Program-made: the position numbers and the translations under genes
Shown: positions 1 through 64,000 of the stretch, piece by piece
Layout: each line of letters begins with the position of its first letter
Numbering within the stretch: the stretch's first letter is position 1
Assembly (NCBI GenBank): GCA_037043015.1
Contig: CM073327.1
Span: forward strand, 4,384,727 to 4,448,726
Direction of reading: 5' to 3'
Source: Bryum argenteum
Lineage: Eukaryota; Streptophyta; Bryopsida; Bryales; Bryaceae
DNA length: 64,000 bases
Notes under the pieces: model-generated
The model's database searches: none
What the model was told of the DNA's origin: nothing
The model's input: only the letters and a program-made list of their open reading frames with translations

Positions 1-1442
1 GATAATTTTGTATGTTGTGGTGCTTTGAGCGTCCAGTTTAGAAGCGAGGAGTTTCGAAATTTGGAGGGCGAGGTGATGCTTCAAGTCATCTTGCTATGAG
101 TGAAGGAGCTGAGAAGATGGAGATATCAAAGTAGCAACCTACAAGAAGAAAATGAGGGAACTAGTTTTATGCTTGTCATTCTTCATAAATCTAGATTTGA
201 ATGTAGAGGTAACAAATCTTACTACAGCGTATCAGTTATACGGTGATACGGTTTTACATCGTTATAGTTTACACAGTTTTGCTTATAACATACTCATGAA
301 ATCAGACATTCAGTGTTGAGGAGACTACTCCGTTTTGTTTATACCATTTTGGAACAGTTGAAATGGATGAAATTTGTCTTGTTGTGGTTAGAAGACTATC
401 ATTTTGGTTCACTTTGTATAGTTTCATTGAAGGAGAATTGATGAATCAAGATATGCAATGCTAGAAATCTGCAATGGGAGGAATATGCCCGGGTTCGAAT
501 GTGCTATGGTTGGAATAGAAATCTGCAATGGGAGGTATAGAAATATCCAATGGTAAGAACAAAAATCTGCAATGGCATGATTTGAAGATGCAATGATTTG
601 AAGATCCCATGTGCAGTTATTATCTGTATAGATTGATATAGTAACTAGATGACTCTGTATTGGTTATACACGGTTTTGGATCTGCACCTTTTGGTTTTAC
701 TACATTGTTTAGCTTCATCTGAGATTGGTGAAATTAGACTTGCACTAGTAACAGGATATCTGCGTTTTGCGTTTTGGTCCAATTCAACTTGATGAATTTT
801 GACTTGCAAGGGTAACTGAGAATTTACTATTTTGGTTCAGATGAAATTGTTTCAGTGAATGACATTTGATGAGTCAACTCAGCATCTGAAATTATAGCAT
901 TTGAAATCATAGCATTTGAAACAGTAGTGACTTTTAAATACTATATGCAATCAATTGGTTGTTTGATAAAGGAAATGTTCTTATCGCAGTGACTTGTATG
1001 AACATTTCAGAAGGTAATTTCAAAAGAAAATGTTTGAATATACATTGTTAAGTATAAATTGATTTAGTGATTAAAATGCCATCTTTATTCAACTCAAAAT
1101 TATACATATTTCCTCACATCAACATCATGTTTAAAAATTGCACACAATGTTACAAAAGTTTTAAACATTGAGTTGATAAGCAGTTATGGAGTATAATGGT
1201 TTTGGAGTATTCTATTATATGCATCAATCTTTCAATAGGAGTTAATAATCAAATTTTAAATTGAGAAGTTATGGGTCAAAGACATAGAAATCTTCCTATT
1301 TCTAACTACAATACTAAAAAGGACTCATTTAAGCTTCTTATTTCATAGTTGAACTAATTATAACATATCAAAGAGGGTATTATCCACAATATCAAAGAGG
1401 GTACTTGGGTAAATTCTCATGCTTGCTAACACACATCACTCA
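1..1442. other. AT-rich intergenic DNA
   Basis: No coding region or RNA gene is supported here. Around 460-610 the phrase AAATCTGCAATGG recurs in loosely repeated form. The rest is AT-rich and looks non-genic. Confidence 0.6.
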
Positions 1443-1605
1443 TGCCATGCCATGCACATCCTGGCCATGCCATACTATTACATACCAATGGTCATGCCAT
1501 GCTATTACATATCGTTGGTCAAGCCAAGCTATTACATACCAGCGGTCATGCCGTGTTGTTACATACCATTGGTCAGTCCATGCTAATACATACCATTAAC
1601 ACCGA
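1443..1605 (+). repeat. 27-bp minisatellite
   Basis: Five to six degenerate tandem copies of a 27-bp unit containing GCCATGCTATTACATACC followed by a GGTCA-like end. The open frames across it (1405-1599, 1442-1798) only reflect the repeat and are not genes. The same unit reappears at 32163-32236, on the other side of the large retrotransposon. Confidence 0.85.
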
Positions 1606-3880
1606 ATTCGATAATCTTGCACCCAAGAAGTGCAATGTACATTTGCAATCCGTTTTGACCAAAATCCCTAACTTTTTCAAATTGGTATACCAAATCACTA
1701 TCAATGTCATACCCTATTTTCTTCATGACAATTTACACTTAATAAATGTCATTGCAACAAGCAAAACTTATATACAAGAATTTTTAAAACACTCATGATA
1801 TTTTATGAACATTTTAGTAATGAATAGTCCATATGGGAACATGCATTTATTGCAACTTAATACTCAAATACATTCATGATGAAAGAAAGCTTTCATTACT
1901 TTACTCCAAATAAAACATTACATGCTTTCTTGTCACAAATCAAATATACATTTGACACCGCCCGAATGTGCATTGCACTCTTCACAATATGTATTGTATA
2001 AAAACATATCACTGCATGTCTAGAGGAGTTTCCGCTATTAAATTGACACTTTCTGATTGCAATTGCTCTTGTAGATGTAACTCCTCGCCCTTCACGTGGC
2101 CGCATCTCCCATGCAATCGAGGGTTTGCATAATCCATTGCTCCTTTCACCACCATAACATCTATCACTCCAGATGGTTCTCAGTCCAAGCTTGCATTTTC
2201 CTCCAAAACAAATGATGCCTTACAAACGTATGGTTGCCCTCTTCACCTACGTGGCGAAATCTGACCCCGTGTCGTTTGAAATAGAAATCCCCATCTACAA
2301 GGATCATTCCATGCTCGATGTTTGCCCATTCAAAAGGTGTATGTGAAGATGTTGTCTGTGTTGAAAGCGGAAAACCTTCATGTAATCGGTTTCTGAGGTG
2401 CTCTATGAATTGGACTATCACCAACAACTGCTCCTATAATGCCACCCGTGCTCCAATATCATCCACCCTTGCTCACACCATTGGCTTTGAGGTGCCATGT
2501 TTACTGTGCAGATATATATTATAAACAAACAATAATTAGTTCAGATATAAGAAATGAATTTTTTAAGTAATAAGTTATCATGTGGTAATTTTGCATTTAT
2601 CAATGTGATATATTTATATATATTTATTATTTTAGAACTAAATAATATAAATAAAAATAAAAGTTTCTATTTTTACATTGATTTTTGCAAAAGTAAAATC
2701 TAAAAATAAAAGTTTGTAAGATAGAATTCAACGATGTTGGAGGATTCGGGAATTAATTTCATCCTTAGTGGTTAATATCCTATAGTTCACTTGTTCAATT
2801 GGTTTTAGGTGAAATTATCATGGCAATTGACTCATTTTATATCGACTATAGAAAGTATCTTGTGATTTTCATCGGTTTTCAGCTGGTGTTTTTAAGAAAA
2901 AATTGGCTAATCGTTATTTCCATTGGCTGATAATGAACTAGCCATCGGTTTTTCCTGATCATTGTAATGTTGAAAAAAGTGATGAGTTTACAAACACGTA
3001 TAACTTTTGAGTTAATAGGAAATTAATTGTCAATTTTTGGGAAATGAATTATTAAAACCTCCAAAAAGCCAAAAAAAAATCAATACCCACAAAAAACCTC
3101 AAATTACAAAAACCCACAAATTACAAAATAACCACAAATTACAAAAAACCTGAAGGGTACAAACCATTATAAATAAATTCAAAAAATGGTATTGCAATGT
3201 AACTCATGAGTTACATAACGCTTTACTTTAATACAAAACAAAATTTGAAACAAACTTTAAAGCTCAAAATACAACAATTAATACCAAAACCACAAAAACC
3301 CTCAAACAAACAAAAAACCTAGAACTTAAAAATATTGTTGCAATGAAAATCTAAAATCGTGAAAGAAAAACTATAAAAATTGCAAAAGGTCCAAAAACTA
3401 CAAACGACACAAAATCTTATAACTACATAAATGCATTCCAATGAAATCCTAAAACCCCAAAAGAAATTACAAAAACCTATAAAACCAAATAACACTACGG
3501 AACAACAAAATATTTTAAACTATATTAATCCTTAAAGCTACAAAATAAGTTTGCAATGAAACCCTAATATCTCATGAAATTTTTTACAAACACAAAAAAC
3601 CACGAAACAACCAAAAAAATAATTAGTATACAAATAATTAGTATACAAATAATTAACCCTAAAGCTACAAAAACATTAATTTGCAATGAAACCCTAATAT
3701 TGCAAAAGAAAGTTTACAAGAGTTTGTGAAATCATGTAAAATTGAGTTTCTTAACAATGAAACCCTAATTTATTTGGTATATAAGGCTCAAGTGGTCATC
3801 ATTTCTTGTTATTCCAAAAAAAATCCACCTTCAATGTATTTGAAATTTGTAAGTGATGAAAATGAAATAAGGGGAGGGGT
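1606..3880. other. AT-rich region with no supported gene
   Basis: Two short minus-strand open frames (1896-2105 and 2164-2427) are the only candidates. The second encodes about 87 residues rich in His and Phe. I recognise neither and they may be gene debris. From about 3060 to 3720 the sequence is A-rich with repeated CACAAATTACAAAA (near 3098-3150) and recurring CAATGAAACCCTAATA phrases (3556, 3687, 3757), so it is low-complexity DNA. Confidence 0.5.
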
Positions 3881-3881
3881 A

Positions 3882-4190
3882 CTTATACCCTCCCCGTGCC
3901 GACTTGCCGTTGCGGCAAGGCCGGTGACATGGGAGGGAGGGCGGCGACCCTGTGAAGGAGCCCCGGAGCCAGTCAGCCTAGGCTGCTGGGCAGCCAGCCT
4001 GCCGCGCCAGACAGCCAAAGAGCTTCCGGCAGACAGCCAAAGTATTTATACCCTCCCCCGAGCCTGCAGGCCGTCAAGCGACCAGCCACCTTCGGCTTTG
4101 GGGACTGCCGCAGGGGGACCGCCACCCCTCTGCACGCGCGGAGGTCTGTGGTACCGCCGGGCGGCCAAGGGGCTGTCCGGCGGCACGAGA
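3882..4190. other. GC-rich island of unknown origin
   Basis: About 300 bp of strongly GC-rich sequence inside very AT-rich DNA. TTATACCCTCCCC occurs as a direct repeat near 3886 and 4049. A palindromic stretch (GGGGAGGGG ... CCCTCCCC) lies at its left edge. The open frame 3726-4238 crosses the whole island and resembles no protein family I know. An inserted short element is possible, but no target duplication or RNA polymerase III box is clear. Confidence 0.45.
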
Positions 4191-4295
4191 GTTTTAATTA
4201 ATTTTTTATTTTTAATTAATTTTTGTTATTTATTTTAAAATCTTAAATTAAGAATTAATCAAAAAAAATTAAGAATTTTTTTCTAGCTTCTGTTG

Positions 4296-4323
4296 TTTTT
4301 TTTTTTTTTTTTTTTTTTTTTTT
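4296..4323 (+). repeat. Poly-T tract (28 T)
   Basis: Uninterrupted run of T, preceded by AT-only sequence (TTAATTAATTTTT). It could be the A-tail of a minus-strand retroposon or simple sequence. Confidence 0.9.
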
Positions 4324-5142
4324 GTTAATGGTTTGCTCTAGTTTTTGGGTTGGGAAGTGACATCTTCATGTAATATAGTATGGATAAATAACATGCATGT
4401 AGTATTTATAAAAATACTCAAAGCGACCATTTATTTTGAACTTTAGTTTACTTATGTGTTGTGAGATTCCCAAGTCTGTATGGCTCTAACTTACTCAAAT
4501 TTGATAATATTGACTTGAAATTTTCTAGGAGCGCCGGTGGCACAATATTAATAGCACCCTTGACAATTTTTGGTTTTTTAGAAATAAAATAGGATTTTCA
4601 TGAATATGACATTTTATAATGAATAAAAATCATGGAGACAACCTCATATTATAATCTACTCTCATTTGTATTATATTACATTTTTACAATACCAAAAGTT
4701 AAAAGGGGATCCCTAACAAAAAAAAATTTCAAATGCTACGCAAGTAAAGGAATGTCCTAGGTCTTGCTTTAGTAATGTTCTTACAAAGACAAGAAAGGTC
4801 ATTGTATCGATTAGAAACGGTGTTTACAATTTCAAATATTTAAAATTGAAAACATTGCTAGAGCAAGTACTAAGACGTTGCTCCACTTGAACAACATTTC
4901 GAAAAAACCTTGCAAATCCCACTCTTTTCTAGTAGTGTTGTTTATAGATTTCCATACTTAAATACAAGGTTTGAGGTACAAGGGGCATGAACATATTTTT
5001 TCTAATAATACTTTATGCTTAGAATCAAAGATCTTGACAAACATGTCATTTTCTCTCTTACCACATAATTATTCTCCCATATGCGAGACACATAGAGTGC
5101 ATGTCATACACTATAAAAACTTTAGTAGTTTTATTTTCAAAT
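4324..5142. other. AT-rich flank of the LTR retrotransposon
   Basis: No supported gene. This is the DNA immediately left of the retrotransposon target duplication. Confidence 0.6.
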
Positions 5143-5147
5143 ATTGT
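5143..5147 (+). repeat. Target-site duplication, left copy (ATTGT)
   Basis: ATTGT directly abuts the left LTR and is repeated at 30913-30917 directly after the right LTR. A 5-bp duplication is standard for LTR retrotransposon integration. Confidence 0.9.
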
Positions 5148-6797
5148 TGTGAGCTAAAAAATCCTCCCACCGTCTTTCGAGGAATTAATAACAACACAAC
5201 GAGTTGAAAAGATCGACGAAAATAATGTTGGAGGATGAAAACAGCGCTGCTGGATGAAAACAGTGCTGGAGGATGAAAACAGCGCTGCTGGATGAAAACA
5301 GTGCTGCTGGATGAAAACAGCGCTGCTGGATCAAAACAACGCTGCTGGATGAAAACAACGCTTGTGGATGAAAACAGCGCTGCTGGATGAAAACAATTGG
5401 ATGACTGTTTTGAGAAAAACAGACTGGGAGCAGAGTTTAGAAAAAAAAACTTCCTAACTAAAAACCTTCATAACTTCCTCATTTTAACTCCGATTTTGAT
5501 CATTTTTGTGTCTCACCTTACTATCCTACATCTACACAATGAACAAGTAAAAATTAAATTTCGCCTTCAAGCACTAGCCTTCTACGAGCGCTTCCGGATC
5601 TGGTCCAACAAGAACAACACCGGCGAGCTCGAGATGTCACGACTTCCTACACCTTGTCCGTCGTCACACCATCACTCTTCGGCAGGATCGTCTCACAAAC
5701 CCCGTGCACTTCAACAACGACTTCTCTTCCGGCTTCGAATCCGACCGACCACATACACGCCAGCACCGTCACTGAACAACGTCGATCCACGAGTCTGTTG
5801 TACTGTCGCCGGCAATTGCACCTCCGGGAAGAAACTAATATCGTTGCAACAACCGGTAATTCTTCAACGCTTCAGCCACCAGAGATGAAGATTCACAAAC
5901 CACGCTGAAAAAAGAGAAACGGAAAAAAACGAACTTCTACTGATCATCAAGAAAACTAGTAACGATAAATTGTGTGTGTGTCTCAATTGCAAAACTAGAA
6001 AACTACTTATAGCATCAAATTGAAGACAATTTCAACTCACTAAGTGAGGGAGGGCGGCCGTGAGCTGAATTATTGGAGTTCATACTTATCAGATCATTTT
6101 TATGTAACTTAGTGTAGTCGCCGCACCATATAGTGTGGGCGGCACTTAACTAGTGTGGCACTGACTAATTAGTATGGGCGGAGGTTAATTAGAGTGGCCT
6201 CCGCTGAAATTAGTGTGGGCGGCAGTTAATTAGAGTGGCCTCCGCTGAAATTAGTGTGGGCGGCAGTTAATTAGTGTAGCCAGAAATTAGTATGGGTTGA
6301 GGTTATGAGAAAATGGCTATTAACTAATTACTGCGTTAAGAAATTAGTATGGGCGGAACATGGAAAATGGCTATTAACTAATTACTGCGAGTAGAAATTA
6401 GTATGGGCGAATAAACGGAAATGGGCTATTAGACTAATTATATGGTTAGAAAATTAGTAGAGGCTATAAAAGTGAAAGGGTTATTTAACTGAATACTACG
6501 ATAAAAAAAAAATTAGTATGGGAAATTAAATTAAAATGGCTTTTACCCAAATAATAAGATTAGAAAATTAGTATGGGAATTGAATTGAAATGGCTATATA
6601 ACCAAATACTAAAATTAGAGAATTAGTATGGGGAATTAAATTAAAATGGAAACTAGGATTAGAATTTAGAGTCGCTTAAATAATCAAAGAACATAAGTAA
6701 AATGAATTAGAGTTTTTTAGAAGTTTTTATAAAACATTTACTCAAAATTTGCAAAGTTAAGCAAATCTATGTTAATGAGTCATTTAGATGGCTCACA
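5148..6797 (-). repeat. Left LTR (3' LTR of the minus-strand element)
   Basis: Begins TGTGAGC and ends GCTCACA, a 7-bp inverted repeat. It matches 29266-30912 closely over most of its length, including a section of repeated TTAGTATGGG and GTGGGCGGCAGTTAATTA phrases (6120-6660). Differences are concentrated in the minisatellite at 5240-5400 and in short clusters near 5760-5890. No polypurine tract is obvious next to its inner edge (6798 onward). Confidence 0.93.
5240..5400 (+). repeat. Minisatellite in left LTR, CAG/CTG-rich version
   Basis: Tandem units of about 20 bp, consensus CTGGATGAAAACAGCGCTG. The equivalent units in the right LTR (29340-29515) keep GGATGAAAACAA but have CAA and CTT where this copy has CAG and CTG. 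Confidence 0.85.
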
Positions 6798-7914
6798 CAT
6801 GGCGCACCATCTGGGGTTACTTGTGAAACAAGTAAAACGAATCCAGAATCTCTTGCTACGACGCTCAACAAGATTAGAGGCACACGGTCTATACTAATAG
6901 TTAAGAAAGTTGATATTAGTACCGGAAAAAGGAGATAGAGGCTGAGTGGACGAATTAGAAATCCCTACGCAAATGGATTTGGCTTGGGAAAAGAGTATCT
7001 AGTTAGCAGTCTATAAGAAAGAAAATTAAAATGGAAAAAAAAAAGAAATAAAAGTAAGTAGATATAACCTCCCCGGAATACCGGCTTGGGATAGTTAATA
7101 TATATATCCCGGGTCAATCGGTTAAATTCATGCCTAACCACTAGCTCAGTGAGAATAGCGCTACCAACTACCGGGTTCGAACGCACGTCGTTCGACCGGC
7201 TATGTCAATTAACTAAGACCGCTACGGGATGCTCTTTGCTCCGCAAAATACCCTAGTATACTCGACATTTCCTACTTCCAACATTAGTTTGAAGCGACCA
7301 ATAAAAAGATTAAAAATAAAATTATAGCATAGAAAGTTACTTGTCCGCCTCATGTAAAAATGACTTGGACCTATATTAGAGTTTAGAAGAGTAGATTACA
7401 CCTCCCCCAATAGAGTGGATTTGGACTAAGAGAAAGAAATTGTAAACCACGAAAGGCTTACGAGTCAAAATTAAAATTCAAGGTTTCCTCTTCACTACTT
7501 GATTTGGAAACAAATTAAAAATTAGTACTATGAGCTAACTCCAAATAATATAATTATCTCTTTCTAAAAGAGAAGTTAATGAAACAAAATTCTCCCTCTA
7601 ATGGTTTGAACTGAAACTACTAAATAGAAAACATATTAGATAGAAGGCTAAGAAAGTCAAAATTGAAAATAGGAAATAATACTACTAAATACCTATTAGT
7701 AAGTATGGTTATCATAGACACTTCCCCTTCTAATCACCTAACTTGTTCATCATAAGATGTCGCAATTGAAAAAAAATGAACAAAGAATTAGGAGTTAAAG
7801 GAAGTTAAGTGCTCGCCGCCTATGCCTTGAGCCTAAGACCTTCAATATCCCCGACCAAAATTAATGTGGGAAAATGATATCCTAGACCTATACGTAGACT
7901 AAAGAAAATTAGTG
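6798..7914 (-). other. 3' untranslated region of the retrotransposon
   Basis: Non-coding stretch between the integrase stop and the 3' LTR. The inner edge carries TGGCGCACCATCTGGGG on the plus strand instead of the expected polypurine tract on the minus strand. Near 7130-7175 TAGCTCAGTGAG and GGGTTCGAAC resemble the A and B boxes of a tRNA-derived promoter, but they are too close together for a normal tRNA gene. Confidence 0.5.
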
Positions 7915-9945
7915 CTAAAAATTTATAAGACTTGCGATTTTCAAATCACACTTTGTACTCCTTTTGACCGACTTCCCGAGGTTCGGGTAGGGGAAGTCTT
8001 CACCGTTCAAAGTTTGTAATTGAACGGTGTTGTTGTGAAACACCTCCTTCACAACATATGGTCCCATCCATAGAGCATCAAATTTACCCGGAAAGTCCAA
8101 GCGTCGCGCATCTTGTAATAAAACCAACATACCCGGTCGAAGGGTTCTAACTTTGTTCCTTTTGTCATATGTTAGTTTCCTTCGCCGTTGGATGACTTCC
8201 ACATGTTGGGCGCTTGTACGCCTTGCTTCATCCAAACCTTCTAGAACTCCCAACCTATGACTCAAAGATGCGTTATCTGACAATCGTTCGTTAATAGCAA
8301 TACGCAATGATGGAATTTCAAACTCAATAGGTAAAACCGATTCTACACCATACACAAGGGAAAAAGGTGTGGCCCGAGTTGTAACCTTATAAGTGGTTCT
8401 ATAAGCCCACAATGCCGCCGGAAGTTTGATGTCCCAATCTCGTTTGGAGTCCAAGACGGTCTTGCGTAAAATGGTAACCAAGGTTTGGTTTACTCGCTCG
8501 GTATGACCGTTTGTTTGAGGATGAGAAGGCGTGGTTTTGCGATGGTTGATGTTAAATCGGGTGGTTAACTCATCAATCATCTTATTTAGAAAATGTTTGC
8601 CTCTATCACTAATTAAAATCTTAGGACAACCAAATCGGGTGATAACTTGTTCAAACAAGAAGTTGGCGGCATGTTTCGCATCATTTGTTCTAAATGCTCT
8701 TGCTTCTGCCCACTTGGTTAGATACTCGGTTGCTACTACAATATGTTGCATACCACGAGAAGAACTAGGGTGAATTTCCCCGATGTAATCAATTCCCCAT
8801 TTTTCAAAAGGAACTAGCGGCAAAGATACATGTAGCGGAAGATTCATACGCAAATCGTTCCGCGCATACCGTTGGCAAGCATCACACTTTTTAACATAAG
8901 TGTGGGCATCTTGAAACATATTTGGCCAATAATAGCCCGCTCTCAATGCTTTTTGGCCTGTTAACATGCCCGAGAAATGCCCCCCACATGCACTATCGTG
9001 GCATGCGGAGAGAATTGCCGGTATTTCATTTTCTGTGACACACCGGCGTAGTATAGAGTCTATCCCTCTACGATACAATCGGCCACCAATTACCGCAAAA
9101 TGGCGACTATTTACCCTTACCTTTCGGCGTTCATTTTTGGATAAACCCAACGGCATTGTTTGGTGAGTTAAAAACTCAGTAATGTAATCGTACCATGAAG
9201 GTTGGGAGGAAATGTGAAATAGATTCTCATCTATCAAACTATCATCGATAGGCATAGTGCTAGGCTCTCCCGGAAGTCTAGACAAATGATCCGCTTGGAG
9301 GTGTTTTCTCCCCGGTTTAAATTGTACCGTGTAGTCGAATTCTTCAAGGAGAAGGACCCACCGTGCAATTCTACCGCTTAGGTCGGCTTTATTGACCAAA
9401 TAGCGGATGGCCATGTGATCCACAAAAAACACTATGCGATTAAGCAAGAGGAAGTGTCTAAACTTTTTAACCGAGTAGACCATAGCTAAACACTCTCGTT
9501 CCGTGGTAGTGTAATTTCTTTCCGCGGCATTTAGTTGTCTACTAGCAAATGCAATAGGATAATCTCTCTTTCCTTCCCCGGTAGGTTGACACAGAGCACT
9601 ACCTACCGCTACCGCCGAGGCATCACAATAAACATGAAATGGTAATTCCCAATTTGGTGGTTTAAGCATGGGGTAAGAACTGAGATCTCGTTTGAGTGTT
9701 TCAAACGCTTCTTGGCACTCGGGGGTCCATTCAAATTTAATAGCTTTTTGTTGAAGCCTAGTAATAGGGAGGGCTTTTGTAGCATAATCATGAATTGTTT
9801 CTCGATACCAACCTATATGGCCCAAAACGCGTTGAATTCCCTTAACATCGGTAGGTGGTGCTAAATTAGCAATTACTTTAACCTTTTCTGGATCCGGTTC
9901 CCTACCATTCTGAGAAACTATGTATCCAAGTAATAATCCACGTTC
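7915..9945 (-). CDS. Retrotransposon Pol, C-terminal part: end of RT, RNase H, integrase
   Basis: Long open frame entering from the nested transposon edge. It starts in the RT tail at LLLGYIVSQNG and continues into the connection segment. RNase H follows, with the YCDAS active-site Asp, TERECLA and VDHMAIRYL. Integrase has the zinc-binding HDSACGGHF ... CDACQRY, then a catalytic core with WGIDYIGE, ISDRGKHF and the Glu in HPQTNGHTERVN, all intact. A GPY-like end (GPYVVKEVF) follows, with no chromodomain. The frame continues upstream to 10155, but only because it reads into the terminal repeat of the inserted Mutator-like element; true Pol sequence ends at the 9-bp target duplication. Its other half lies 14 kb away at 24026-24613. 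Confidence 0.93.
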   Translation of the reverse strand, partial: ERGLLLGYIVSQNGREPDPEKVKVIANLAPPTDVKGIQRVLGHIGWYRETIHDYATKALPITRLQQKAIKFEWTPECQEAFETLKRDLSSYPMLKPPNWELPFHVYCDASAVAVGSALCQPTGEGKRDYPIAFASRQLNAAERNYTTTERECLAMVYSVKKFRHFLLLNRIVFFVDHMAIRYLVNKADLSGRIARWVLLLEEFDYTVQFKPGRKHLQADHLSRLPGEPSTMPIDDSLIDENLFHISSQPSWYDYITEFLTHQTMPLGLSKNERRKVRVNSRHFAVIGGRLYRRGIDSILRRCVTENEIPAILSACHDSACGGHFSGMLTGQKALRAGYYWPNMFQDAHTYVKKCDACQRYARNDLRMNLPLHVSLPLVPFEKWGIDYIGEIHPSSSRGMQHIVVATEYLTKWAEARAFRTNDAKHAANFLFEQVITRFGCPKILISDRGKHFLNKMIDELTTRFNINHRKTTPSHPQTNGHTERVNQTLVTILRKTVLDSKRDWDIKLPAALWAYRTTYKVTTRATPFSLVYGVESVLPIEFEIPSLRIAINERLSDNASLSHRLGVLEGLDEARRTSAQHVEVIQRRRKLTYDKRNKVRTLRPGMLVLLQDARRLDFPGKFDALWMGPYVVKEVFHNNTVQLQTLNGEDFPYPNLGKSVKRSTKCDLKIASLINF
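9937..9945 (+). repeat. 9-bp target-site duplication, left copy (TCCACGTTC)
   Basis: TCCACGTTC here and at 24026-24034 flank the inserted element. Removing the insert and one copy restores a continuous RT reading from ...YFAVERG to LLLGYIV.... Nine base pairs is the usual duplication for Mutator-like elements. Confidence 0.9.
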
Positions 9946-9997
9946 GGGAGGTGCTAAGATGTGAGCCACGAGCAGCGAGCAGCGAGCCACGAGCAGG
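9946..9997 (+). repeat. MULE left terminal inverted repeat
   Basis: Begins GGGAGGTGCTAAGATGTGAG and continues into repeated CACGAGCAGCGAG-type units. It matches the reverse complement of 23973-24025 with a few substitutions and one indel. Confidence 0.85.
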
Positions 9998-10690
9998 CTG
10001 AGGGAGTTAACTTTGTGGGGAAAAGAAGAAAACAATCTTAGCAAAGAGGTCCTATGACCGTGGATTTTTGGAAGGTTATTTATTATTAATGGAAGACTCT
10101 GGTTATAATTAGGAAGACCAATTCTAGGAATGGAGTGAATTAAAGAGAATAACACCTATGACCGTGGACAAATGTAAGAATGTAAAATGGGAAAAATCTA
10201 TAGAAACTCCGATTGTTGTTTTTAAAGTTTGTGTACAAGAATGGTAATGCTGAAATCAAGATTTATACCATGTCAGTGGGCTTGTCTTCATAAAAAAATT
10301 CTCCAACGTTGAATAAGACCACTCGTAGCTCTATTGTTGCAGAAAGACGTATATAAACCTTATTAACATTCCAACGACTTTTAAGAGCTCATAATTAACA
10401 TTCCAAAACTTAACCTAGTACTTGTTAGCCATCATTATGAGAGAATAGGCAATTCCTTAGAAGTCATTGCTTGTGAAACAGCTTTTCTTGGATTTGTTGT
10501 GGCGAAGAGAGCTTACGTCACGTACACGGGTCGCAGATTGGACTCTAAAGGGCGAATACGAAGCTTATCGATTCAACTTGAATTGTGTGTGTATGAAATT
10601 TCAAACAATATGTAATAAAATCCAATCAAGTCCAATCAAATCAAATCAAATAAAATGAAAACAAAGAGAAGTCCGAAAATGTCGTTCAAA
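9998..10690. other. MULE subterminal non-coding DNA
   Basis: No supported gene. The phrase CCTATGACCGTGGA occurs twice (10050 and 10151). The short open frame 10467-10658 has no recognisable product. Confidence 0.5.
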
Positions 10691-10691
10691 C

Positions 10692-10957
10692 TCAAGATAT
10701 GCTACCATCGCTACTACCACTATCTAATCTCAAGGACTCAGAATCTCCTTCTACAGCGTCGGTATCCATAAACACAAGGACTCTCGGATCACAAGTAGTA
10801 GCTCGACTAGGATCATATCTAACGGCGCCAGATCAAACGCTTGTGCTAACTCTTGAAAGATACTGAAGAAGAATATATGGTCAATGGGACTAGAGTTCAT
10901 ACGCGACAATGGAATGGACACGGGTCTTGGCATAGGTCGCGTATTGCTGCAACTACT
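10692..10957 (-). CDS. Last exon of the methyltransferase gene
   Basis: Acceptor ATATTGCAG after a donor GTAAGT at 11067. The better frame ends in an acidic tail, DPRVLVFMDTDAVEGDSES, with a stop at 10692-10694. A second frame is also open, so assignment is uncertain. Confidence 0.35.
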
Positions 10958-11067
10958 CTGCAATATTAATTGAATGGTTGTTAGAATGAGTACGTACAGA
11001 TGTATTTAGAAGCGAAGGTAAGATAATGAGACTACAAGTATGGAAGTATAAAGTAAGACTTACTTAC

Positions 11068-11572
11068 AATCCCAGCGTTTGCGTTTTTGTTTCTTGCTAC
11101 GGGCTTCGCCATCAGGCGAAGGTCTAGGATGTTTAGGTGGGGCCATGAGAGGTTTTGGAGCGGCATATGGAGCTAGAAGGGCGTTGTAGATAGGTTCGTC
11201 ATCCTCAAACGCCAGAACGTGGCGACCAATCTCCTGGCAGGCCTTTATGGAAGCCCCTAAAATTTAAAGCATAGAGAAGAAGTGAGACTCAGTTGAAAAA
11301 GTGAGAAAAATGGAAATCTAGAACTATTTAGTGATCGGTTACCTTGTTCCTCGCCTCCAATCGAGGACTATGTCGCTTGGCTTGGTTAGTCGCTCAATGA
11401 GGGCTGCGCACAAATAAAGGGGCTTTCTCCCTTGGTCCTCTCCATGGTACGTTACCATTCATGAGCTGAGTCTCCGAAGTGGTGAGGTTGAACAAAGCAT
11501 CACTCTTGGTTATATTAACGTCTTCATGTATGACCTCAGATTTCTTCGTCTGGAATGAGAAATTTGATGCTA
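11068..11572 (-). CDS. Methyltransferase exons with SAM-binding (motif I) region
   Basis: Two exons, 11572-11343 and 11256-11068. The first ends with IERLTKPSDIVLDW, as in beta-class DNA methyltransferases where a Leu/Ile-rich helix and KPGD precede the VLDxFxGSGT SAM-binding motif. The second continues with SIKACQEIGRHVLAFEDDE, matching the following helix and the acidic strand end. A shift occurs just after VLDW, so the glycine-rich loop cannot be read cleanly. A basic tail (SKKQKRKRW) follows. Confidence 0.6.
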
Positions 11573-11710
11573 CTTCGCCACCTCGAGTGAAGACATAAAT
11601 CCAAAATCGAATAGACTGCAGACAAGTACCAAAACAGGTGAGGAAAAAGGAACTAATGTCATCACTTGAGTGTACAATGTCATCATTGGAATAAGTAAGG
11701 TGGTAATTAC

Positions 11711-12062
11711 CGTGGAGTTGGAATCCTTTGGAGAAGCCAAGCCCATATCATTGATGCCCCACCAATCCTTGTGCAACACAAAGTCGTAGGTGTGAGCCTG
11801 ATCAAAAATGTCTGTAATCAGGTTTCGATCATCGCAAAGGAAGAGAAGGAGAGCACCATCATTTTGCAAGAAATAGCTTGCAAACTCGAAGATGGTCTCG
11901 ACATATCCGGTGTGTCGAGCGTTCCACGACGGAATGCTTGAAGAAGGATTGGATATTGTTGGTACAGGAGATTCTCGGGGATGTCGGCAATGATCAAGTC
12001 GATCCCGAGTGATTCTCTTCCTTGCATTGTTCCGGAACTTGTGTTTGGCGGCCTTCTCCAAC
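11711..12062 (-). CDS. Methyltransferase exon with motif-IV-like segment
   Basis: Acceptor TTTCTTTAAG, donor GTAATTACC. In one frame the exon gives GIDLIIADIPENLL, and in a second frame YVETIFEFASYFLQNDGALLLFL followed by FVLHKDWWGIND. Together these resemble the target-base-binding (DPPY-type) strand and the next helix and strand of Rossmann methyltransferases. The two parts lie in different frames, so an indel lies between them, roughly at 11900-12000. The loop that should read DPPY/NPPY reads ADIP. Confidence 0.55.
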
Positions 12063-12149
12063 CTTAAAGAAAGTAGTAAGCAAAGTTAGTCTTTCTTGTA
12101 CTTAATAGAACTCAATTTATACAAAAGGAGTCCATCTAAAGGATTGTAC

Positions 12150-12843
12150 CTTGCGAATGAAATCTTGAAATTGAATCCATCTTGGATCACCACCGCTAAC
12201 TTTGTAGGTTTTCGAGTGCGAAGACATTAAGGTCTCCAAAGAATTGTTGGAAACGAAAACTTCGGACGAATGTGGAATTCCACTTGAAGAGCTGCTAGCG
12301 GGGATTTGTTTTGCCTTCCTCTGCTCAATGAGACTTTTTGTGATCTCCAATGCACTCACTGAGGAAGGCATGGTCAAAGGAGCAAGTGAAAGTTTAGCGA
12401 CGACTTTAGATTGGGCTTTTAGGAGGGCTCCGGACCCTTGTGCAGATGACTCTGTCTGCCCAAGCTCTGATGCTTGTGATTCCGAACCCAAGGAGACAAT
12501 GTCCGTCCCTCGACGCAAACGTCGCCCTCTCTTTGGCTTAGGTGCTCCTGCAAAAGACTGATCTTGGAGCCCTTCGTCATCTTCATGAACTTGCGTGGTA
12601 TATTCTTCCACCTCCACTCCGCCATCATGTAAGGTCATCACCTCGGCCTCTGAATCAAAGACAAATCCACAAACGCAGTCGAGATACCAACATCCTGCAT
12701 CCAAGTGTGGTTGTTTGTACCTTTTCAACTGTTGAGCAGAATAGATACATTGGTCTGAACCTTTCTGAATCCATGCAGCAAAGTACTTCGGGAGCGACTG
12801 TACATCGATGGCACCTTTCAGAAGTAGCTCCCTCTTGAAGTAC
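12150..12843 (-). CDS. Linker exon of the methyltransferase gene
   Basis: Acceptor TTGATTAG, donor GTACAATCC. The exon starts YFKRELLLKGAIDVQSLPKY, passes a Cys pair (WYLDCVCGFVFD) and an acidic stretch, and then becomes Ser-rich low complexity with KPKRGRRLRRG, a likely nuclear localisation signal. It ends with GGDPRWIQFQDFIRK. About 230 codons are open. Its place between the ParB-like and methyltransferase parts makes it a flexible linker with a nuclear signal. Confidence 0.55.
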
Positions 12844-12940
12844 CTAATCAATTAAGAATGCAATTTGTTTTAGTCACTAAGGTATCGTAGAATAAAGGAC
12901 ATTAATGATATAGCAAGGGAGGTTGAGTTCGTGTTCATAC

Positions 12941-13182
12941 CGGTACGTAACCCGCTTGACAACCTCTGACGTTCCCGGGAATTTGCTGAAATTTGACTTC
13001 TTATCGAAAACCTTCTCGGCTCGGGGACCTAGAAATGTGGGGAATGCTTTTTCCCACAGTAGAATACGCCAACTGTCTACATAGGCGCCAGGTCGCATGA
13101 CATCTGAAGATGTCTTCCAGTTGATGACGAGCTTCTCCGCCTTGCATATGTCCTTGAACTCGTGAATAACGGCTTCCTCCAA
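12941..13182 (-). CDS. Middle exon of the methyltransferase gene, unknown domain
   Basis: Bounded by acceptor TTCTTCTAG and donor GTATGA. It encodes about 80 residues beginning LEEAVIHEFKDICKAEKLV and including WRILLWEKAFPTFLGPRAEK. I do not recognise a domain. The frame is open, and the splice phases fit the next exon at 12843. Confidence 0.55.
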
Positions 13183-14175
13183 CTAGAAGAACAAATGTAA
13201 TTCATAAGAGACGAGAATGAATTGGGCCGAATGGATAATATTTTAAGCAATTTGGAAGGATTTATGGAAAACTATACCCCTGCCCAAAATGTTTGCCTTG
13301 TTCAACCAAGGGTCAAGTCCGCATCCTTGAATTCGGAGGTAGAAATCTATAAGAATGCCTTGAATTCGGAGAAGAATTCCACCACCTCAACCAACGAGCT
13401 TTGTATTTGGAATCCACAAATGGGCCGGAACTATCTTCTCGTAGCTTTTCCAATGACATCTCTGGGTTTAGAGAATTCACCGTAATGTCGATTGATCTCG
13501 TGAGAATAATAAGTCAAGTATAACATAGATAAATAGAATTATTATGTAATGAGAAAGAAGTATTTGCGGTGAAATAAGATAGACTCTTACTTCTGCAAGA
13601 AAATCGTCACCGTTTTTGGGATTTGCAATAGCCAAGTACTTGGTGAAGTCTTTCTTTGCAATGGCTTGGACCATATTATCGATGCCTTTGTCATTGCATC
13701 CCAAATTCCCGTGCTGATTTGATCCTCCTTTGGGATTTTCTCCATGTAGACTCTAGCGGCTTCATCGGAAGCCACCGCAATCTCCCATTGTAGAAAGATA
13801 ACATAAATTATAGAAAGAACTGAACAAACTGCAAAATATTGAGAAAAAAAAGATATTGTAAGGAATTCACACAAATCATTCTTACAATCTTACCCTCGTA
13901 TAGAAATGCAATGAACACTTTTGTTGTCATGGCAAACCATCGATCTTTAGTTTGTTTGTTTTTCTTGCGGGCATCGTACTCTTCCCGAACTCGGGAGATC
14001 CTTGAATTCTTCCAACTTCATCACTCCGAAAGAGCGGATGCGGTAAAGCTTTGCTGGAAGATTACTCTTTACGTAATCATTTTCAGTAGACCTGAACAAA
14101 GAATTAAAAAATTAGAGAATAGTAAAGAACAAGATATTAAGACGATTGAAAAAATATAATTAGCTCTACACTCAC

Positions 14176-14797
14176 CAGTTGATATCGTGCATGGCATTAA
14201 GAAGATTGCCCACTTGGCCGCGTGGGTCTAAAATAATGCAATGCACGGAGATGTGCCAATCGGGATCCTCAGCATGGTGATTGTTAATGTGTCTTAACCA
14301 TGCGGCCAGCCGATGGTTACCTTCCCAGACAAAGAACATCTTGCCAGAGAATTGCTTTAAATCAGGGTCTGCTTGAAGTTCGTCTTCAAAAGCCTGATTC
14401 GCCCTTTCCCAACATGGGCTCCAATCGGCCTTGACCTCCTCCATAACATCCGAAGACAACTCTTCGTTGTTGTACATAGAAATGTACATGACTCGGTCTC
14501 CATCTCGATATCCTTTCACAAACTCCCGCTCTAGATGTTGTATCCCCATTTCACCGACTGGTCTCACTTTAGCCATTGAAATCATCCTACACAAGGGAAC
14601 AAGTAACCGGGACTTCTTTAGGGGTTGAAATCGAACGCTGTTGATGACGTTGATGGAGTCCACCTTGTGAAGCGTTCGATGTTGCAATTCGCTATCAACA
14701 ACATTAGTCAAATTTGAAGGGCAAGTTGATGTTTGCAACACGTTTTGTGTTTGAATTTCCTGCCATAAGTCGAGCAAATTAACACTTGAATTCAACA
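14176..14797 (-). CDS. Exon encoding ParB-like (ParB/sulfiredoxin-superfamily) domain
   Basis: Open exon bounded by an acceptor (TTTCTACAG) and a donor (GTGAGTG). It encodes MAKVRPVGEMGIQHLEREF, then a segment rich in acidic residues, and then KMFFVWEGNHRLAAWLRHIN. An RP.G..G..HL element followed by GNHRLAAW resembles ParB-type domains, in which a GxHR motif contributes to nucleotide binding. In bacteria and phages such domains are found fused to DNA methyltransferases, which fits the downstream exons. A different GNHR-bearing fold is possible. The exon itself has no frame break. Confidence 0.6.
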
Positions 14798-15954
14798 CTG
14801 TAGAAAGTAAATACAAAAAAATTAAAACGCATATAATACCTCTGTTTCTTCTTGAGTAATGCCAAGATTAGCCATCTCCACGTTTTGACCCGAGGACTCC
14901 TAAATCAAAAGCAAAGATTATAAATCATACATAAGAATACTAACAAGGATAAACAGATCCAAAAAAATCATAAATGCAAAAAAACTAATTTGAAAACACT
15001 TAGGATGATACAGGAACACAAGACATTGCAAGGCAAGTATAAAACAATATCTCTTACTAGTCTACACAATCCTACAAGTTCGAGGGGAGGGGGGTCCTTC
15101 AAAATGCTTTCGGTGCCGAAAGCACTTTCTCTCCCTCTCTCATTTTTCGTGATCGTTTACCAACTCTTAAATCTTGGAATGGTTCCGGGGGAAGGCTTGG
15201 TGGTTCGCATAGCTTTTGGTGCCGAAAGCTTACATGCCACCTATCCCAATTCTCGGAACTTAATCGGCACACAACTAGACCCTACTACAACAACTTCTAA
15301 ATAAAAACTCTTCACTCTTTCCGACTACATGACTACCAAAGTTCAATCATATGTGCGATCTAAACTTCTCACAAGAAGAGCACCGAAATCAATCACAAAC
15401 TCTCCAATCTCAAAATGGTTCCGGGAAAGGGTCAGGTAAGCATAGCTTTCGGTCTTAAAAGCTTACCCGACTCCTCGCCAAAATCTCGGAACTCAATCGC
15501 TAAAGCACGAGACTCTACCACAGTATATTGACTTTGAAATAATAATCACTGCAAGCCGGTTGCATGACCACCAAGATTTTGGGAAAACAAGAATGGTTCC
15601 AAGGGAAGGCTGGGTGCTCAACCTAGCTTTCGGTGACGAAAGCTTACCCGCCTCCTCAATCCTCATGAGCAATTTTTCAAATGTACAAACTTGACATTTC
15701 ACGACTAGACCACCAATGATGATCAAAATTTTGGGAAAACCGGAGTGGATCCAGAGAAAGGGTAGGTGCTCAGCCTAGCTTTCGGTGCCGAAAGGTTACC
15801 CACGTCTTCACCTTCGTCTTGGAACTTAATCGATGCATGAGACCCTACCACAAATTTAAAAACCTGGAACCTGAGAAACTCGAAAAAACTTACCTTTGGG
15901 CACGGGTGGATCGGCTACGAGTTATTGATTTCTAAAATGATTTATTGATTTCTA

Positions 15955-16068
15955 AAACTCACGAAGCAAGAGCGAAAGAAATTGCGGAAGGATGAAAAGA
16001 AAAAAGCTGCTGAAGAGAAGAAAGCAGAATTAGAAGCCACAGCCAACGGAGACATCGATCAAAACCAG
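15955..16068 (+). pseudogene. Lys-rich captured exon fragment
   Basis: Plus-strand exon-like segment encoding LTKQERKKLRKDEKKKAAEE and ending IDQNQ before a GTTTGT donor-like site. Highly charged and helical. It lies just upstream of the NOC3 fragment and could come from the same or another captured gene. Confidence 0.35.
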
Positions 16069-16350
16069 GTTTGTTGAGCTCAAGACTGAATGAGATATAA
16101 CGATGTTTTAATTCAAGACTTTTCGGAATCCGGCTCTTTGAATACTCGTTTGCTCATGAACATTGTTTACTTGTTGATTCTCAAACTTTAAAACGGCGAT
16201 ATGGTTTTATTCAGGTGAGGCTTGGAAGATGATTATGAGCAGACTTTGAGCTTTTCTACTGTCTCGTGCGGGGAGAAGTGAGTTACATTTCGATCGAGAT
16301 AGGCGAATGGAGCCGAAAGCGCATATGGCGTAGCCGGGGATGGGGCTTCT

Positions 16351-16665
16351 TTCAAACCCCGAAGCCAACCTCGGATCGTTGAAAGAGCTTCGGGAGATGT
16401 GTGAAGATCGTGATGATCCCGTTGCTCGATTGGCGCTTCGTCCTCCATGGTCATTTTCAAAGACATTCTACCCGGTAACTTGATTACGCCAACATTCTTT
16501 AAGCCATGGCCTCTTTAGTTCGGTGATCTGATTTTACCGCATGATACTTCAACAGGTATCGTATAAGGTTGCCTACTGACTAAGGAGTTAGAGATGGTTG
16601 TGTCTAAAGAAGTCCGTCAACTACGAGACTTTGAGACCGCTCTCCTTAAACATTATCAGGTATAC
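16351..16665 (+). pseudogene. NOC3: Captured fragment of NOC3 (nucleolar complex protein 3)
   Basis: Two exon pieces with an intron between (donor GTAACTTG near 16474, acceptor TTCAACAG near 16555). They encode NPEANLGSLKELREMCEDRD, then VIFKDILPG, then YRIRLPT and KELEMVVSKEVRQLRDFE. This is the conserved N-terminal segment of NOC3, a ribosome-biogenesis and pre-replication factor. Two 1-nt shifts (before VIFKDILPG and after YRIRLPT) break the frame. The intron is retained, so capture was at DNA level, as for Pack-MULEs, not from mRNA. Confidence 0.8.
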
Positions 16666-16928
16666 CAATCCTATGGCTCATATCCTGTTCAAGCAACGCT
16701 TCTCCTTCTGCATCCTGTAGTGGCTTGATTACATTGTGTTATCGAGGCTTCAAGCAGTTTTACATCAAGGGGATGATCGTCAGACAGAAGCTGGTTTAGA
16801 TAGAAGCGATTGGCGACGACCGTGAGCCTAGCTTTCGGTACCGAAAGCTTGCCCGCCTCCTCACCTTCGCTCGATGCAAGCACAAAGGCCGGCCACTTGA
16901 AACCCTAAGATACTCAGAAAAAACTCAC

Positions 16929-17298
16929 CTGATCGTCATCTTCTTCTTTTGATTTGTCTTCATCGCCGTCGTTGTAATCTTCGTGAGCACTTGCGCCTCC
17001 CTTGTCCGCTCCGTCGCCGACATCACCTCCAATGTCGATTCCTGGAACCTCTCCCCCGCTTCCTTCAAACTCCTCTCGAGCTCCCTCTCCCCCCTCTCCC
17101 ACATGTTCTTCTTCCTCAGGGCCTTGCCTGGCCAGCCTTGCTCCGCCCCTCGCCACCTCGCCTCCAGCAACATCTCTTGCCTCCTCCATGATGCTGAATC
17201 TCGCCCTCCTGGCTAGGCTGCGCATCACCTCCCCCTCTTCTCCCTCGAGACGGAACCCTCCGCCTTTGGAATTCTGCGACAGCAGTGAAGAAAGGCAA
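16929..17298 (-). CDS. Possible 5' exon, acidic/Gly-rich protein
   Basis: Minus-strand open frame ending DKSKEEDDDQ directly before a canonical donor (CAG|GTGAGT). Gly-, Glu- and Asp-rich low complexity. It may be the first exon of the methyltransferase gene, which would place the palindromes and NOC3 fragment in a 2-kb first intron, or it may be another captured piece. Confidence 0.35.
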
Positions 17299-17304
17299 TA
17301 TTCG

Positions 17305-18540
17305 TAAGTAATGAAGATAACCCTAGATCTAAGCTAGATTTAGAAAGGAGAAAAAAATTCCAATGGACTATTCAACCAGTAGAAGGAGGCACTTTGATTG
17401 GTGGAAGTGGGTCTGGCCTCATCAGTTGGAGGATTATAAATCATTTCGTCAGCATATGAAGAATCACTTCACCAAATGCCAGATATTTTTATAACTTATT
17501 CTTAGAGGGACAAAAAACACTGGACTTTCATTGATGTGTTACACATACAAACTGTCAATGGAAATGTAGGGAGCGCATTTTATATATACATGTTCATTCT
17601 TTACTATTTATATGGCGATATTTATTACATTGAGACAATTTGAATTCTCATATTTAATTTGGAGATAAAGAAAAACCGTTCAACATGTTCAATATTGAAT
17701 CTTTTTGATAAGTCTAGGTTTTTACATATCAATATACATGAATACCTTTAATTGTCGCCCAAAAGTTGCGTTCAAGTTTTATGGTTTCATATAGTTCGAA
17801 ATTGCAAAATCCACCCCTAAGACCTGATCTATTTTGGTTACACTTGCACCAATCAAAGATTCAATAAAGAACTCACAGTCTATCAATCCTTAGTACGAGT
17901 TAATACAATCTTTCAGCTACCTGCACCAAGTATTACTAAAAAATACATTAATTTAGAAGACACATATCCATATTCATTACGGATTTTTATGGAAATAGTG
18001 GACTTACTTCTTCCGATTGGCATTCGCCACCGGATTGAGAATTTATCTCCACTGAACGAGAATCCTTTTTACCAAAGGAAGGCTGAGGTGACTCCATTGT
18101 TCGATCACACTCCAATACTAAACCTCTCATCATCTCTCCACGTCCTCCCTCACTGCAAACTACCTCGTGTTGTTGACGCTCGACAACGAGATCCACACTA
18201 CGCTCTTCTTCCCTCTCAACTCTAGGATCTAGAATGAGTTTACGAATGCTATAGAACTTGGTCGGAAATGGCAGCCCATCCCCTTGTCTCTTCACGGGTG
18301 CGTCATCGAACGAGACACTCTTCATAAACTTCCTTATCGCCTACTCTCCTATGTCTCGCTCTCCTATTCGTCCGTTTGTTGCCCCCGGTTTCCTCCTCCT
18401 CTTAGGTGTCACATAAGTAGAGGGCGAAGGCGCTCCACCCTCCTTCATGTGTAGACGATCTCTAAGGACCCTATCTCACTTAAAAACACGTTGCTTCTCT
18501 CTATACCATCTCGTACCTCAACATTCCATGCCTCTTTAAC
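17305..18540. other. MULE internal DNA without a recognised gene
   Basis: AT-rich up to about 17980. A minus-strand open frame of 112 codons (17987-18325) encodes a charged protein that I do not recognise. Its last three plus-strand bases before it (near 18330) give no clear splice site. Confidence 0.4.
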
Positions 18541-19175
18541 CACTTCACATGAACACATAGTGTCGACTATATAAAACCTTTCAAAAAAATTAATTAGTTA
18601 ACCCAACTAATACATATAACTTTATTTTGAATTATATCTTCTCTTTTAGTATGCATATCTTTGATAAACGGCGGAGTACAATTTTATCATTCTAGATCCA
18701 ATTGGGCTACTATTATTGAGCACAGAAAGTGACCCTTACCAAATCGCTTTAATAATCTATCAACACTTTATACTCTGGACTTATTTTAAGTACACCACTT
18801 GGGTTCCCAACGGCTTCTCTATTCTTGCTAAATGAGTTATTTCCATGTGACAATTAATCACTTCACATAAACACATACTGTCGATTACTAAAACCTTTCA
18901 AAAAAATAATTTAGTTAACCCAACTAATATATAACTTTATTTTGAATTATATCTTCTATTTTAGTAAGCATATCTTTGATAAACGGCGGAGTACAATTTT
19001 ATCATTCTAGATGCGATTGCGCTATTAATATTGGGCACAGAAAGTTACCCTTACTAATTTGCTTTAATAAGCTATCAATACTTTATACTCTGGACTTATT
19101 TTAAGTACACCACTTGGGTTCTTGGCGGCTTCTCTATTCTTGCTGAATGAGTTATTTCCATGCGACAATTAATTA
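18541..19175 (+). repeat. 320-bp tandem duplication in the MULE
   Basis: 18541-18860 and 18861-19175 are similar along their length. Both contain AAACGGCGGAGTACAATTTT and TACACCACTTGGGTTC and end GAGTTATTTCCATG. They differ by scattered substitutions, so the duplication is not new. No coding content. Confidence 0.85.
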
Positions 19176-19493
19176 CATACGTTTTAGAAGTACAACTCCG
19201 AAAGTATCTTGACGTAATCTATTCCATGTCACTAGATGGCTGTACATTCCATCCTGAAATTAGTCGACAACGGATGCCTATTTATCCATACTATAATCAA
19301 ATCTCTCGACAACCGCAAAACAATGAACTAAAAGATAATTTAATTCTTCATTCTTTCTGACATTAATCAACCACAATTTCATCTCGTAGTCGCATTGTCA
19401 TTGTTAAGCTACATAAGGTTAATCGAATAACTGAATGCCTCTTTGCAATTAGTGTACCTTCTAAGGTAGACATACTGTGCTTGCTCCCCTTCT

Positions 19494-22400
19494 TTGATGA
19501 TGGCGTCCATACGTGCAAACGGATTTGGTATCCCCTTCACTTTTCCTCTTGGCGAAGATGGAAAGGTCTTTGTGGACGAATTGATCTTGGAGGCAAAGTT
19601 TGGTCTTCAGATGGGTAGAATGTATGTTGAACAAGAGCTTACATCTGATGTCGATGATGTAGTGGAGACTGTTCTGCAATTGAAGAGTAGGCAAGGTGAT
19701 TCTGTAGGTTGGATGCTATCAGCAGGGTCTTACAAAGTATTTGGCTACTCGAGCTCAGCATTGCAAGGATCTACAGTGTGCCTCACTCCAGCCTTCTCAC
19801 CCTCCACTGTCCTCCTCACCCCACTGCGGGTCCTGCGCGAGTGAAGATTGAGCCAGACACAGAGCCAATCACGCTACTTAGTGATTCCGATGATGACATA
19901 GTTCCAACAATCGATCTAACGAGCACATGTCCGTTTCCTTTCAAACGAACCCCGTCGTCAAGTGTTGTACGTAACAACATCAACTTGCCACTCCAAAGGA
20001 CAACATCAAGTAGTGTAGCTAGGCCACCCCGTAGTCCCACATTTTCCGTCAAACACATATCCATGTTAGATGCCTTGAAGGCGATCATTGTCGCCCCGTT
20101 CCCAATCCGCGCTATCAGACATTAACTTTGACAATATCAGGGTCGAAGAAGTCAAGTACATCCCCACCACTTACGATGGGGACGTTATTTTCTTGCTTCC
20201 GCCTTTACCAAGTGGATTGCCTGCAACATACGGCAAGAGCCTAGACGGGATGGACAAGGTTTATGACGGCAAACCGTGGTGCACTACCAAGACCTCTAAC
20301 ATCAGGAACGATTGCTCCCTCATATTCCGACGCTCCGTTTGCGCTGGACATCTACAATGTGAAACCGACTCCTGCGAGTATCTTTTCCGAAATGGCGGTG
20401 TCCGGAACAATACACAGTGGACAGGTATCACTCATTCTCAATTCCATGTCGGTGGCCCCCCTCCCTTAAAATCTACCTTCATGTGTAAGGTTTGTCTAAC
20501 ACCACCTTCCTGCTTAGCCCTCTGTAATGCCCAACTGTACCATGTTACTTCTGCCAATCCCGAAATGCACCGTGCATTTATTCATCTCGGCCATCACAAT
20601 CATCCAGTGGCTGAAGGCGTATGCCGGGACTCATTAGATCTCACGTATGAGTTCGTGGCGTCTGAAGTGTCACGAACTCCAAAGGCGACGAACTGTGCCA
20701 TTCAAATGGCAGCGAGTAAGAACTTCTTAGCAGATTTTTTGTTCAAAACACCAACTCCAGGAGAAAAACATCATAGTCTCGAATCAATCATCGATCGCTT
20801 TGCCCCACTTGCCTCTCCTAATTGTAGGAACATTGTCTCTGCTTCAAGACGCCTTGTGAAATCCTCGCGTGCCCCTATGGAGGGGATTATCGACCTCAAG
20901 AAGAATCCCCACTTCAAGTTCGTGCATGATAATCGATTCCCAGGACAATGTGACGACAAGGTGTTCATTTTCAAGATGTCTCGTGGACCTAGAAGGGAGT
21001 GGGGTGGACCTCGTGAAGCGTATGCAAAGGGAGGAAACCTCCAAGATGCATGGATTATGTTTGACAACGTCAAACGAGTGAAAGAGTGGACGACGTTGGC
21101 ATGCCATGTCTACGACACTAATTATCGCAAGGTAATGACAATTGCCTCGCCGCGATATGCAATCAAGATGCGGTTGCTCGAGATTCTCTTTTGGGAGAAC
21201 CTTAACAAGGTTATGGCCGAGAATGGCGTTTTGAATGTCAACTTCAAAGGATTCATGGCGAGATAGTGCCCAAGCGAATTGGATTGCGGTCGGGAAGGTG
21301 TATGGATCGGAAACCCGATGAGCCTATGGAGGGACGTGAACGTACATGCTTTTATCATTGGTCCGCAAACCTTGATAAATATACGACAAAGTACATCAAA
21401 CCGAGTTGCAATATCAACACAAGCAACTTTGCCGTGATTATAGAGATGCAAAGACCCAAAGGGAGGTCGACGAGAAATACCATGCAATTCGTGCATGGTG
21501 GGCTACCTCCGCGCGCGCAATAGAAGAATCTTTGGCATCTTTATCGAAATGGTTGGGTTTTTGGCACCATCGATATAGGCAATGGGGCGGCCAAATGATA
21601 TTGGTGAGTTCAATTATCTTTTCTCCATGTTCTTTCTTCCAACAAAAACGACACATTGTGACTTGAATAGACACTCACAAATCATTCGGATTTGCAGGAT
21701 TTGACATTGGAACAACGTGCGGACATGCCTTCATGTAATCTAGCGAGTCCGTTCATCACAAGTGGTTGATGCGATCCGCAATACCATGGAATGCATTTAT
21801 GAAGCAACGATGGACGACATGATTCGAGCGTTTATGCAGATCACCAACTATCGTGAATGGCTCAAAGGTGGACAAGGAGGGAAGGGCCCTGACAAAGCAG
21901 CTTTGATGCTAAGGGCAGCAACAAACAGCGGCGATCCTAAACTCATTGCAGCTGCCATGAAGTCATTCCCCGGGGCTGGGGATCTCCCTAATCATCCAAT
22001 TATTCTTGAAGGGGCTGAGATTTTTGGTTCCACAAAGAGGAAGCTCGATTTACCGGCCGGATCTGAGTTCGATTCACATCGCCCAGATAAGGTAAACTAC
22101 TCCATTCCCAAGCCAAACACTAGGTCAACCAAACAACGAATTGAGGAGTCTCTCAAAAGCCCCCAACACCATATTCCTCACACAACAAGGGTGATGGAGT
22201 CGAACTGTGATCCCAAGCAATGGCACATTGCTCGACTTCCCAAGTCTTCGGGGAGGCAGTGTCAAGCGCTTCAAGCCATATCAAGGGAGGCGTGTAGAAC
22301 GAAGATTTCACAAGGGGCACATGGCACTCCAAAGACCAACCTATGCGGGCAGAAGAAAGATGTTAGGAAGGGTCGCAATGTTGAAGCGGAGTTCTTTTTC

Positions 22401-23057
22401 TGCCCGGACGACATTCATCGTTGTGTTATGGGTAGCAAAAGACCATTTGTTTTGGATTGGCCCATCGTCCCTCTATCTTGGCCCGTGAAGTTTGGAACCA
22501 ATTTGACACGCGAAGAGGTTCTGAAGCTCGAAGATGCCGGGTTCCAGTTACAACAACAAGAAGCATTGTCACCCCGGCAAAAGTTCCAATCTCAGGTGAA
22601 TATTCCTATACCACGTTCGCAATTCCATGCTCCCGACCATATGGATGCTCATCCCAGTACCAGGTTTGGAAAGAAGTGTCGTCGAAGTCCAGATGCCCCT
22701 AGCGCCGATCACAAGAATAGATGGATGAGTACGGGCCACATGAACGGATACTACATCACTGGCGTGACTGTGGTTCCGAATCCGGGGTGTGGTGTGGTCA
22801 TCACCATCGTCAATGACAAAGACAAGGCATACCTTGTTTCAGTGTGCACTATTCCACAATGTACTTGTGAAGACTTTGTAGGTATGAGCTCTAAGGCAGC
22901 GAGTAGGAAGTGGGTGCCTTGCAAACACCTTTATTATGTTTTCCGATACTTATGTAAGATGAACTATGAGACAGAGAAGTTCATTCACCAGCCTACATAT
23001 TCCTACAACGAGGTCATGCAGATTCTAGAGCTTGCTGGAATTGTTGAGAAAGAGTGA
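19494..23057 (+). pseudogene. MULE transposase with SWIM zinc finger (frame-broken)
   Basis: Three plus-strand open blocks (19494-20125 in two frames, 20088-21266, 21762-23057) read in the order of a plant MULE transposase. There is an N-terminal region with SUMO-type motifs (VKIEPD, ITLLSDSDDD, PTIDLTS), then a Cys/His cluster (CETDSCEYLF ... HLGHHNHPV) like WRKY-GCM1 fingers. A catalytic region follows (EWTTLACHVYD, MTIA, FKGFMA, then KYHAIRAWWATSARA, LGFWHHRYRQWGG). The C-terminus has a SWIM finger (CTCEDF ... WVPCKHLYYVF). An intron at about 21604-21696 has GTGAGT and TTGCAG. Frame breaks lie near 19800, 20100, 21150 and 21270. The role is cutting and joining DNA at the terminal repeats. 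Confidence 0.8.
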
Positions 23058-23917
23058 ATCCTTCAAATTACTGCAAGCCTATTCTGCAAGTTGATATTCA
23101 TAGACCTTAAAGTAGCAGTATAGTGAGGGCAGCAATTTTGGTTATTATTCAATTCAATTAATGACTGCAGAAATTGGCAAGTATTTCATCCTATGTGTGA
23201 ATATAGTTTTAATATATTTGATGTACTTGAGAACTGCCTCTATGTATGAAATCTTCAATGTATTGTCATTCCCCCAGCTTGTTATATATGATATACTATA
23301 ACCACATTAGTTTCTTGAAGATCCATCCATTCTCTTATGTGTAGCATATTCACCTTTATGCACTTATTTCTTTTAAGGGTATCTTATTTCATTTTTTCCC
23401 CATACTCTATGTGTCCTCCGTTTCTCTACTTGTATTTGCGTAGTTTGGATTTTTTTCATTATTATTCTTTCTGGAAGTCTTCGTTCATATCTATTTTTTT
23501 TTATTTTTTTCGTTTTATTTTTTAATTTTTTTTCCTTCGACTTGCCATTTGCTTTGTTTGATATCCTTTGTTTCTATTTGTTTATAATCTTTGGTTCCCA
23601 AATTTTTATTCCAAATTTTTCTATCACATATCTTATGTGTGTGTTTCTATTTGTTTTTATTAATATTTTTTCTCTTTGATATTTCTCGTGGTCCCTTTTT
23701 ATTATTCGTACGTTTTATTTCCTGTGGCTTTCATATGTGTGTTTTTGAAGGATTCCTAAATTATCAATTTATATACCCTATTACCATTGGATTCCAATAT
23801 TCCACGCTTATAGGCCCCCTTTCTCACAGACTAGTTTCTTGTTTCAATTTCTACAAAGTCGTTCATTTCTCATTAATTTAAGGGAACTTACGAACAATTT
23901 TCCATGTGAACAGTGAC
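23058..23917. other. T-rich MULE 3' region
   Basis: Transposase 3' flank, very T-rich on the plus strand. Phe/Tyr-rich open frames (23337-23525, 23591-23881) reflect composition only. Confidence 0.5.
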
Positions 23918-23980
23918 TTGCTCACATGTTCGTGCTCGTTGCTCACATGTTCTTGCTCGCCGCTCACATGTTCCTGCTCG
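23918..23980 (+). repeat. MULE subterminal 21-bp tandem repeat
   Basis: Three head-to-tail copies of a 21-bp unit with core GCTCACATGTTC and end TGCTCG (23918-23938, 23939-23959, 23960-23980). Subterminal repeats often serve as transposase-binding sites (inference). Confidence 0.85.
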
Positions 23981-24025
23981 GTGCTCGTGGCTCGTGTCTC
24001 GTGGCTCACATCTAAGCAACATCCA
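23973..24025 (-). repeat. MULE right terminal inverted repeat
   Basis: Inverted match to 9946-9997, sharing CTCGTGGCTCACATCT. It is followed directly by the second TCCACGTTC. Confidence 0.85.
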
Positions 24026-24613
24026 TCCACGTTCAACCGCAAAATAGATTTTGTCTGGATTTAGAGCAATCCTAAATTTCCTACATCGTTCAAAACATGC
24101 TCGCACCGCATCTAAGTGTGCTTCTTTGGTAGATTGAGTGCTAAAATCATCGATAAAAACGGTCATGGACTTGTGTAGCAAATCGGAGAAAGCGCAAGTC
24201 ATGGCCCTTTGGAATGTAGAGGGTGCATTACATAGTCCAAATGGCATGACCACATAAACAAAAGTGCCCCAAGGTGTTATAAATGCCGTTTTGTGATAAT
24301 CTTCCGGAGCTACCGCAATTTGGTTATAACCAGAATAACCATCCATGAAGGTGTAGTTAGCAAAACCGGCCACCTCATCTAAAATGGTGTTGATGAATGG
24401 AAGTGGAAAGTGGTCTTTTTGCGTGCATTGGTTTAGTTTCCTATAGTCAATGCAAACTCTTAACTTACCATTCTTTTTCTTCACCAATACCATTGGTGAG
24501 ACCCAATCCGCGATTTCAACGGGTTTAATGAAACCGGCTTCACTTAACTTTTCTAATTCTGCTTTAACAAGAAGTTGAAGAGCGGGGTTCATCCGACGTT
24601 GTTTTTGTCTCAC
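24026..24613 (-). CDS. Retrotransposon Pol, reverse transcriptase part
   Basis: Encodes GFIKPVEIADWVSPMVLVKK, CIDYRKLN, MDGYSGYNQI, MPFGLCNAPSTFQRAM and the catalytic FIDD box, ending at YFAVERG where the MULE interrupts. The open frame continues to 23888 only through MULE terminal sequence. The product would copy element RNA into DNA in cytoplasmic particles. Together with 7915-9945 it gives a complete RT. Confidence 0.93.
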
Positions 24614-25187
24614 CGCATAGACCCCGGAATTAAGGGAATTCGATGTTCAACTATCTCGGGCGGAATTCCTTTAAGGTCTGAATAAGACCACGCAAAAATA
24701 TCTTTGAATTCTTTGACCAGGGCCTTGTACGACTCAACCTCTAATTCGGACAATTGGGCCCCAATTTTGATTAACCGTGGACTCTCTCCAATACTAGCCA
24801 CATCCATGGTTTTCCAATCCGGTTGTTGTACGTGGGGTTGCTCTCCCGAACCTTGATACCAATCATTTGGAATTGAAGGATATGAGTTTAATTCGTTGTC
24901 GCCCATGACTCCTTCCTCGATGTTTGTTTGAATTTAAGAGATGGGACTAATTCTTTTTCATCCATAAGAAATTCTATGTTATCTGCTTGAGTCCCATCCA
25001 TGCTCAATTCAAACACATCCTCGTAACGCACATCATCTAGAAAGGTTACAAGGTTCGACCCTCTCATGTCTTCCGGAACTAAGGTGAATTTCTCAATGAA
25101 GTTAATAGAAACACTAACGTCCGAATTAGAATTGGGGTGGTTTGCCAACCATTGGGCAAAACCCCCTTCATCTTCCCAATCGTACAA
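24610..25187 (-). CDS. Retrotransposon Pol, region between protease and RT
   Basis: Two open pieces, 25187-24888 and 24906-24610, read as one polypeptide after small frame changes. The second carries LVKEFKDIFAWSYSDLKGIP, a typical start of gypsy RT regions. The shifts near 24900 and 24612 may be decay, programmed shifts or sequence error. Confidence 0.75.
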
Positions 25188-25356
25188 CGCCGGGCCTAAA
25201 CAACGAATTGGTGTAGTTTCCGGTTGAGGTATGACACTAGACTCCGGTTTTGCAAATTGAACTTGTTTGCCTTTATCCTTTCGTGAAATTGCTACCGGTA
25301 ATTCATCATCACTTGAAGAGTCCCAATCGTCACAAAAAGCGTTCTCGGTTTAATTC

Positions 25357-28110
25357 TCACCTTGGTGATGTTGTGAGGGGTCCATACAACATATGTGGTT
25401 TGTTTCCTCCCCAATCGGTCTTAGCGGCCGCAAGTCGTAACCATGGACGCCCTAACAATAAAGGATAACCATGCTTGTTGGTTTTCATTCTAACGACTTG
25501 GAAAGTAACGGAGTATTCCTCTCCTCCCGAGGTTACTTTACAATTTTTTATCTCTCCCAACGGCTTATCCTCACTTTGATCTGCCATGTTAATAATATAG
25601 GGAGATTTGCCGGTAATAGACAATCCTAGCTTCTCCATAGTGTTAAGAGGCATAATGTTGAGCCCACTACCACTGTCGACAACCACATTGGGTATAACCT
25701 TATCTACTATGGACGCCTCAATCTCGATAGCTTTTACAGCGAAAGGTTTGATTTTAACCAAATTAGCACCGGTTCTTGCGATTGGCCTCCTCTGCCTTTG
25801 TCTTGTCGTTGATTGTTTTTTGAACCCTTTTAACAGCTTTGGGACAAGCTCTAGCAATTGAGCAATCGAAATGTCTGCCTTAAGGCGAGTGAGATCCGAT
25901 ATCAAATCGTACGGTGTCACGATGGTTGGCTCCTCCAATAACGGAGGGGGAAACTTTTCCAACTCCGGTATTGTTGGTCCTTCCCAGAATTCACCTAGCC
26001 TTTCTTCCTCGTCCCTAGACGATCGATCAAATGGAAGCAGAGTTGGCTGGGGTATAGAATTTTTGACACCTTCTTTTAAAGTGTCTTCTACCGCATTTTT
26101 CAATGTATCATTTAAATCTGATAAATGCGGTGAATCTTCCGAAGCACTTTCTTCATCAATTAATGTTAGAATCGGTTTTGTGTGTTGCGATCTAGTCATA
26201 ACTGCTAACGTTGGTACATTGGCACCTTGTACCGGTTCTTCCATCGCAAGTTCGTGTAGAATTAGGTTCATTTGAGAAGGCACTTGTGAGGTAGAAGCAA
26301 TAGATGGTCCGCCGTTAATGGTTGGTGGTATTAATGGCTCGGTCGAAAATCTAACATCTTGCGTACCATGGGCAAAATTTGCATTAGATTGAGATGGTCC
26401 TACCCCTTGATTTGTCCCCTGATTTAAGGGAATTGTACCACGGTTTGTTTGCAATGCCGACGGAGAATTATGATTTTGCCTATTTTGGGCATAATCATAA
26501 AACAAATTGGGCGGTCTTAGGTTGTTAGAACCCGAAGGTTGGCGAGATCCCCTCAAATTTTCTTGAGCTTGACGAGCATAATCGTAATTAGGCATATTCA
26601 GGGGAATTACCTTATCTGGCCGGTTGCACACATCGGTAGGGTGATTTCCACCACAATTACCGCAAATCACACCATTCTCTAACCAACAACTACCGGGTGG
26701 ATGCCTTCTACCGCAAAATGGATGAATTTCGTGTCTAAAACGTCGTTGACCTCTAGGACCTTGATTTTGAGACTCATAACCGCGATCGTGACGATTTGAC
26801 TCACCATATGGTTGAATGCTATTAAACGGTTGTTTACCCTGTGACGTGCGCAAAGTTGGCGCAACTTGGCAGAATTGGTCACTGTGACCTGGTTGCCCAC
26901 AGTTTGTGCACCACAAACCGGAAGCATGATGGCCGGATTCTATTGGAGGAGGAACGGAATTTGGTTGTTGGTTCCTAATCATCATAGACATTTGTTCAGT
27001 CATAGACTTAAGTTGTTGAGCAATTTGATCATGAAATCCCTTCTGAGAGGCTTGTAATTCGGCTTTAATCTCTTCCTTCCATCTATCATTGCTAACCGGA
27101 TATGTCAATGCTAACGTATCCGTTGGAAATTTCGTGTTCAAAGGCACGGGGTAGGATGGATTTACCACCGGCTTGTGAGTGGTTGCACGCTGTACATTCT
27201 CGTGTAAGGGCCTAGCGTGAATTGGTATAAAACTTGGTATGTTTTGGTCCTCTCTTCTCCATAATCGTTCATGTTGTTTGTTAATTTGTTCAACCAACCT
27301 AGCGGCCTCTTTGGCATCGACTAGATTCCTAGGTCGGGCATGCAATACTTCTTTAATCGTAGTTTCTTTACAAAAACCTTGAATGAAGAAATGTTGGAGA
27401 GTGTCATCGGTTAACAAGTTACCGACAAATCGAGTGACCACTAACTCAAACCGGCGAATGTAAGACGAAATGTCTTCATCTTGACCTTGCCTAAGCGATG
27501 ATAGAGCGGTTAATGCCGCACTTTGACCTACCTCGGGTCGGAAGTGTTCCAAAAATGCTCGTTGCAGCATGTCCCATGTGATGAACGTATTTGCGGGATG
27601 ATTGCGATACCATTCATTAGCCATATCTTTTAATGTGGTCGGAAACCACACCAAGTAATACCTACCATCCGTGATCAAACACGCGTTGAGCATCTCGATA
27701 AATTGCTCAACATGAGCCGAGGGATCTTCATCTCTAGAACCTCTAAAAATGGGAAGATTTGGAGGCATAGGCGTGGCTTGAAGGCCCTCTGGCACAACTA
27801 TAGGCAAACCCCTTGGTCGAACCAAGGGGTTAATTGGTGGAGGTTCGGGTGGTTCCATGATTTCAAACTCTAACGGCAAATCAAATTGGTTGAACACCGA
27901 AATAGGTTTGATGGAGATCCAAAGATCTGCAAGAACCTCTAAATTGTCTAAGTTAACTTCTATAAAATCGTCTATAGCTTGAACTTGTGAATTAACGTTT
28001 GTGTCTAAATTTCCAACAGATCTCAAACGCGAAGCAGTATTAGGCAGTGCTCTAAATCGTTGTAAAGGCCTTACTAAGATTGGTTTATGTGACCTAGTTG
28101 ATCGTTGCAT
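25357..28110 (-). CDS. Retrotransposon Gag-protease polyprotein
   Basis: 917-codon open frame starting with ATG at 28110. Residues about 110-290 form the Ty3/gypsy capsid (FRGSRDEDPSAHVEQFIE, MANEWYRN, LRQGQDEDISSYIRRFE). A CCHC knuckle (CTNCGQPGHSDQFC) is followed by a second Cys/His cluster (CGNCGGNHPTDVC). Near the C-terminus is the aspartic protease with catalytic DSGS (VVDSGSGLNIMPL) and LLLGRPWL. Gag packages element RNA and the protease processes the polyprotein. The frame is fully open, supporting recent activity. Confidence 0.93.
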   Translation of the reverse strand: MQRSTRSHKPILVRPLQRFRALPNTASRLRSVGNLDTNVNSQVQAIDDFIEVNLDNLEVLADLWISIKPISVFNQFDLPLEFEIMEPPEPPPINPLVRPRGLPIVVPEGLQATPMPPNLPIFRGSRDEDPSAHVEQFIEMLNACLITDGRYYLVWFPTTLKDMANEWYRNHPANTFITWDMLQRAFLEHFRPEVGQSAALTALSSLRQGQDEDISSYIRRFELVVTRFVGNLLTDDTLQHFFIQGFCKETTIKEVLHARPRNLVDAKEAARLVEQINKQHERLWRREDQNIPSFIPIHARPLHENVQRATTHKPVVNPSYPVPLNTKFPTDTLALTYPVSNDRWKEEIKAELQASQKGFHDQIAQQLKSMTEQMSMMIRNQQPNSVPPPIESGHHASGLWCTNCGQPGHSDQFCQVAPTLRTSQGKQPFNSIQPYGESNRHDRGYESQNQGPRGQRRFRHEIHPFCGRRHPPGSCWLENGVICGNCGGNHPTDVCNRPDKVIPLNMPNYDYARQAQENLRGSRQPSGSNNLRPPNLFYDYAQNRQNHNSPSALQTNRGTIPLNQGTNQGVGPSQSNANFAHGTQDVRFSTEPLIPPTINGGPSIASTSQVPSQMNLILHELAMEEPVQGANVPTLAVMTRSQHTKPILTLIDEESASEDSPHLSDLNDTLKNAVEDTLKEGVKNSIPQPTLLPFDRSSRDEEERLGEFWEGPTIPELEKFPPPLLEEPTIVTPYDLISDLTRLKADISIAQLLELVPKLLKGFKKQSTTRQRQRRPIARTGANLVKIKPFAVKAIEIEASIVDKVIPNVVVDSGSGLNIMPLNTMEKLGLSITGKSPYIINMADQSEDKPLGEIKNCKVTSGGEEYSVTFQVVRMKTNKHGYPLLLGRPWLRLAAAKTDWGGNKPHMLYGPLTTSPR

Positions 28111-28882
28111 TTAACCATAACTTCAAAAAAATTAGTTAGGATATTAAACTTACCAAGATTTCCAAATGTAGAATGTAACCCGTATAATCCCAATAAGTAA
28201 CATAGGTACTGCTCTAATCTATTTGATCACGTCCTAGTAACTATAGCTGCTTTAACTCTAAACTCCTCAACTAAGTTCTAAATTTCATACACACTTGGAA
28301 GCTTTTAAGTTTCACCTTAGTAAAAAAATTCTGGAGGTTAATTAAGTAGAGAATCTGCAACCCACTTAGATTTGCAAAACTTTCCGGCAGGGAAAGGAAA
28401 CGGCAAACAACACCTAGGCTGCTTGAACACCTAACTGCATGGTAATCCCAATGCAAGGCTGTCCAAGACCACCTAGATGCTATACAGACAACTAACGTGT
28501 GGGGCTGACCTTATACTACCAATTTGTGAAGAAAAAACTCTGCCACCGCGACAGCAGGGAGCCTACCCACTTTCGCTTCCTTCACAATTGATAGGTCTGG
28601 ATTTACCCACTACAATAGCAAACGACATAAAATTACGGTACAAAATCCATTCTTTGGTGAATTTTACACATAAAACACTTTGAAGAACATTTACCTGGAT
28701 GTCAAAGAAGATCAAACATTAATCAATGCCTAACGATCACGGTTCTAAGGTCTCTAACCCTTACACCTGTTGCCATATGCAGAATTTTTACTTACCCGGA
28801 TATTGCAATCCAATCACGACCCCAAATCCCAGCTTTACTCCATGCTCCAATTTGTTGTAATCCCTTCAAGTACTTTCCTTCT

Positions 28883-28930
<48 letters not shown>

Positions 28931-29219
28931 GTCCCTTTGATCTAAAAACTTACTATCTACTCTACACTGTTACTAATCTATGTGCTAGAAGTGTTCTAAA
29001 TCTAATCTAAGTCTACGAAGGCTATTTCTCAACATGCCTTGATTAAGTTGAATACTTGACTTAGACCTAATTTTGAGCTATTTCAAACCAAAATTGACTT
29101 GTATCTAACTATACTAACCTAACTTTAAAAACTTCTAACTTAAAAGAAAATATTAGTTTATCTAACTAATGATTTCAACATACCTATTCAACACTATGTT
29201 GCTCCTTCAACATGACTAA
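28111..29219 (-). other. Retrotransposon 5' leader
   Basis: Non-coding region between primer-binding site and gag. It includes a 41-nt poly-T tract (28885-28925). Short open frames here have no recognisable product. Confidence 0.6.
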
Positions 29220-29263
29220 ATTGCCTTCCAAGCAATGGTTTGATTCTCCCGGCAGACGCACCA
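29220..29263 (-). promoter_or_regulatory. Extended tRNA-Gly(UCC) primer-binding site
   Basis: On the minus strand TGGTGCGTCTGCCGGGAG starts three bases after the 5' LTR end, complementary to a tRNA 3' end with CCA. Read on the plus strand the match continues through ATTGCCTTCCAAGCAAT, the anticodon arm of plant tRNA-Gly(UCC), with a short deletion in the variable loop/T stem. It is a 3' tRNA half, not a tRNA gene. Confidence 0.8.
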
Positions 29264-29265
29264 AA

Positions 29266-30912
29266 TGTGAGCTAAAAAATCCTCCCACCGTCTTTCGAGG
29301 AATTAATAACAACACAACGAGTTGAAAAGATCGACGAAAATAATGTTGGAGGATGAAAAACAATATTCTTGGATGAAAACAATCTTCTTCTTGATGAAAA
29401 CAAATATTTCTTTGATCAAAACAACGCCTTTGGATCAAAACAACGCCTTCTTTGGATGAAAACAACGCTTGTGGATGAAAAACAATATTTCTTGGATGAA
29501 AACAATTGGATGACTTTTTGAGAAAAAACAGATCGGGAGCAGAGTTTAGAAAAAAAAACTTCCTAACTAAAAACCTTCATAACTTCCTCATTTTAACTCC
29601 GATTTTGATCATTTTTGTGTCTCACCTTACTATCCTACATCTACACAATGAACAAGTAAAAATTAAATTTCGCCTTCAAGCACTAGCCTTCTACGAGCGC
29701 TTCCGGATCTGGTCCAACAAGAACAACACCGGCGAGCTCGAGATGTCACGACTTCCTACACCTTGTCCGTCGTCACACCATCACTCTTCGGCAGGATCGT
29801 CTCACAAACCCCGTGCACTTCAACAACGACTTCTCTTCCGGCTTCGAATCCGACCGACCACATACACGCCAAAGACTCGCCATCAACAACGCCGATCCAC
29901 GAGTCATTGTGTCTTCGTCGCGGCAATTGCACCTCCGGGAAGAAACTAATATCGTTGCAACAACCGGTAATTCTTCAACGCTTGACCACCGTGAGATGAA
30001 GATTCACAAACCACGCCAAAAAAGAGAAACGGAAAAAAAACGAACTTCTACCGATCATCAAGAAAACTAGTAACGATAAATTGTGTGTGTGTCTCAATTG
30101 CAAAACTAAAAACTACTTATAGCATCAAATTGAAGACAATTTCAACTCACTAAGTGAGGGAGGGCGGCCGTGAGCTGAATTATTGGAGTTCATACTTATC
30201 AGATCATTTTTATGTAACTTAGTGTAGTCGCCGCACCATATAGTGTGGGCGGCACTTAACTAGTGTGGCACTCGACTAATTAGTAGTATGGGCGGAGGTT
30301 AATTAGAGTGGCCTCCGCTGAAATTAGTGTGGGCGGCAGTTAATTAGAGTGGCCTCCGCTGAAATTAGTGTGGGCGGCAGTTAATTAGTGTAGCCAGAAA
30401 TTAGTATGGGTTGAGGTTATGAGAAAATGGCTATTAACTAATTACTGCGTTAAGAAATTAGTATGGGCGGAACATGGAAAATGGCTATTAACTAATTACT
30501 GCGAGTAGAAATTAGTATGGGCGAATAAACGGAAATGGGCTATTAGACTAATTATATGGTTAGAAAATTAGTAGAGGCTATAAAAGTGAAAGGGTTATTT
30601 AACTGAATACTACGATAAAAAAAAAAATTAGTATGGGAAATTAAATTAAAATGGCTTTTACCCAAATAATAAGATTAGAAAATTAGTATGGGAATTGAAT
30701 TGAAATGGCTATATAACCAAATACTAAAATTAGAGAATTAGTATGGGGAATTAAATTAAAATGGAAACTAGGATTAGAATTTAGAGTCGCTTAAATAATC
30801 AAAGAACATAAGTAAAATGAATTAGAGTTTTTTAGAAGTTTTTATAAAACATTTACTCAAAATTTGCAAAGTTAAGCAAATCTATGTTAATGAGTCATTT
30901 AGATGGCTCACA
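29266..30912 (-). repeat. Right LTR (5' LTR of the minus-strand element)
   Basis: Same ends as the left LTR (TGTGAGC, GCTCACA). It contains the CAA/CTT version of the minisatellite at 29340-29515. It would carry the promoter for the element RNA; no TATA box was assigned with confidence. Confidence 0.93.
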
Positions 30913-30917
30913 ATTGT
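30913..30917 (+). repeat. Target-site duplication, right copy (ATTGT)
   Basis: Matches 5143-5147. Confidence 0.9.
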
Positions 30918-32162
30918 GGCATGTATAACACCTTAATGGGATATTTGGAATTTAATTGGCTTTCAGTTGTAAAACATATCTTACATTTTCAAGTCTCTCA
31001 AAATAGAGCTACCTTCATATTATAACATGCTATACATTCATAAAATCTTCTTCAACTTTGTAATTTGTAGCAAAAACCTAGACTTCATTTGGAGTCCAAT
31101 CTAAGTGAATCTATCAACATTGAATGCTATAGTAAAGTCTCAGGTCTCCGAATGGATTTGAGCTTGTCATCCAAAGTGTCCAACTTGATAATAGGATTTC
31201 ATAGGTATTACATCAATCTCTAGTTCAAAATCAAGTGAACTTGATGATTTGATAATAGAGTTTTAAAAATAATGCTCACCTTGAGATTTTTAAGCTTCAC
31301 ATTATGAATGACATAGTGTTCGTGGGTTTCTTGTAGGTTGATAAAGATGGAGGATTTGGGTTTGGAAGTCGGTTGTTGGATATGAAATTGTAGCACCTCC
31401 TAGAGCAAGAACAAATACGGTGGGCGGAAGACTTCTACGTAGTCTTGCAACAGATTTTGACAAACAATCCTTTGAAGAGCAACGTAATTTGAGTAGGCCC
31501 GATGGAGTTGTAGAGCTTCTTTTAGAGAACGACGTATTGGTGGGGAAACACAACATGGAAGAATCAATGAACGGCAACAACTTTGTATTTCGATATATGG
31601 TGTTTCAACGGAGCGAAACATCCAAATTCCAACTTTTGCAAAACCACACCTTTTAGCATACATTGCAATGCAGATTGAATACATAGATAACAAACGCCTT
31701 CAAAATGATATAGACTGTTATTAGTATATAAATTAGGTAGTAATAGATATTTAGGGAAGAGAAGGTTTACTTACAGCATTGTAAGTTTATTTTAGTAGTA
31801 ATCATAAATTATGGTTGCTAATTATAAAAATTTGTAGAAGTATTGGATTTCTTATACATTACATGCTTTTTTGTCACAACAATGCAATAAAGTTTTGAAT
31901 ATCTTGGCCATTTGAATCACTTGAATGGGTCCGAAATTTGGGAAATGAATGGTACACATAAAACTCAGATACATCGCATCTAATTATGAGGTTCAATAAT
32001 TACCAAAAATAAATATTTCTTCAGAATTTTGATATCAAAATAGGATACCACATTCAAGAATGACTTGGTCCACCTAATTTCTCTAAATTCGATTTTTTGA
32101 ACCATCCATTTGCAAGTGCATGATTTTACCCCCAAGTGCAAAAATTCCTAATTTTGTGTTCA
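30918..32162. other. AT-rich DNA, one unassigned open frame
   Basis: Continuation of the pre-insertion locus. An open frame at 31420-31656 (with in-frame codons upstream from about 31393) encodes a soluble-looking peptide containing LLRSLATDFDKQSFEEQR. I cannot assign it and it may be a gene remnant. Confidence 0.4.
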
Positions 32163-32236
32163 TTGTTCATGCCATTGTATTACATACTATTGGTCATGCC
32201 TTGCTGCTACATACCATTGGTCATGCCTTGCAACTT
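32163..32236 (+). repeat. 27-bp minisatellite, second locus
   Basis: About two and a half units of the same repeat as 1443-1605 (CATGCCTTGCTGCTACATACC). Confidence 0.8.
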
Positions 32237-32652
32237 GTGAGTGTGGATCCTACGGTATTAGAAAATGCTGCAAAATTGTGAAGAAAATATAATTGTGAGT
32301 TATACATACAAAGCATACATCCAAGGGACGTGGCATGGCTTAGCTTGAATTGTAGTTGGTCCAAAATTTGTGCCTCTGGTAATGGTAATAATACTGTAAG
32401 TAAAGTCATCCAAAAGCAAAACCGAGTAAAGTCATCCAAAAGCAAAAGCCCCTTTGGTAAGGATTGCAAGGATGCCTCACAGGATCATACCCTTACGAAA
32501 ATGCAGACTGATGCACGATCATAACCTTTCGAAAATGCAGACTGATGCACGATCACAACCTTACGAAAATGCAGACTCATGCACGAATGGGGCGTTTACA
32601 ATGTGCTGTTTAGGGCTTGTGTTGGAATTCCCCTCCTGGTGGGAAGGGAAAG

Positions 32653-32838
32653 GAGGGCTGCGCCGGCCAAGGAGGTAGTGCAAGACCAAGGCGACACAAG
32701 GGCGGCGAAGAAGTCGGATAGCCCCACTCCCAAGAAAAATTAGATTAATATCATGGGGATCGATGATCCCCGTGACGATATTAAACTGATGAGAACAGAT
32801 ACTACACTTGATCTTAGCCAAAAGGCCGAGAAAGGTAT
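32653..32838 (-). ncRNA. U2: U2 snRNA, copy A (variant, possibly non-functional)
   Basis: Begins ATACCTTTCTCGGCCTTTTG at 32838 on the minus strand and includes the branch-point-pairing GTAGTA and an Sm-type AATTTTTC. The 3' half is typical of plant U2 but divergent. Compared with copy B the stem IIa region reads CTCATCAG...ATCGTCA instead of CTTATCAG...ATCTGATA, which weakens the stem. U2 pairs with the intron branch site in the nucleus. Confidence 0.85.
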
Positions 32839-32861
32839 GCTTCTCCCATCTCTCCCGCCCG

Positions 32862-32908
32862 CTTTTGTACCCTGCACCCCTCCGCCTCTCCTCCCACGCC
32901 TATGGGAT
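32862..32908 (-). promoter_or_regulatory. Possible snRNA promoter elements of U2 copy A
   Basis: ATCCCATAGGC at 32898-32908 lies about 60-70 bp upstream of the U2 start, where plant snRNA genes carry the upstream sequence element (RTCCCACATCG). TACAAAAG lies about 25-32 bp upstream, where a TATA element is expected. Position fits; the sequence match is partial. Confidence 0.4.
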
Positions 32909-33179
32909 TTAACATACACTTCACCCATTGCCATACCACCCCAAACTATCGCACTCATTGTATCCTACCCTCCCGCACAAGTGATCTCCTATCTTCGACC
33001 TTCCTCCGCACGCACTCGCATGTTCATCGTCCCCGCGATGCACCGCTCCCAGCTCCTCACGTCCAAATTCCTCCATCAAGTTCCCTACCTATTCTCATCT
33101 CATTCCAAAGAATTATTGCTATATCGTCGAAGGCATCATTCTTTACAATCCATGTTTTTGCTCAAATCTTTGCACGCCT

Positions 33180-33590
33180 CATGTTGATCGAGTTCGGACC
33201 ATCACCTGGCATCACCCTCTTCCACCGGCCGCTTTTGTTTGACGATTGGAGGCTCTTGCCCTCGCATTGCGAGTTCGGGTTCCAAAGACACTCCACAACA
33301 TTCCTTCGTGGATAGCGAGCCGCGTGTCTCATGACAACTTCTCTATCACTCGGACCAAAGATCATCATGTCTTTGTTTTTTTCTTCTCGCCGGAGGAAAA
33401 TTCCATGGTGCCTTCAGCGTTCATACTTCATCCGGAGCTTCGTGAAATTCAGTTCTTGATTGATCACAATTGTGCACTTCGCAGTTCGTGCGGAAGATCG
33501 ACTCGACGTGCTCAACCTCGCTTGTGCAGATTTCCGGTAAGTTTGACGGGGTATCTTTGTCTTTGTCATCGAAGGTGGTGGTAGAGAGTT
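33180..33590 (+). pseudogene. Unidentified conserved coding remnant, copy A
   Basis: Codons for PKTLHNIPSWIASRVSHDNF and NSMVPSAFILHPELREI are kept in copies A (here), B (56478-56700) and C (63060-63290), though frames are broken differently in each. Conservation across copies suggests a former protein-coding gene. I do not recognise it. Confidence 0.4.
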
Positions 33591-35285
33591 AGATTCTCTA
33601 GTTTCCAATGATGTCTTTGCTACGTTCATCAAGTGGAATTGACAAAGACACGTGAACGATCATTTTCTCCGTAGGCATTTCGTGGCGAAGCCATGTGTTG
33701 AACTTTTCCTCCGGATGGATGCTCCGTTTCGAACCAAGCTCCGGATGCGGTGGGGATCACTTTCTCGCCAATGCCCATGACGGACCTCACCGGTAGAAAC
33801 GAGTGGATCATCTCGAGATTGATTTAGTTCGATGAGTGCATTTGCGGCGGGTTGGGCCTCTTGAGTCACCGCACAAATTTTAGGTTGTATTCTTCAATAT
33901 GGCCGATTGCATTTTTACGGAGTTTTCATCGGAATGTCCCGTGGGTTTCCGGCTTCATTGAGACCAACAAGAACCCAATGATCCAAATGACCACGGTTTG
34001 AATATCGTGCAACCGCCATTAAACCATGAAGTACGGAAGTATAACTCCTGGTATTGGTAAAGGTGCGCCTACCGAAACATCAACACCCTCCCGAACCCGT
34101 GTCAAATCATTCACCCATACACTCCTCTAACCGTAAACCCAATATCGAGCCTCCAAGACAAGCTTGATGCAAAGATAAGGGTTAGGGCGGATCCAAGGCA
34201 TTCGCTCAATGCCCTACGGCACTTCCTGTCTTGGGAGATCCTCCGTAAGATAGTAGAAAATGTGATCGCCTAAGTGGCACCACTATGCAAATCGTACATG
34301 CACGTGGCTTCCTGTCGAGAAACGAAAAGCAATTTCGCCTAACCCTGGTCGAGCGTGAGGTCCCAAATTGCTACCCCTTCGTGGCGGGTTGGCGGACTAC
34401 GCTCTCAAACCCTAAATAAAATGAAACAATGGACATCGCTTCTCCAAGGTGTTTCGCATCACGTATATCGTGGCACAAATTACCCATTCCATGGTGTTTC
34501 ATCAATTGTCGCTACAAGAAAACAAAAATTTGTAAGTCTCCTCTGGGGTGTCGAGTCCCGGGCCCGGGTATGCCGCATGTGCTTGCGGAGTAAGGGTAGA
34601 GACCGACTCTGTGTGGGCAACAGGGAAGGAGGAGGACACCATATCCGGACACACACAAGTGACCCGGTGTGGTGCACTCAAAGAATCTTTGCCAAACAAA
34701 TCACATGAAAGCCAAAAGAGGAGACCGAGCCACATGCAGAACGGGCGTAAGAAAGAGCGGGTACGTGTGAATGAGGAGACGAGTGGAGAGTCACTCTTTG
34801 TAGGGTTAAAATTAGGGTTTGGGGTTCGGTGTGAATGATTAGCGAGCAACGTGAGGGTAACTTCCGTAACACTCGGTCGGACCAAAGATCATCACCGCAT
34901 TGACGTCTTTGATTTGATGTTCTCATCTCTCGGATGAAATTTCCATGATCCCTCCAACTTACACCTTCTTTGTACACGTTCTGCGATTACCGTAACTCGT
35001 GTTCGTTGGCAGCGTACCTTGCAAAATGTGTGTCATGTAATTGTGCAATGTGATGCATTTTCTTGACGTAGTTTCAGTTTGTTCGACAAGAGTACTGCAT
35101 CGGTGAAGTTACTACTGCCGAAGCAGGAACATCGCACCTGCGTATCCATGACATTGGTGAAATTTTAGGAAATTGGGTCTACCCTACTTCATCAAGAGCT
35201 GCACCTGTTACACTGTGAAACTACGGTAAAAGTCGACTCAAAGCATTAGGAATCTGGAGCCAATACATCCCAATGTACTGAAAAT

Positions 35286-35573
35286 ATGACAGTAGTTGGG
35301 TTAAATTGTACTGTACAATGTTTATCATTTGAGGCAACATGTACAGAAAGTGCAAATTTGTACTGTGGACAGTTTGTGCACCAAGGCATGTCACTTTCCC
35401 AGAAATCGCTTGGAATGTGGACTACAGAACCTTCCCACCTAGTGCCGAAACAATCTATTGAACAAATTCATCTGCAGACCTTGCGCGAGTTGAAGAACTT
35501 TTTGAAAGCTTGCTTTGCGCGCAAGCCAAGCATCCGATCGAACGCTGTAGTTGACCAAGCCATCGCCCATTGA
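35286..35573 (+). CDS. Unidentified ORF, copy A
   Basis: 95 codons, including VQCLSFEATCTE and IEQIHLQTLRELKNFLKACF. The paired ORF in copy C (60938-61225) is the same length and differs at few residues. Matching open length in both copies hints at coding, but function is unknown and it may be part of a larger broken gene. Confidence 0.4.
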   Translation: MTVVGLNCTVQCLSFEATCTESANLYCGQFVHQGMSLSQKSLGMWTTEPSHLVPKQSIEQIHLQTLRELKNFLKACFARKPSIRSNAVVDQAIAH

Positions 35574-35781
35574 ACTATAAAATCGATCGATCGCAAACAC
35601 ACAAACACGAGCATTGTACAGCGGAGTGTTGCAGCATATATATAGTTAACCTATTACAGTAGCATATAGTATTGTAATATATACTGTAAGCTAATAGATT
35701 GAGCTTAGTGTAGTAGCCCCAGAGACCTTTACCCATCGACTCGGCGCTCGGTGGAAGTGCAGGTGAAGTCTTGGGAGAAGA

Positions 35782-36276
35782 ATGCAAAGAAGAAGCGAAG
35801 CGGTGTTACACAAACGAAAAGGGACCGGTAAACATGTAGATGGAAAGCACAAGGGCCGAGAGAAGAGGTTTGCTTTCAACGTCTACACCAACCCCCATCT
35901 GGAGGAGGTTTTCGTGAAGGCATCGAAGAGCACTCGACCTCTGTTTGTCGATGAGGAGTACGACGACGACAGCTGGCATCCCTCCGATGACGACGACGAT
36001 GATGCTTGTGATGAAACTCAACCGGGCCGCGGCCAATTCATCGACGTAGTCCATAGCCGGAGAATCGATCCGTGCAAGAATCGTTCTCTCACGACGGTTG
36101 GATGCGGAGATGAGGCCTTCTACATACCCCTAGAGCAAGTGTTATTCTGTACAAGGCCTAGGTCCTCTGTCGCATGCGAATGCGACCCGATTCTGGAAGG
36201 GAAACGGGCTCTGAAGAAGCTTATCGACATGAATGTGAGCGCTACTTTCGTGAAATCAGCAGATAATCATGTGTGA
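35782..36276 (+). CDS. Asp-rich unknown protein, copy A (truncated by a tandem repeat)
   Basis: Starts with ATG at 35782 (MQRRSEAVLHKRK), then a conserved KRFAFNVYTNPHLEEVFVKA segment and an acidic run ending SDDDDDD. A Cys-containing part (VACECDPILEGKRALKKLID) follows. At the 3' end a 38-bp unit is repeated three times (36235-36348), and the second unit introduces a stop after NHV. Copy C lacks the repeat and reads on for about 30 codons, so copy A is truncated. No known family recognised. A palindromic ATCGATCGATCG and AT-rich sequence lie about 150-200 bp upstream. Confidence 0.5.
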   Translation: MQRRSEAVLHKRKGTGKHVDGKHKGREKRFAFNVYTNPHLEEVFVKASKSTRPLFVDEEYDDDSWHPSDDDDDDACDETQPGRGQFIDVVHSRRIDPCKNRSLTTVGCGDEAFYIPLEQVLFCTRPRSSVACECDPILEGKRALKKLIDMNVSATFVKSADNHV

Positions 36277-36545
36277 GCGCTACTTTCGTGAAATCAGCAG
36301 ATAATCATGTGTGAGCGCTACTTTCGTGAAATCAGCAGATAATCATGTGGAATGTTCGGAGACGATTGAATCTTCAGTAGCCTCTGGTTTTCCCTTACAC
36401 ATGTGGCCGTCTGCATTGAGGATGAGTGATGGCGACTAGCAATTGTTGTCACGCAGAGACATCTTCTCACTCGTTGTTGATATTTCGAGGGTCTGTAAAA
36501 GCTCCACCTTGAGAAACTATGGCGAACTTGGTTAATGGGAATGAT

Positions 36546-36719
36546 TCATGTAATTCTTGTTATTAAAGGTGTCTTTAGATCTCTAGAAGAGGTAGAGCTG
36601 ATCTCTAGAAGAGGTACGTCTGCTAGTTACCAGAAGCGGTGTTTCGATTCTACACTATTGTAATTAGTATTTGTACTACCTCTCCCCCTTTAGCTGCATA
36701 GATGAAGATAATAGTTATG
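36546..36719. other. Short spacer with 24-bp repeat
   Basis: GATCTCTAGAAGAGGTA occurs twice (36577 and 36600). No gene. Confidence 0.5.
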
Positions 36720-37810
36720 GTAAAAAGATTTGTTGATATAAATAGTTTCTATCAATGAGTATCTTTGATGAATTGAGGTACACAAGAACTCTCCCTTGCA
36801 TGAAGTCGTCAAGGATGCTTGTGGATCTAGATTCGCAAGATTTGAAATTCAAGCTTGATGTTCGACATTGGGATGTGACTTTGAAAGAATATTTGCCCAC
36901 ATTTGGAAGGTGGGAGTGTACTCAAGGTGTAGTACTTTGTTGGTTACGTGGTCACAAAGAAAATGATAACGAATATTGATATGTTTCAAATTGTCATGAG
37001 ACCTTGAATTCCTCGTAAGAGCAATACAAGATTGGTTGTCACAAAATAATGTACTTGGTAGTTTTAAGGAGAAATCCAATTCTGAATTACTAGCCTCAAG
37101 CCACAACAATTTCATGGTAGCCGTAGCTGCAACAATGTACTCTGCTTCTGTAGAAGAAAGAACAACAATATCTTGCTTCCGACTTTGCCAAGAGATTGTA
37201 CAGGAAGAGTCGCGAAGGAAGGTGTATTCTGACTTTGATCGTCGGAGTGTCAGGATCACATGCCCAGTCTGCATCATTCCATCCTGTAAAACTATGAGGT
37301 TGAAAAATGAGTTACAGTTGGTACCGGTTTACAGAATTTCATCGTTCATTGTGCCTTTTAAATATCGGAAAACGCGTTTTACTTCAAGCCAATGTGGAGG
37401 GGTTGGTGAAGCCATGAACTAGGCTAGGTGGTTAACGGAAAAATTGATGTCCACCTTGTACATTGAACCAAATATTGAAAGCTACCGATTGCTTCTTTAT
37501 AAGGAATACTTGCCATGGTTTTGGCTACCTCTGAGGTAAGATTTGGACTTTAATTCTTTAAAGAATTTTTAGTAGAGACTTCCCAAGGCAACCCTGATCT
37601 TTGGATTAATGAAGCAAAATGTAACATGGCATGAATCTTTATTGTATAAAAACTCAAACTCTGCCATTCCATCAAAGCCGTCTTGAAGGTCATTATTGCT
37701 TTGAACAAATGTGCCAACAAAAAGGTTGCATAAGATCTATTGCATTTACTTATAAAGTGAAATGCAAACCAAGTTGTAGTTCCGTTGTCAAACAACATAA
37801 CTTACGTGTT
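36720..37810 (-). pseudogene. Ty1/copia retrotransposon remnant (RT end to RNase H)
   Basis: The minus strand encodes ISWQSRKQDIVVLSSTEAEY, LFCDNQSCIALTRN and KHINIRYHFLCDHV, the typical copia RNase H end. Further upstream is VAKTMASIPYKEAIGSFQYL in another frame. Stops and shifts interrupt it, so it is dead. No LTR was recognised around it. Confidence 0.88.
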
Positions 37811-38428
37811 GTATAGACATGTAAATAAACCTCGACGAAGAATTTTACCATAGCTTCAATGATATGATCCTCATACAAGCTAACAATACAAAATTGATAA
37901 TACATAAAAAAAAGGAATACATTATTATATGGTCATTCTAAGTGATACATTCAAAAACAAATATTTTTGTAAGCAAATACACCATGTAAACAAAATACAT
38001 GCATGATAGACCTATCTTGAATTGCGGCAAAATTCGCTTGTGAATGGAAATAACCTCCCTTCTCATTGCCTGGAATGCACAAATGTGCAAAGCGGGCTTC
38101 TACTTTAAGTCTCATAAGTTGATTGTCAAATTTGAGCTTCTTGTAGAATGTGTGCACGAGGGTTTTCAACTGCAATGTCTCTAATGATGCCAACGAACAT
38201 TTTTTCTCCGAATCACTTTGATAAAAAATGTCCACATGTCCACATGTAATATTTTAGAGGGGTTTCCCATAGTTGTCTCTCCACCGTTGAAGGCCCGTAA
38301 AGAGCACTCGTAAATACCATAAGAAAATTGCATATGGAAATGAGAATTGCATATAAAATTGGTACAGCTAGTGTATAAGTTGGTCTCAATGGTTCACTTG
38401 AGTTCGCACTCGCACATTTCTACACACA
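37811..38428. other. Non-coding DNA upstream of the LINE
   Basis: No recognised gene. A minus-strand open frame of 94 codons (37951-38235) is unassigned. Confidence 0.45.
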
Positions 38429-40450
38429 TTGCACCTCTTCTGCCTCACCAGTATGTCCGCCATGAAAGATTCAAAGTCTAAGTCTAAGTCGACAGGGTCG
38501 TCCAAGTCTCAACCTCGCTCATCTCCCACTAGCTCCGGCAAACGGAAGTTGATTGTCAAGCCACCCAAGCCTGTTGTAGAAGGTGCGAACAAACCTGCCG
38601 AGCGAAGTACCGGACGTGCCTCCCAGCAACTCCCGCTCCTAGCTAGACCTGTAATCTCCAACAAACGTCCTAGGCAACATCAGAGCACGGAGGACTCCAA
38701 TGACACATCACGCTCACCGCCCGCCATCAATAGACCCTCTTCTTCTAGAGACTCCTCTTCTAGCGAATACCTCAGCACTTCCATAAGAACTGTAGCTGCA
38801 CTCCACATGAACGCACCCTCAACACCGACACATCTTCCAACACCAGCTTCGACACCGCCTCCTGCATCCTCACAACATACGACAGACAACACTTCGAACC
38901 CTCCTCCTCTTTCTAACATAGATTGCATATCCTTATTATGGTTATCTTTTAGCGTCCATGAGCACATTAATGTTGAGTCAGGCTTACCAAAACTTAGAGA
39001 TTTAACAAGTCTTAGCAGATGGTGTCATTCCGGATACGAAGATGTTAGAATTTCACTCTTGCCGCCATGCGTTCCCACATGTTGACCAAAAATTGTATCC
39101 GAGCGCACGTCCTAACGGTCATCCCAGCCAATATTTGCACCTTACTCAGATACCGTTAGACACAACAATCTCTCCTTCTACAAGTCTCTCCAAAACATTT
39201 CAAATCATCATTAGATTTGATTCCGACTACCATCAAATGACAAAACAGCAAGTGCAAGACGCGGCAATAGCAAGATTTGAACACATGAAGATCCCACTAG
39301 CTAGCAGGTACCGTGAACCAGTAAGTGCAATAGTAAACAGCAAGACACACAAGTGGCTCGGGTTTCTATGGGCTGACCTGCTCAATCCGGAGACGGATGG
39401 CATCGCTCTACTTCGAGGACACCGCGTCTTCATTTGGCAGCTTCAAAACAAAGAATCCGTGATTGGGAAGGTGGAGAAAGGTTACGAATTTCTCTCTCGA
39501 GCGAACAATTGACGCCTTCAAATCTCCGCCTCGTCCCTCACTAGTTACAACTCAAGACAGCTGCTGGCGGACCTCATCAACCTCTGCTACTTAAACTCCG
39601 GATTTGCTGAGGTTGTTGGCGTTGCCAAACGGTTTCTGCAGACCTCCACTGTTGACATCACTGTTACGGGAGCCTTGTCCAAGCAGTTCTTGCTTACAAT
39701 ATCTTTGACGTTGAAAGGTTGCGCTACCACCATTGTCAACCTCCTAGCACCAACCGACACGAAGCAGCAACATTTTGCCGTGGATGCTCTCACGACATCA
39801 ATTGTCGTATGTGGGCTTAGCCTCCAACACACTCAATACGAAGTTTCTGCCGCCCTGTACAAACTCATAGGAGTCAACAATGTGGTGAGCATCACTTACA
39901 ACAAAGCGCAAGATGACACAATGGTAAGGCATGATGGCATAGCAACAATCAGATGCCTAAATGCCTCTGCATATACAACCTAGTGTACACAAAAAGCCAT
40001 CCTTCTCCTCAGAAGGCTCGTAGATTTCATGCCCCATCGTAGAGCATGTCCGGTACCGCTCCACTAGCCAGCGCCCGCTCCTTGGACGAGCGACCCACCA
40101 GAGTCATTTTGCAAGATGTTCTCACGGCCTTCAAAAATGAGACACCACATGGACCGACGCTCACTCAAATTTGCAACTCCATCCCTGAGATGGGGTGGAC
40201 AGCTTACAATCTCGAATGACATCACTTAGTTCCGAGATAAATCAACATACCTCAACGGTGGTCGATGATGTTGCCTCCATCCAACAGCTTCAACACCAGC
40301 ATTTGTTGCAACAACTCACACTTCTCACCACGGCTTCGAGTCACTACTCAAAACATATGAGTGACATCTCTTCCGCGCTTTTGGCTGGGCCCCTGCAAAT
40401 GTCCTCCAACCACCCCCCCGACTCACAAACCCACCAGGTATATGATTAGT
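38429..40450 (+). pseudogene. LINE ORF1-like protein region (frame-broken)
   Basis: Open pieces in order: 38429-39085 (Ser/Pro/Lys-rich, basic: KSKSKSTGSSKSQ), 39042-39512 (YHQMTKQQVQDAAIARFEHM, HKWLGFLWADLLNPETDGIA), 39675-39983 (LSLQHTQYEVSAALYKLIGV, RRM-like spacing) and 40195-40449 (Gln-rich helix). A basic disordered start, an RNA-binding-like domain and a coiled coil are typical of LINE ORF1. I know of no exact match. Small shifts separate the blocks. Confidence 0.45.
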
Positions 40451-43405
40451 ACAATCTACATGCTAGGGCTTAGTCCCATTTTTCTTTGCTGCATTGTATT
40501 GATATGCTCAAACCCTTGTAATACACATCTGAAACCTCCTTTGCACTCATTCCTCTCACTTCACCCTCCCTCCTACTTCTCAATATCTTTATCTCTTAAC
40601 CTCAATAACGATTGCACATCTTTTACCGAATCACAATTGAACCTTATTGACCAATATGCCTCTCAATTACCACCCCTTTCTCTCCCTGCTTTCTCACTCC
40701 CAGCACACCTCCATCTCTACTGCATACTTGCATCTCTCACTTCTTTACCCACTCACCATCTTGATGCCTCAATGATACTACTGTCACTAAATTACCTGCA
40801 TACTTAAAAGTCATCCACGATCGTCCTCACCTCATACACGCCTCAACATATCTCACTAACATTCACATCCAATTATTTAAAAAGCCTCTCACAATTACTG
40901 GACAACAAACACAAAATTTCTCTTCTCACAACCATCAAGCATACGAGCTATACTATAGATCAGTCACACACATGTGCCTTCACGCACACCTCCACAGTAA
41001 CAGCTGATGGAACTTGCGTTGCGCTATCTCGCTTGACCCTCCTCCGCACCACCAGCTACCGCTACCACGAACCATCTTTGCATTGACTGATTGCTCCAAC
41101 CACTCGTCCTTCACGATCGGAAATGCTACTATAAGTCATATGTGCCCTCAATGGCCACCGTCTTGCACTGCTGCAACATCAACTGCCTCACAATGGATTA
41201 ACCCCTCCCATACCCCTTTACTTGTCCGCAATAAGCGCTGCACTTTCAGCCTCCACAAACACTCTCCTTTCTCCTGTCAATGCACAAATATTCCCGTAGA
41301 AACAAATCTAAACACACCTCCTGCTTGCCATGAAAAAGAGAAGGAACCGTTCTCCCATCATCGAGCATGGCCCCCATACCGCACACACTGCTGCCTAGAC
41401 AACAATAAATGCATGAATGAGCGCGCCAAGGTCATCGACCTCACAAAAAACACCAGCTGCATCACAAAATAGCTTGTCGGCCACAGCTTTCTCTTCCCAC
41501 GAGCATGCTTTCCCCTCTCCTCTCCAATTGCGACATCCTCCCATGATCCGCCCTTTCATCTTCGCCGCCCCTCCACTTTAAACACGCCATCCTCTCAAGC
41601 TCCACACTGCCGCCCAAGGATCAACACAACCATCAATCAACCTCTTACCAAAGTCACATTTGAAAAACAAAAACACAAACCCAATGTCGTGCAAGTGTCA
41701 TTAGATCACCCTTCGCATCTGCTCAATGTCATAAAATCCAATACAAGCTTGCTACCTACACGCTCCCAATCGAGCCATCGCCATGCAATGCCGAACAAAA
41801 TCACTTGCGTAGCCCGTTCTGCCAAGACCTTCCTTCACACGATCACCTGCTCCTCTTCCCATCAGTCACTCGACATCACATCAACCTAGATATTTTCCAA
41901 TCAGCCCTATTAGTCTATTACCGTGGAATACTCACATTAAATTACTTCCGACACCATATACCATAATAGCTAGCCTTAAACTCATACACACCCTTCACCC
42001 TTTTCCCCCCCTTTTTTGTTTTTAGTTTTCTCTCTATTTTTATTTTTATATTTATCAATATTATTTCTATTGCTCTTTTTCTCTTTATTTCCATTTCTCT
42101 TTTTATTATTCCTACTTTCTGTATTATTTGTATTTTTATTTTTTTGAACTGTTATTCTTACCTTTATTTTTATTCTGTATTCTTATCTATATTCTTTCTT
42201 TATCAGCCATATCTTCTAAATATTTACAATCCTCCTGCTTGCACTCATGCTTTTATATTTTCTTTATTATCACTAGTCTATTTCCTCACTTTATACAAAT
42301 TAATACTTATCTACCCACAACTAACCCCATACTTCAATCCCAATATCTAATAAGAGCAGCATGCACATAGTTCACATGAATAGAGTATTCATTCAACCTA
42401 CTATATTAAACTTAACCATTCACATTTATATTAGCAATACCAGCAACCCTTGGTACTACAAGAACACAAGAAGTGCTTTGTCCAACCTAACACCACACAA
42501 GCAATCTTCTTTACTCTCTAAATTTTCCCAGAAGTCTTCACTAACACACTTTCCTTCTCCATGCACCCCACTACACTTACCAATACACACGACACACCCT
42601 TTCACTTCAAGGCACATGTTTGAAAGTTACATTGTACGAGCTTCATGTAGTGTCTGTTCAACACGCCCTCCGGAAAGTGCAAATAGTGAAACCTACCCAA
42701 CACCACATATACATCGTCAACATCCCTATCTAAATTCTTACACACATTAAACCACCTAAATACAAAGCCCAACTACAAAACCCTTCATACCATACAAAAA
42801 GACCTCAAAACATCCCAAACATTAAACTTCCTTCCTCAAAAAAACGTAGAATTAACAACACAATCATCCCCATAAATTCTATGCATTTGATTTTTTCTCC
42901 AAATGCCATTGAGATAATTACCACACAAACAGACACTTTATTTATTGCAAATGACATTGAGATAATCATAACACAAACAAATACTTTATACATGGCAATT
43001 GCCATTAAGATAATCACACCAAGAAGACACACTTTACTCATAGCGATTAAATGTCATTGCGATTATCACACGAATAGACACTTTATTCATAGCAATCCCT
43101 ACACGATACAACATACCCAAAACACTCCATTCCCATCAAACAACACAATCCCAATATACACACTTTCCCCACAACCATTACAAAAACTCACATATTTTTA
43201 AACTCTTCACCCCACAAAATCGAATATCTACTTCCTTCAATATACAAAATTTTTAAAATAACATACACTCATATAACTAAGATATACTCTCAACAAAAAT
43301 CTCCGTATGAACCATATTTTTTAGCACCACAAACCACAATCATCTCTCCCACATCTAAAAATAATAGAGTGCTTGTTCAACCTATCCATATACTAATCCC
43401 TACAC
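40451..43405 (+). other. G-poor, C/A/T-rich stretch inside the LINE
   Basis: Very few G on the plus strand throughout. Open frames here (e.g. 40361-40807, 41014-41472) are long mainly because of this composition. At 42000-42200 it becomes T-rich. No domain recognised. Confidence 0.5.
42884..43100 (+). repeat. ~58-bp tandem repeat
   Basis: About four degenerate units sharing GACACTTTATTCATAGCAA and GACATTGAGATAATC-type phrases. Confidence 0.7.
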
Positions 43406-43490
43406 TTGGATACAACATACCCAATACACACCATTCCCATCAAACAACACAATCCCAATATACACACTTTCCCCACAACCATTACAAAGA
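43084..43490 (+). repeat. ~100-bp direct repeat pair
   Basis: Segments near 43099-43190 and 43410-43490 share ATACAACATACCCAA and TTCCCATCAAACAACACAAT and continue alike to CCACAACCATTACAAA. The spacing is about 300 bp. Confidence 0.8.
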
Positions 43491-43630
43491 GTCCCCGATG
43501 CCCAGTCTTAATTCAAATAATATTCTCTACCTCCAAACATACACCCACTTACACCTCCATAAACCAAAACTCAAAACTCTCAAAGGCAAATTTATCCCAA
43601 TTAAACTTGATGTTCCTCCTACTTTGCCGT

Positions 43631-43654
43631 GACATTGAATCAAACCCAGGAGGC
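43631..43654 (+). other. 2A-like ribosome-skipping motif (DIESNPG-G)
   Basis: In frame 43406-43840 the residues MFLLLCRDIESNPGG match the 2A consensus D(V/I)ExNPGP, with the usual hydrophobic run before it. The last Pro is Gly here, which should abolish skipping. 2A sequences are known at the N-terminus of some non-LTR retrotransposon proteins. Confidence 0.6.
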
Positions 43655-43674
43655 CAGCACCTACGTCAAATGTC

Positions 43675-44625
43675 TTGCACTCACATCCTGCCAAGCATAG
43701 AAGGCTTAACAAAACATATTTTATTCCCAACACAATCATGCTATATCCAGAACACAAACACCTTGCAAAAATATTCTCCCCAACAATCCAGATTACACAC
43801 CCAGACCACGAAACAACTATCAACAAATATCCATGTTTAACACGATACATACACAACCACCCTCAATTCCCACCGCCAAACTTCGTATTCGCACTAATTA
43901 CCACCATTGGCCCTCTACTAACGCTATGCGAACAACACATACTCTCAAACCCTTCTCCTGATTGGACTACACCACTACTTAACAAACTTTCCCGTTTACC
44001 AAACCTCCCCTCCCGACACTTAGGTACTCCACACCCTTACACCAAAGTTTTAGAAACACATCAACACATCATTACGCCTTCCAACAAGATACACACTGAA
44101 CTATATAAATACATTACAAATTTAAACAACAATGTAACCCTACAAACACTTATGATTGAATTTCCATACCTACCAAACGAACTACTTATCAAAGCTTTAA
44201 GATGCAAATGTCCAATTCCTGAATACTCACACACACCACCACTTCCGATCACTCCTCCCATTCAACCCCAGACCCAAACTACAACCCACCAAAGCACACT
44301 TATGACTACTTGGAACGCTGCTTCACTCAACACTGCACTTCCCAACATACACCAACTCACCGAAAACCTTCTCGCAATTATTACCATACAAGAAACCAAA
44401 CTCACTGCAAACAAATCTACCAAACACATACAACGACTACTACCACAATACAAGCTCATTTTTAATAATACACACGCATCCACTCGTTGTATACAACAAA
44501 GATTCCGATACACACCCACTAGAGGAGATCTTCTTACACTAATACACCACAGTTATGCCTCCCCAGACAACAATTCAGGTGTTTGGATTTTTTGGGCGTT
44601 GATTGTTGATTCCCACTCTAATTGA
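43675..44625 (+). CDS. LINE ORF2 N-terminus with apurinic-type endonuclease domain (partial)
   Basis: 316-codon open frame. The last third reads TTWNAASLNTALPNIHQL, IITIQETKLTANKS, QYKLIFNN and RGDLLTLIHHSY. These fit the N-terminal half of the exonuclease-endonuclease-phosphatase fold of LINE ORF2 (WN..SL and QETKL motifs, with Glu in QETK metal-binding). It stops after about half of the domain; catalytic His/Asp and RT are missing. It starts in a different frame from the 2A-like motif. Confidence 0.65.
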   Translation: MHSHPAKHRRLNKTYFIPNTIMLYPEHKHLAKIFSPTIQITHPDHETTINKYPCLTRYIHNHPQFPPPNFVFALITTIGPLLTLCEQHILSNPSPDWTTPLLNKLSRLPNLPSRHLGTPHPYTKVLETHQHIITPSNKIHTELYKYITNLNNNVTLQTLMIEFPYLPNELLIKALRCKCPIPEYSHTPPLPITPPIQPQTQTTTHQSTLMTTWNAASLNTALPNIHQLTENLLAIITIQETKLTANKSTKHIQRLLPQYKLIFNNTHASTRCIQQRFRYTPTRGDLLTLIHHSYASPDNNSGVWIFWALIVDSHSN

Positions 44626-47295
44626 GTTTCTCGTTTTATTGTGCTCTTTTTCCAAATTGCTGTTGGAATGCATTTTGCGTTTGGTACTTTCAACATCTTT
44701 TGTATGCAATTTAGCTCTACAACATGCGCGTTTTGCTCGATATGTATGTTGGAATTTAGGTCGATTGGTTTTTGAGAGTTTGAATATTACGATTATAACG
44801 AATTACGTGTTATGACTCTATTTTTGTTGTTGATCATGTTTAATAGAAATTGAGCACAAGAAGAATGGTTGAATCAACCCTATTAACCATAAGAGGCTTT
44901 GGGTAGGTCTCTTGAGTACCTTACGCTAAGGTCAATTTTGTGCATATTTAGTTCAAATTGGAGACTTGTCCAAAATTTTGGAAATTCAAAGAGATTTGGC
45001 TAAACAATATCCATGTAATACGAGCCACACACCTTTACAAGATTTTGGTGATATTCATGCAATACCTAAGTGATATCCAATATGTCCAAACCATTGTGAT
45101 CGGACTAAATTGTTCATTCAACATGGGGTGTCCAAAACGACCATAGTGTATAATAAACAACTTCCCTAATAATGTGTTGATCCAATGAGCCATTAAAGAA
45201 TTAATGACGTCCATAATGTATTGTTTCAACTAAGGTCTTGCTTTAACCCTTAAACGCCCACGATGTCGAAAAACGACATTTTGGTCCACATGATCTTTGA
45301 TAAGTCTATTACAAGTTTGTACGGTTGAGATCTTAATAGCTTCTTTTGATTTTCATCTATGACAATTTCTATGGAAATGTGCTTTTCTACTAAAAATAGG
45401 CTTGGGCGTTTAGGGGTTAAGCCAACTCATATACATGTAAAGAAAGCATGGGTGACAACTTTGAGTATAATTAAAATACTGGGATGATTTTTAAGTACCG
45501 GTAATTTTTTTTTAAATTGTACATTGAATAATCCCGGACTTGCTTACCTATCTTGTGATTTTACTGTTTGGGTTTGAAATCCTTTGCCAACAAAGCTCTA
45601 GTTTTGTAGTTGTTCTTGCCCTAAATGAAGCACAACATCCACACTATACACTGAATATAGCATAGATTAGACTATTTGAATTTTCTTATACTAGTTGAAA
45701 ATTTACATGCAATTGTTGAATGATACACTTGCTTGAGAACAAATACCCAATCAAAACTTGACACACACGTGCCATGATGGAAATTAGTGTGGGTGATCAC
45801 ACCGGTAATGAAACCACACTATATTCAATGAATGGTGTAGTAGTTATTGCATAAATTTTGGCTCCAATCATCATGACCAATTTGATGAATACTTTTCTTG
45901 TGGTGTGTGGATTTTTATTGCTTTAGATTTTTGCACTTATTTTTATTGAATCAAAGGGATTGAACGACTTTGTTTGTTTGATAAAGTGTTGGTCAAATCA
46001 TTTTATCTTCATTATTGTAGTGCTCTCTATACACTACAATAATAGTATATGATTATAAAATGATTGGAGTAAAGTTCATGTCATATTCCTTTGTTTCACA
46101 TTGTTAAGAATATTCTAATTGTCTATCTCACTTAAATTGTGCAATACATAAGAGCCACAGAAATAGTAATACTTAAATGATTTTTATTTATTAGCTGATC
46201 CAAAATTATTTTCTTTGCTACTGTAAGCAATAAATTTTAATTGAAAAATAATTACACTAGTGTAGATTCGATATTCATTTCGAGGTCATTTTAATATTTT
46301 AACCGTATCATGAGCAAATACAACACCATTTATGAAGAATATATGACCATTTTGCAACTTCTTCAACATGTAGTAGGTGCAATGATGATTTTAATTCGAA
46401 ATATTGTGTGTCATTCGATCGAGCTCAACACAAATACAAACTTTTCTAACTATTGGTCTAACACATCAATTCTTAGCCTTTGTATGTCAAATTCACGGAA
46501 AAAATTAGGTTGTTACGGAGATGTTGTTTCTTAGATCTTCAAGGGTTAATTCTTTGAGGCTTAGAGTAGTCCACAAGGGTAATAGATTATCCATAACATC
46601 ATCTACAAAAAGTGTGCATTTTATTGCAACCCTACTCACAAAAATACTACATTGCATCAAATTTTGCATGGATTTTGGTGGCGTCAGTCCCAATAGATGT
46701 TCATCTTGCTCCGCCTCTAGATTTTCCTTGAAGTTGGCTTGTAGCACTTGCTACAAAGAATAACATCAAATAATTACACATGGGATATATTTCATTGCTA
46801 CCCTACAGTAAGGAAATCAATGTAGTCCGCCAATGAGTTCATGGATAGAAGATCATGCACAACTAATGGAAAGTTAATGTGTAGCTCAAGGGGGTAAAAA
46901 AGACAAGAGAGAAAACAACCAAATGTTAGAAAGAGTTAAATCAACAAAAGCACCAAAATTGACCTTTCCAAGGCTCATAGGCATTACAAGTTAAAGGATT
47001 AACCCATACTGGCATCTAAGCTCACAAGGCCGGAGAGAACCTGCACGAGGAATAGAACATCATTTCCACATAGTACATTTTATTGCAACTCCACTTGATA
47101 GAAATCACTATAGTTCACCTCTAAGACAGCGAAGCATATTTTCACCACACTCATAAAGTGCATAGATCCACACAAGCTGTGCCATTTTGTTGATCAGGTT
47201 GCAATGAACTAGCAGGGTCTGCTATTTACATATCACTTCAAAAATGACCACCTCTGGCTTGTCGTCCTTGAAGATTGGAGGCTTGTACTGAAATT
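44626..47295. other. AT-rich intergenic DNA 3' of the receptor gene
   Basis: No recognised gene. A minus-strand open frame at 46505-46747 (80 codons) is unassigned. The part nearest 47295 should hold the receptor gene's 3' UTR and poly(A) signal, but I could not fix a site. Confidence 0.5.
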
Positions 47296-48282
47296 TCATT
47301 GATCTAAGATATCTCTGATGGATATTTGTGAGTAAGTAAGAGGATTGTCCCAAGTAGTGAAAGTGAAGTGAAGCGCATCCGAGAGAAAATCAGCATCTTT
47401 GTAGACGAGAAATATGTTGTCACACGGCTCTCCTCGACCGACGAAGACACTGCCGGAACGATCATCGAGCATCACCCAGAAGTGGTTGCTGTCAGAAGCA
47501 CGAGAACCTCCGTTTTCAACCAGACAGATGACGGGTCCTTGCGATTTTCTCCGGAGCCCAATCAACCCACCACCCCACCCGCCTATGACAATTTCATACA
47601 TGGGGTCCAAAGTTTTCGGGCCGCTGGATATGGCGACATGCACGTCGACATAACCATCAGTTGCAAAGGATATGATTCCGCGCCCCGCCGCTGGAAGCGT
47701 CCAATGTTGTGCCCAGGTGTAGTGCCCATGATATCTGGCAGCCATTACCCACTTGTTGCCATGATCCACAACAGGTTCCAAGAGTTTCTGCGGCAATCGG
47801 TACAGCGGGGGATGATCTTGGATGACTATATTGGAGTAAGTCACCGGGGTATCCAGCGACGTGAATGTGATGTTCTCAACACTGGAAAGATACCACTTAT
47901 CGTAGAATACGGCAATCACGTCGTGCCCCGGATCGCCTCGGCCAACCTGGATTACCGACGTCTGTTCATCGAATGACAACCAGAGGCGGTTCGAACCATT
48001 CGGATAAAGTAATCCGGCTTCAACAGAACAGCATGACAAAGCTCCTCTCCCTTTAAATTTCTGTATCAATGAGCTTGTGTTGCCGCTACCCCCAATTATA
48101 ACCTCGTACATGTGCGAAGTTGAAGAGTTGTCGCGGTGCTGAGATATCAACACATGCACACTGTTTTGGCCTTGAGCTTCGAATGAGATGCAGCCTTGCC
48201 CTCTTCTTGGGAGCTTCCAGGAGTGAGTCCACTGGTAGACGCCATAAGCGGGTGCAATGAGCCACCCTTGCTGTGGAAAGAT
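47296..48282 (-). CDS. Receptor exon 7: two FAMeT-like (PF12248-type) domains
   Basis: 328 codons and stop. Two repeats of about 150 residues each start with W(T/A)..W.LP (THSWKLPRRGQGCISFEAQG and AQHWTLPAAGRGIISFATDG), followed by HVLIS/HVAIS, MYEVIIGG/MYEIVIGG, and IQVGRGDP/VFVGRGEP, then FTSLDTPVTYS/FTTWDNPLTYS. IGGxGN and VGxGE are hallmarks of the farnesoic-acid O-methyltransferase domain, which despite its name probably binds ligands rather than acting as a methyltransferase. Confidence 0.8.
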   Translation of the reverse strand: MFPQQGWLIAPAYGVYQWTHSWKLPRRGQGCISFEAQGQNSVHVLISQHRDNSSTSHMYEVIIGGSGNTSSLIQKFKGRGALSCCSVEAGLLYPNGSNRLWLSFDEQTSVIQVGRGDPGHDVIAVFYDKWYLSSVENITFTSLDTPVTYSNIVIQDHPPLYRLPQKLLEPVVDHGNKWVMAARYHGHYTWAQHWTLPAAGRGIISFATDGYVDVHVAISSGPKTLDPMYEIVIGGWGGGLIGLRRKSQGPVICLVENGGSRASDSNHFWVMLDDRSGSVFVGRGEPCDNIFLVYKDADFLSDALHFTFTTWDNPLTYSQISIRDILDQ

Positions 48283-51200
48283 CTGTGCACACATGACTCA
48301 TTTCCAATTAAGAATTACAAACATGAACATTAATACTTTTGATACACTTATAGTGGCAAAATAAGAGTTTAGGGGTATTTCGTCGAGGCAAAACTTCTTG
48401 GGTCAGTTCACTGAAAAATCCAAGTAAAGGTCTCTGGAAAACGAGAAACCATAAGCAAACAAAAATGAAGCGTTGTATTACTTACCCCGACTGTTGGATC
48501 CGTTGCAACATTGAGACCGTCCTTGTCACCAGCCGACGACCCAAGTTCTCCACTATCTTCAGTGTTCTCCAGCTCCGCCTCCTACACAAGATTCACAACA
48601 TCACTTTCAATGAAAGCGAAAACATGATATGTTTTGAAAGACCATGGGATGGAGGAGATGTGACAAATTTGTAACCCATTGTAAGCAGATATGATATCTA
48701 AGAATCACAACTGCTAACGTGGTCCGTTTTGTATCAAGAACGTGTGAGTTTACCAATGATAAGTGGAATTGATCGACCAAAACAAGGTGACTCAATTTAG
48801 TTACTTCAGCTTCTGATTCGCTCCTGCTCAAGAGCTCCGAATTAATCCCAAGAGTGAGGTGACCATCGTCGTCGTGTATAACACATATCGCTCCTTCTTC
48901 CACAGTTATTCCCCATCCTGGATAGCGAGTCCGGGCATAAACGCAAATCCTGTCGCCAAACTGGAGTGACTGGACCACTGGATGCTCTCTGCGTAGGGTC
49001 CACAGGTAAACCTGATTTCTCCCATCGGCATGCCTCAGATTCAAATGATCGGTTTCAGCGACCACCTTGCCCCCTCGCATGACCTGAACCACAATGCCGC
49101 AGCAGTTGTTGTGGTTATAGTAGCTGCCATGCTCCTTCGGAAAGATAGACCATCCTTGATCGTGAGCAACGACGCAGAACATCAACGCAACACAGTCCGC
49201 CTTGGATGTGATGGTTGCCCACATCACGCACTCAAAGCACCACTCCATGTTGATGACTTTCCGGGCCATACCATTAGGAAAGTACCCAATAGTATCGTCG
49301 TAGTAGCTGATGAGTTGCATGGCTGGTTTCCTCTGCATTCATTGGAGTCACCGACAAAATGAACAAAGTTGCAGCCTATTGTAATGCCTGTTCTTTATAC
49401 ATGATCAACGTCTTTCTAGGGAGAAATATATTATAAGTAATAACACTCACCGATGGAGGCATGGTAGCACGTGTTACTACATTCACAATCTGCAACACTA
49501 GTGGATTGGATTGAAATCTTACACAGGCAACGCAACCAAGAAGGAAATCAACTGGCTCATGAGTCTTTACCTCCATCCATCGGGTGTTGAAGGCCACACC
49601 AACTCTGCTGCCGCTGACGCAACAAATCTGAGGAGCCTGATTGTACTCGCTCTGGACAACCAAGTTGCAATCTGAAAGAGAGGTGACACCCGAAAGGTTG
49701 ATGTTCTCAAGCGCAGTGAGGCACTCCAAGCCCTGAACCTGGGTCAAGCTTTCGCAGTTGCACAAATCCAGCAACACCAAGGAGTTCATCTGTGCCAGAG
49801 AGGGTATACTCATCAGCTGCCGACAATGAGCCAAATTCAGGTGCTGCAAGCTTTGGGGCAGCACTTCGATCGTCACCAGAGCGGAGGCATTCACCATCTG
49901 CAGGTAGAGCAGCGCTTTCATACTGCCAAAACTTTTGGGCAGCGCGGTGACCGTGGGGTTGTTGCACAGGTGCAATGACTTCAATGCAGTCAGAGCTCCC
50001 AGTGATGAGCCGTTGAACCATCTACCTGTGTCTGGCGCTTCCTCCACATGTAGAATCTCTAGTGATTTCAGTCTATCAAAGTTTTCTGAAACAGTGCGCA
50101 GCGTATCCATCGACAAGGATGTGAGGGATGTCAATCTTCCGAAGTCTCTTGGTAGGTCCTCCGCCCCGCATCGCTGCATGTGAAGCTCTCTCAACATCTC
50201 CAGTCCCGCCATGGATACCGGCAATTGCTGCAGACTCATGCACCCATCCAGAACAAGTTTTTGGAGCCTCACCAGGGTCACTATTGTGTCTGGCAACTCC
50301 TTGAGGTTCTTACATTCGGAGAGAATCAGGTTTTCTAGGTGTCGTAATTGGCCTAGAGAATCCGGTAACACTGCAATTAATGAGCACCTGTCCATGTCTA
50401 CGGTGTTGAGTCTTGGCATACTCTGCCCTATATTCTGAGGTAGCTCTTCCAGCGCGACACAATTCGTGAGGATCAACCTCACGAGCAACGGAAACTGCAC
50501 GCACAAGACCAACAAGGATATTAATATTACTTCTAAAGAACCAATAGCACATACAACGGCATCCATGAAATGATTGGTATGCCAGAAATCACTATCAGTG
50601 CTAAGGTTAATCATTTTACAGGCGCCACTCACATACATATTTTTAATGATCGTTTCTTGTTGAATCGATCAACAATTCGCTCATGAGTCTTTACCTCCAT
50701 CCATTGGTGATAATTAGAACTGGTGATGCTAATAATCATTTTCAGTATAGTTCATATCCTCATAAAATTGGATAAATACGTGAGAGTGATCGTAGAAGGC
50801 AAAGGGGCATGATGACCCCTTCAACAGGATGCCCATGAGAGTCAGCAAGTGAGTATATCAATCAGAATAACTTGAAATGAGAATTACCTCAACGAGAGCA
50901 CCAATTGGCCAGAGACGATTCAAGATGCGGCTGTCAGTGAGATCCAAGACAGTGAGCTTGGGCAGATTCAATTGCAAAGGCAACTCACTGTACGGAAGCG
51001 ACTTCCACTGGAGCCACCGCAGCTCTTGCGGCCAGCTTGAGAAGTCATCAGGATGAATCGGGTAGCCATCCAGGACGAGTAAGTGCAGCTCTTCCATACC
51101 TGCAAACTTTGATGCCCTACAACTCGTGAAAGCAACATCGGTGTCGCCGGCCACAGAGAGTCTAATACCTCGAACGCTGTCGCTACGCTGCACACCATAT

Positions 51201-53740
51201 AAAAAAAGCATTAATTAGCCTTTATGTTCACTTCAGAATCAAAAATGACAACCCAGATGACGTTTCTACATCTGGCACTTTCTACAGATGTCCAATCAGG
51301 ATAAGATTTCAGTACAGGCGCACTTGTCAACCCTGAAGACCAGAAGTGGTCGCTTTTGTCCACCGTGTGACAAACCGACTACTTTGAGCCTCTAGGTTAT
51401 AGGTCTCGTCGTGGAAGGGTCGTGGAAGGATAGTCAAGAAGCACCACTGTAAATTGGTATTTCATTATCGCCAACTAATGTATGATGTAGAGAAATGAAT
51501 TTGAACCTTGTTTTTGTTGAGCACTTTTTCACATGTAGAAGTATCCCATATGTGCGTCCTTTCCTCGGGCTTGCGCGACGCATTCTTCACAACCTCTCTT
51601 CCCATGTCACGGAGGACATCGTGCATGCTCAACCTCCCAGAATCGAGCTTCACCAACGACTTATCCAAGAGCCTGCGCAACACTAAGTCGGGAGTTTTGG
51701 AAGTGAAGCAATAGCCCTGACCACAAGAGTGGCACGACTTCCAAATCAACATGGCAACCTCGCTGGGCATACCAATCAAGAGGCAAGCAATGTCCCGGAA
51801 CATGGCCTTATCCCCCTCCGTGGGAAGGCAGTCATAACTGATGCGGAGCTTGCCGAGGATATCTTCATTCTCCTTCAAGGACTTGATGGCATCCACCCAA
51901 ATGGCTTCGTCATTCTTTTCGAACAAAGATGCGCCAATCACTTCGAGTGCTAGTGGGTGGCCACCACAAGCCTTTGCCACTTTCTCTGCCAAATCCCTAA
52001 AGCCTGGGCTTGCAGTCTCACTTAAGAATGCATGCCAGTTGAAGAGATGCCTTGAGTCCGTGGGATTCAACACCTCCACTTCGTATATGTCTTTGGACGA
52101 TGCATGCCGCATGGTGAAGGTCAACACATCGCGGTGTCGTGATGTGATGAGAATTCTACTCCCAGAGCCTAGTTTTTGGATGTCAGGAATCAAGTTCGCA
52201 AACTGGCTTTCATTATCGATGTCGTCAACGATGAGCAGCACTCTCCGCGAGGTGAAAACACCAACCTTCCGAAGATACTCCTCGGAGCTGTTGCTTTCAA
52301 GCTCCTCTTGGATGAGTGCACGTAGGAGCTGTTGTCGCAACTCAAACAGGTTGCTCGATCGAACGTCATGGAGAAAGCAATGATGCTGGAAGTGCGAAAT
52401 AAAGGAGTTATAAAATTCGGTGGCAAGAGTTGTCTTGCCTATTCCCCCCAATCCCACCAAGCCTATCATGTTGACGTCGTCTTCCATCATATTGAACCTC
52501 GTTACCAGTTTCTTCATTGACTCCTCTAAACCGAATCGGCGTTTCTGTGGTTGCACAAGCACTGGCATTTCGTTCCGAACTGCTAGCACTATGCTCCTCA
52601 CCAGCTCACCTTCGTCACTGCAATCCACCAAGTCAGTTGAAACAGAGAAGTTCATCAAATTATAACAAATTGAAACAGTCATATTCTTTTCTTTAATATT
52701 ACACTGCATTTTTTGGAAGGAGATTATGCCATATATCTTATATTTCTATCGGTTTATACGTTTGAACCACCGTCGACCGTCAAGGGTAGCCCAGATCCTC
52801 ATAGGTACACAATTTCTGGCTACCTTATACATCACATCCATCCATGGATCCACAACAGCTTAAATTCTTCATGATGAAGGACTCCCACATCATGTATTAT
52901 CATCACGCACAAGTAAAAAGACTATAGTGCCGCCATGAAGGGATCAATTTTTTACGTGGTTGTTACCAATGGAGATCCTACAACCAGCCTTGCGCTCACA
53001 TGGAAATTTTCAAACGAAACAAGTGGGATTTTTAATGTTACCACCCTCCACAACAATCGTTGTATCAACTTCTGAAAAAAAGGTTCACATTGTTGGAGAG
53101 TGGAAGTAAGAGCAAAGAAATGGATGCAAGTATGAAAGAGCAATCCTCACCCATTTTTCACGTAGCCCATCGTTGTAGAGATTTTTTGAAGAGCTTTTCT
53201 CCATTGGCAGATCTTATGATGCCTCTTTCGTATCGCGTGTTTCTGGAACCCCGCAGCGAAAGGTCCTTCTTCAATATACCGCAAATCTTGTGGCTGGACG
53301 TCATAGAACACAGGTAGGATGACCTTCCCAGTGTGCAACATACCCAACAACTCGTCAAGACAGTACTTCGATTCGGCATAGCGCTTGGTAAAGACGGCGA
53401 TGTGAACAGAGGCTCCGCTCAGCGCCCCGTCAATTGACGTAAACACACCCTTCCCTTGCTTGATGCACTTGAAGTCCAGAAAAGGAATGAACCCAGCTGT
53501 CCTGAGGGCACCACTGAGGCGAGCAGCAAAGGTATGCTTCACGTCGGGCCCTCGGTGGTTGATGAAGACATCATACTTCTGAAGAGGTTCGGATTCGCCA
53601 GGTACCACATCAAAATTACCAATCTCTTCCGATTCATCTACTCTAGTATCATCACTTTGGAGTAATCTCTTAAGTATCCAATTCACCAGCACAGCCAAGG
53701 CCAAGGTTACCCACGCGGCTAAAATGGCTTGCCACGTCAT
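47296..53740 (-). CDS. TIR-NB-LRR immune receptor with C-terminal tandem FAMeT-like domains
   Basis: Seven exons join in frame: 53740-53151, 52617-51507, 51187-50888, 50494-49451, 49332-48754, 48581-48486 and 48282-47296, total 4707 bp or 1568 residues plus stop. All introns are GT-AG. Order: hydrophobic segment (about 5-25), TIR (46-190), NB-ARC (P-loop about 252-260), LRR (570-950), an unassigned beta-rich exon (1016-1208), an acidic linker (1209-1240), and two FAMeT-like repeats (1255-1560). Every NB-ARC motif is intact and no frame break was found, so the gene looks functional. Expected role: sensing pathogen molecules and signalling cell death or defence through TIR NADase activity. The ATG at 53740 was chosen because an in-frame extension upstream lacks an ATG. 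Confidence 0.9.
48486..48581 (-). CDS. Receptor exon 6: acidic linker
   Basis: 32 codons in phase 0 (acceptor TTGTGTAG, donor GTAAGT): EAELENTEDSGELGSSAGDK and a short tail. A flexible acidic hinge between exon 5 and the FAMeT-like repeats. Confidence 0.8.
48754..49332 (-). CDS. Receptor exon 5: post-LRR beta-rich domain
   Basis: 193 codons in phase 0 (acceptor ATGCAG, donor GTAAAC). Contains EWCFECVMWATITSKADCVA and then LQFGDRICVYARTRYPGWG. I recall similar GDRI...AR..YPGW phrases in fungal proteins but cannot name the family. Probably a ligand-binding or scaffold domain. Confidence 0.8.
49451..50494 (-). CDS. Receptor exon 4: leucine-rich repeats
   Basis: 348 codons in phase 0 with acceptor GTGCAG and donor GTGAGT. 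About ten LRRs of the L..L.L..C..L..LP type, such as LENLILSECKNLKELP. The tail from about SGSRVGVAFNTRWMEVKTHE is no longer LRR and may begin a jelly-roll-like post-LRR domain. Confidence 0.93.
50888..51187 (-). CDS. Receptor exon 3: start of LRR region
   Basis: Exactly 100 codons in phase 0 (acceptor GTGTGCAG, donor GTAATT). Begins RSDSVRGIRLSV and includes LRWLQWKSLPYSELP, the standard first LRRs of TIR-NB-LRR proteins, then LTVLDLTDSRI. Confidence 0.93.
51507..52617 (-). CDS. Receptor exon 2: NB-ARC domain
   Basis: Acceptor GGATTGCAG, phase fits exon 1. P-loop GLGGIGKTT, kinase-2 VLLIVDDID, RNBS-B GSGSRILITSRHRD, GLPL-type CGGHPLALEVIG, and MHD in LSMHDVLRDMGREV. These bind ATP/ADP and switch the receptor. 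The donor is GTTCAA, a weaker GT site. Confidence 0.95.
53151..53740 (-). CDS. Receptor exon 1: hydrophobic N-terminus and TIR domain
   Basis: Begins MTWQAILAAWVTLALAVLVN, a likely membrane anchor or signal anchor, followed by WILKRL. The TIR shows KYDVFINHRGPDVKHTFAAR, GFIPFLD, IAVFTKRYAESKYC and LDELL, whose Glu is the NADase catalytic residue in plant TIRs, then ILPVFYDVQPQDLR. The exon ends at a GTGAGG donor in phase 2. Confidence 0.92.
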
Positions 53741-53764
53741 TTTCCCGGCTCGCGAAAAGAACAA

Positions 53765-56239
53765 GTCAACTAAACCATACCAGAAAGAATTCTCAGAGAA
53801 AAGTCATCTAAAGCGCCGACTATAACTTCATTAGACCAAAACACAGTCAAGCCCTGTAACAAAACAACCAAGCTTTGAGATCCAAGAAGCGCCATCCCAT
53901 ACTGAAAGCCCTGCACCGGAAACGACATCCAAGCCCTGCTCCATCTCACACCCTAACTTCTTCCTCGGTAACACCACTAGACTCGATCACGACACCACTG
54001 CCAAGTCGCGCAACACCACTAGTGCCGACACAATTCTAGCAAACCTGGTGTTGAGAGAGGCCACCCATTTCCTCACCCACCACATTCATTCCAAATATTT
54101 TAAAATGTTATCGTCCTGCCCTCCTCTCCATCACATTTGTTCCACATATTATTGTCGTGCTACTGTAGTTCAATCAAAACCTTGACTGGTCACTGTAACC
54201 AAACCTGACGTGATACCACGCTCATGAGAGAGACGATGCATCTGAACTCTCAAATATTCTCTATGTTCGAAGGATGACAGATCTGCTGATCTATTGACGA
54301 ATGATCACAGATGGATGATATCTGTCGTCTGTGGATGATGATTCAGTGGGCTCTTTGTAAATGTTACTCCTTGGGAGCCGAATTTTTGGTATTACTTATG
54401 AAGTTACAACATATAATGATTATAGAACTCGATACAGGCAACTGGTAACACTTATAAATATAACACTTATGAAACTCAATACCGATGGTTAGCAACATTT
54501 GAAGGAATAACACATATGAAACTTGATAGTGATGATTAATGATATTTAGTGAAATAACACTTGTAAAACTTGAAAGAAAAACATATAGCATACATAGAAT
54601 ATGAAAGGTGAAAATCAAAAAAATGTAAACCATAATGCATAGACTAAATTCAACTCAACTAAACTCACCTAAATTCAACTAACGCAAGCTCTATCAAGGA
54701 AAGAATCCATAGTGGATTGATGGGTATCTTCCATACAAGCAATTGCCACTCTAACATAAGAGTTTGAACCAAGTTGATGCATGATGAAATATCACGTGGA
54801 CTTTGCTAAAGGAATTTCTTCACAATAGAACGTGCACCTTCAACAGTGTCAAATCCTACCACCTTGCCTATCGCATCATTTATAACCTCATTTGCAATAA
54901 TCTCCAAGTCTTTGGAAGGAACTTAAGGAAGCATGTTTAGGAAATCCTCCTCAATAGGTTCATAGGGATTATTTAAATCAAAGTCTACCTCATAGGTTAT
55001 GAACTCATGAGCATCCATAACATAGCTACCTTTTAGGTCTAAAGATAACAGTAAAAGCAAATGAAGCAAACCTCCAACTTCATCAACCTCACTCGCAACT
55101 CTTGTTGCAGATCTCTCCCTCTCAAGTACAAAAGATATGATATGAAGTAATTTCAAAATTTCAAAAAAAGTTCTAATATGGTGTTTTTGCCAAAAGTAAC
55201 ACTAACACAATCATCTTAATAAAGGGGGGAGCGGAACATGTTGTAACACTTAGTTAACATAAACCACTTTAACTTACAAGTGTTAAATTAGAGGTTTTTC
55301 CGGGAGCGAGATATTTAGTAACACTTATGCGATTCTAACACTTATAGAGGTAACATTTGTAGAGAGCCGATTGTATCAAGGAATGACATCTATACATGGA
55401 TGAATGATCTTTGTACATTGAACTTTCTAGTATTGAAAGACTCCCATGATGCTTGTTTAGAATAGATTGAAAGGAAAGACAAGAGGGATGCAAATTGAGA
55501 TTTTTGATCCTTTGAATGTTTGTTGGAAGCCATATGTAGAAGCACATATTATACTCTATAGAATACAAAAGATGTATTAACTCTCAATCTACAAGTCAAC
55601 AAAGACAAATGATTTAAGATTTGGTGGGTCAAGTCTATGTCCTTGAATAAGGAAAACAATAAGCCCGACAATTTTTACATGGTATTTTTTCCTATCGGAT
55701 GTTAGAAACAATACTTCTAGCCTTGAACACTTTCATCGCTTCATCTACTCCGAAGTTTCAGCTCTTCAAAGTCGAGCACCCCAACAACGTGGTCATGCCT
55801 CTAGAGCTTCTGATTCTATTTATCCACAATGTTCTTACTCATCATCTCTCATCTATTCTTGTAGCTTTTCACGATTGGTGTCTTTTCTATCTCAATAATT
55901 TTTTTAATCAGGTTTGTGACGTAGGTTTGAATTTATTTCAATAAAAAAACTATCATTTGTGAATTTGTCCTTGTTGACTCAAAGATCTTGTGTTAACCCC
56001 TAATTAAATGCAAAAAGTCCTCATGTGGGCTCCTAGTGATTTTGGGTAGCTTACATCGGTGTCAATTTAGATCATGAATTTTTGAAACTTTTATCATAGA
56101 TGCATATTAGAGATAGCTACATCAGGGAAAGAATATTCTTGAAACAAATACATGAAACTAAAGTCATTGAGGTCCAAAGTTTCAAACAAGGATTGAGGAC
56201 ACGGCGGGCAGGGTAATTTAAAGCATGAATAGAACCACT
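53765..56239. other. Receptor upstream region and AT-rich intergenic DNA
   Basis: The receptor promoter should lie in 53741-54300, but no TATA box was fixed. The remaining DNA has short open frames without recognisable products (54364-54633, 54923-55156, 55699-55944). Confidence 0.5.
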
Positions 56240-56477
56240 ATAGAGTTGAATAGTGCACTTCTTTATGTACGGAAGCCATGAAGGAAAGATCTTGACAACC
56301 TTCCTTGTTTTTACTTAAAAACGCATACCCTGTCAAACTTACCATGAAATCCGCATACCCTGTCAAACTTACCATGAAATCCGCATACCCTGTCAAACTT
56401 ACCAGGAAATCCGCACAAGCGAGGTTGAGCACGTCGAGTCGATCTTCTGCATGAACCTGCGAAGTGCACAATTGTGA

Positions 56478-56700
56478 TCAATCAGTAACCAGAATTTCAC
56501 GAAGCTCCAGGTGAAGTATGAACGCTGAAGGCACCATGGAATTTTCCTCCAGCGAGTTTCCAAAACAGCACATGATGATGCTGGTCCGAGTGCTATAGAA
56601 GTTGTCCTCAGACACGCCGCTCGCTATCCATGAAGGAATGTTGTGGAGTGTCTTTGGAACCCGAACTTCGCAGCGAGGGCAAGAGCCTCCAATCGTCAAA
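56478..56700 (-). pseudogene. Unidentified conserved coding remnant, copy B
   Basis: Encodes PKTLHNIPSWIASGVSEDNF and NSMVPSAFILHLELREI, as in copies A and C. Unknown family. Confidence 0.4.
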
Positions 56701-57029
56701 CAAAAGCAGCCGGTGGAAGAGGGTGATGCCAGGTGATGGTCCGAACCTGATCAACAAGAGGCGTGCAATGATTTGAGCAGAAAACATGGATCGTAAAGAT
56801 GCCTTCTGACGACATAGCAATAATTGCTGGAATGAGATGAGAATAGGTAGGGAACTTGATGGAGGAATTTGGACGTGAGGAGCCTGGGAGCAGTGCATCG
56901 CAGGGACGATGAACATGCGAGTGCGTGTGGAGGAAGGTCGAAGATAGGAGATCGCTTGTGCGGGAGGGGTAGAATACAATGAGTGCAGTAGTTTGGGGGT
57001 GGCATGGCAATAGGTGAAGTGTATGTTAA

Positions 57030-57040
57030 ATCCCATAGGC
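57030..57040 (+). promoter_or_regulatory. Possible snRNA upstream element of U2 copy B
   Basis: ATCCCATAGGC starts 70 bp before the U2 5' end, at the position of the plant USE; identical in all three copies. Confidence 0.4.
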
Positions 57041-57099
57041 GTGGGAGGAGAGGCGGAGGGGTGCAGGGTACAGAAGCGGGCGGGAGAGATGGGAGAAGC

Positions 57100-57291
57100 A
57101 TACCTTTCTCGGCCTTTTGGCTAAGATCAAGTGTAGTATCTGTTCTTATCAGTTTAATATCTGATACGGGGATCATCGATCCCCATGATATTAATCTAAT
57201 TTTTCTTGGGAGCGGGGCTATCCGGCAGCTTGCTGCCCGGCCCCGCGCGCGTCGCCTTGGTCTTGCACTACCTCCTTGGCCGGCGCAGCCC
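57100..57291 (+). ncRNA. U2: U2 snRNA, copy B (canonical stem IIa)
   Basis: Starts ATACCTTTCTCGGCCTTTTG and keeps GATCAAGTGTAGTATCTG and the canonical stem IIa TATCAG...CTGATA. It has a GGGGATCATCGATCCCC hairpin, an Sm-like AATTTTTC site and a 3' hairpin ending about 57291. Best candidate of the three for a functional gene. Confidence 0.92.
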
Positions 57292-57381
57292 TTCTTTCCC
57301 TCCCCACCAGGAAGGGAATCCCAACACAAGCCCTAAACAGCATCTCTCTGCATCTTCCTCAGCGTATGATCCTGCGGGGTA

Positions 57382-58415
57382 ACTTGTAAGGTGCAATGAT
57401 TCCAAAGAATAAACTCTCGTTAACATGTTACACGCAGCGAGGCCCTAATGGAAGGGGCTTTTGCTGTTAGTACTTCATGCTTATTTTTGTTAAATTTCGT
57501 ATGACTTTACTTGTGCATTATTTCTAGAGGCTCAAATTTTGGACAAACAACAATTGTGGCTTAGGAGAAGACAAAGAGATTCTCTCCGCCATCTGCCCAC
57601 CATGCCACATCCCTTGGTTGTATCCTTTATATGCTTTGTATGTTTAATCCACAAATTTCTTTTCTTCACATTTTTTCATTGATTTCTAATACCCCATGAT
57701 CCATAGTGACTAGTTGCAGGGTATTACTAGTTCCAGGGTAACTATTAGCATGGTATGACCAACTGTATCTAATTGCATGGCAGGAATCACATGTAACTAC
57801 TAGCATGGCATGATCCACAAGTGACTAATAGCATAATTAGCTAATACATATCTACAATGATTAGTATTTGGCATGTCCTACGGTTTTTAGTAAATGGAGA
57901 TGAAGAATTCCAAGTTTCACTTTGCATCTCACTAGGGTTTCCAGTTGTCTTGTTCATCGTCGTGTTCATTGAAATTGTAAAGTATTACCTTAAATATGCT
58001 TATGATGATGTTGTGATTGCCATTCAAATTTTTAGCTTTGATTTAGGTTGAGTTACTTCTTTTCATTGGCACTTTATGCGATTTAACTAGGTGCAAACCC
58101 TCATTTGAAGCATAATGTTAAGCTTGTGTGTAGTTATAGTTTGCCTTGATTGTTAGTCAAATGGTTAAAATGCTTGTTGGTGTTTGTTTATAGGTAAAAT
58201 AACTAGTTTGATTGTAGACTATCCCACGGTACTAGTAACCATGCTACAAGTCATTGCGGATTATTGTATACTCTACTTATTGTAAATTGTGCCATACTAT
58301 GATTTGTGGATGTATATCCTAGTACTAATGATTAGTGTCCATCATGCCATGCTACTTAGATTATGATAAAATATGTTTATTTATATGCATAATCAAATAA
58401 TGGTGTGCAATAATC

Positions 58416-58454
<39 letters not shown>

Positions 58455-60044
58455 TTATGTAGCTAGTGGAGTTATTGGTAAACATAACAAGAATTTGTAT
58501 GCAGATTTTTCAATGAAAATTATAAAAGAAACCCCAAATTTCATTAAATCTCTATAATAAGTTTAGAGAGAATCTCTAGAAATTGATTGAATTAAGAGAT
58601 AAACTTAATTTCAAAAAACAATTGTGGATGAAAGCTTGTGGATAAAAGCAAATTTTTCATACTCTTGACCATGAATAATATAACAAAATGAAACAACTAT
58701 TCAAAATTATAATCCTCAAAATTAGAAAATAAAAAATGTAATTTCTTCCTTTTCCAATTTACGACAAGTGTTGAAAGTACTTAATCATTGGTTAAAATAA
58801 ATTCAATTGACTAGACCCATCTTGCAATAAGAGTAGTGATATGCTTGTGTTCAATGTTTAGCATTAAGTATTCCAGAATGTATAGAGCTATTCTTTTACT
58901 CAACGACTAAGGAAATCGGTCAGTAATAATTTAATTTGCTTACCGTTGGGGTTTGAAAGATCTACATGCGATTGTACTTTGACTTTTCTAAGGCGTTGAC
59001 CATAGTCCTTCACGGATGTATAATTTCCTAAGTTGTTCAATATAGTGCTTCAAAGATGTGGGACTACAAGCTTCAATTGCCTTGAAAAGAAGAAGGTACA
59101 AAATAGCTCCAATAAGGTTGACAAAGAGTTTAATATCAACTAGCCCAATGGTTAATTTATCTATAGAATATGTATGAAGTAGATATGTCGACTAAGATGA
59201 GGAATAGTTAAAAATAAAGTGGATATTTTGACTAACTTATAGGAGGTTCTAGAGAGAGAATGGATGATATTTGTCATGACTTAACAGTATGTATGCTACA
59301 AATTGCTCACTTATGCTATGCTACTAGCTACCATCACTATTAGAAAATGGCACTAAATGTGACATCCTTAAACCCTAAAGATCCTTGGTGCAGAATTGAC
59401 TTAATTACAAAAATTGACCTCCTTTTACTTCAAGACTAAAAAGCTCAATGTAAGAATTCTTCAAACTTCAGATCCAACCGAAGAATATCAAATTGTTCAA
59501 AACTTGAAATACTACTACCATGTCAACTTTGAACCGTATCGGTTGATAATTCTTCATTAGTGAGATTATAACGGTAAACTTTAAGTGAATTTAGTTCATG
59601 CGGGACTCCTCAAAACCCTAAAAAACCCTGAAAACCAGTTTTGGGTTTTAACCTCTTAGTGTGCCGAATGTAGAGAAACAACATTTTGGATTAAAGACGG
59701 CAACTTTGAAGAGCCAAAACTTCTTCATCCATGGTCCATTATGGAAGAAATCACTTGGCGGTTAGGTTCCATATCAAGTCTACTTTGTGTGATAAAAATT
59801 TGAAATGTGTTCTTTGGCAAACAAAAGGCTAGGACGATGAGGGGTTAAGAAATTTTGGAGGTAAATGGCTTGACCACAATAAGGTTTAAGGTTTCTTATT
59901 TGGTGAAGTGGATCATTGTGTACTTGAAGTGACATATCTGATTTGACGTAAGAGTATAGATATGGTCTAATAAATACTTTCAGATTAAAAAAATTGAGAG
60001 AAATGTTGTATTCTACCGTAAATAACAGCGGAGGCAGTTTACAT
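57382..60044. other. AT-rich intergenic DNA with (TA)n
   Basis: No recognised gene. A (TA)n run spans about 58420-58446. Confidence 0.55.
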
Positions 60045-60146
60045 TTTCATTAATCAGGTTTCGCCATAGCTTCTCAAGGTGGAGCTTTTACAGACACTCG
60101 AAATATCAACAACGAGTGAGAAGATGTCTCTGCGTGACAATAATTG

Positions 60147-60729
60147 CTAGTCGCCATCACTCATCCTCAATGCAGACGGCCACATGTGTAAGGGAAAACC
60201 AGAGGCTACTGAAGATTCAATCGTCTCCGAACATTCCACATGATTATCTGCTGATTTTACGAAAGTAGCGCTCACATTCATGTCGATAAGCTTCTTCAGA
60301 GCCCGTTTCCCTTCGAGAATTGGGTCGCATTCGCATGCGACAGAGGACCTAGGCCTTGCACATAATAACACTTGCTCTAGGGGTATGTAGAAGGCCTCAT
60401 CTCCGCATCCAACTTCGTCAGCGAGGAGAACAGTTGCACGGACTGATTCTCCAGCTATGGACTACGTCGATGAATTGGCCACGGCCCGGTTGAGTTTCAT
60501 CAGAAGCATCATCGTCGTCGTCATCGGAGGGATGCCAGCTGTCGTCGTCGTACTCCTCATCGACAAACAGAGGTCGAGTGCTCTTCGATGCCTTCACGAA
60601 AACCTCCTCCAGATGGGGGTTGGTGTAGACGTTGAAAGCAAACCTCTTCTCTCGGCCCTTGTGCTTTCCATCTACATGTTTAACCGGTCCTTTTTCGTTG
60701 TGTAACACCGCCTGCTTCTTGCGCTGCAT
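60147..60729 (-). pseudogene. Asp-rich unknown protein, copy C (frameshifted)
   Basis: Counterpart of 35782-36276. The N-terminal part (60729-60418) is open through KRFAFNVYTNPHLEEVFVKA and the Asp run, then shifts frame. The C-terminal part (60371-60147) continues past NHV to ECSETIESSVASGF and a stop, showing the longer original end. It lacks the 38-bp triplication of copy A. Confidence 0.5.
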
Positions 60730-60937
60730 TCTTCTCCCAAGACTTCACCTGCACTTCCACCGAGCGCCGAGTCGATGGGTAAAGGTCTCTGGGGCTACTA
60801 CACTAAGCTCAATCTATTAGCTTACAGTATATATTACAATACTATATGCTACTGTAATAGGTTAACTATATATATGCTGCAACACTCCGCTGTACAATGC
60901 TCGTGTTTGTGTGTTTGCGATCGATCGATTTTATAGT

Positions 60938-61225
60938 TCAATGGGCGATGGCTTGGTCAACTACAGCGTTCGATCGGATGCTTGGCTTGCGCGCAAAGCA
61001 AGCTTTCAAAAAGTTCTTCAACGTGCGCAAGGTCTGCAGATGAATTTGTTCAATAGATTGTTTCGGCACTAGGTGGGAAGGTTCTGTAGTCCACGTTCCA
61101 AGCGATTTCTGGGAAAGTGACATGCCTTGGTGCACAAACGTCCACAAGACAAATTTGCACTTTACAGTACATGTTGCCTCAAATGATAAACATTGTACAA
61201 GACAATTTAACCCAACTCTTGTCAT
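60938..61225 (-). CDS. Unidentified ORF, copy C
   Basis: 95 codons, nearly the same as 35286-35573 (IEQIHLQTLRTLKNFLKACF). Function unknown. Confidence 0.4.
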   Translation of the reverse strand: MTRVGLNCLVQCLSFEATCTVKCKFVLWTFVHQGMSLSQKSLGTWTTEPSHLVPKQSIEQIHLQTLRTLKNFLKACFARKPSIRSNAVVDQAIAH

Positions 61226-61229
61226 ATTT

Positions 61230-63059
61230 TTCAGACATTGGGATGTATTGGCTCCGATTCCTAATGCTTTGAGTCGACTTTTACCGTAGTTTCACAAAGA
61301 ACAACAAGTGCGGCTCTTGATGAAGTAGGGTAGACCCAATTTCCTAAAATTTCACCAATGTCATGGATACGCAGTGCGATGTTCCCCGCTTCGCGATAGT
61401 AACTTCACCGATGCAGTACTCTTGTCGAACAAACTGAAACTACGTCAAGAAAATGCATCACATTGCACAATTACATGACACACATTTTGCAAGGTACGCG
61501 CCAAACGAACACGAAAGTTACGGTAATCGCAGAACGTGTACAAAGAAGGTGTAAGTTGGAGGGATCATGGAAATTTCATCCGAGAGATGAGAACATCAAA
61601 TCAAAGACGTCAATGCAGTGATGATGTTGGTCCGACCGAGTGTTACGGAAGTTACCCTCACGTTGCTCGCTAATCATTCACACCGAACCCCAAACCCTAA
61701 TTTCCGAAACCCTACAAGATGCAGCTCTCCACTCGTCTCCTCATTCACACGTACCCGCTCTTTTCTTACGCCTGTCTGCATGCATTTCGGTCTCCTCTTT
61801 TGGCTTTCATGACTGCTTTGTTTGGATTGGCCTTTGTGCACCACACCGGGTCACTTGTGTGTGTCTGGATATGGTGTCCTCCTCCTTCCCTGTTGCCCAC
61901 ACAGAGTCGCCTCTCTACCCTTACTCCGCAAGCACATGCGGCATACCCGGCCCCCGGGACTCGACACCCCAGAGGAGACTTACAAATTTTTGTTTTCTTG
62001 TAGCGACAATTGATGAAACACTATGGAATGGGTAATTTGTGCCGATATACGTGATGCGAAACACCTTGGAGAACTCGATGTCCGCTGTTTCATTTCATTT
62101 AGGGTTTGAGAGCGTAGTCCGCCAACCCGCCACGAAGGGGGTAGCAATTCTTTGGGACCTCATGCTCGACCAGGGTTAGCGAAATTGCTTTTCGTTTCTC
62201 GATAGGAAGCCACGTGCATGTCTGATTGCATAGTGGTGCCACTTAGGCGATCACATTTTCTACTATCTTACGGAGGATCTCCCAAGACAGGGGAAGTGCC
62301 GTAGGGCATTGAAGCGAATGCCTTGGATCCAGACCCTAACCCTTATCTTTGCATCAAGCTTGTCTTGGAGGCTCGATATTGGGTTTTCGGTTAGAGGAGT
62401 GTATGGGTGAATGATTTGACACGGGTTCGGGAGGGTGTTGATGTTCGGTAGGCGCACCTTTACCAATACCGGGAGTTATACTTCCGTACTTCGTGGTTTA
62501 ATGGCGGTTGCGCGATATTCAAAACCGTGGTCATCTTGGATCATTGGGTTCTTGTTGGTCTCAATGAAGCCGGAAACCCACGGGACATTCCGATGAAAAC
62601 TCCGTAAAAATGCAATCGGCCATATTGAAGAATACAACCTAAAATTTGTGCGGTGACTCAAGAGGCCCAACTCGCCGCAAATGCACTCATCAACTAAATC
62701 AATCTCGAGATGATCCACTCGTTTCTACCAAAGGTGGTCTCCATGGGGCATTGGCCGTAAAGTGATCCCTCATGCATCCGGAGCTTGGTTCGAAACGGAG
62801 CATCCATCCGGAGGAAAAGTTCAACACATGGCTTCGGCCACGAAATGCCTACGGAGAAAATGATCGTTCACGCGTGTCTTTGTCAATTCCACTTGATGAA
62901 CGTAGCGAATCATTGGAAACTAGAGAATCTAACTCTCTACCACCACCTTCCTTGATGACACAAAGAAAGATACCCCCGTCAAACTTACCAGAAATCCGCA
63001 CAAGCGAGGTTGAGCACGCCGAGTCGATCTTCCGCGCACGAACCTGCGAAGTGCACAAT
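61230..63059 (-). other. Copy C middle part, frame-broken open frames
   Basis: Corresponds to 33590-35280 in copy A. Minus-strand pieces such as 62718-62476 (LGLLSHRTNFRLYSSIWPIA) and 62466-62263 (NPISSLQDKLDAKIRVRV) keep their sense in copy A as well, suggesting one former gene. Unknown family. Confidence 0.35.
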
Positions 63060-63290
63060 TGTGATCAATCGGTAACTGAAATTTCACGAAGCTCCGGATG
63101 AAGTATGAACGCTCAAGGCACCATGGAATTTTCCTCCAAATAGTTCGAAAACAAAGACATGATGATCTTTGGTCCGAGTGATAGAGAAGTTGTCATGAGA
63201 CACGCGGCTCGCTATCCACGAAGGAATGTTGTGGAGTGTCTTTGGAACCCGAACTTCGCAATGAGGGCAAGAGCCTCCAATCGTCAAACA
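63060..63290 (-). pseudogene. Unidentified conserved coding remnant, copy C
   Basis: PKTLHNIPSWIASRVSHDNF as in copy A. Unknown family. Confidence 0.4.
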
Positions 63291-63624
63291 AAAGCGGCCG
63301 GTGGAAGAGGGTGATGCCAGGTGATGGTCCGAACTCGATCAACATGAGGCGTGCAAAAGATTTGAGCAGAAAACATGGATTGTAAAGAATGATGCCTTCT
63401 CGACGATATAGCAATAATTGCTTGGAATGAGATGAGAATAGGTAGGGAACTTGATGGAGGAATTTGGACGTGAGGAGCACTGGGAGCGATTGCATCGCGA
63501 GGACGATGAACATGCGAGTGCGTGCGGAGGAAGGTCGAAGATAGGAGATCACTTGTGCGGGAGGGTAGGATACAATGAGTGCGATGGTTTGGGGTGGTAT
63601 GGCAATTGGTGAAATGTATGTTAA

Positions 63625-63635
63625 ATCCCATAGGC
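63625..63635 (+). promoter_or_regulatory. Possible snRNA upstream element of U2 copy C
   Basis: ATCCCATAGGC starts 69 bp upstream of U2; same as copies A and B. Confidence 0.4.
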
Positions 63636-63693
63636 GTGGGAGGAGAGGCGGAGGGTGCGAGGTGTGCGAGCGGGCGGGAGAGATGGGAGAAGC

Positions 63694-63892
63694 ATACCTT
63701 TCTCGGCCTTTTGGCTAAGATCAAGTGTAGTATCTGTTCTTATCGCTTTAATATCGATACGGGGATCATCGATCCCCATGATATTAATCTAATTTTTCTT
63801 GGGAGCGGGGCTATCCGGACTTCTTTGCCGCCCCGCCCGTCGCCGCCTTGGTCTTGCACTACCTCCTTGGCGGGCGCAGCCCTTCTTTTTCC
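63694..63892 (+). ncRNA. U2: U2 snRNA, copy C (variant stem IIa)
   Basis: Same 5' end, branch-site-pairing GTAGTA and Sm-like site. Stem IIa reads TATCGCTTTAATATCGATA: both arms changed, leaving a shorter stem (TATCG with CGATA) that still pairs. It could be a true variant or a sequence error at CAG/CTG. Confidence 0.87.
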
Positions 63893-64000
63893 TTCCCACC
63901 AGGAGGGGGAATTCCAACACAAGCCCTAAACAAAGACATTGTAAACGGCACTTTCGTGCATCGGTGTGCATTTTCGTAAGGATGTGATCGTGCATCAGTC

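Follow-up and report, generated by a model that had tools for sequence, protein, structure and literature searches.

On balance, the 14.1-kb Mutator-like element studied here probably carries a decayed accessory gene of the class described from algal transposons, which would encode a probable ParB-like part and a beta-class methyltransferase and lies antisense to the transposase. This reading is drawn from a single transposon copy within the 64-kb window (the whole stretch of DNA analysed). The transposon and its surroundings comprise the following features.

9946 to 24024, no strand assigned: Mutator-like DNA transposon, 14.1 kb, with GG starting both termini
9936 to 9945, no strand assigned: target-site duplication, left copy, 9-10 bp
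24025 to 24034, no strand assigned: target-site duplication, right copy
5148 to 30912, minus strand: Ty3/gypsy retrotransposon, recipient of the 14.1-kb transposon, LTRs 95% identical
19493 to 23057, plus strand: decayed transposase gene, with a C-terminal SWIM-like CxC...CxH pattern (CTCEDF..PCKHLYYVF) read from the sequence

Mutator-like elements (MULEs) have terminal inverted repeats and a target duplication of 8-11 bp, and both are found here. The inverted terminal repeats are 46 nt long (9952-9997 and 23973-24018, 83% identity), and the element is flanked on either side by the direct repeat ATCCACGTTC. The inverted ends, and a 9-10 bp duplication that interrupts one Ty3 element, show that the 14.1 kb moves as a single unit. 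The nesting inside the Ty3 element was overlooked in the earlier note. A disease-resistance gene was also found in the window, as three neighbouring minus-strand frames matching PF01582 (2.4e-21), NB-ARC (1e-30) and LRR_14 (2.2e-18). TIR, NB-ARC and LRR frames of one such gene we take to indicate a land-plant host, and the host of the transposon is thus probably a land plant. The earlier description, a bacterial-type gene carried as cargo by a plant MULE, is borne out by the inverted ends, the target duplication and the plant genes in the window; on the other side, Pfam searches of the read-through transposase and of its C-terminal piece gave no match. Viral contigs yielded no confirmed relative of the transposase's C-terminal half.

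The cargo gene is on the strand opposite to the transposase, and its parts are as follows.

11060 to 14899, minus strand: body of the cargo gene, in which 9 introns of 80-104 nt separate 10 exons; the frame is broken at six places within exons
14176 to 14759, minus strand: exon with the motif VWEGNHRLAAW, read from the sequence; ParB assignment putative
11060 to 12062, minus strand: exons of a beta-class N4C/N6A amino-methyltransferase (PF01555), with motif IV DIPE, motif I DWRRGTG and a basic C-terminal tail
16929 to 17225, minus strand: candidate 5' exon, 99 codons, acidic, with a CAG|GTGAGT donor at its end

The peptides quoted in the earlier note were recovered on the minus strand in the order given there, ie VWEGNHRLAAW at about 14.3 kb, DLIIADIP at about 12.0 kb, LTKPSDIVLDW at about 11.4 kb and ACQEIGRHVLAFEDD at about 11.2 kb. 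The spliced structure and basic signal it described were likewise confirmed. Seven of the nine introns have GT-AG borders as called, the other two after a one-base shift of one border, and the tail SKKQKRKRW, at about 11.1 kb, fits a sequence used for nuclear import. Two open frames, of 244 and 231 amino acids, are present in the gene; among 300 dinucleotide shuffles none contained two frames of at least 231 amino acids, and one contained a single such frame. Open frames of this length, together with short introns of regular size, indicate that the gene once worked as a eukaryotic gene. Read through, it gives a protein of 993 amino acids. The candidate 5' exon would raise this to about 1,100 and, if spliced to 14899, would preserve the frame.

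The frame breaks, overlooked in the earlier note, fall in exons at about 13991, 13700, 13394, 13352, 11932 and 11420, and over two more introns the phases fail to join as called. Some of the breaks lie at short homopolymers, judged by eye, so that assembly error may contribute. The breaks may date from before or after this copy landed. The two LTRs of the Ty3 element differ by a K2P distance of 0.047, with 9 frame-breaking gaps in 1632 aligned bases. On this clock up to 8.3 frame-breaking indels are allowed in the 2,994 exonic cargo bases since the Ty3 insertion, compared with 6 counted, so decay after landing is enough to explain them. Applied to approximately 6.1 kb of Ty3 coding sequence, the same clock predicts 16.8 indels, against 3 counted by eye (P 5e-5), and it therefore sets the rate too high. 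Measured instead by the Ty3 coding count, frame breaks are in excess in the cargo gene (6 of 9, P 0.04). In-frame stops ahead of the terminal one number 0, compared with at most 3.3 expected, a count that is biased because frames were switched to dodge stops.

The methyltransferase is the better supported part of the protein. A search of the joined exons against PF01555, proposed in the earlier note, gave E 1.7e-7 and 31.9 bits with direct joins, over profile positions 1-216 of 221 (curated cut-off 26.7 bits). All four joined versions scored above the cut-off (31.9, 31.0, 28.0 and 27.2 bits), the full 993-residue protein giving 28.0. Placing X at both exonic breaks lowered the score to 26.4 bits (E 7.7e-6), slightly below the cut-off, and X at four joins lowered it to 18.1 bits (E 2.8e-3), also below. 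The last 56 amino acids alone gave 23.5 bits (E 6e-5). None of the unjoined open frames matched PF01555, nor did the reversed protein or the middle piece by itself. Against PDB the domain matched DpnA (6.3e-5) and CcrM (2.2e-3), and the best match to phage methyltransferase families was 9.1e-10. A tblastn search of phages with the whole protein (E up to 1) returned 208 records; the 20 matches listed comprise 14 annotated methyltransferases, five hypothetical proteins and one unannotated record, at 21-35% identity confined to the methyltransferase part. Relatives of the domain were sought in viral contigs and none was confirmed. A chance origin of the motif series was considered and rejected in view of the two long open frames and of PF01555, which was matched by every joined version, and by the last 56 residues on their own, but not by the reversed control.

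In beta-class enzymes motif IV, (D/N/S)PP(Y/F/W), lies ahead of motif I, FxGxG, and the cargo protein has this order. Its motif I, DWRRGTG, aligns with DPFMGSG of DpnA, the last G spanning the final intron. Motif IV, aligned with DPPY of DpnA, is DIPE, a departure overlooked in the earlier note: two consensus residues, the leading proline and the aromatic one, are missing. This copy may therefore be inactive, frame breaks aside. The beta-class assignment of the earlier note stands on profile and motif order, with DIPE and the sub-threshold masked joins counting against it. The family might instead bind DNA as an accessory factor that represses or clamps the element, its methyltransferase fold lacking catalytic activity or serving only to bind SAM. 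We regard this as unlikely. DIPE, the retention of the motif I glycines as RGTG and a palindrome cluster adjoining the gene would all agree with it, but a single frame-broken copy is not diagnostic of the family's motif IV, and the substitutions may be decay.

The N-terminal part is probably ParB-like, judging from one motif. This motif, GNHRLAAW, resembles the ParB GxxR box, which holds the arginine of Box II and is followed by a helix. The ParB identity claimed earlier found no further backing: no ParB match was obtained in Pfam, NCBIfam, PHROGs, PDB, phages or plasmids, and with Pfam at E up to 10 the sole match of the N-terminal part was a sub-threshold Leader_Erm. The structure prediction also proposed earlier, an AlphaFold single-sequence model of the exon alone, had a pLDDT of 33.5, too low for use, and lent ParB no support. 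In viral contigs no relative of this exon was confirmed.

The earlier note knew of no described example of such a gene, and this is contradicted by Sola1-1_Ec32 of Ectocarpus, which has a 1104-aa ParB-like plus N4C/N6A methyltransferase protein antisense to the transposase, and by the similar green and red algal transposon proteins cited in the same account (PMC12477816, citing Iyer et al. 2011 and Petroll et al. 2025). The two-domain description, the antisense gene and the giant DNA transposon are common to both elements, a likeness by description in which the ParB domain here is putative. Sola1-1_Ec32 belongs to a brown alga and the Sola superfamily, whereas the present element is Mutator-like and in a plant; a palindrome cluster is present here, and the section on Sola1-1_Ec32 makes no mention of one (PMC12477816). 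Phage and prophage proteins fusing a ParB-CTPase fold to an N6_N4 methyltransferase are tied to mobile DNA (PMC12704722); they are prokaryotic and have the same domain pair, while the cargo gene lacks a ParB profile match. Dinoflagellate and charophyte retrotransposons carry DNMTs for which self-methylation has been proposed (PMC5890265), but those enzymes act on C5 of cytosine, derive from the host and sit in retrotransposons, and the present gene is of amino-methyltransferase type in a DNA transposon. The bdelloid rotifer N4CMT, which makes 4mC in a eukaryotic genome (PMC8885841), and the sperm 4mC methyltransferases MpDN4MT1a/b reported from Marchantia (PMC8566409) are described as host genes rather than transposon cargo. 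Among the literature matches listed (titles and abstract openings, subscription papers being mostly outside), there was no land-plant transposon with a ParB-methyltransferase gene. What is new beside the algal cases is that the carrier is Mutator-like, that the host is probably a land plant, and that the element holds a captured piece of NOC3 and six copies of a palindrome.

16349 to 16660, plus strand: captured piece of the host gene NOC3, lying between the fifth and sixth palindromes
about 15957-16067: further NOC3 piece, assigned solely by eye
15105 to 16849, no strand assigned: six palindrome copies, AGCTTTCGGT(R)CCGAAAGCT, at 15105, 15211, 15444, 15625, 15777 and 16830

The NOC3 fragment, with its pieces joined by eye, matched PF07540 (E 4e-13, 50.1 bits), and NOC3 was also matched in PDB (E 6.5e-4). 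The element thus does capture genes, and the cargo could have been acquired passively, in Pack-MULE style. Its source would be an amino-methyltransferase gene of the host, for instance one related to the DN4MT1 enzymes of Marchantia (PMC8566409), and it would have no role in transposition. This we consider quite improbable; the cargo gene is long and multi-exon, unlike the short NOC3 scraps, and its layout and antisense position match what is described for the accessory gene of an unrelated algal transposon (PMC12477816).

The 20-nt palindromes lie immediately 5' of the cargo gene. With up to 5 mismatches none occurs elsewhere in the 64-kb window, and none was found in viral contigs. There were 11 matches compared with 0.05 expected, and core identity is 84%, whereas the flanks reach 45% and 51%. 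There is about an even chance that the array is unconnected with the protein. It would then be either an intron or promoter repeat, degenerate and prone to form hairpins, that local duplication has multiplied, or a host transcription-factor site. Copies 2-6 have homologous flanks, typical of old local duplication, and in one copy symmetry is down to 6 of 10 pairs. Against this, copy 1 resembles the others in the core alone (85% identity to four of the five and 70% to one, with 25-45% over the 20 nt to the left and to the right). The outermost pair of copy 1 has changed at both bases yet remains complementary.

Under the accessory-gene reading, the product would be a protein of about 1,000-1,100 amino acids, probably ParB-like at its N-terminus, that ends in a beta-class N4-cytosine/N6-adenine methyltransferase. 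In intact copies of the family the protein would enter the nucleus and bind the DNA of the element. It might dock as a dimer on the palindrome cluster, recognising the six sites there. Once bound it would methylate the element, which could alter host silencing or the timing of transposase action. That the protein would bind and methylate its own transposon is plausible; the self-marking or escape role proposed in the earlier note drew no support from the computations. The specific form in which, by analogy with ParB-parS, it loads at the six 5' palindromes and writes 4mC or 6mA on the transposon seems to us rather improbable. If true, a plant transposon would tag its own DNA with a base outside the repertoire of the host 5mC machinery.

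The accessory-gene class, described from brown, red and green algae, would come to include a probable land plant and a Mutator-like carrier. Carriage by unrelated transposon superfamilies would then be recurrent, which would point to a role in transposition or silencing evasion, and the palindrome cluster offers a concrete candidate target sequence for such a function. More speculatively, early land plants may have drawn their own 4mC enzymes from elements of this kind.

The features of the window that concern the cargo gene, a minus-strand gene inside a probably Mutator-like transposon, are given here together with other features of the window.

5148-30912: Ty3/gypsy element spanning 25.8 kb, split by the 14.1-kb transposon
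5148-6797 and 29266-30912: LTRs of the Ty3 element
9936-9945 and 24025-24034: direct repeat ATCCACGTTC, outside the inverted repeats
9952-9997 and 23973-24018: 46-nt inverted repeats of the transposon, 83%
14899-11060, minus strand: cargo gene
15105-16849: dispersed palindrome copies, directly 5' of the cargo gene
16349-16660, plus strand: fragment of NOC3 (nucleolar complex protein 3), apparently with intron remnants, inside the transposon
18536-19173: 315-nt unit in two tandem copies (90% matches), between the cargo gene and the transposase
about 19.5-23.06 kb, plus strand: transposase gene
23918-23986: 21-nt subterminal repeat TTGCTCACATGTTCCTGCTCG, 3.3 copies, adjoining the right terminus
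32540-36273 and 60237-64000: 3.7-kb sequence in inverted repeat, 94% identity
47296-48297, minus strand: open frame with two PF12248 (Methyltransf_FA) matches, just downstream of the disease-resistance frames and on the same strand; the two may form a single gene or a pair of genes
49376-53803, minus strand: TIR, NB-ARC and LRR frames of a disease-resistance gene, pointing to a streptophyte host, most probably a land plant

The transposon is flanked by two portions of a single Ty3/gypsy polyprotein: Pfam identifies RNase H and integrase on one flank, and reverse transcriptase was recognised by eye on the opposite one. The 14,079-bp element is therefore an insertion in the Ty3 element, and this fixes its borders. 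The transposase gene is frame-broken and gave no match in a Pfam search, and ends in a SWIM-like CxC...CxH motif. The target duplication, the termini and this motif suggest that the element is Mutator-like.

The cargo gene had been described in the earlier note as spliced, and this was confirmed. There are 10 recognisable exons, separated by nine introns of 80-104 nt, seven of which are GT-AG as called and the remaining two after a 1-base shift of one border. Two open frames reach 244 and 231 aa; among 300 dinucleotide shuffles of the interval, a single frame of at least 231 aa occurred in one and two such frames in none. Reading across the frame breaks yields a 993-aa product, with the stretches between joins found in the minus frames of the window and a basic stretch, SKKQKRKRW, at the C-terminus. 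A candidate first exon of 99 codons (17225-16929), acidic and ending CAG|GTGAGT, would enlarge the protein to about 1,100 aa and would place the palindrome cluster in a roughly 2-kb first intron.

The proposed beta-class methyltransferase was borne out by the PF01555 (N6_N4_Mtase) profile, which matches residues 741-952 with 28.0 bits for the full protein and 31.9 bits (E 1.7e-7) for the domain alone, against a cut-off of 26.7 bits. The match requires joined frames, because single unjoined open frames give none. Masking with X at one exonic break left 31.0 bits, at both exonic breaks 26.4 bits (E 7.7e-6), at the motif I glycine 27.2 bits, and at four joins 18.1 bits (E 2.8e-3). The C-terminal 56 aa alone gave 23.5 bits (E 6e-5) and the C-terminal 121 aa 24.5 bits; neither the middle piece nor the reversed protein matched. 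The comparison with PDB returned DpnA (6.3e-5) and CcrM (2.2e-3), PHROGs a phage DNA methyltransferase family covering the C-terminal part (9.1e-10), and NCBIfam CcrM at 3.4e-6, far under the cut-off of that model. From its sequence the amino-methyltransferase domain is taken as real. Its motifs follow the beta-class order, with IV ahead of I. Motif IV is DIPE (DPPY in DpnA) and motif I is DWRRGTG, its final G formed across the last intron (DPFMGSG in DpnA). Beside these motifs stands a main competing reading, in which the cargo protein is a DNA-binding factor that is catalytically dead.

Of the ParB-like half that had also been proposed, the motif stood: exon 14176-14759 holds VWEGNHRLAAW, similar to the GxxR box of ParB-like domains. 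The searches gave it no support. No ParB was matched in Pfam with four differently cut pieces (E up to 10; only Leader_Erm appeared, E 0.077, below its cut-off), in NCBIfam and PHROGs (E up to 1) or in PDB (E up to 10). With a 161-aa piece, tblastn (E up to 10) matched one of 50,697 phage records and three of 72,556 plasmid records, none of them ParB. An AlphaFold model of the exon made without an alignment had a pLDDT of 33.5, too low for use. By analogy with a published architecture, the N-terminal part is probably ParB-like.

Six exonic frame breaks lie at about 13991, 13700, 13394, 13352, 11932 and 11420, two of them within the methyltransferase domain, and at two further introns the called borders leave mismatched phases. 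In its present state this copy cannot make the full protein, barring assembly errors at some of the breaks. The Ty3 LTRs are 95% identical (K2P 0.047), and this clock allows up to 8.3 exonic breaks since the Ty3 insertion, so an intact gene may have arrived with the transposon. The clock is too fast for the Ty3 coding sequence (16.8 breaks expected vs 3 counted, P 5e-5), and against that count the cargo gene has an excess of breaks (P 0.04).

The palindrome, 20 nt long (AGCTTTCGGT(R)CCGAAAGCT), occurs in six copies, at 15105, 15211, 15444, 15625, 15777 and 16830. Elsewhere in the window, allowing up to 6 mismatches, the only site is at 49833, with 6. When both strands were searched and up to 3 mismatches allowed, its 18-nt core matched 11 times, always within the six sites (0.05 expected; maximum of 2 in 100 shuffles). 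On average, two copies agree at 84% of core positions, and at 45% and 51% of positions in the 20 nt flanking it to the left and right. Copy 1 resembles the others in the core alone; it has T-A as its outer pair and they have A-T, so that symmetry is kept. The copies keep 9, 8, 6, 8, 8 and 10 of 10 dyad pairs, and the one with six counts against strict constraint. No cluster of this kind was found described in the literature surveyed. It is a reasonable candidate for the target of the cargo protein, since a protein that binds DNA as a dimer would require a site of this kind.

The NOC3 fragment is located between the fifth and sixth palindromes. With its pieces joined by eye it matches PF07540 (E 4e-13), and the comparison with PDB returned NOC3 (6.5e-4). 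This host-gene fragment shows that the element captures host genes, and the other main competing reading is that the cargo gene too was captured passively.

The earlier note knew of no described example; this is contradicted by an accessory gene in the Ectocarpus transposon Sola1-1_Ec32 (Dinatale et al. 2025, PMC12477816). The cargo gene agrees with it in domains (the ParB half here by analogy), strand and size; that gene belongs to a transposon superfamily unrelated to the carrier here. ParB-fold fusions to N6_N4 methyltransferases are reported to be more frequent in phages (PMC12704722), and retrotransposons carrying C5-methyltransferases have been described (PMC5890265). The simplest reading would be an element-borne protein, recurrently acquired by transposons, that would recognise the element's DNA and methylate an amino group on it. 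Among the titles and abstract openings listed by literature searches, no land-plant case of such a gene appeared. The cargo gene is a real, broken example of a type of transposon cargo that is already known but has hardly been studied; so far as the searches show, its host group and the kind of transposon that carries it are new for this cargo.
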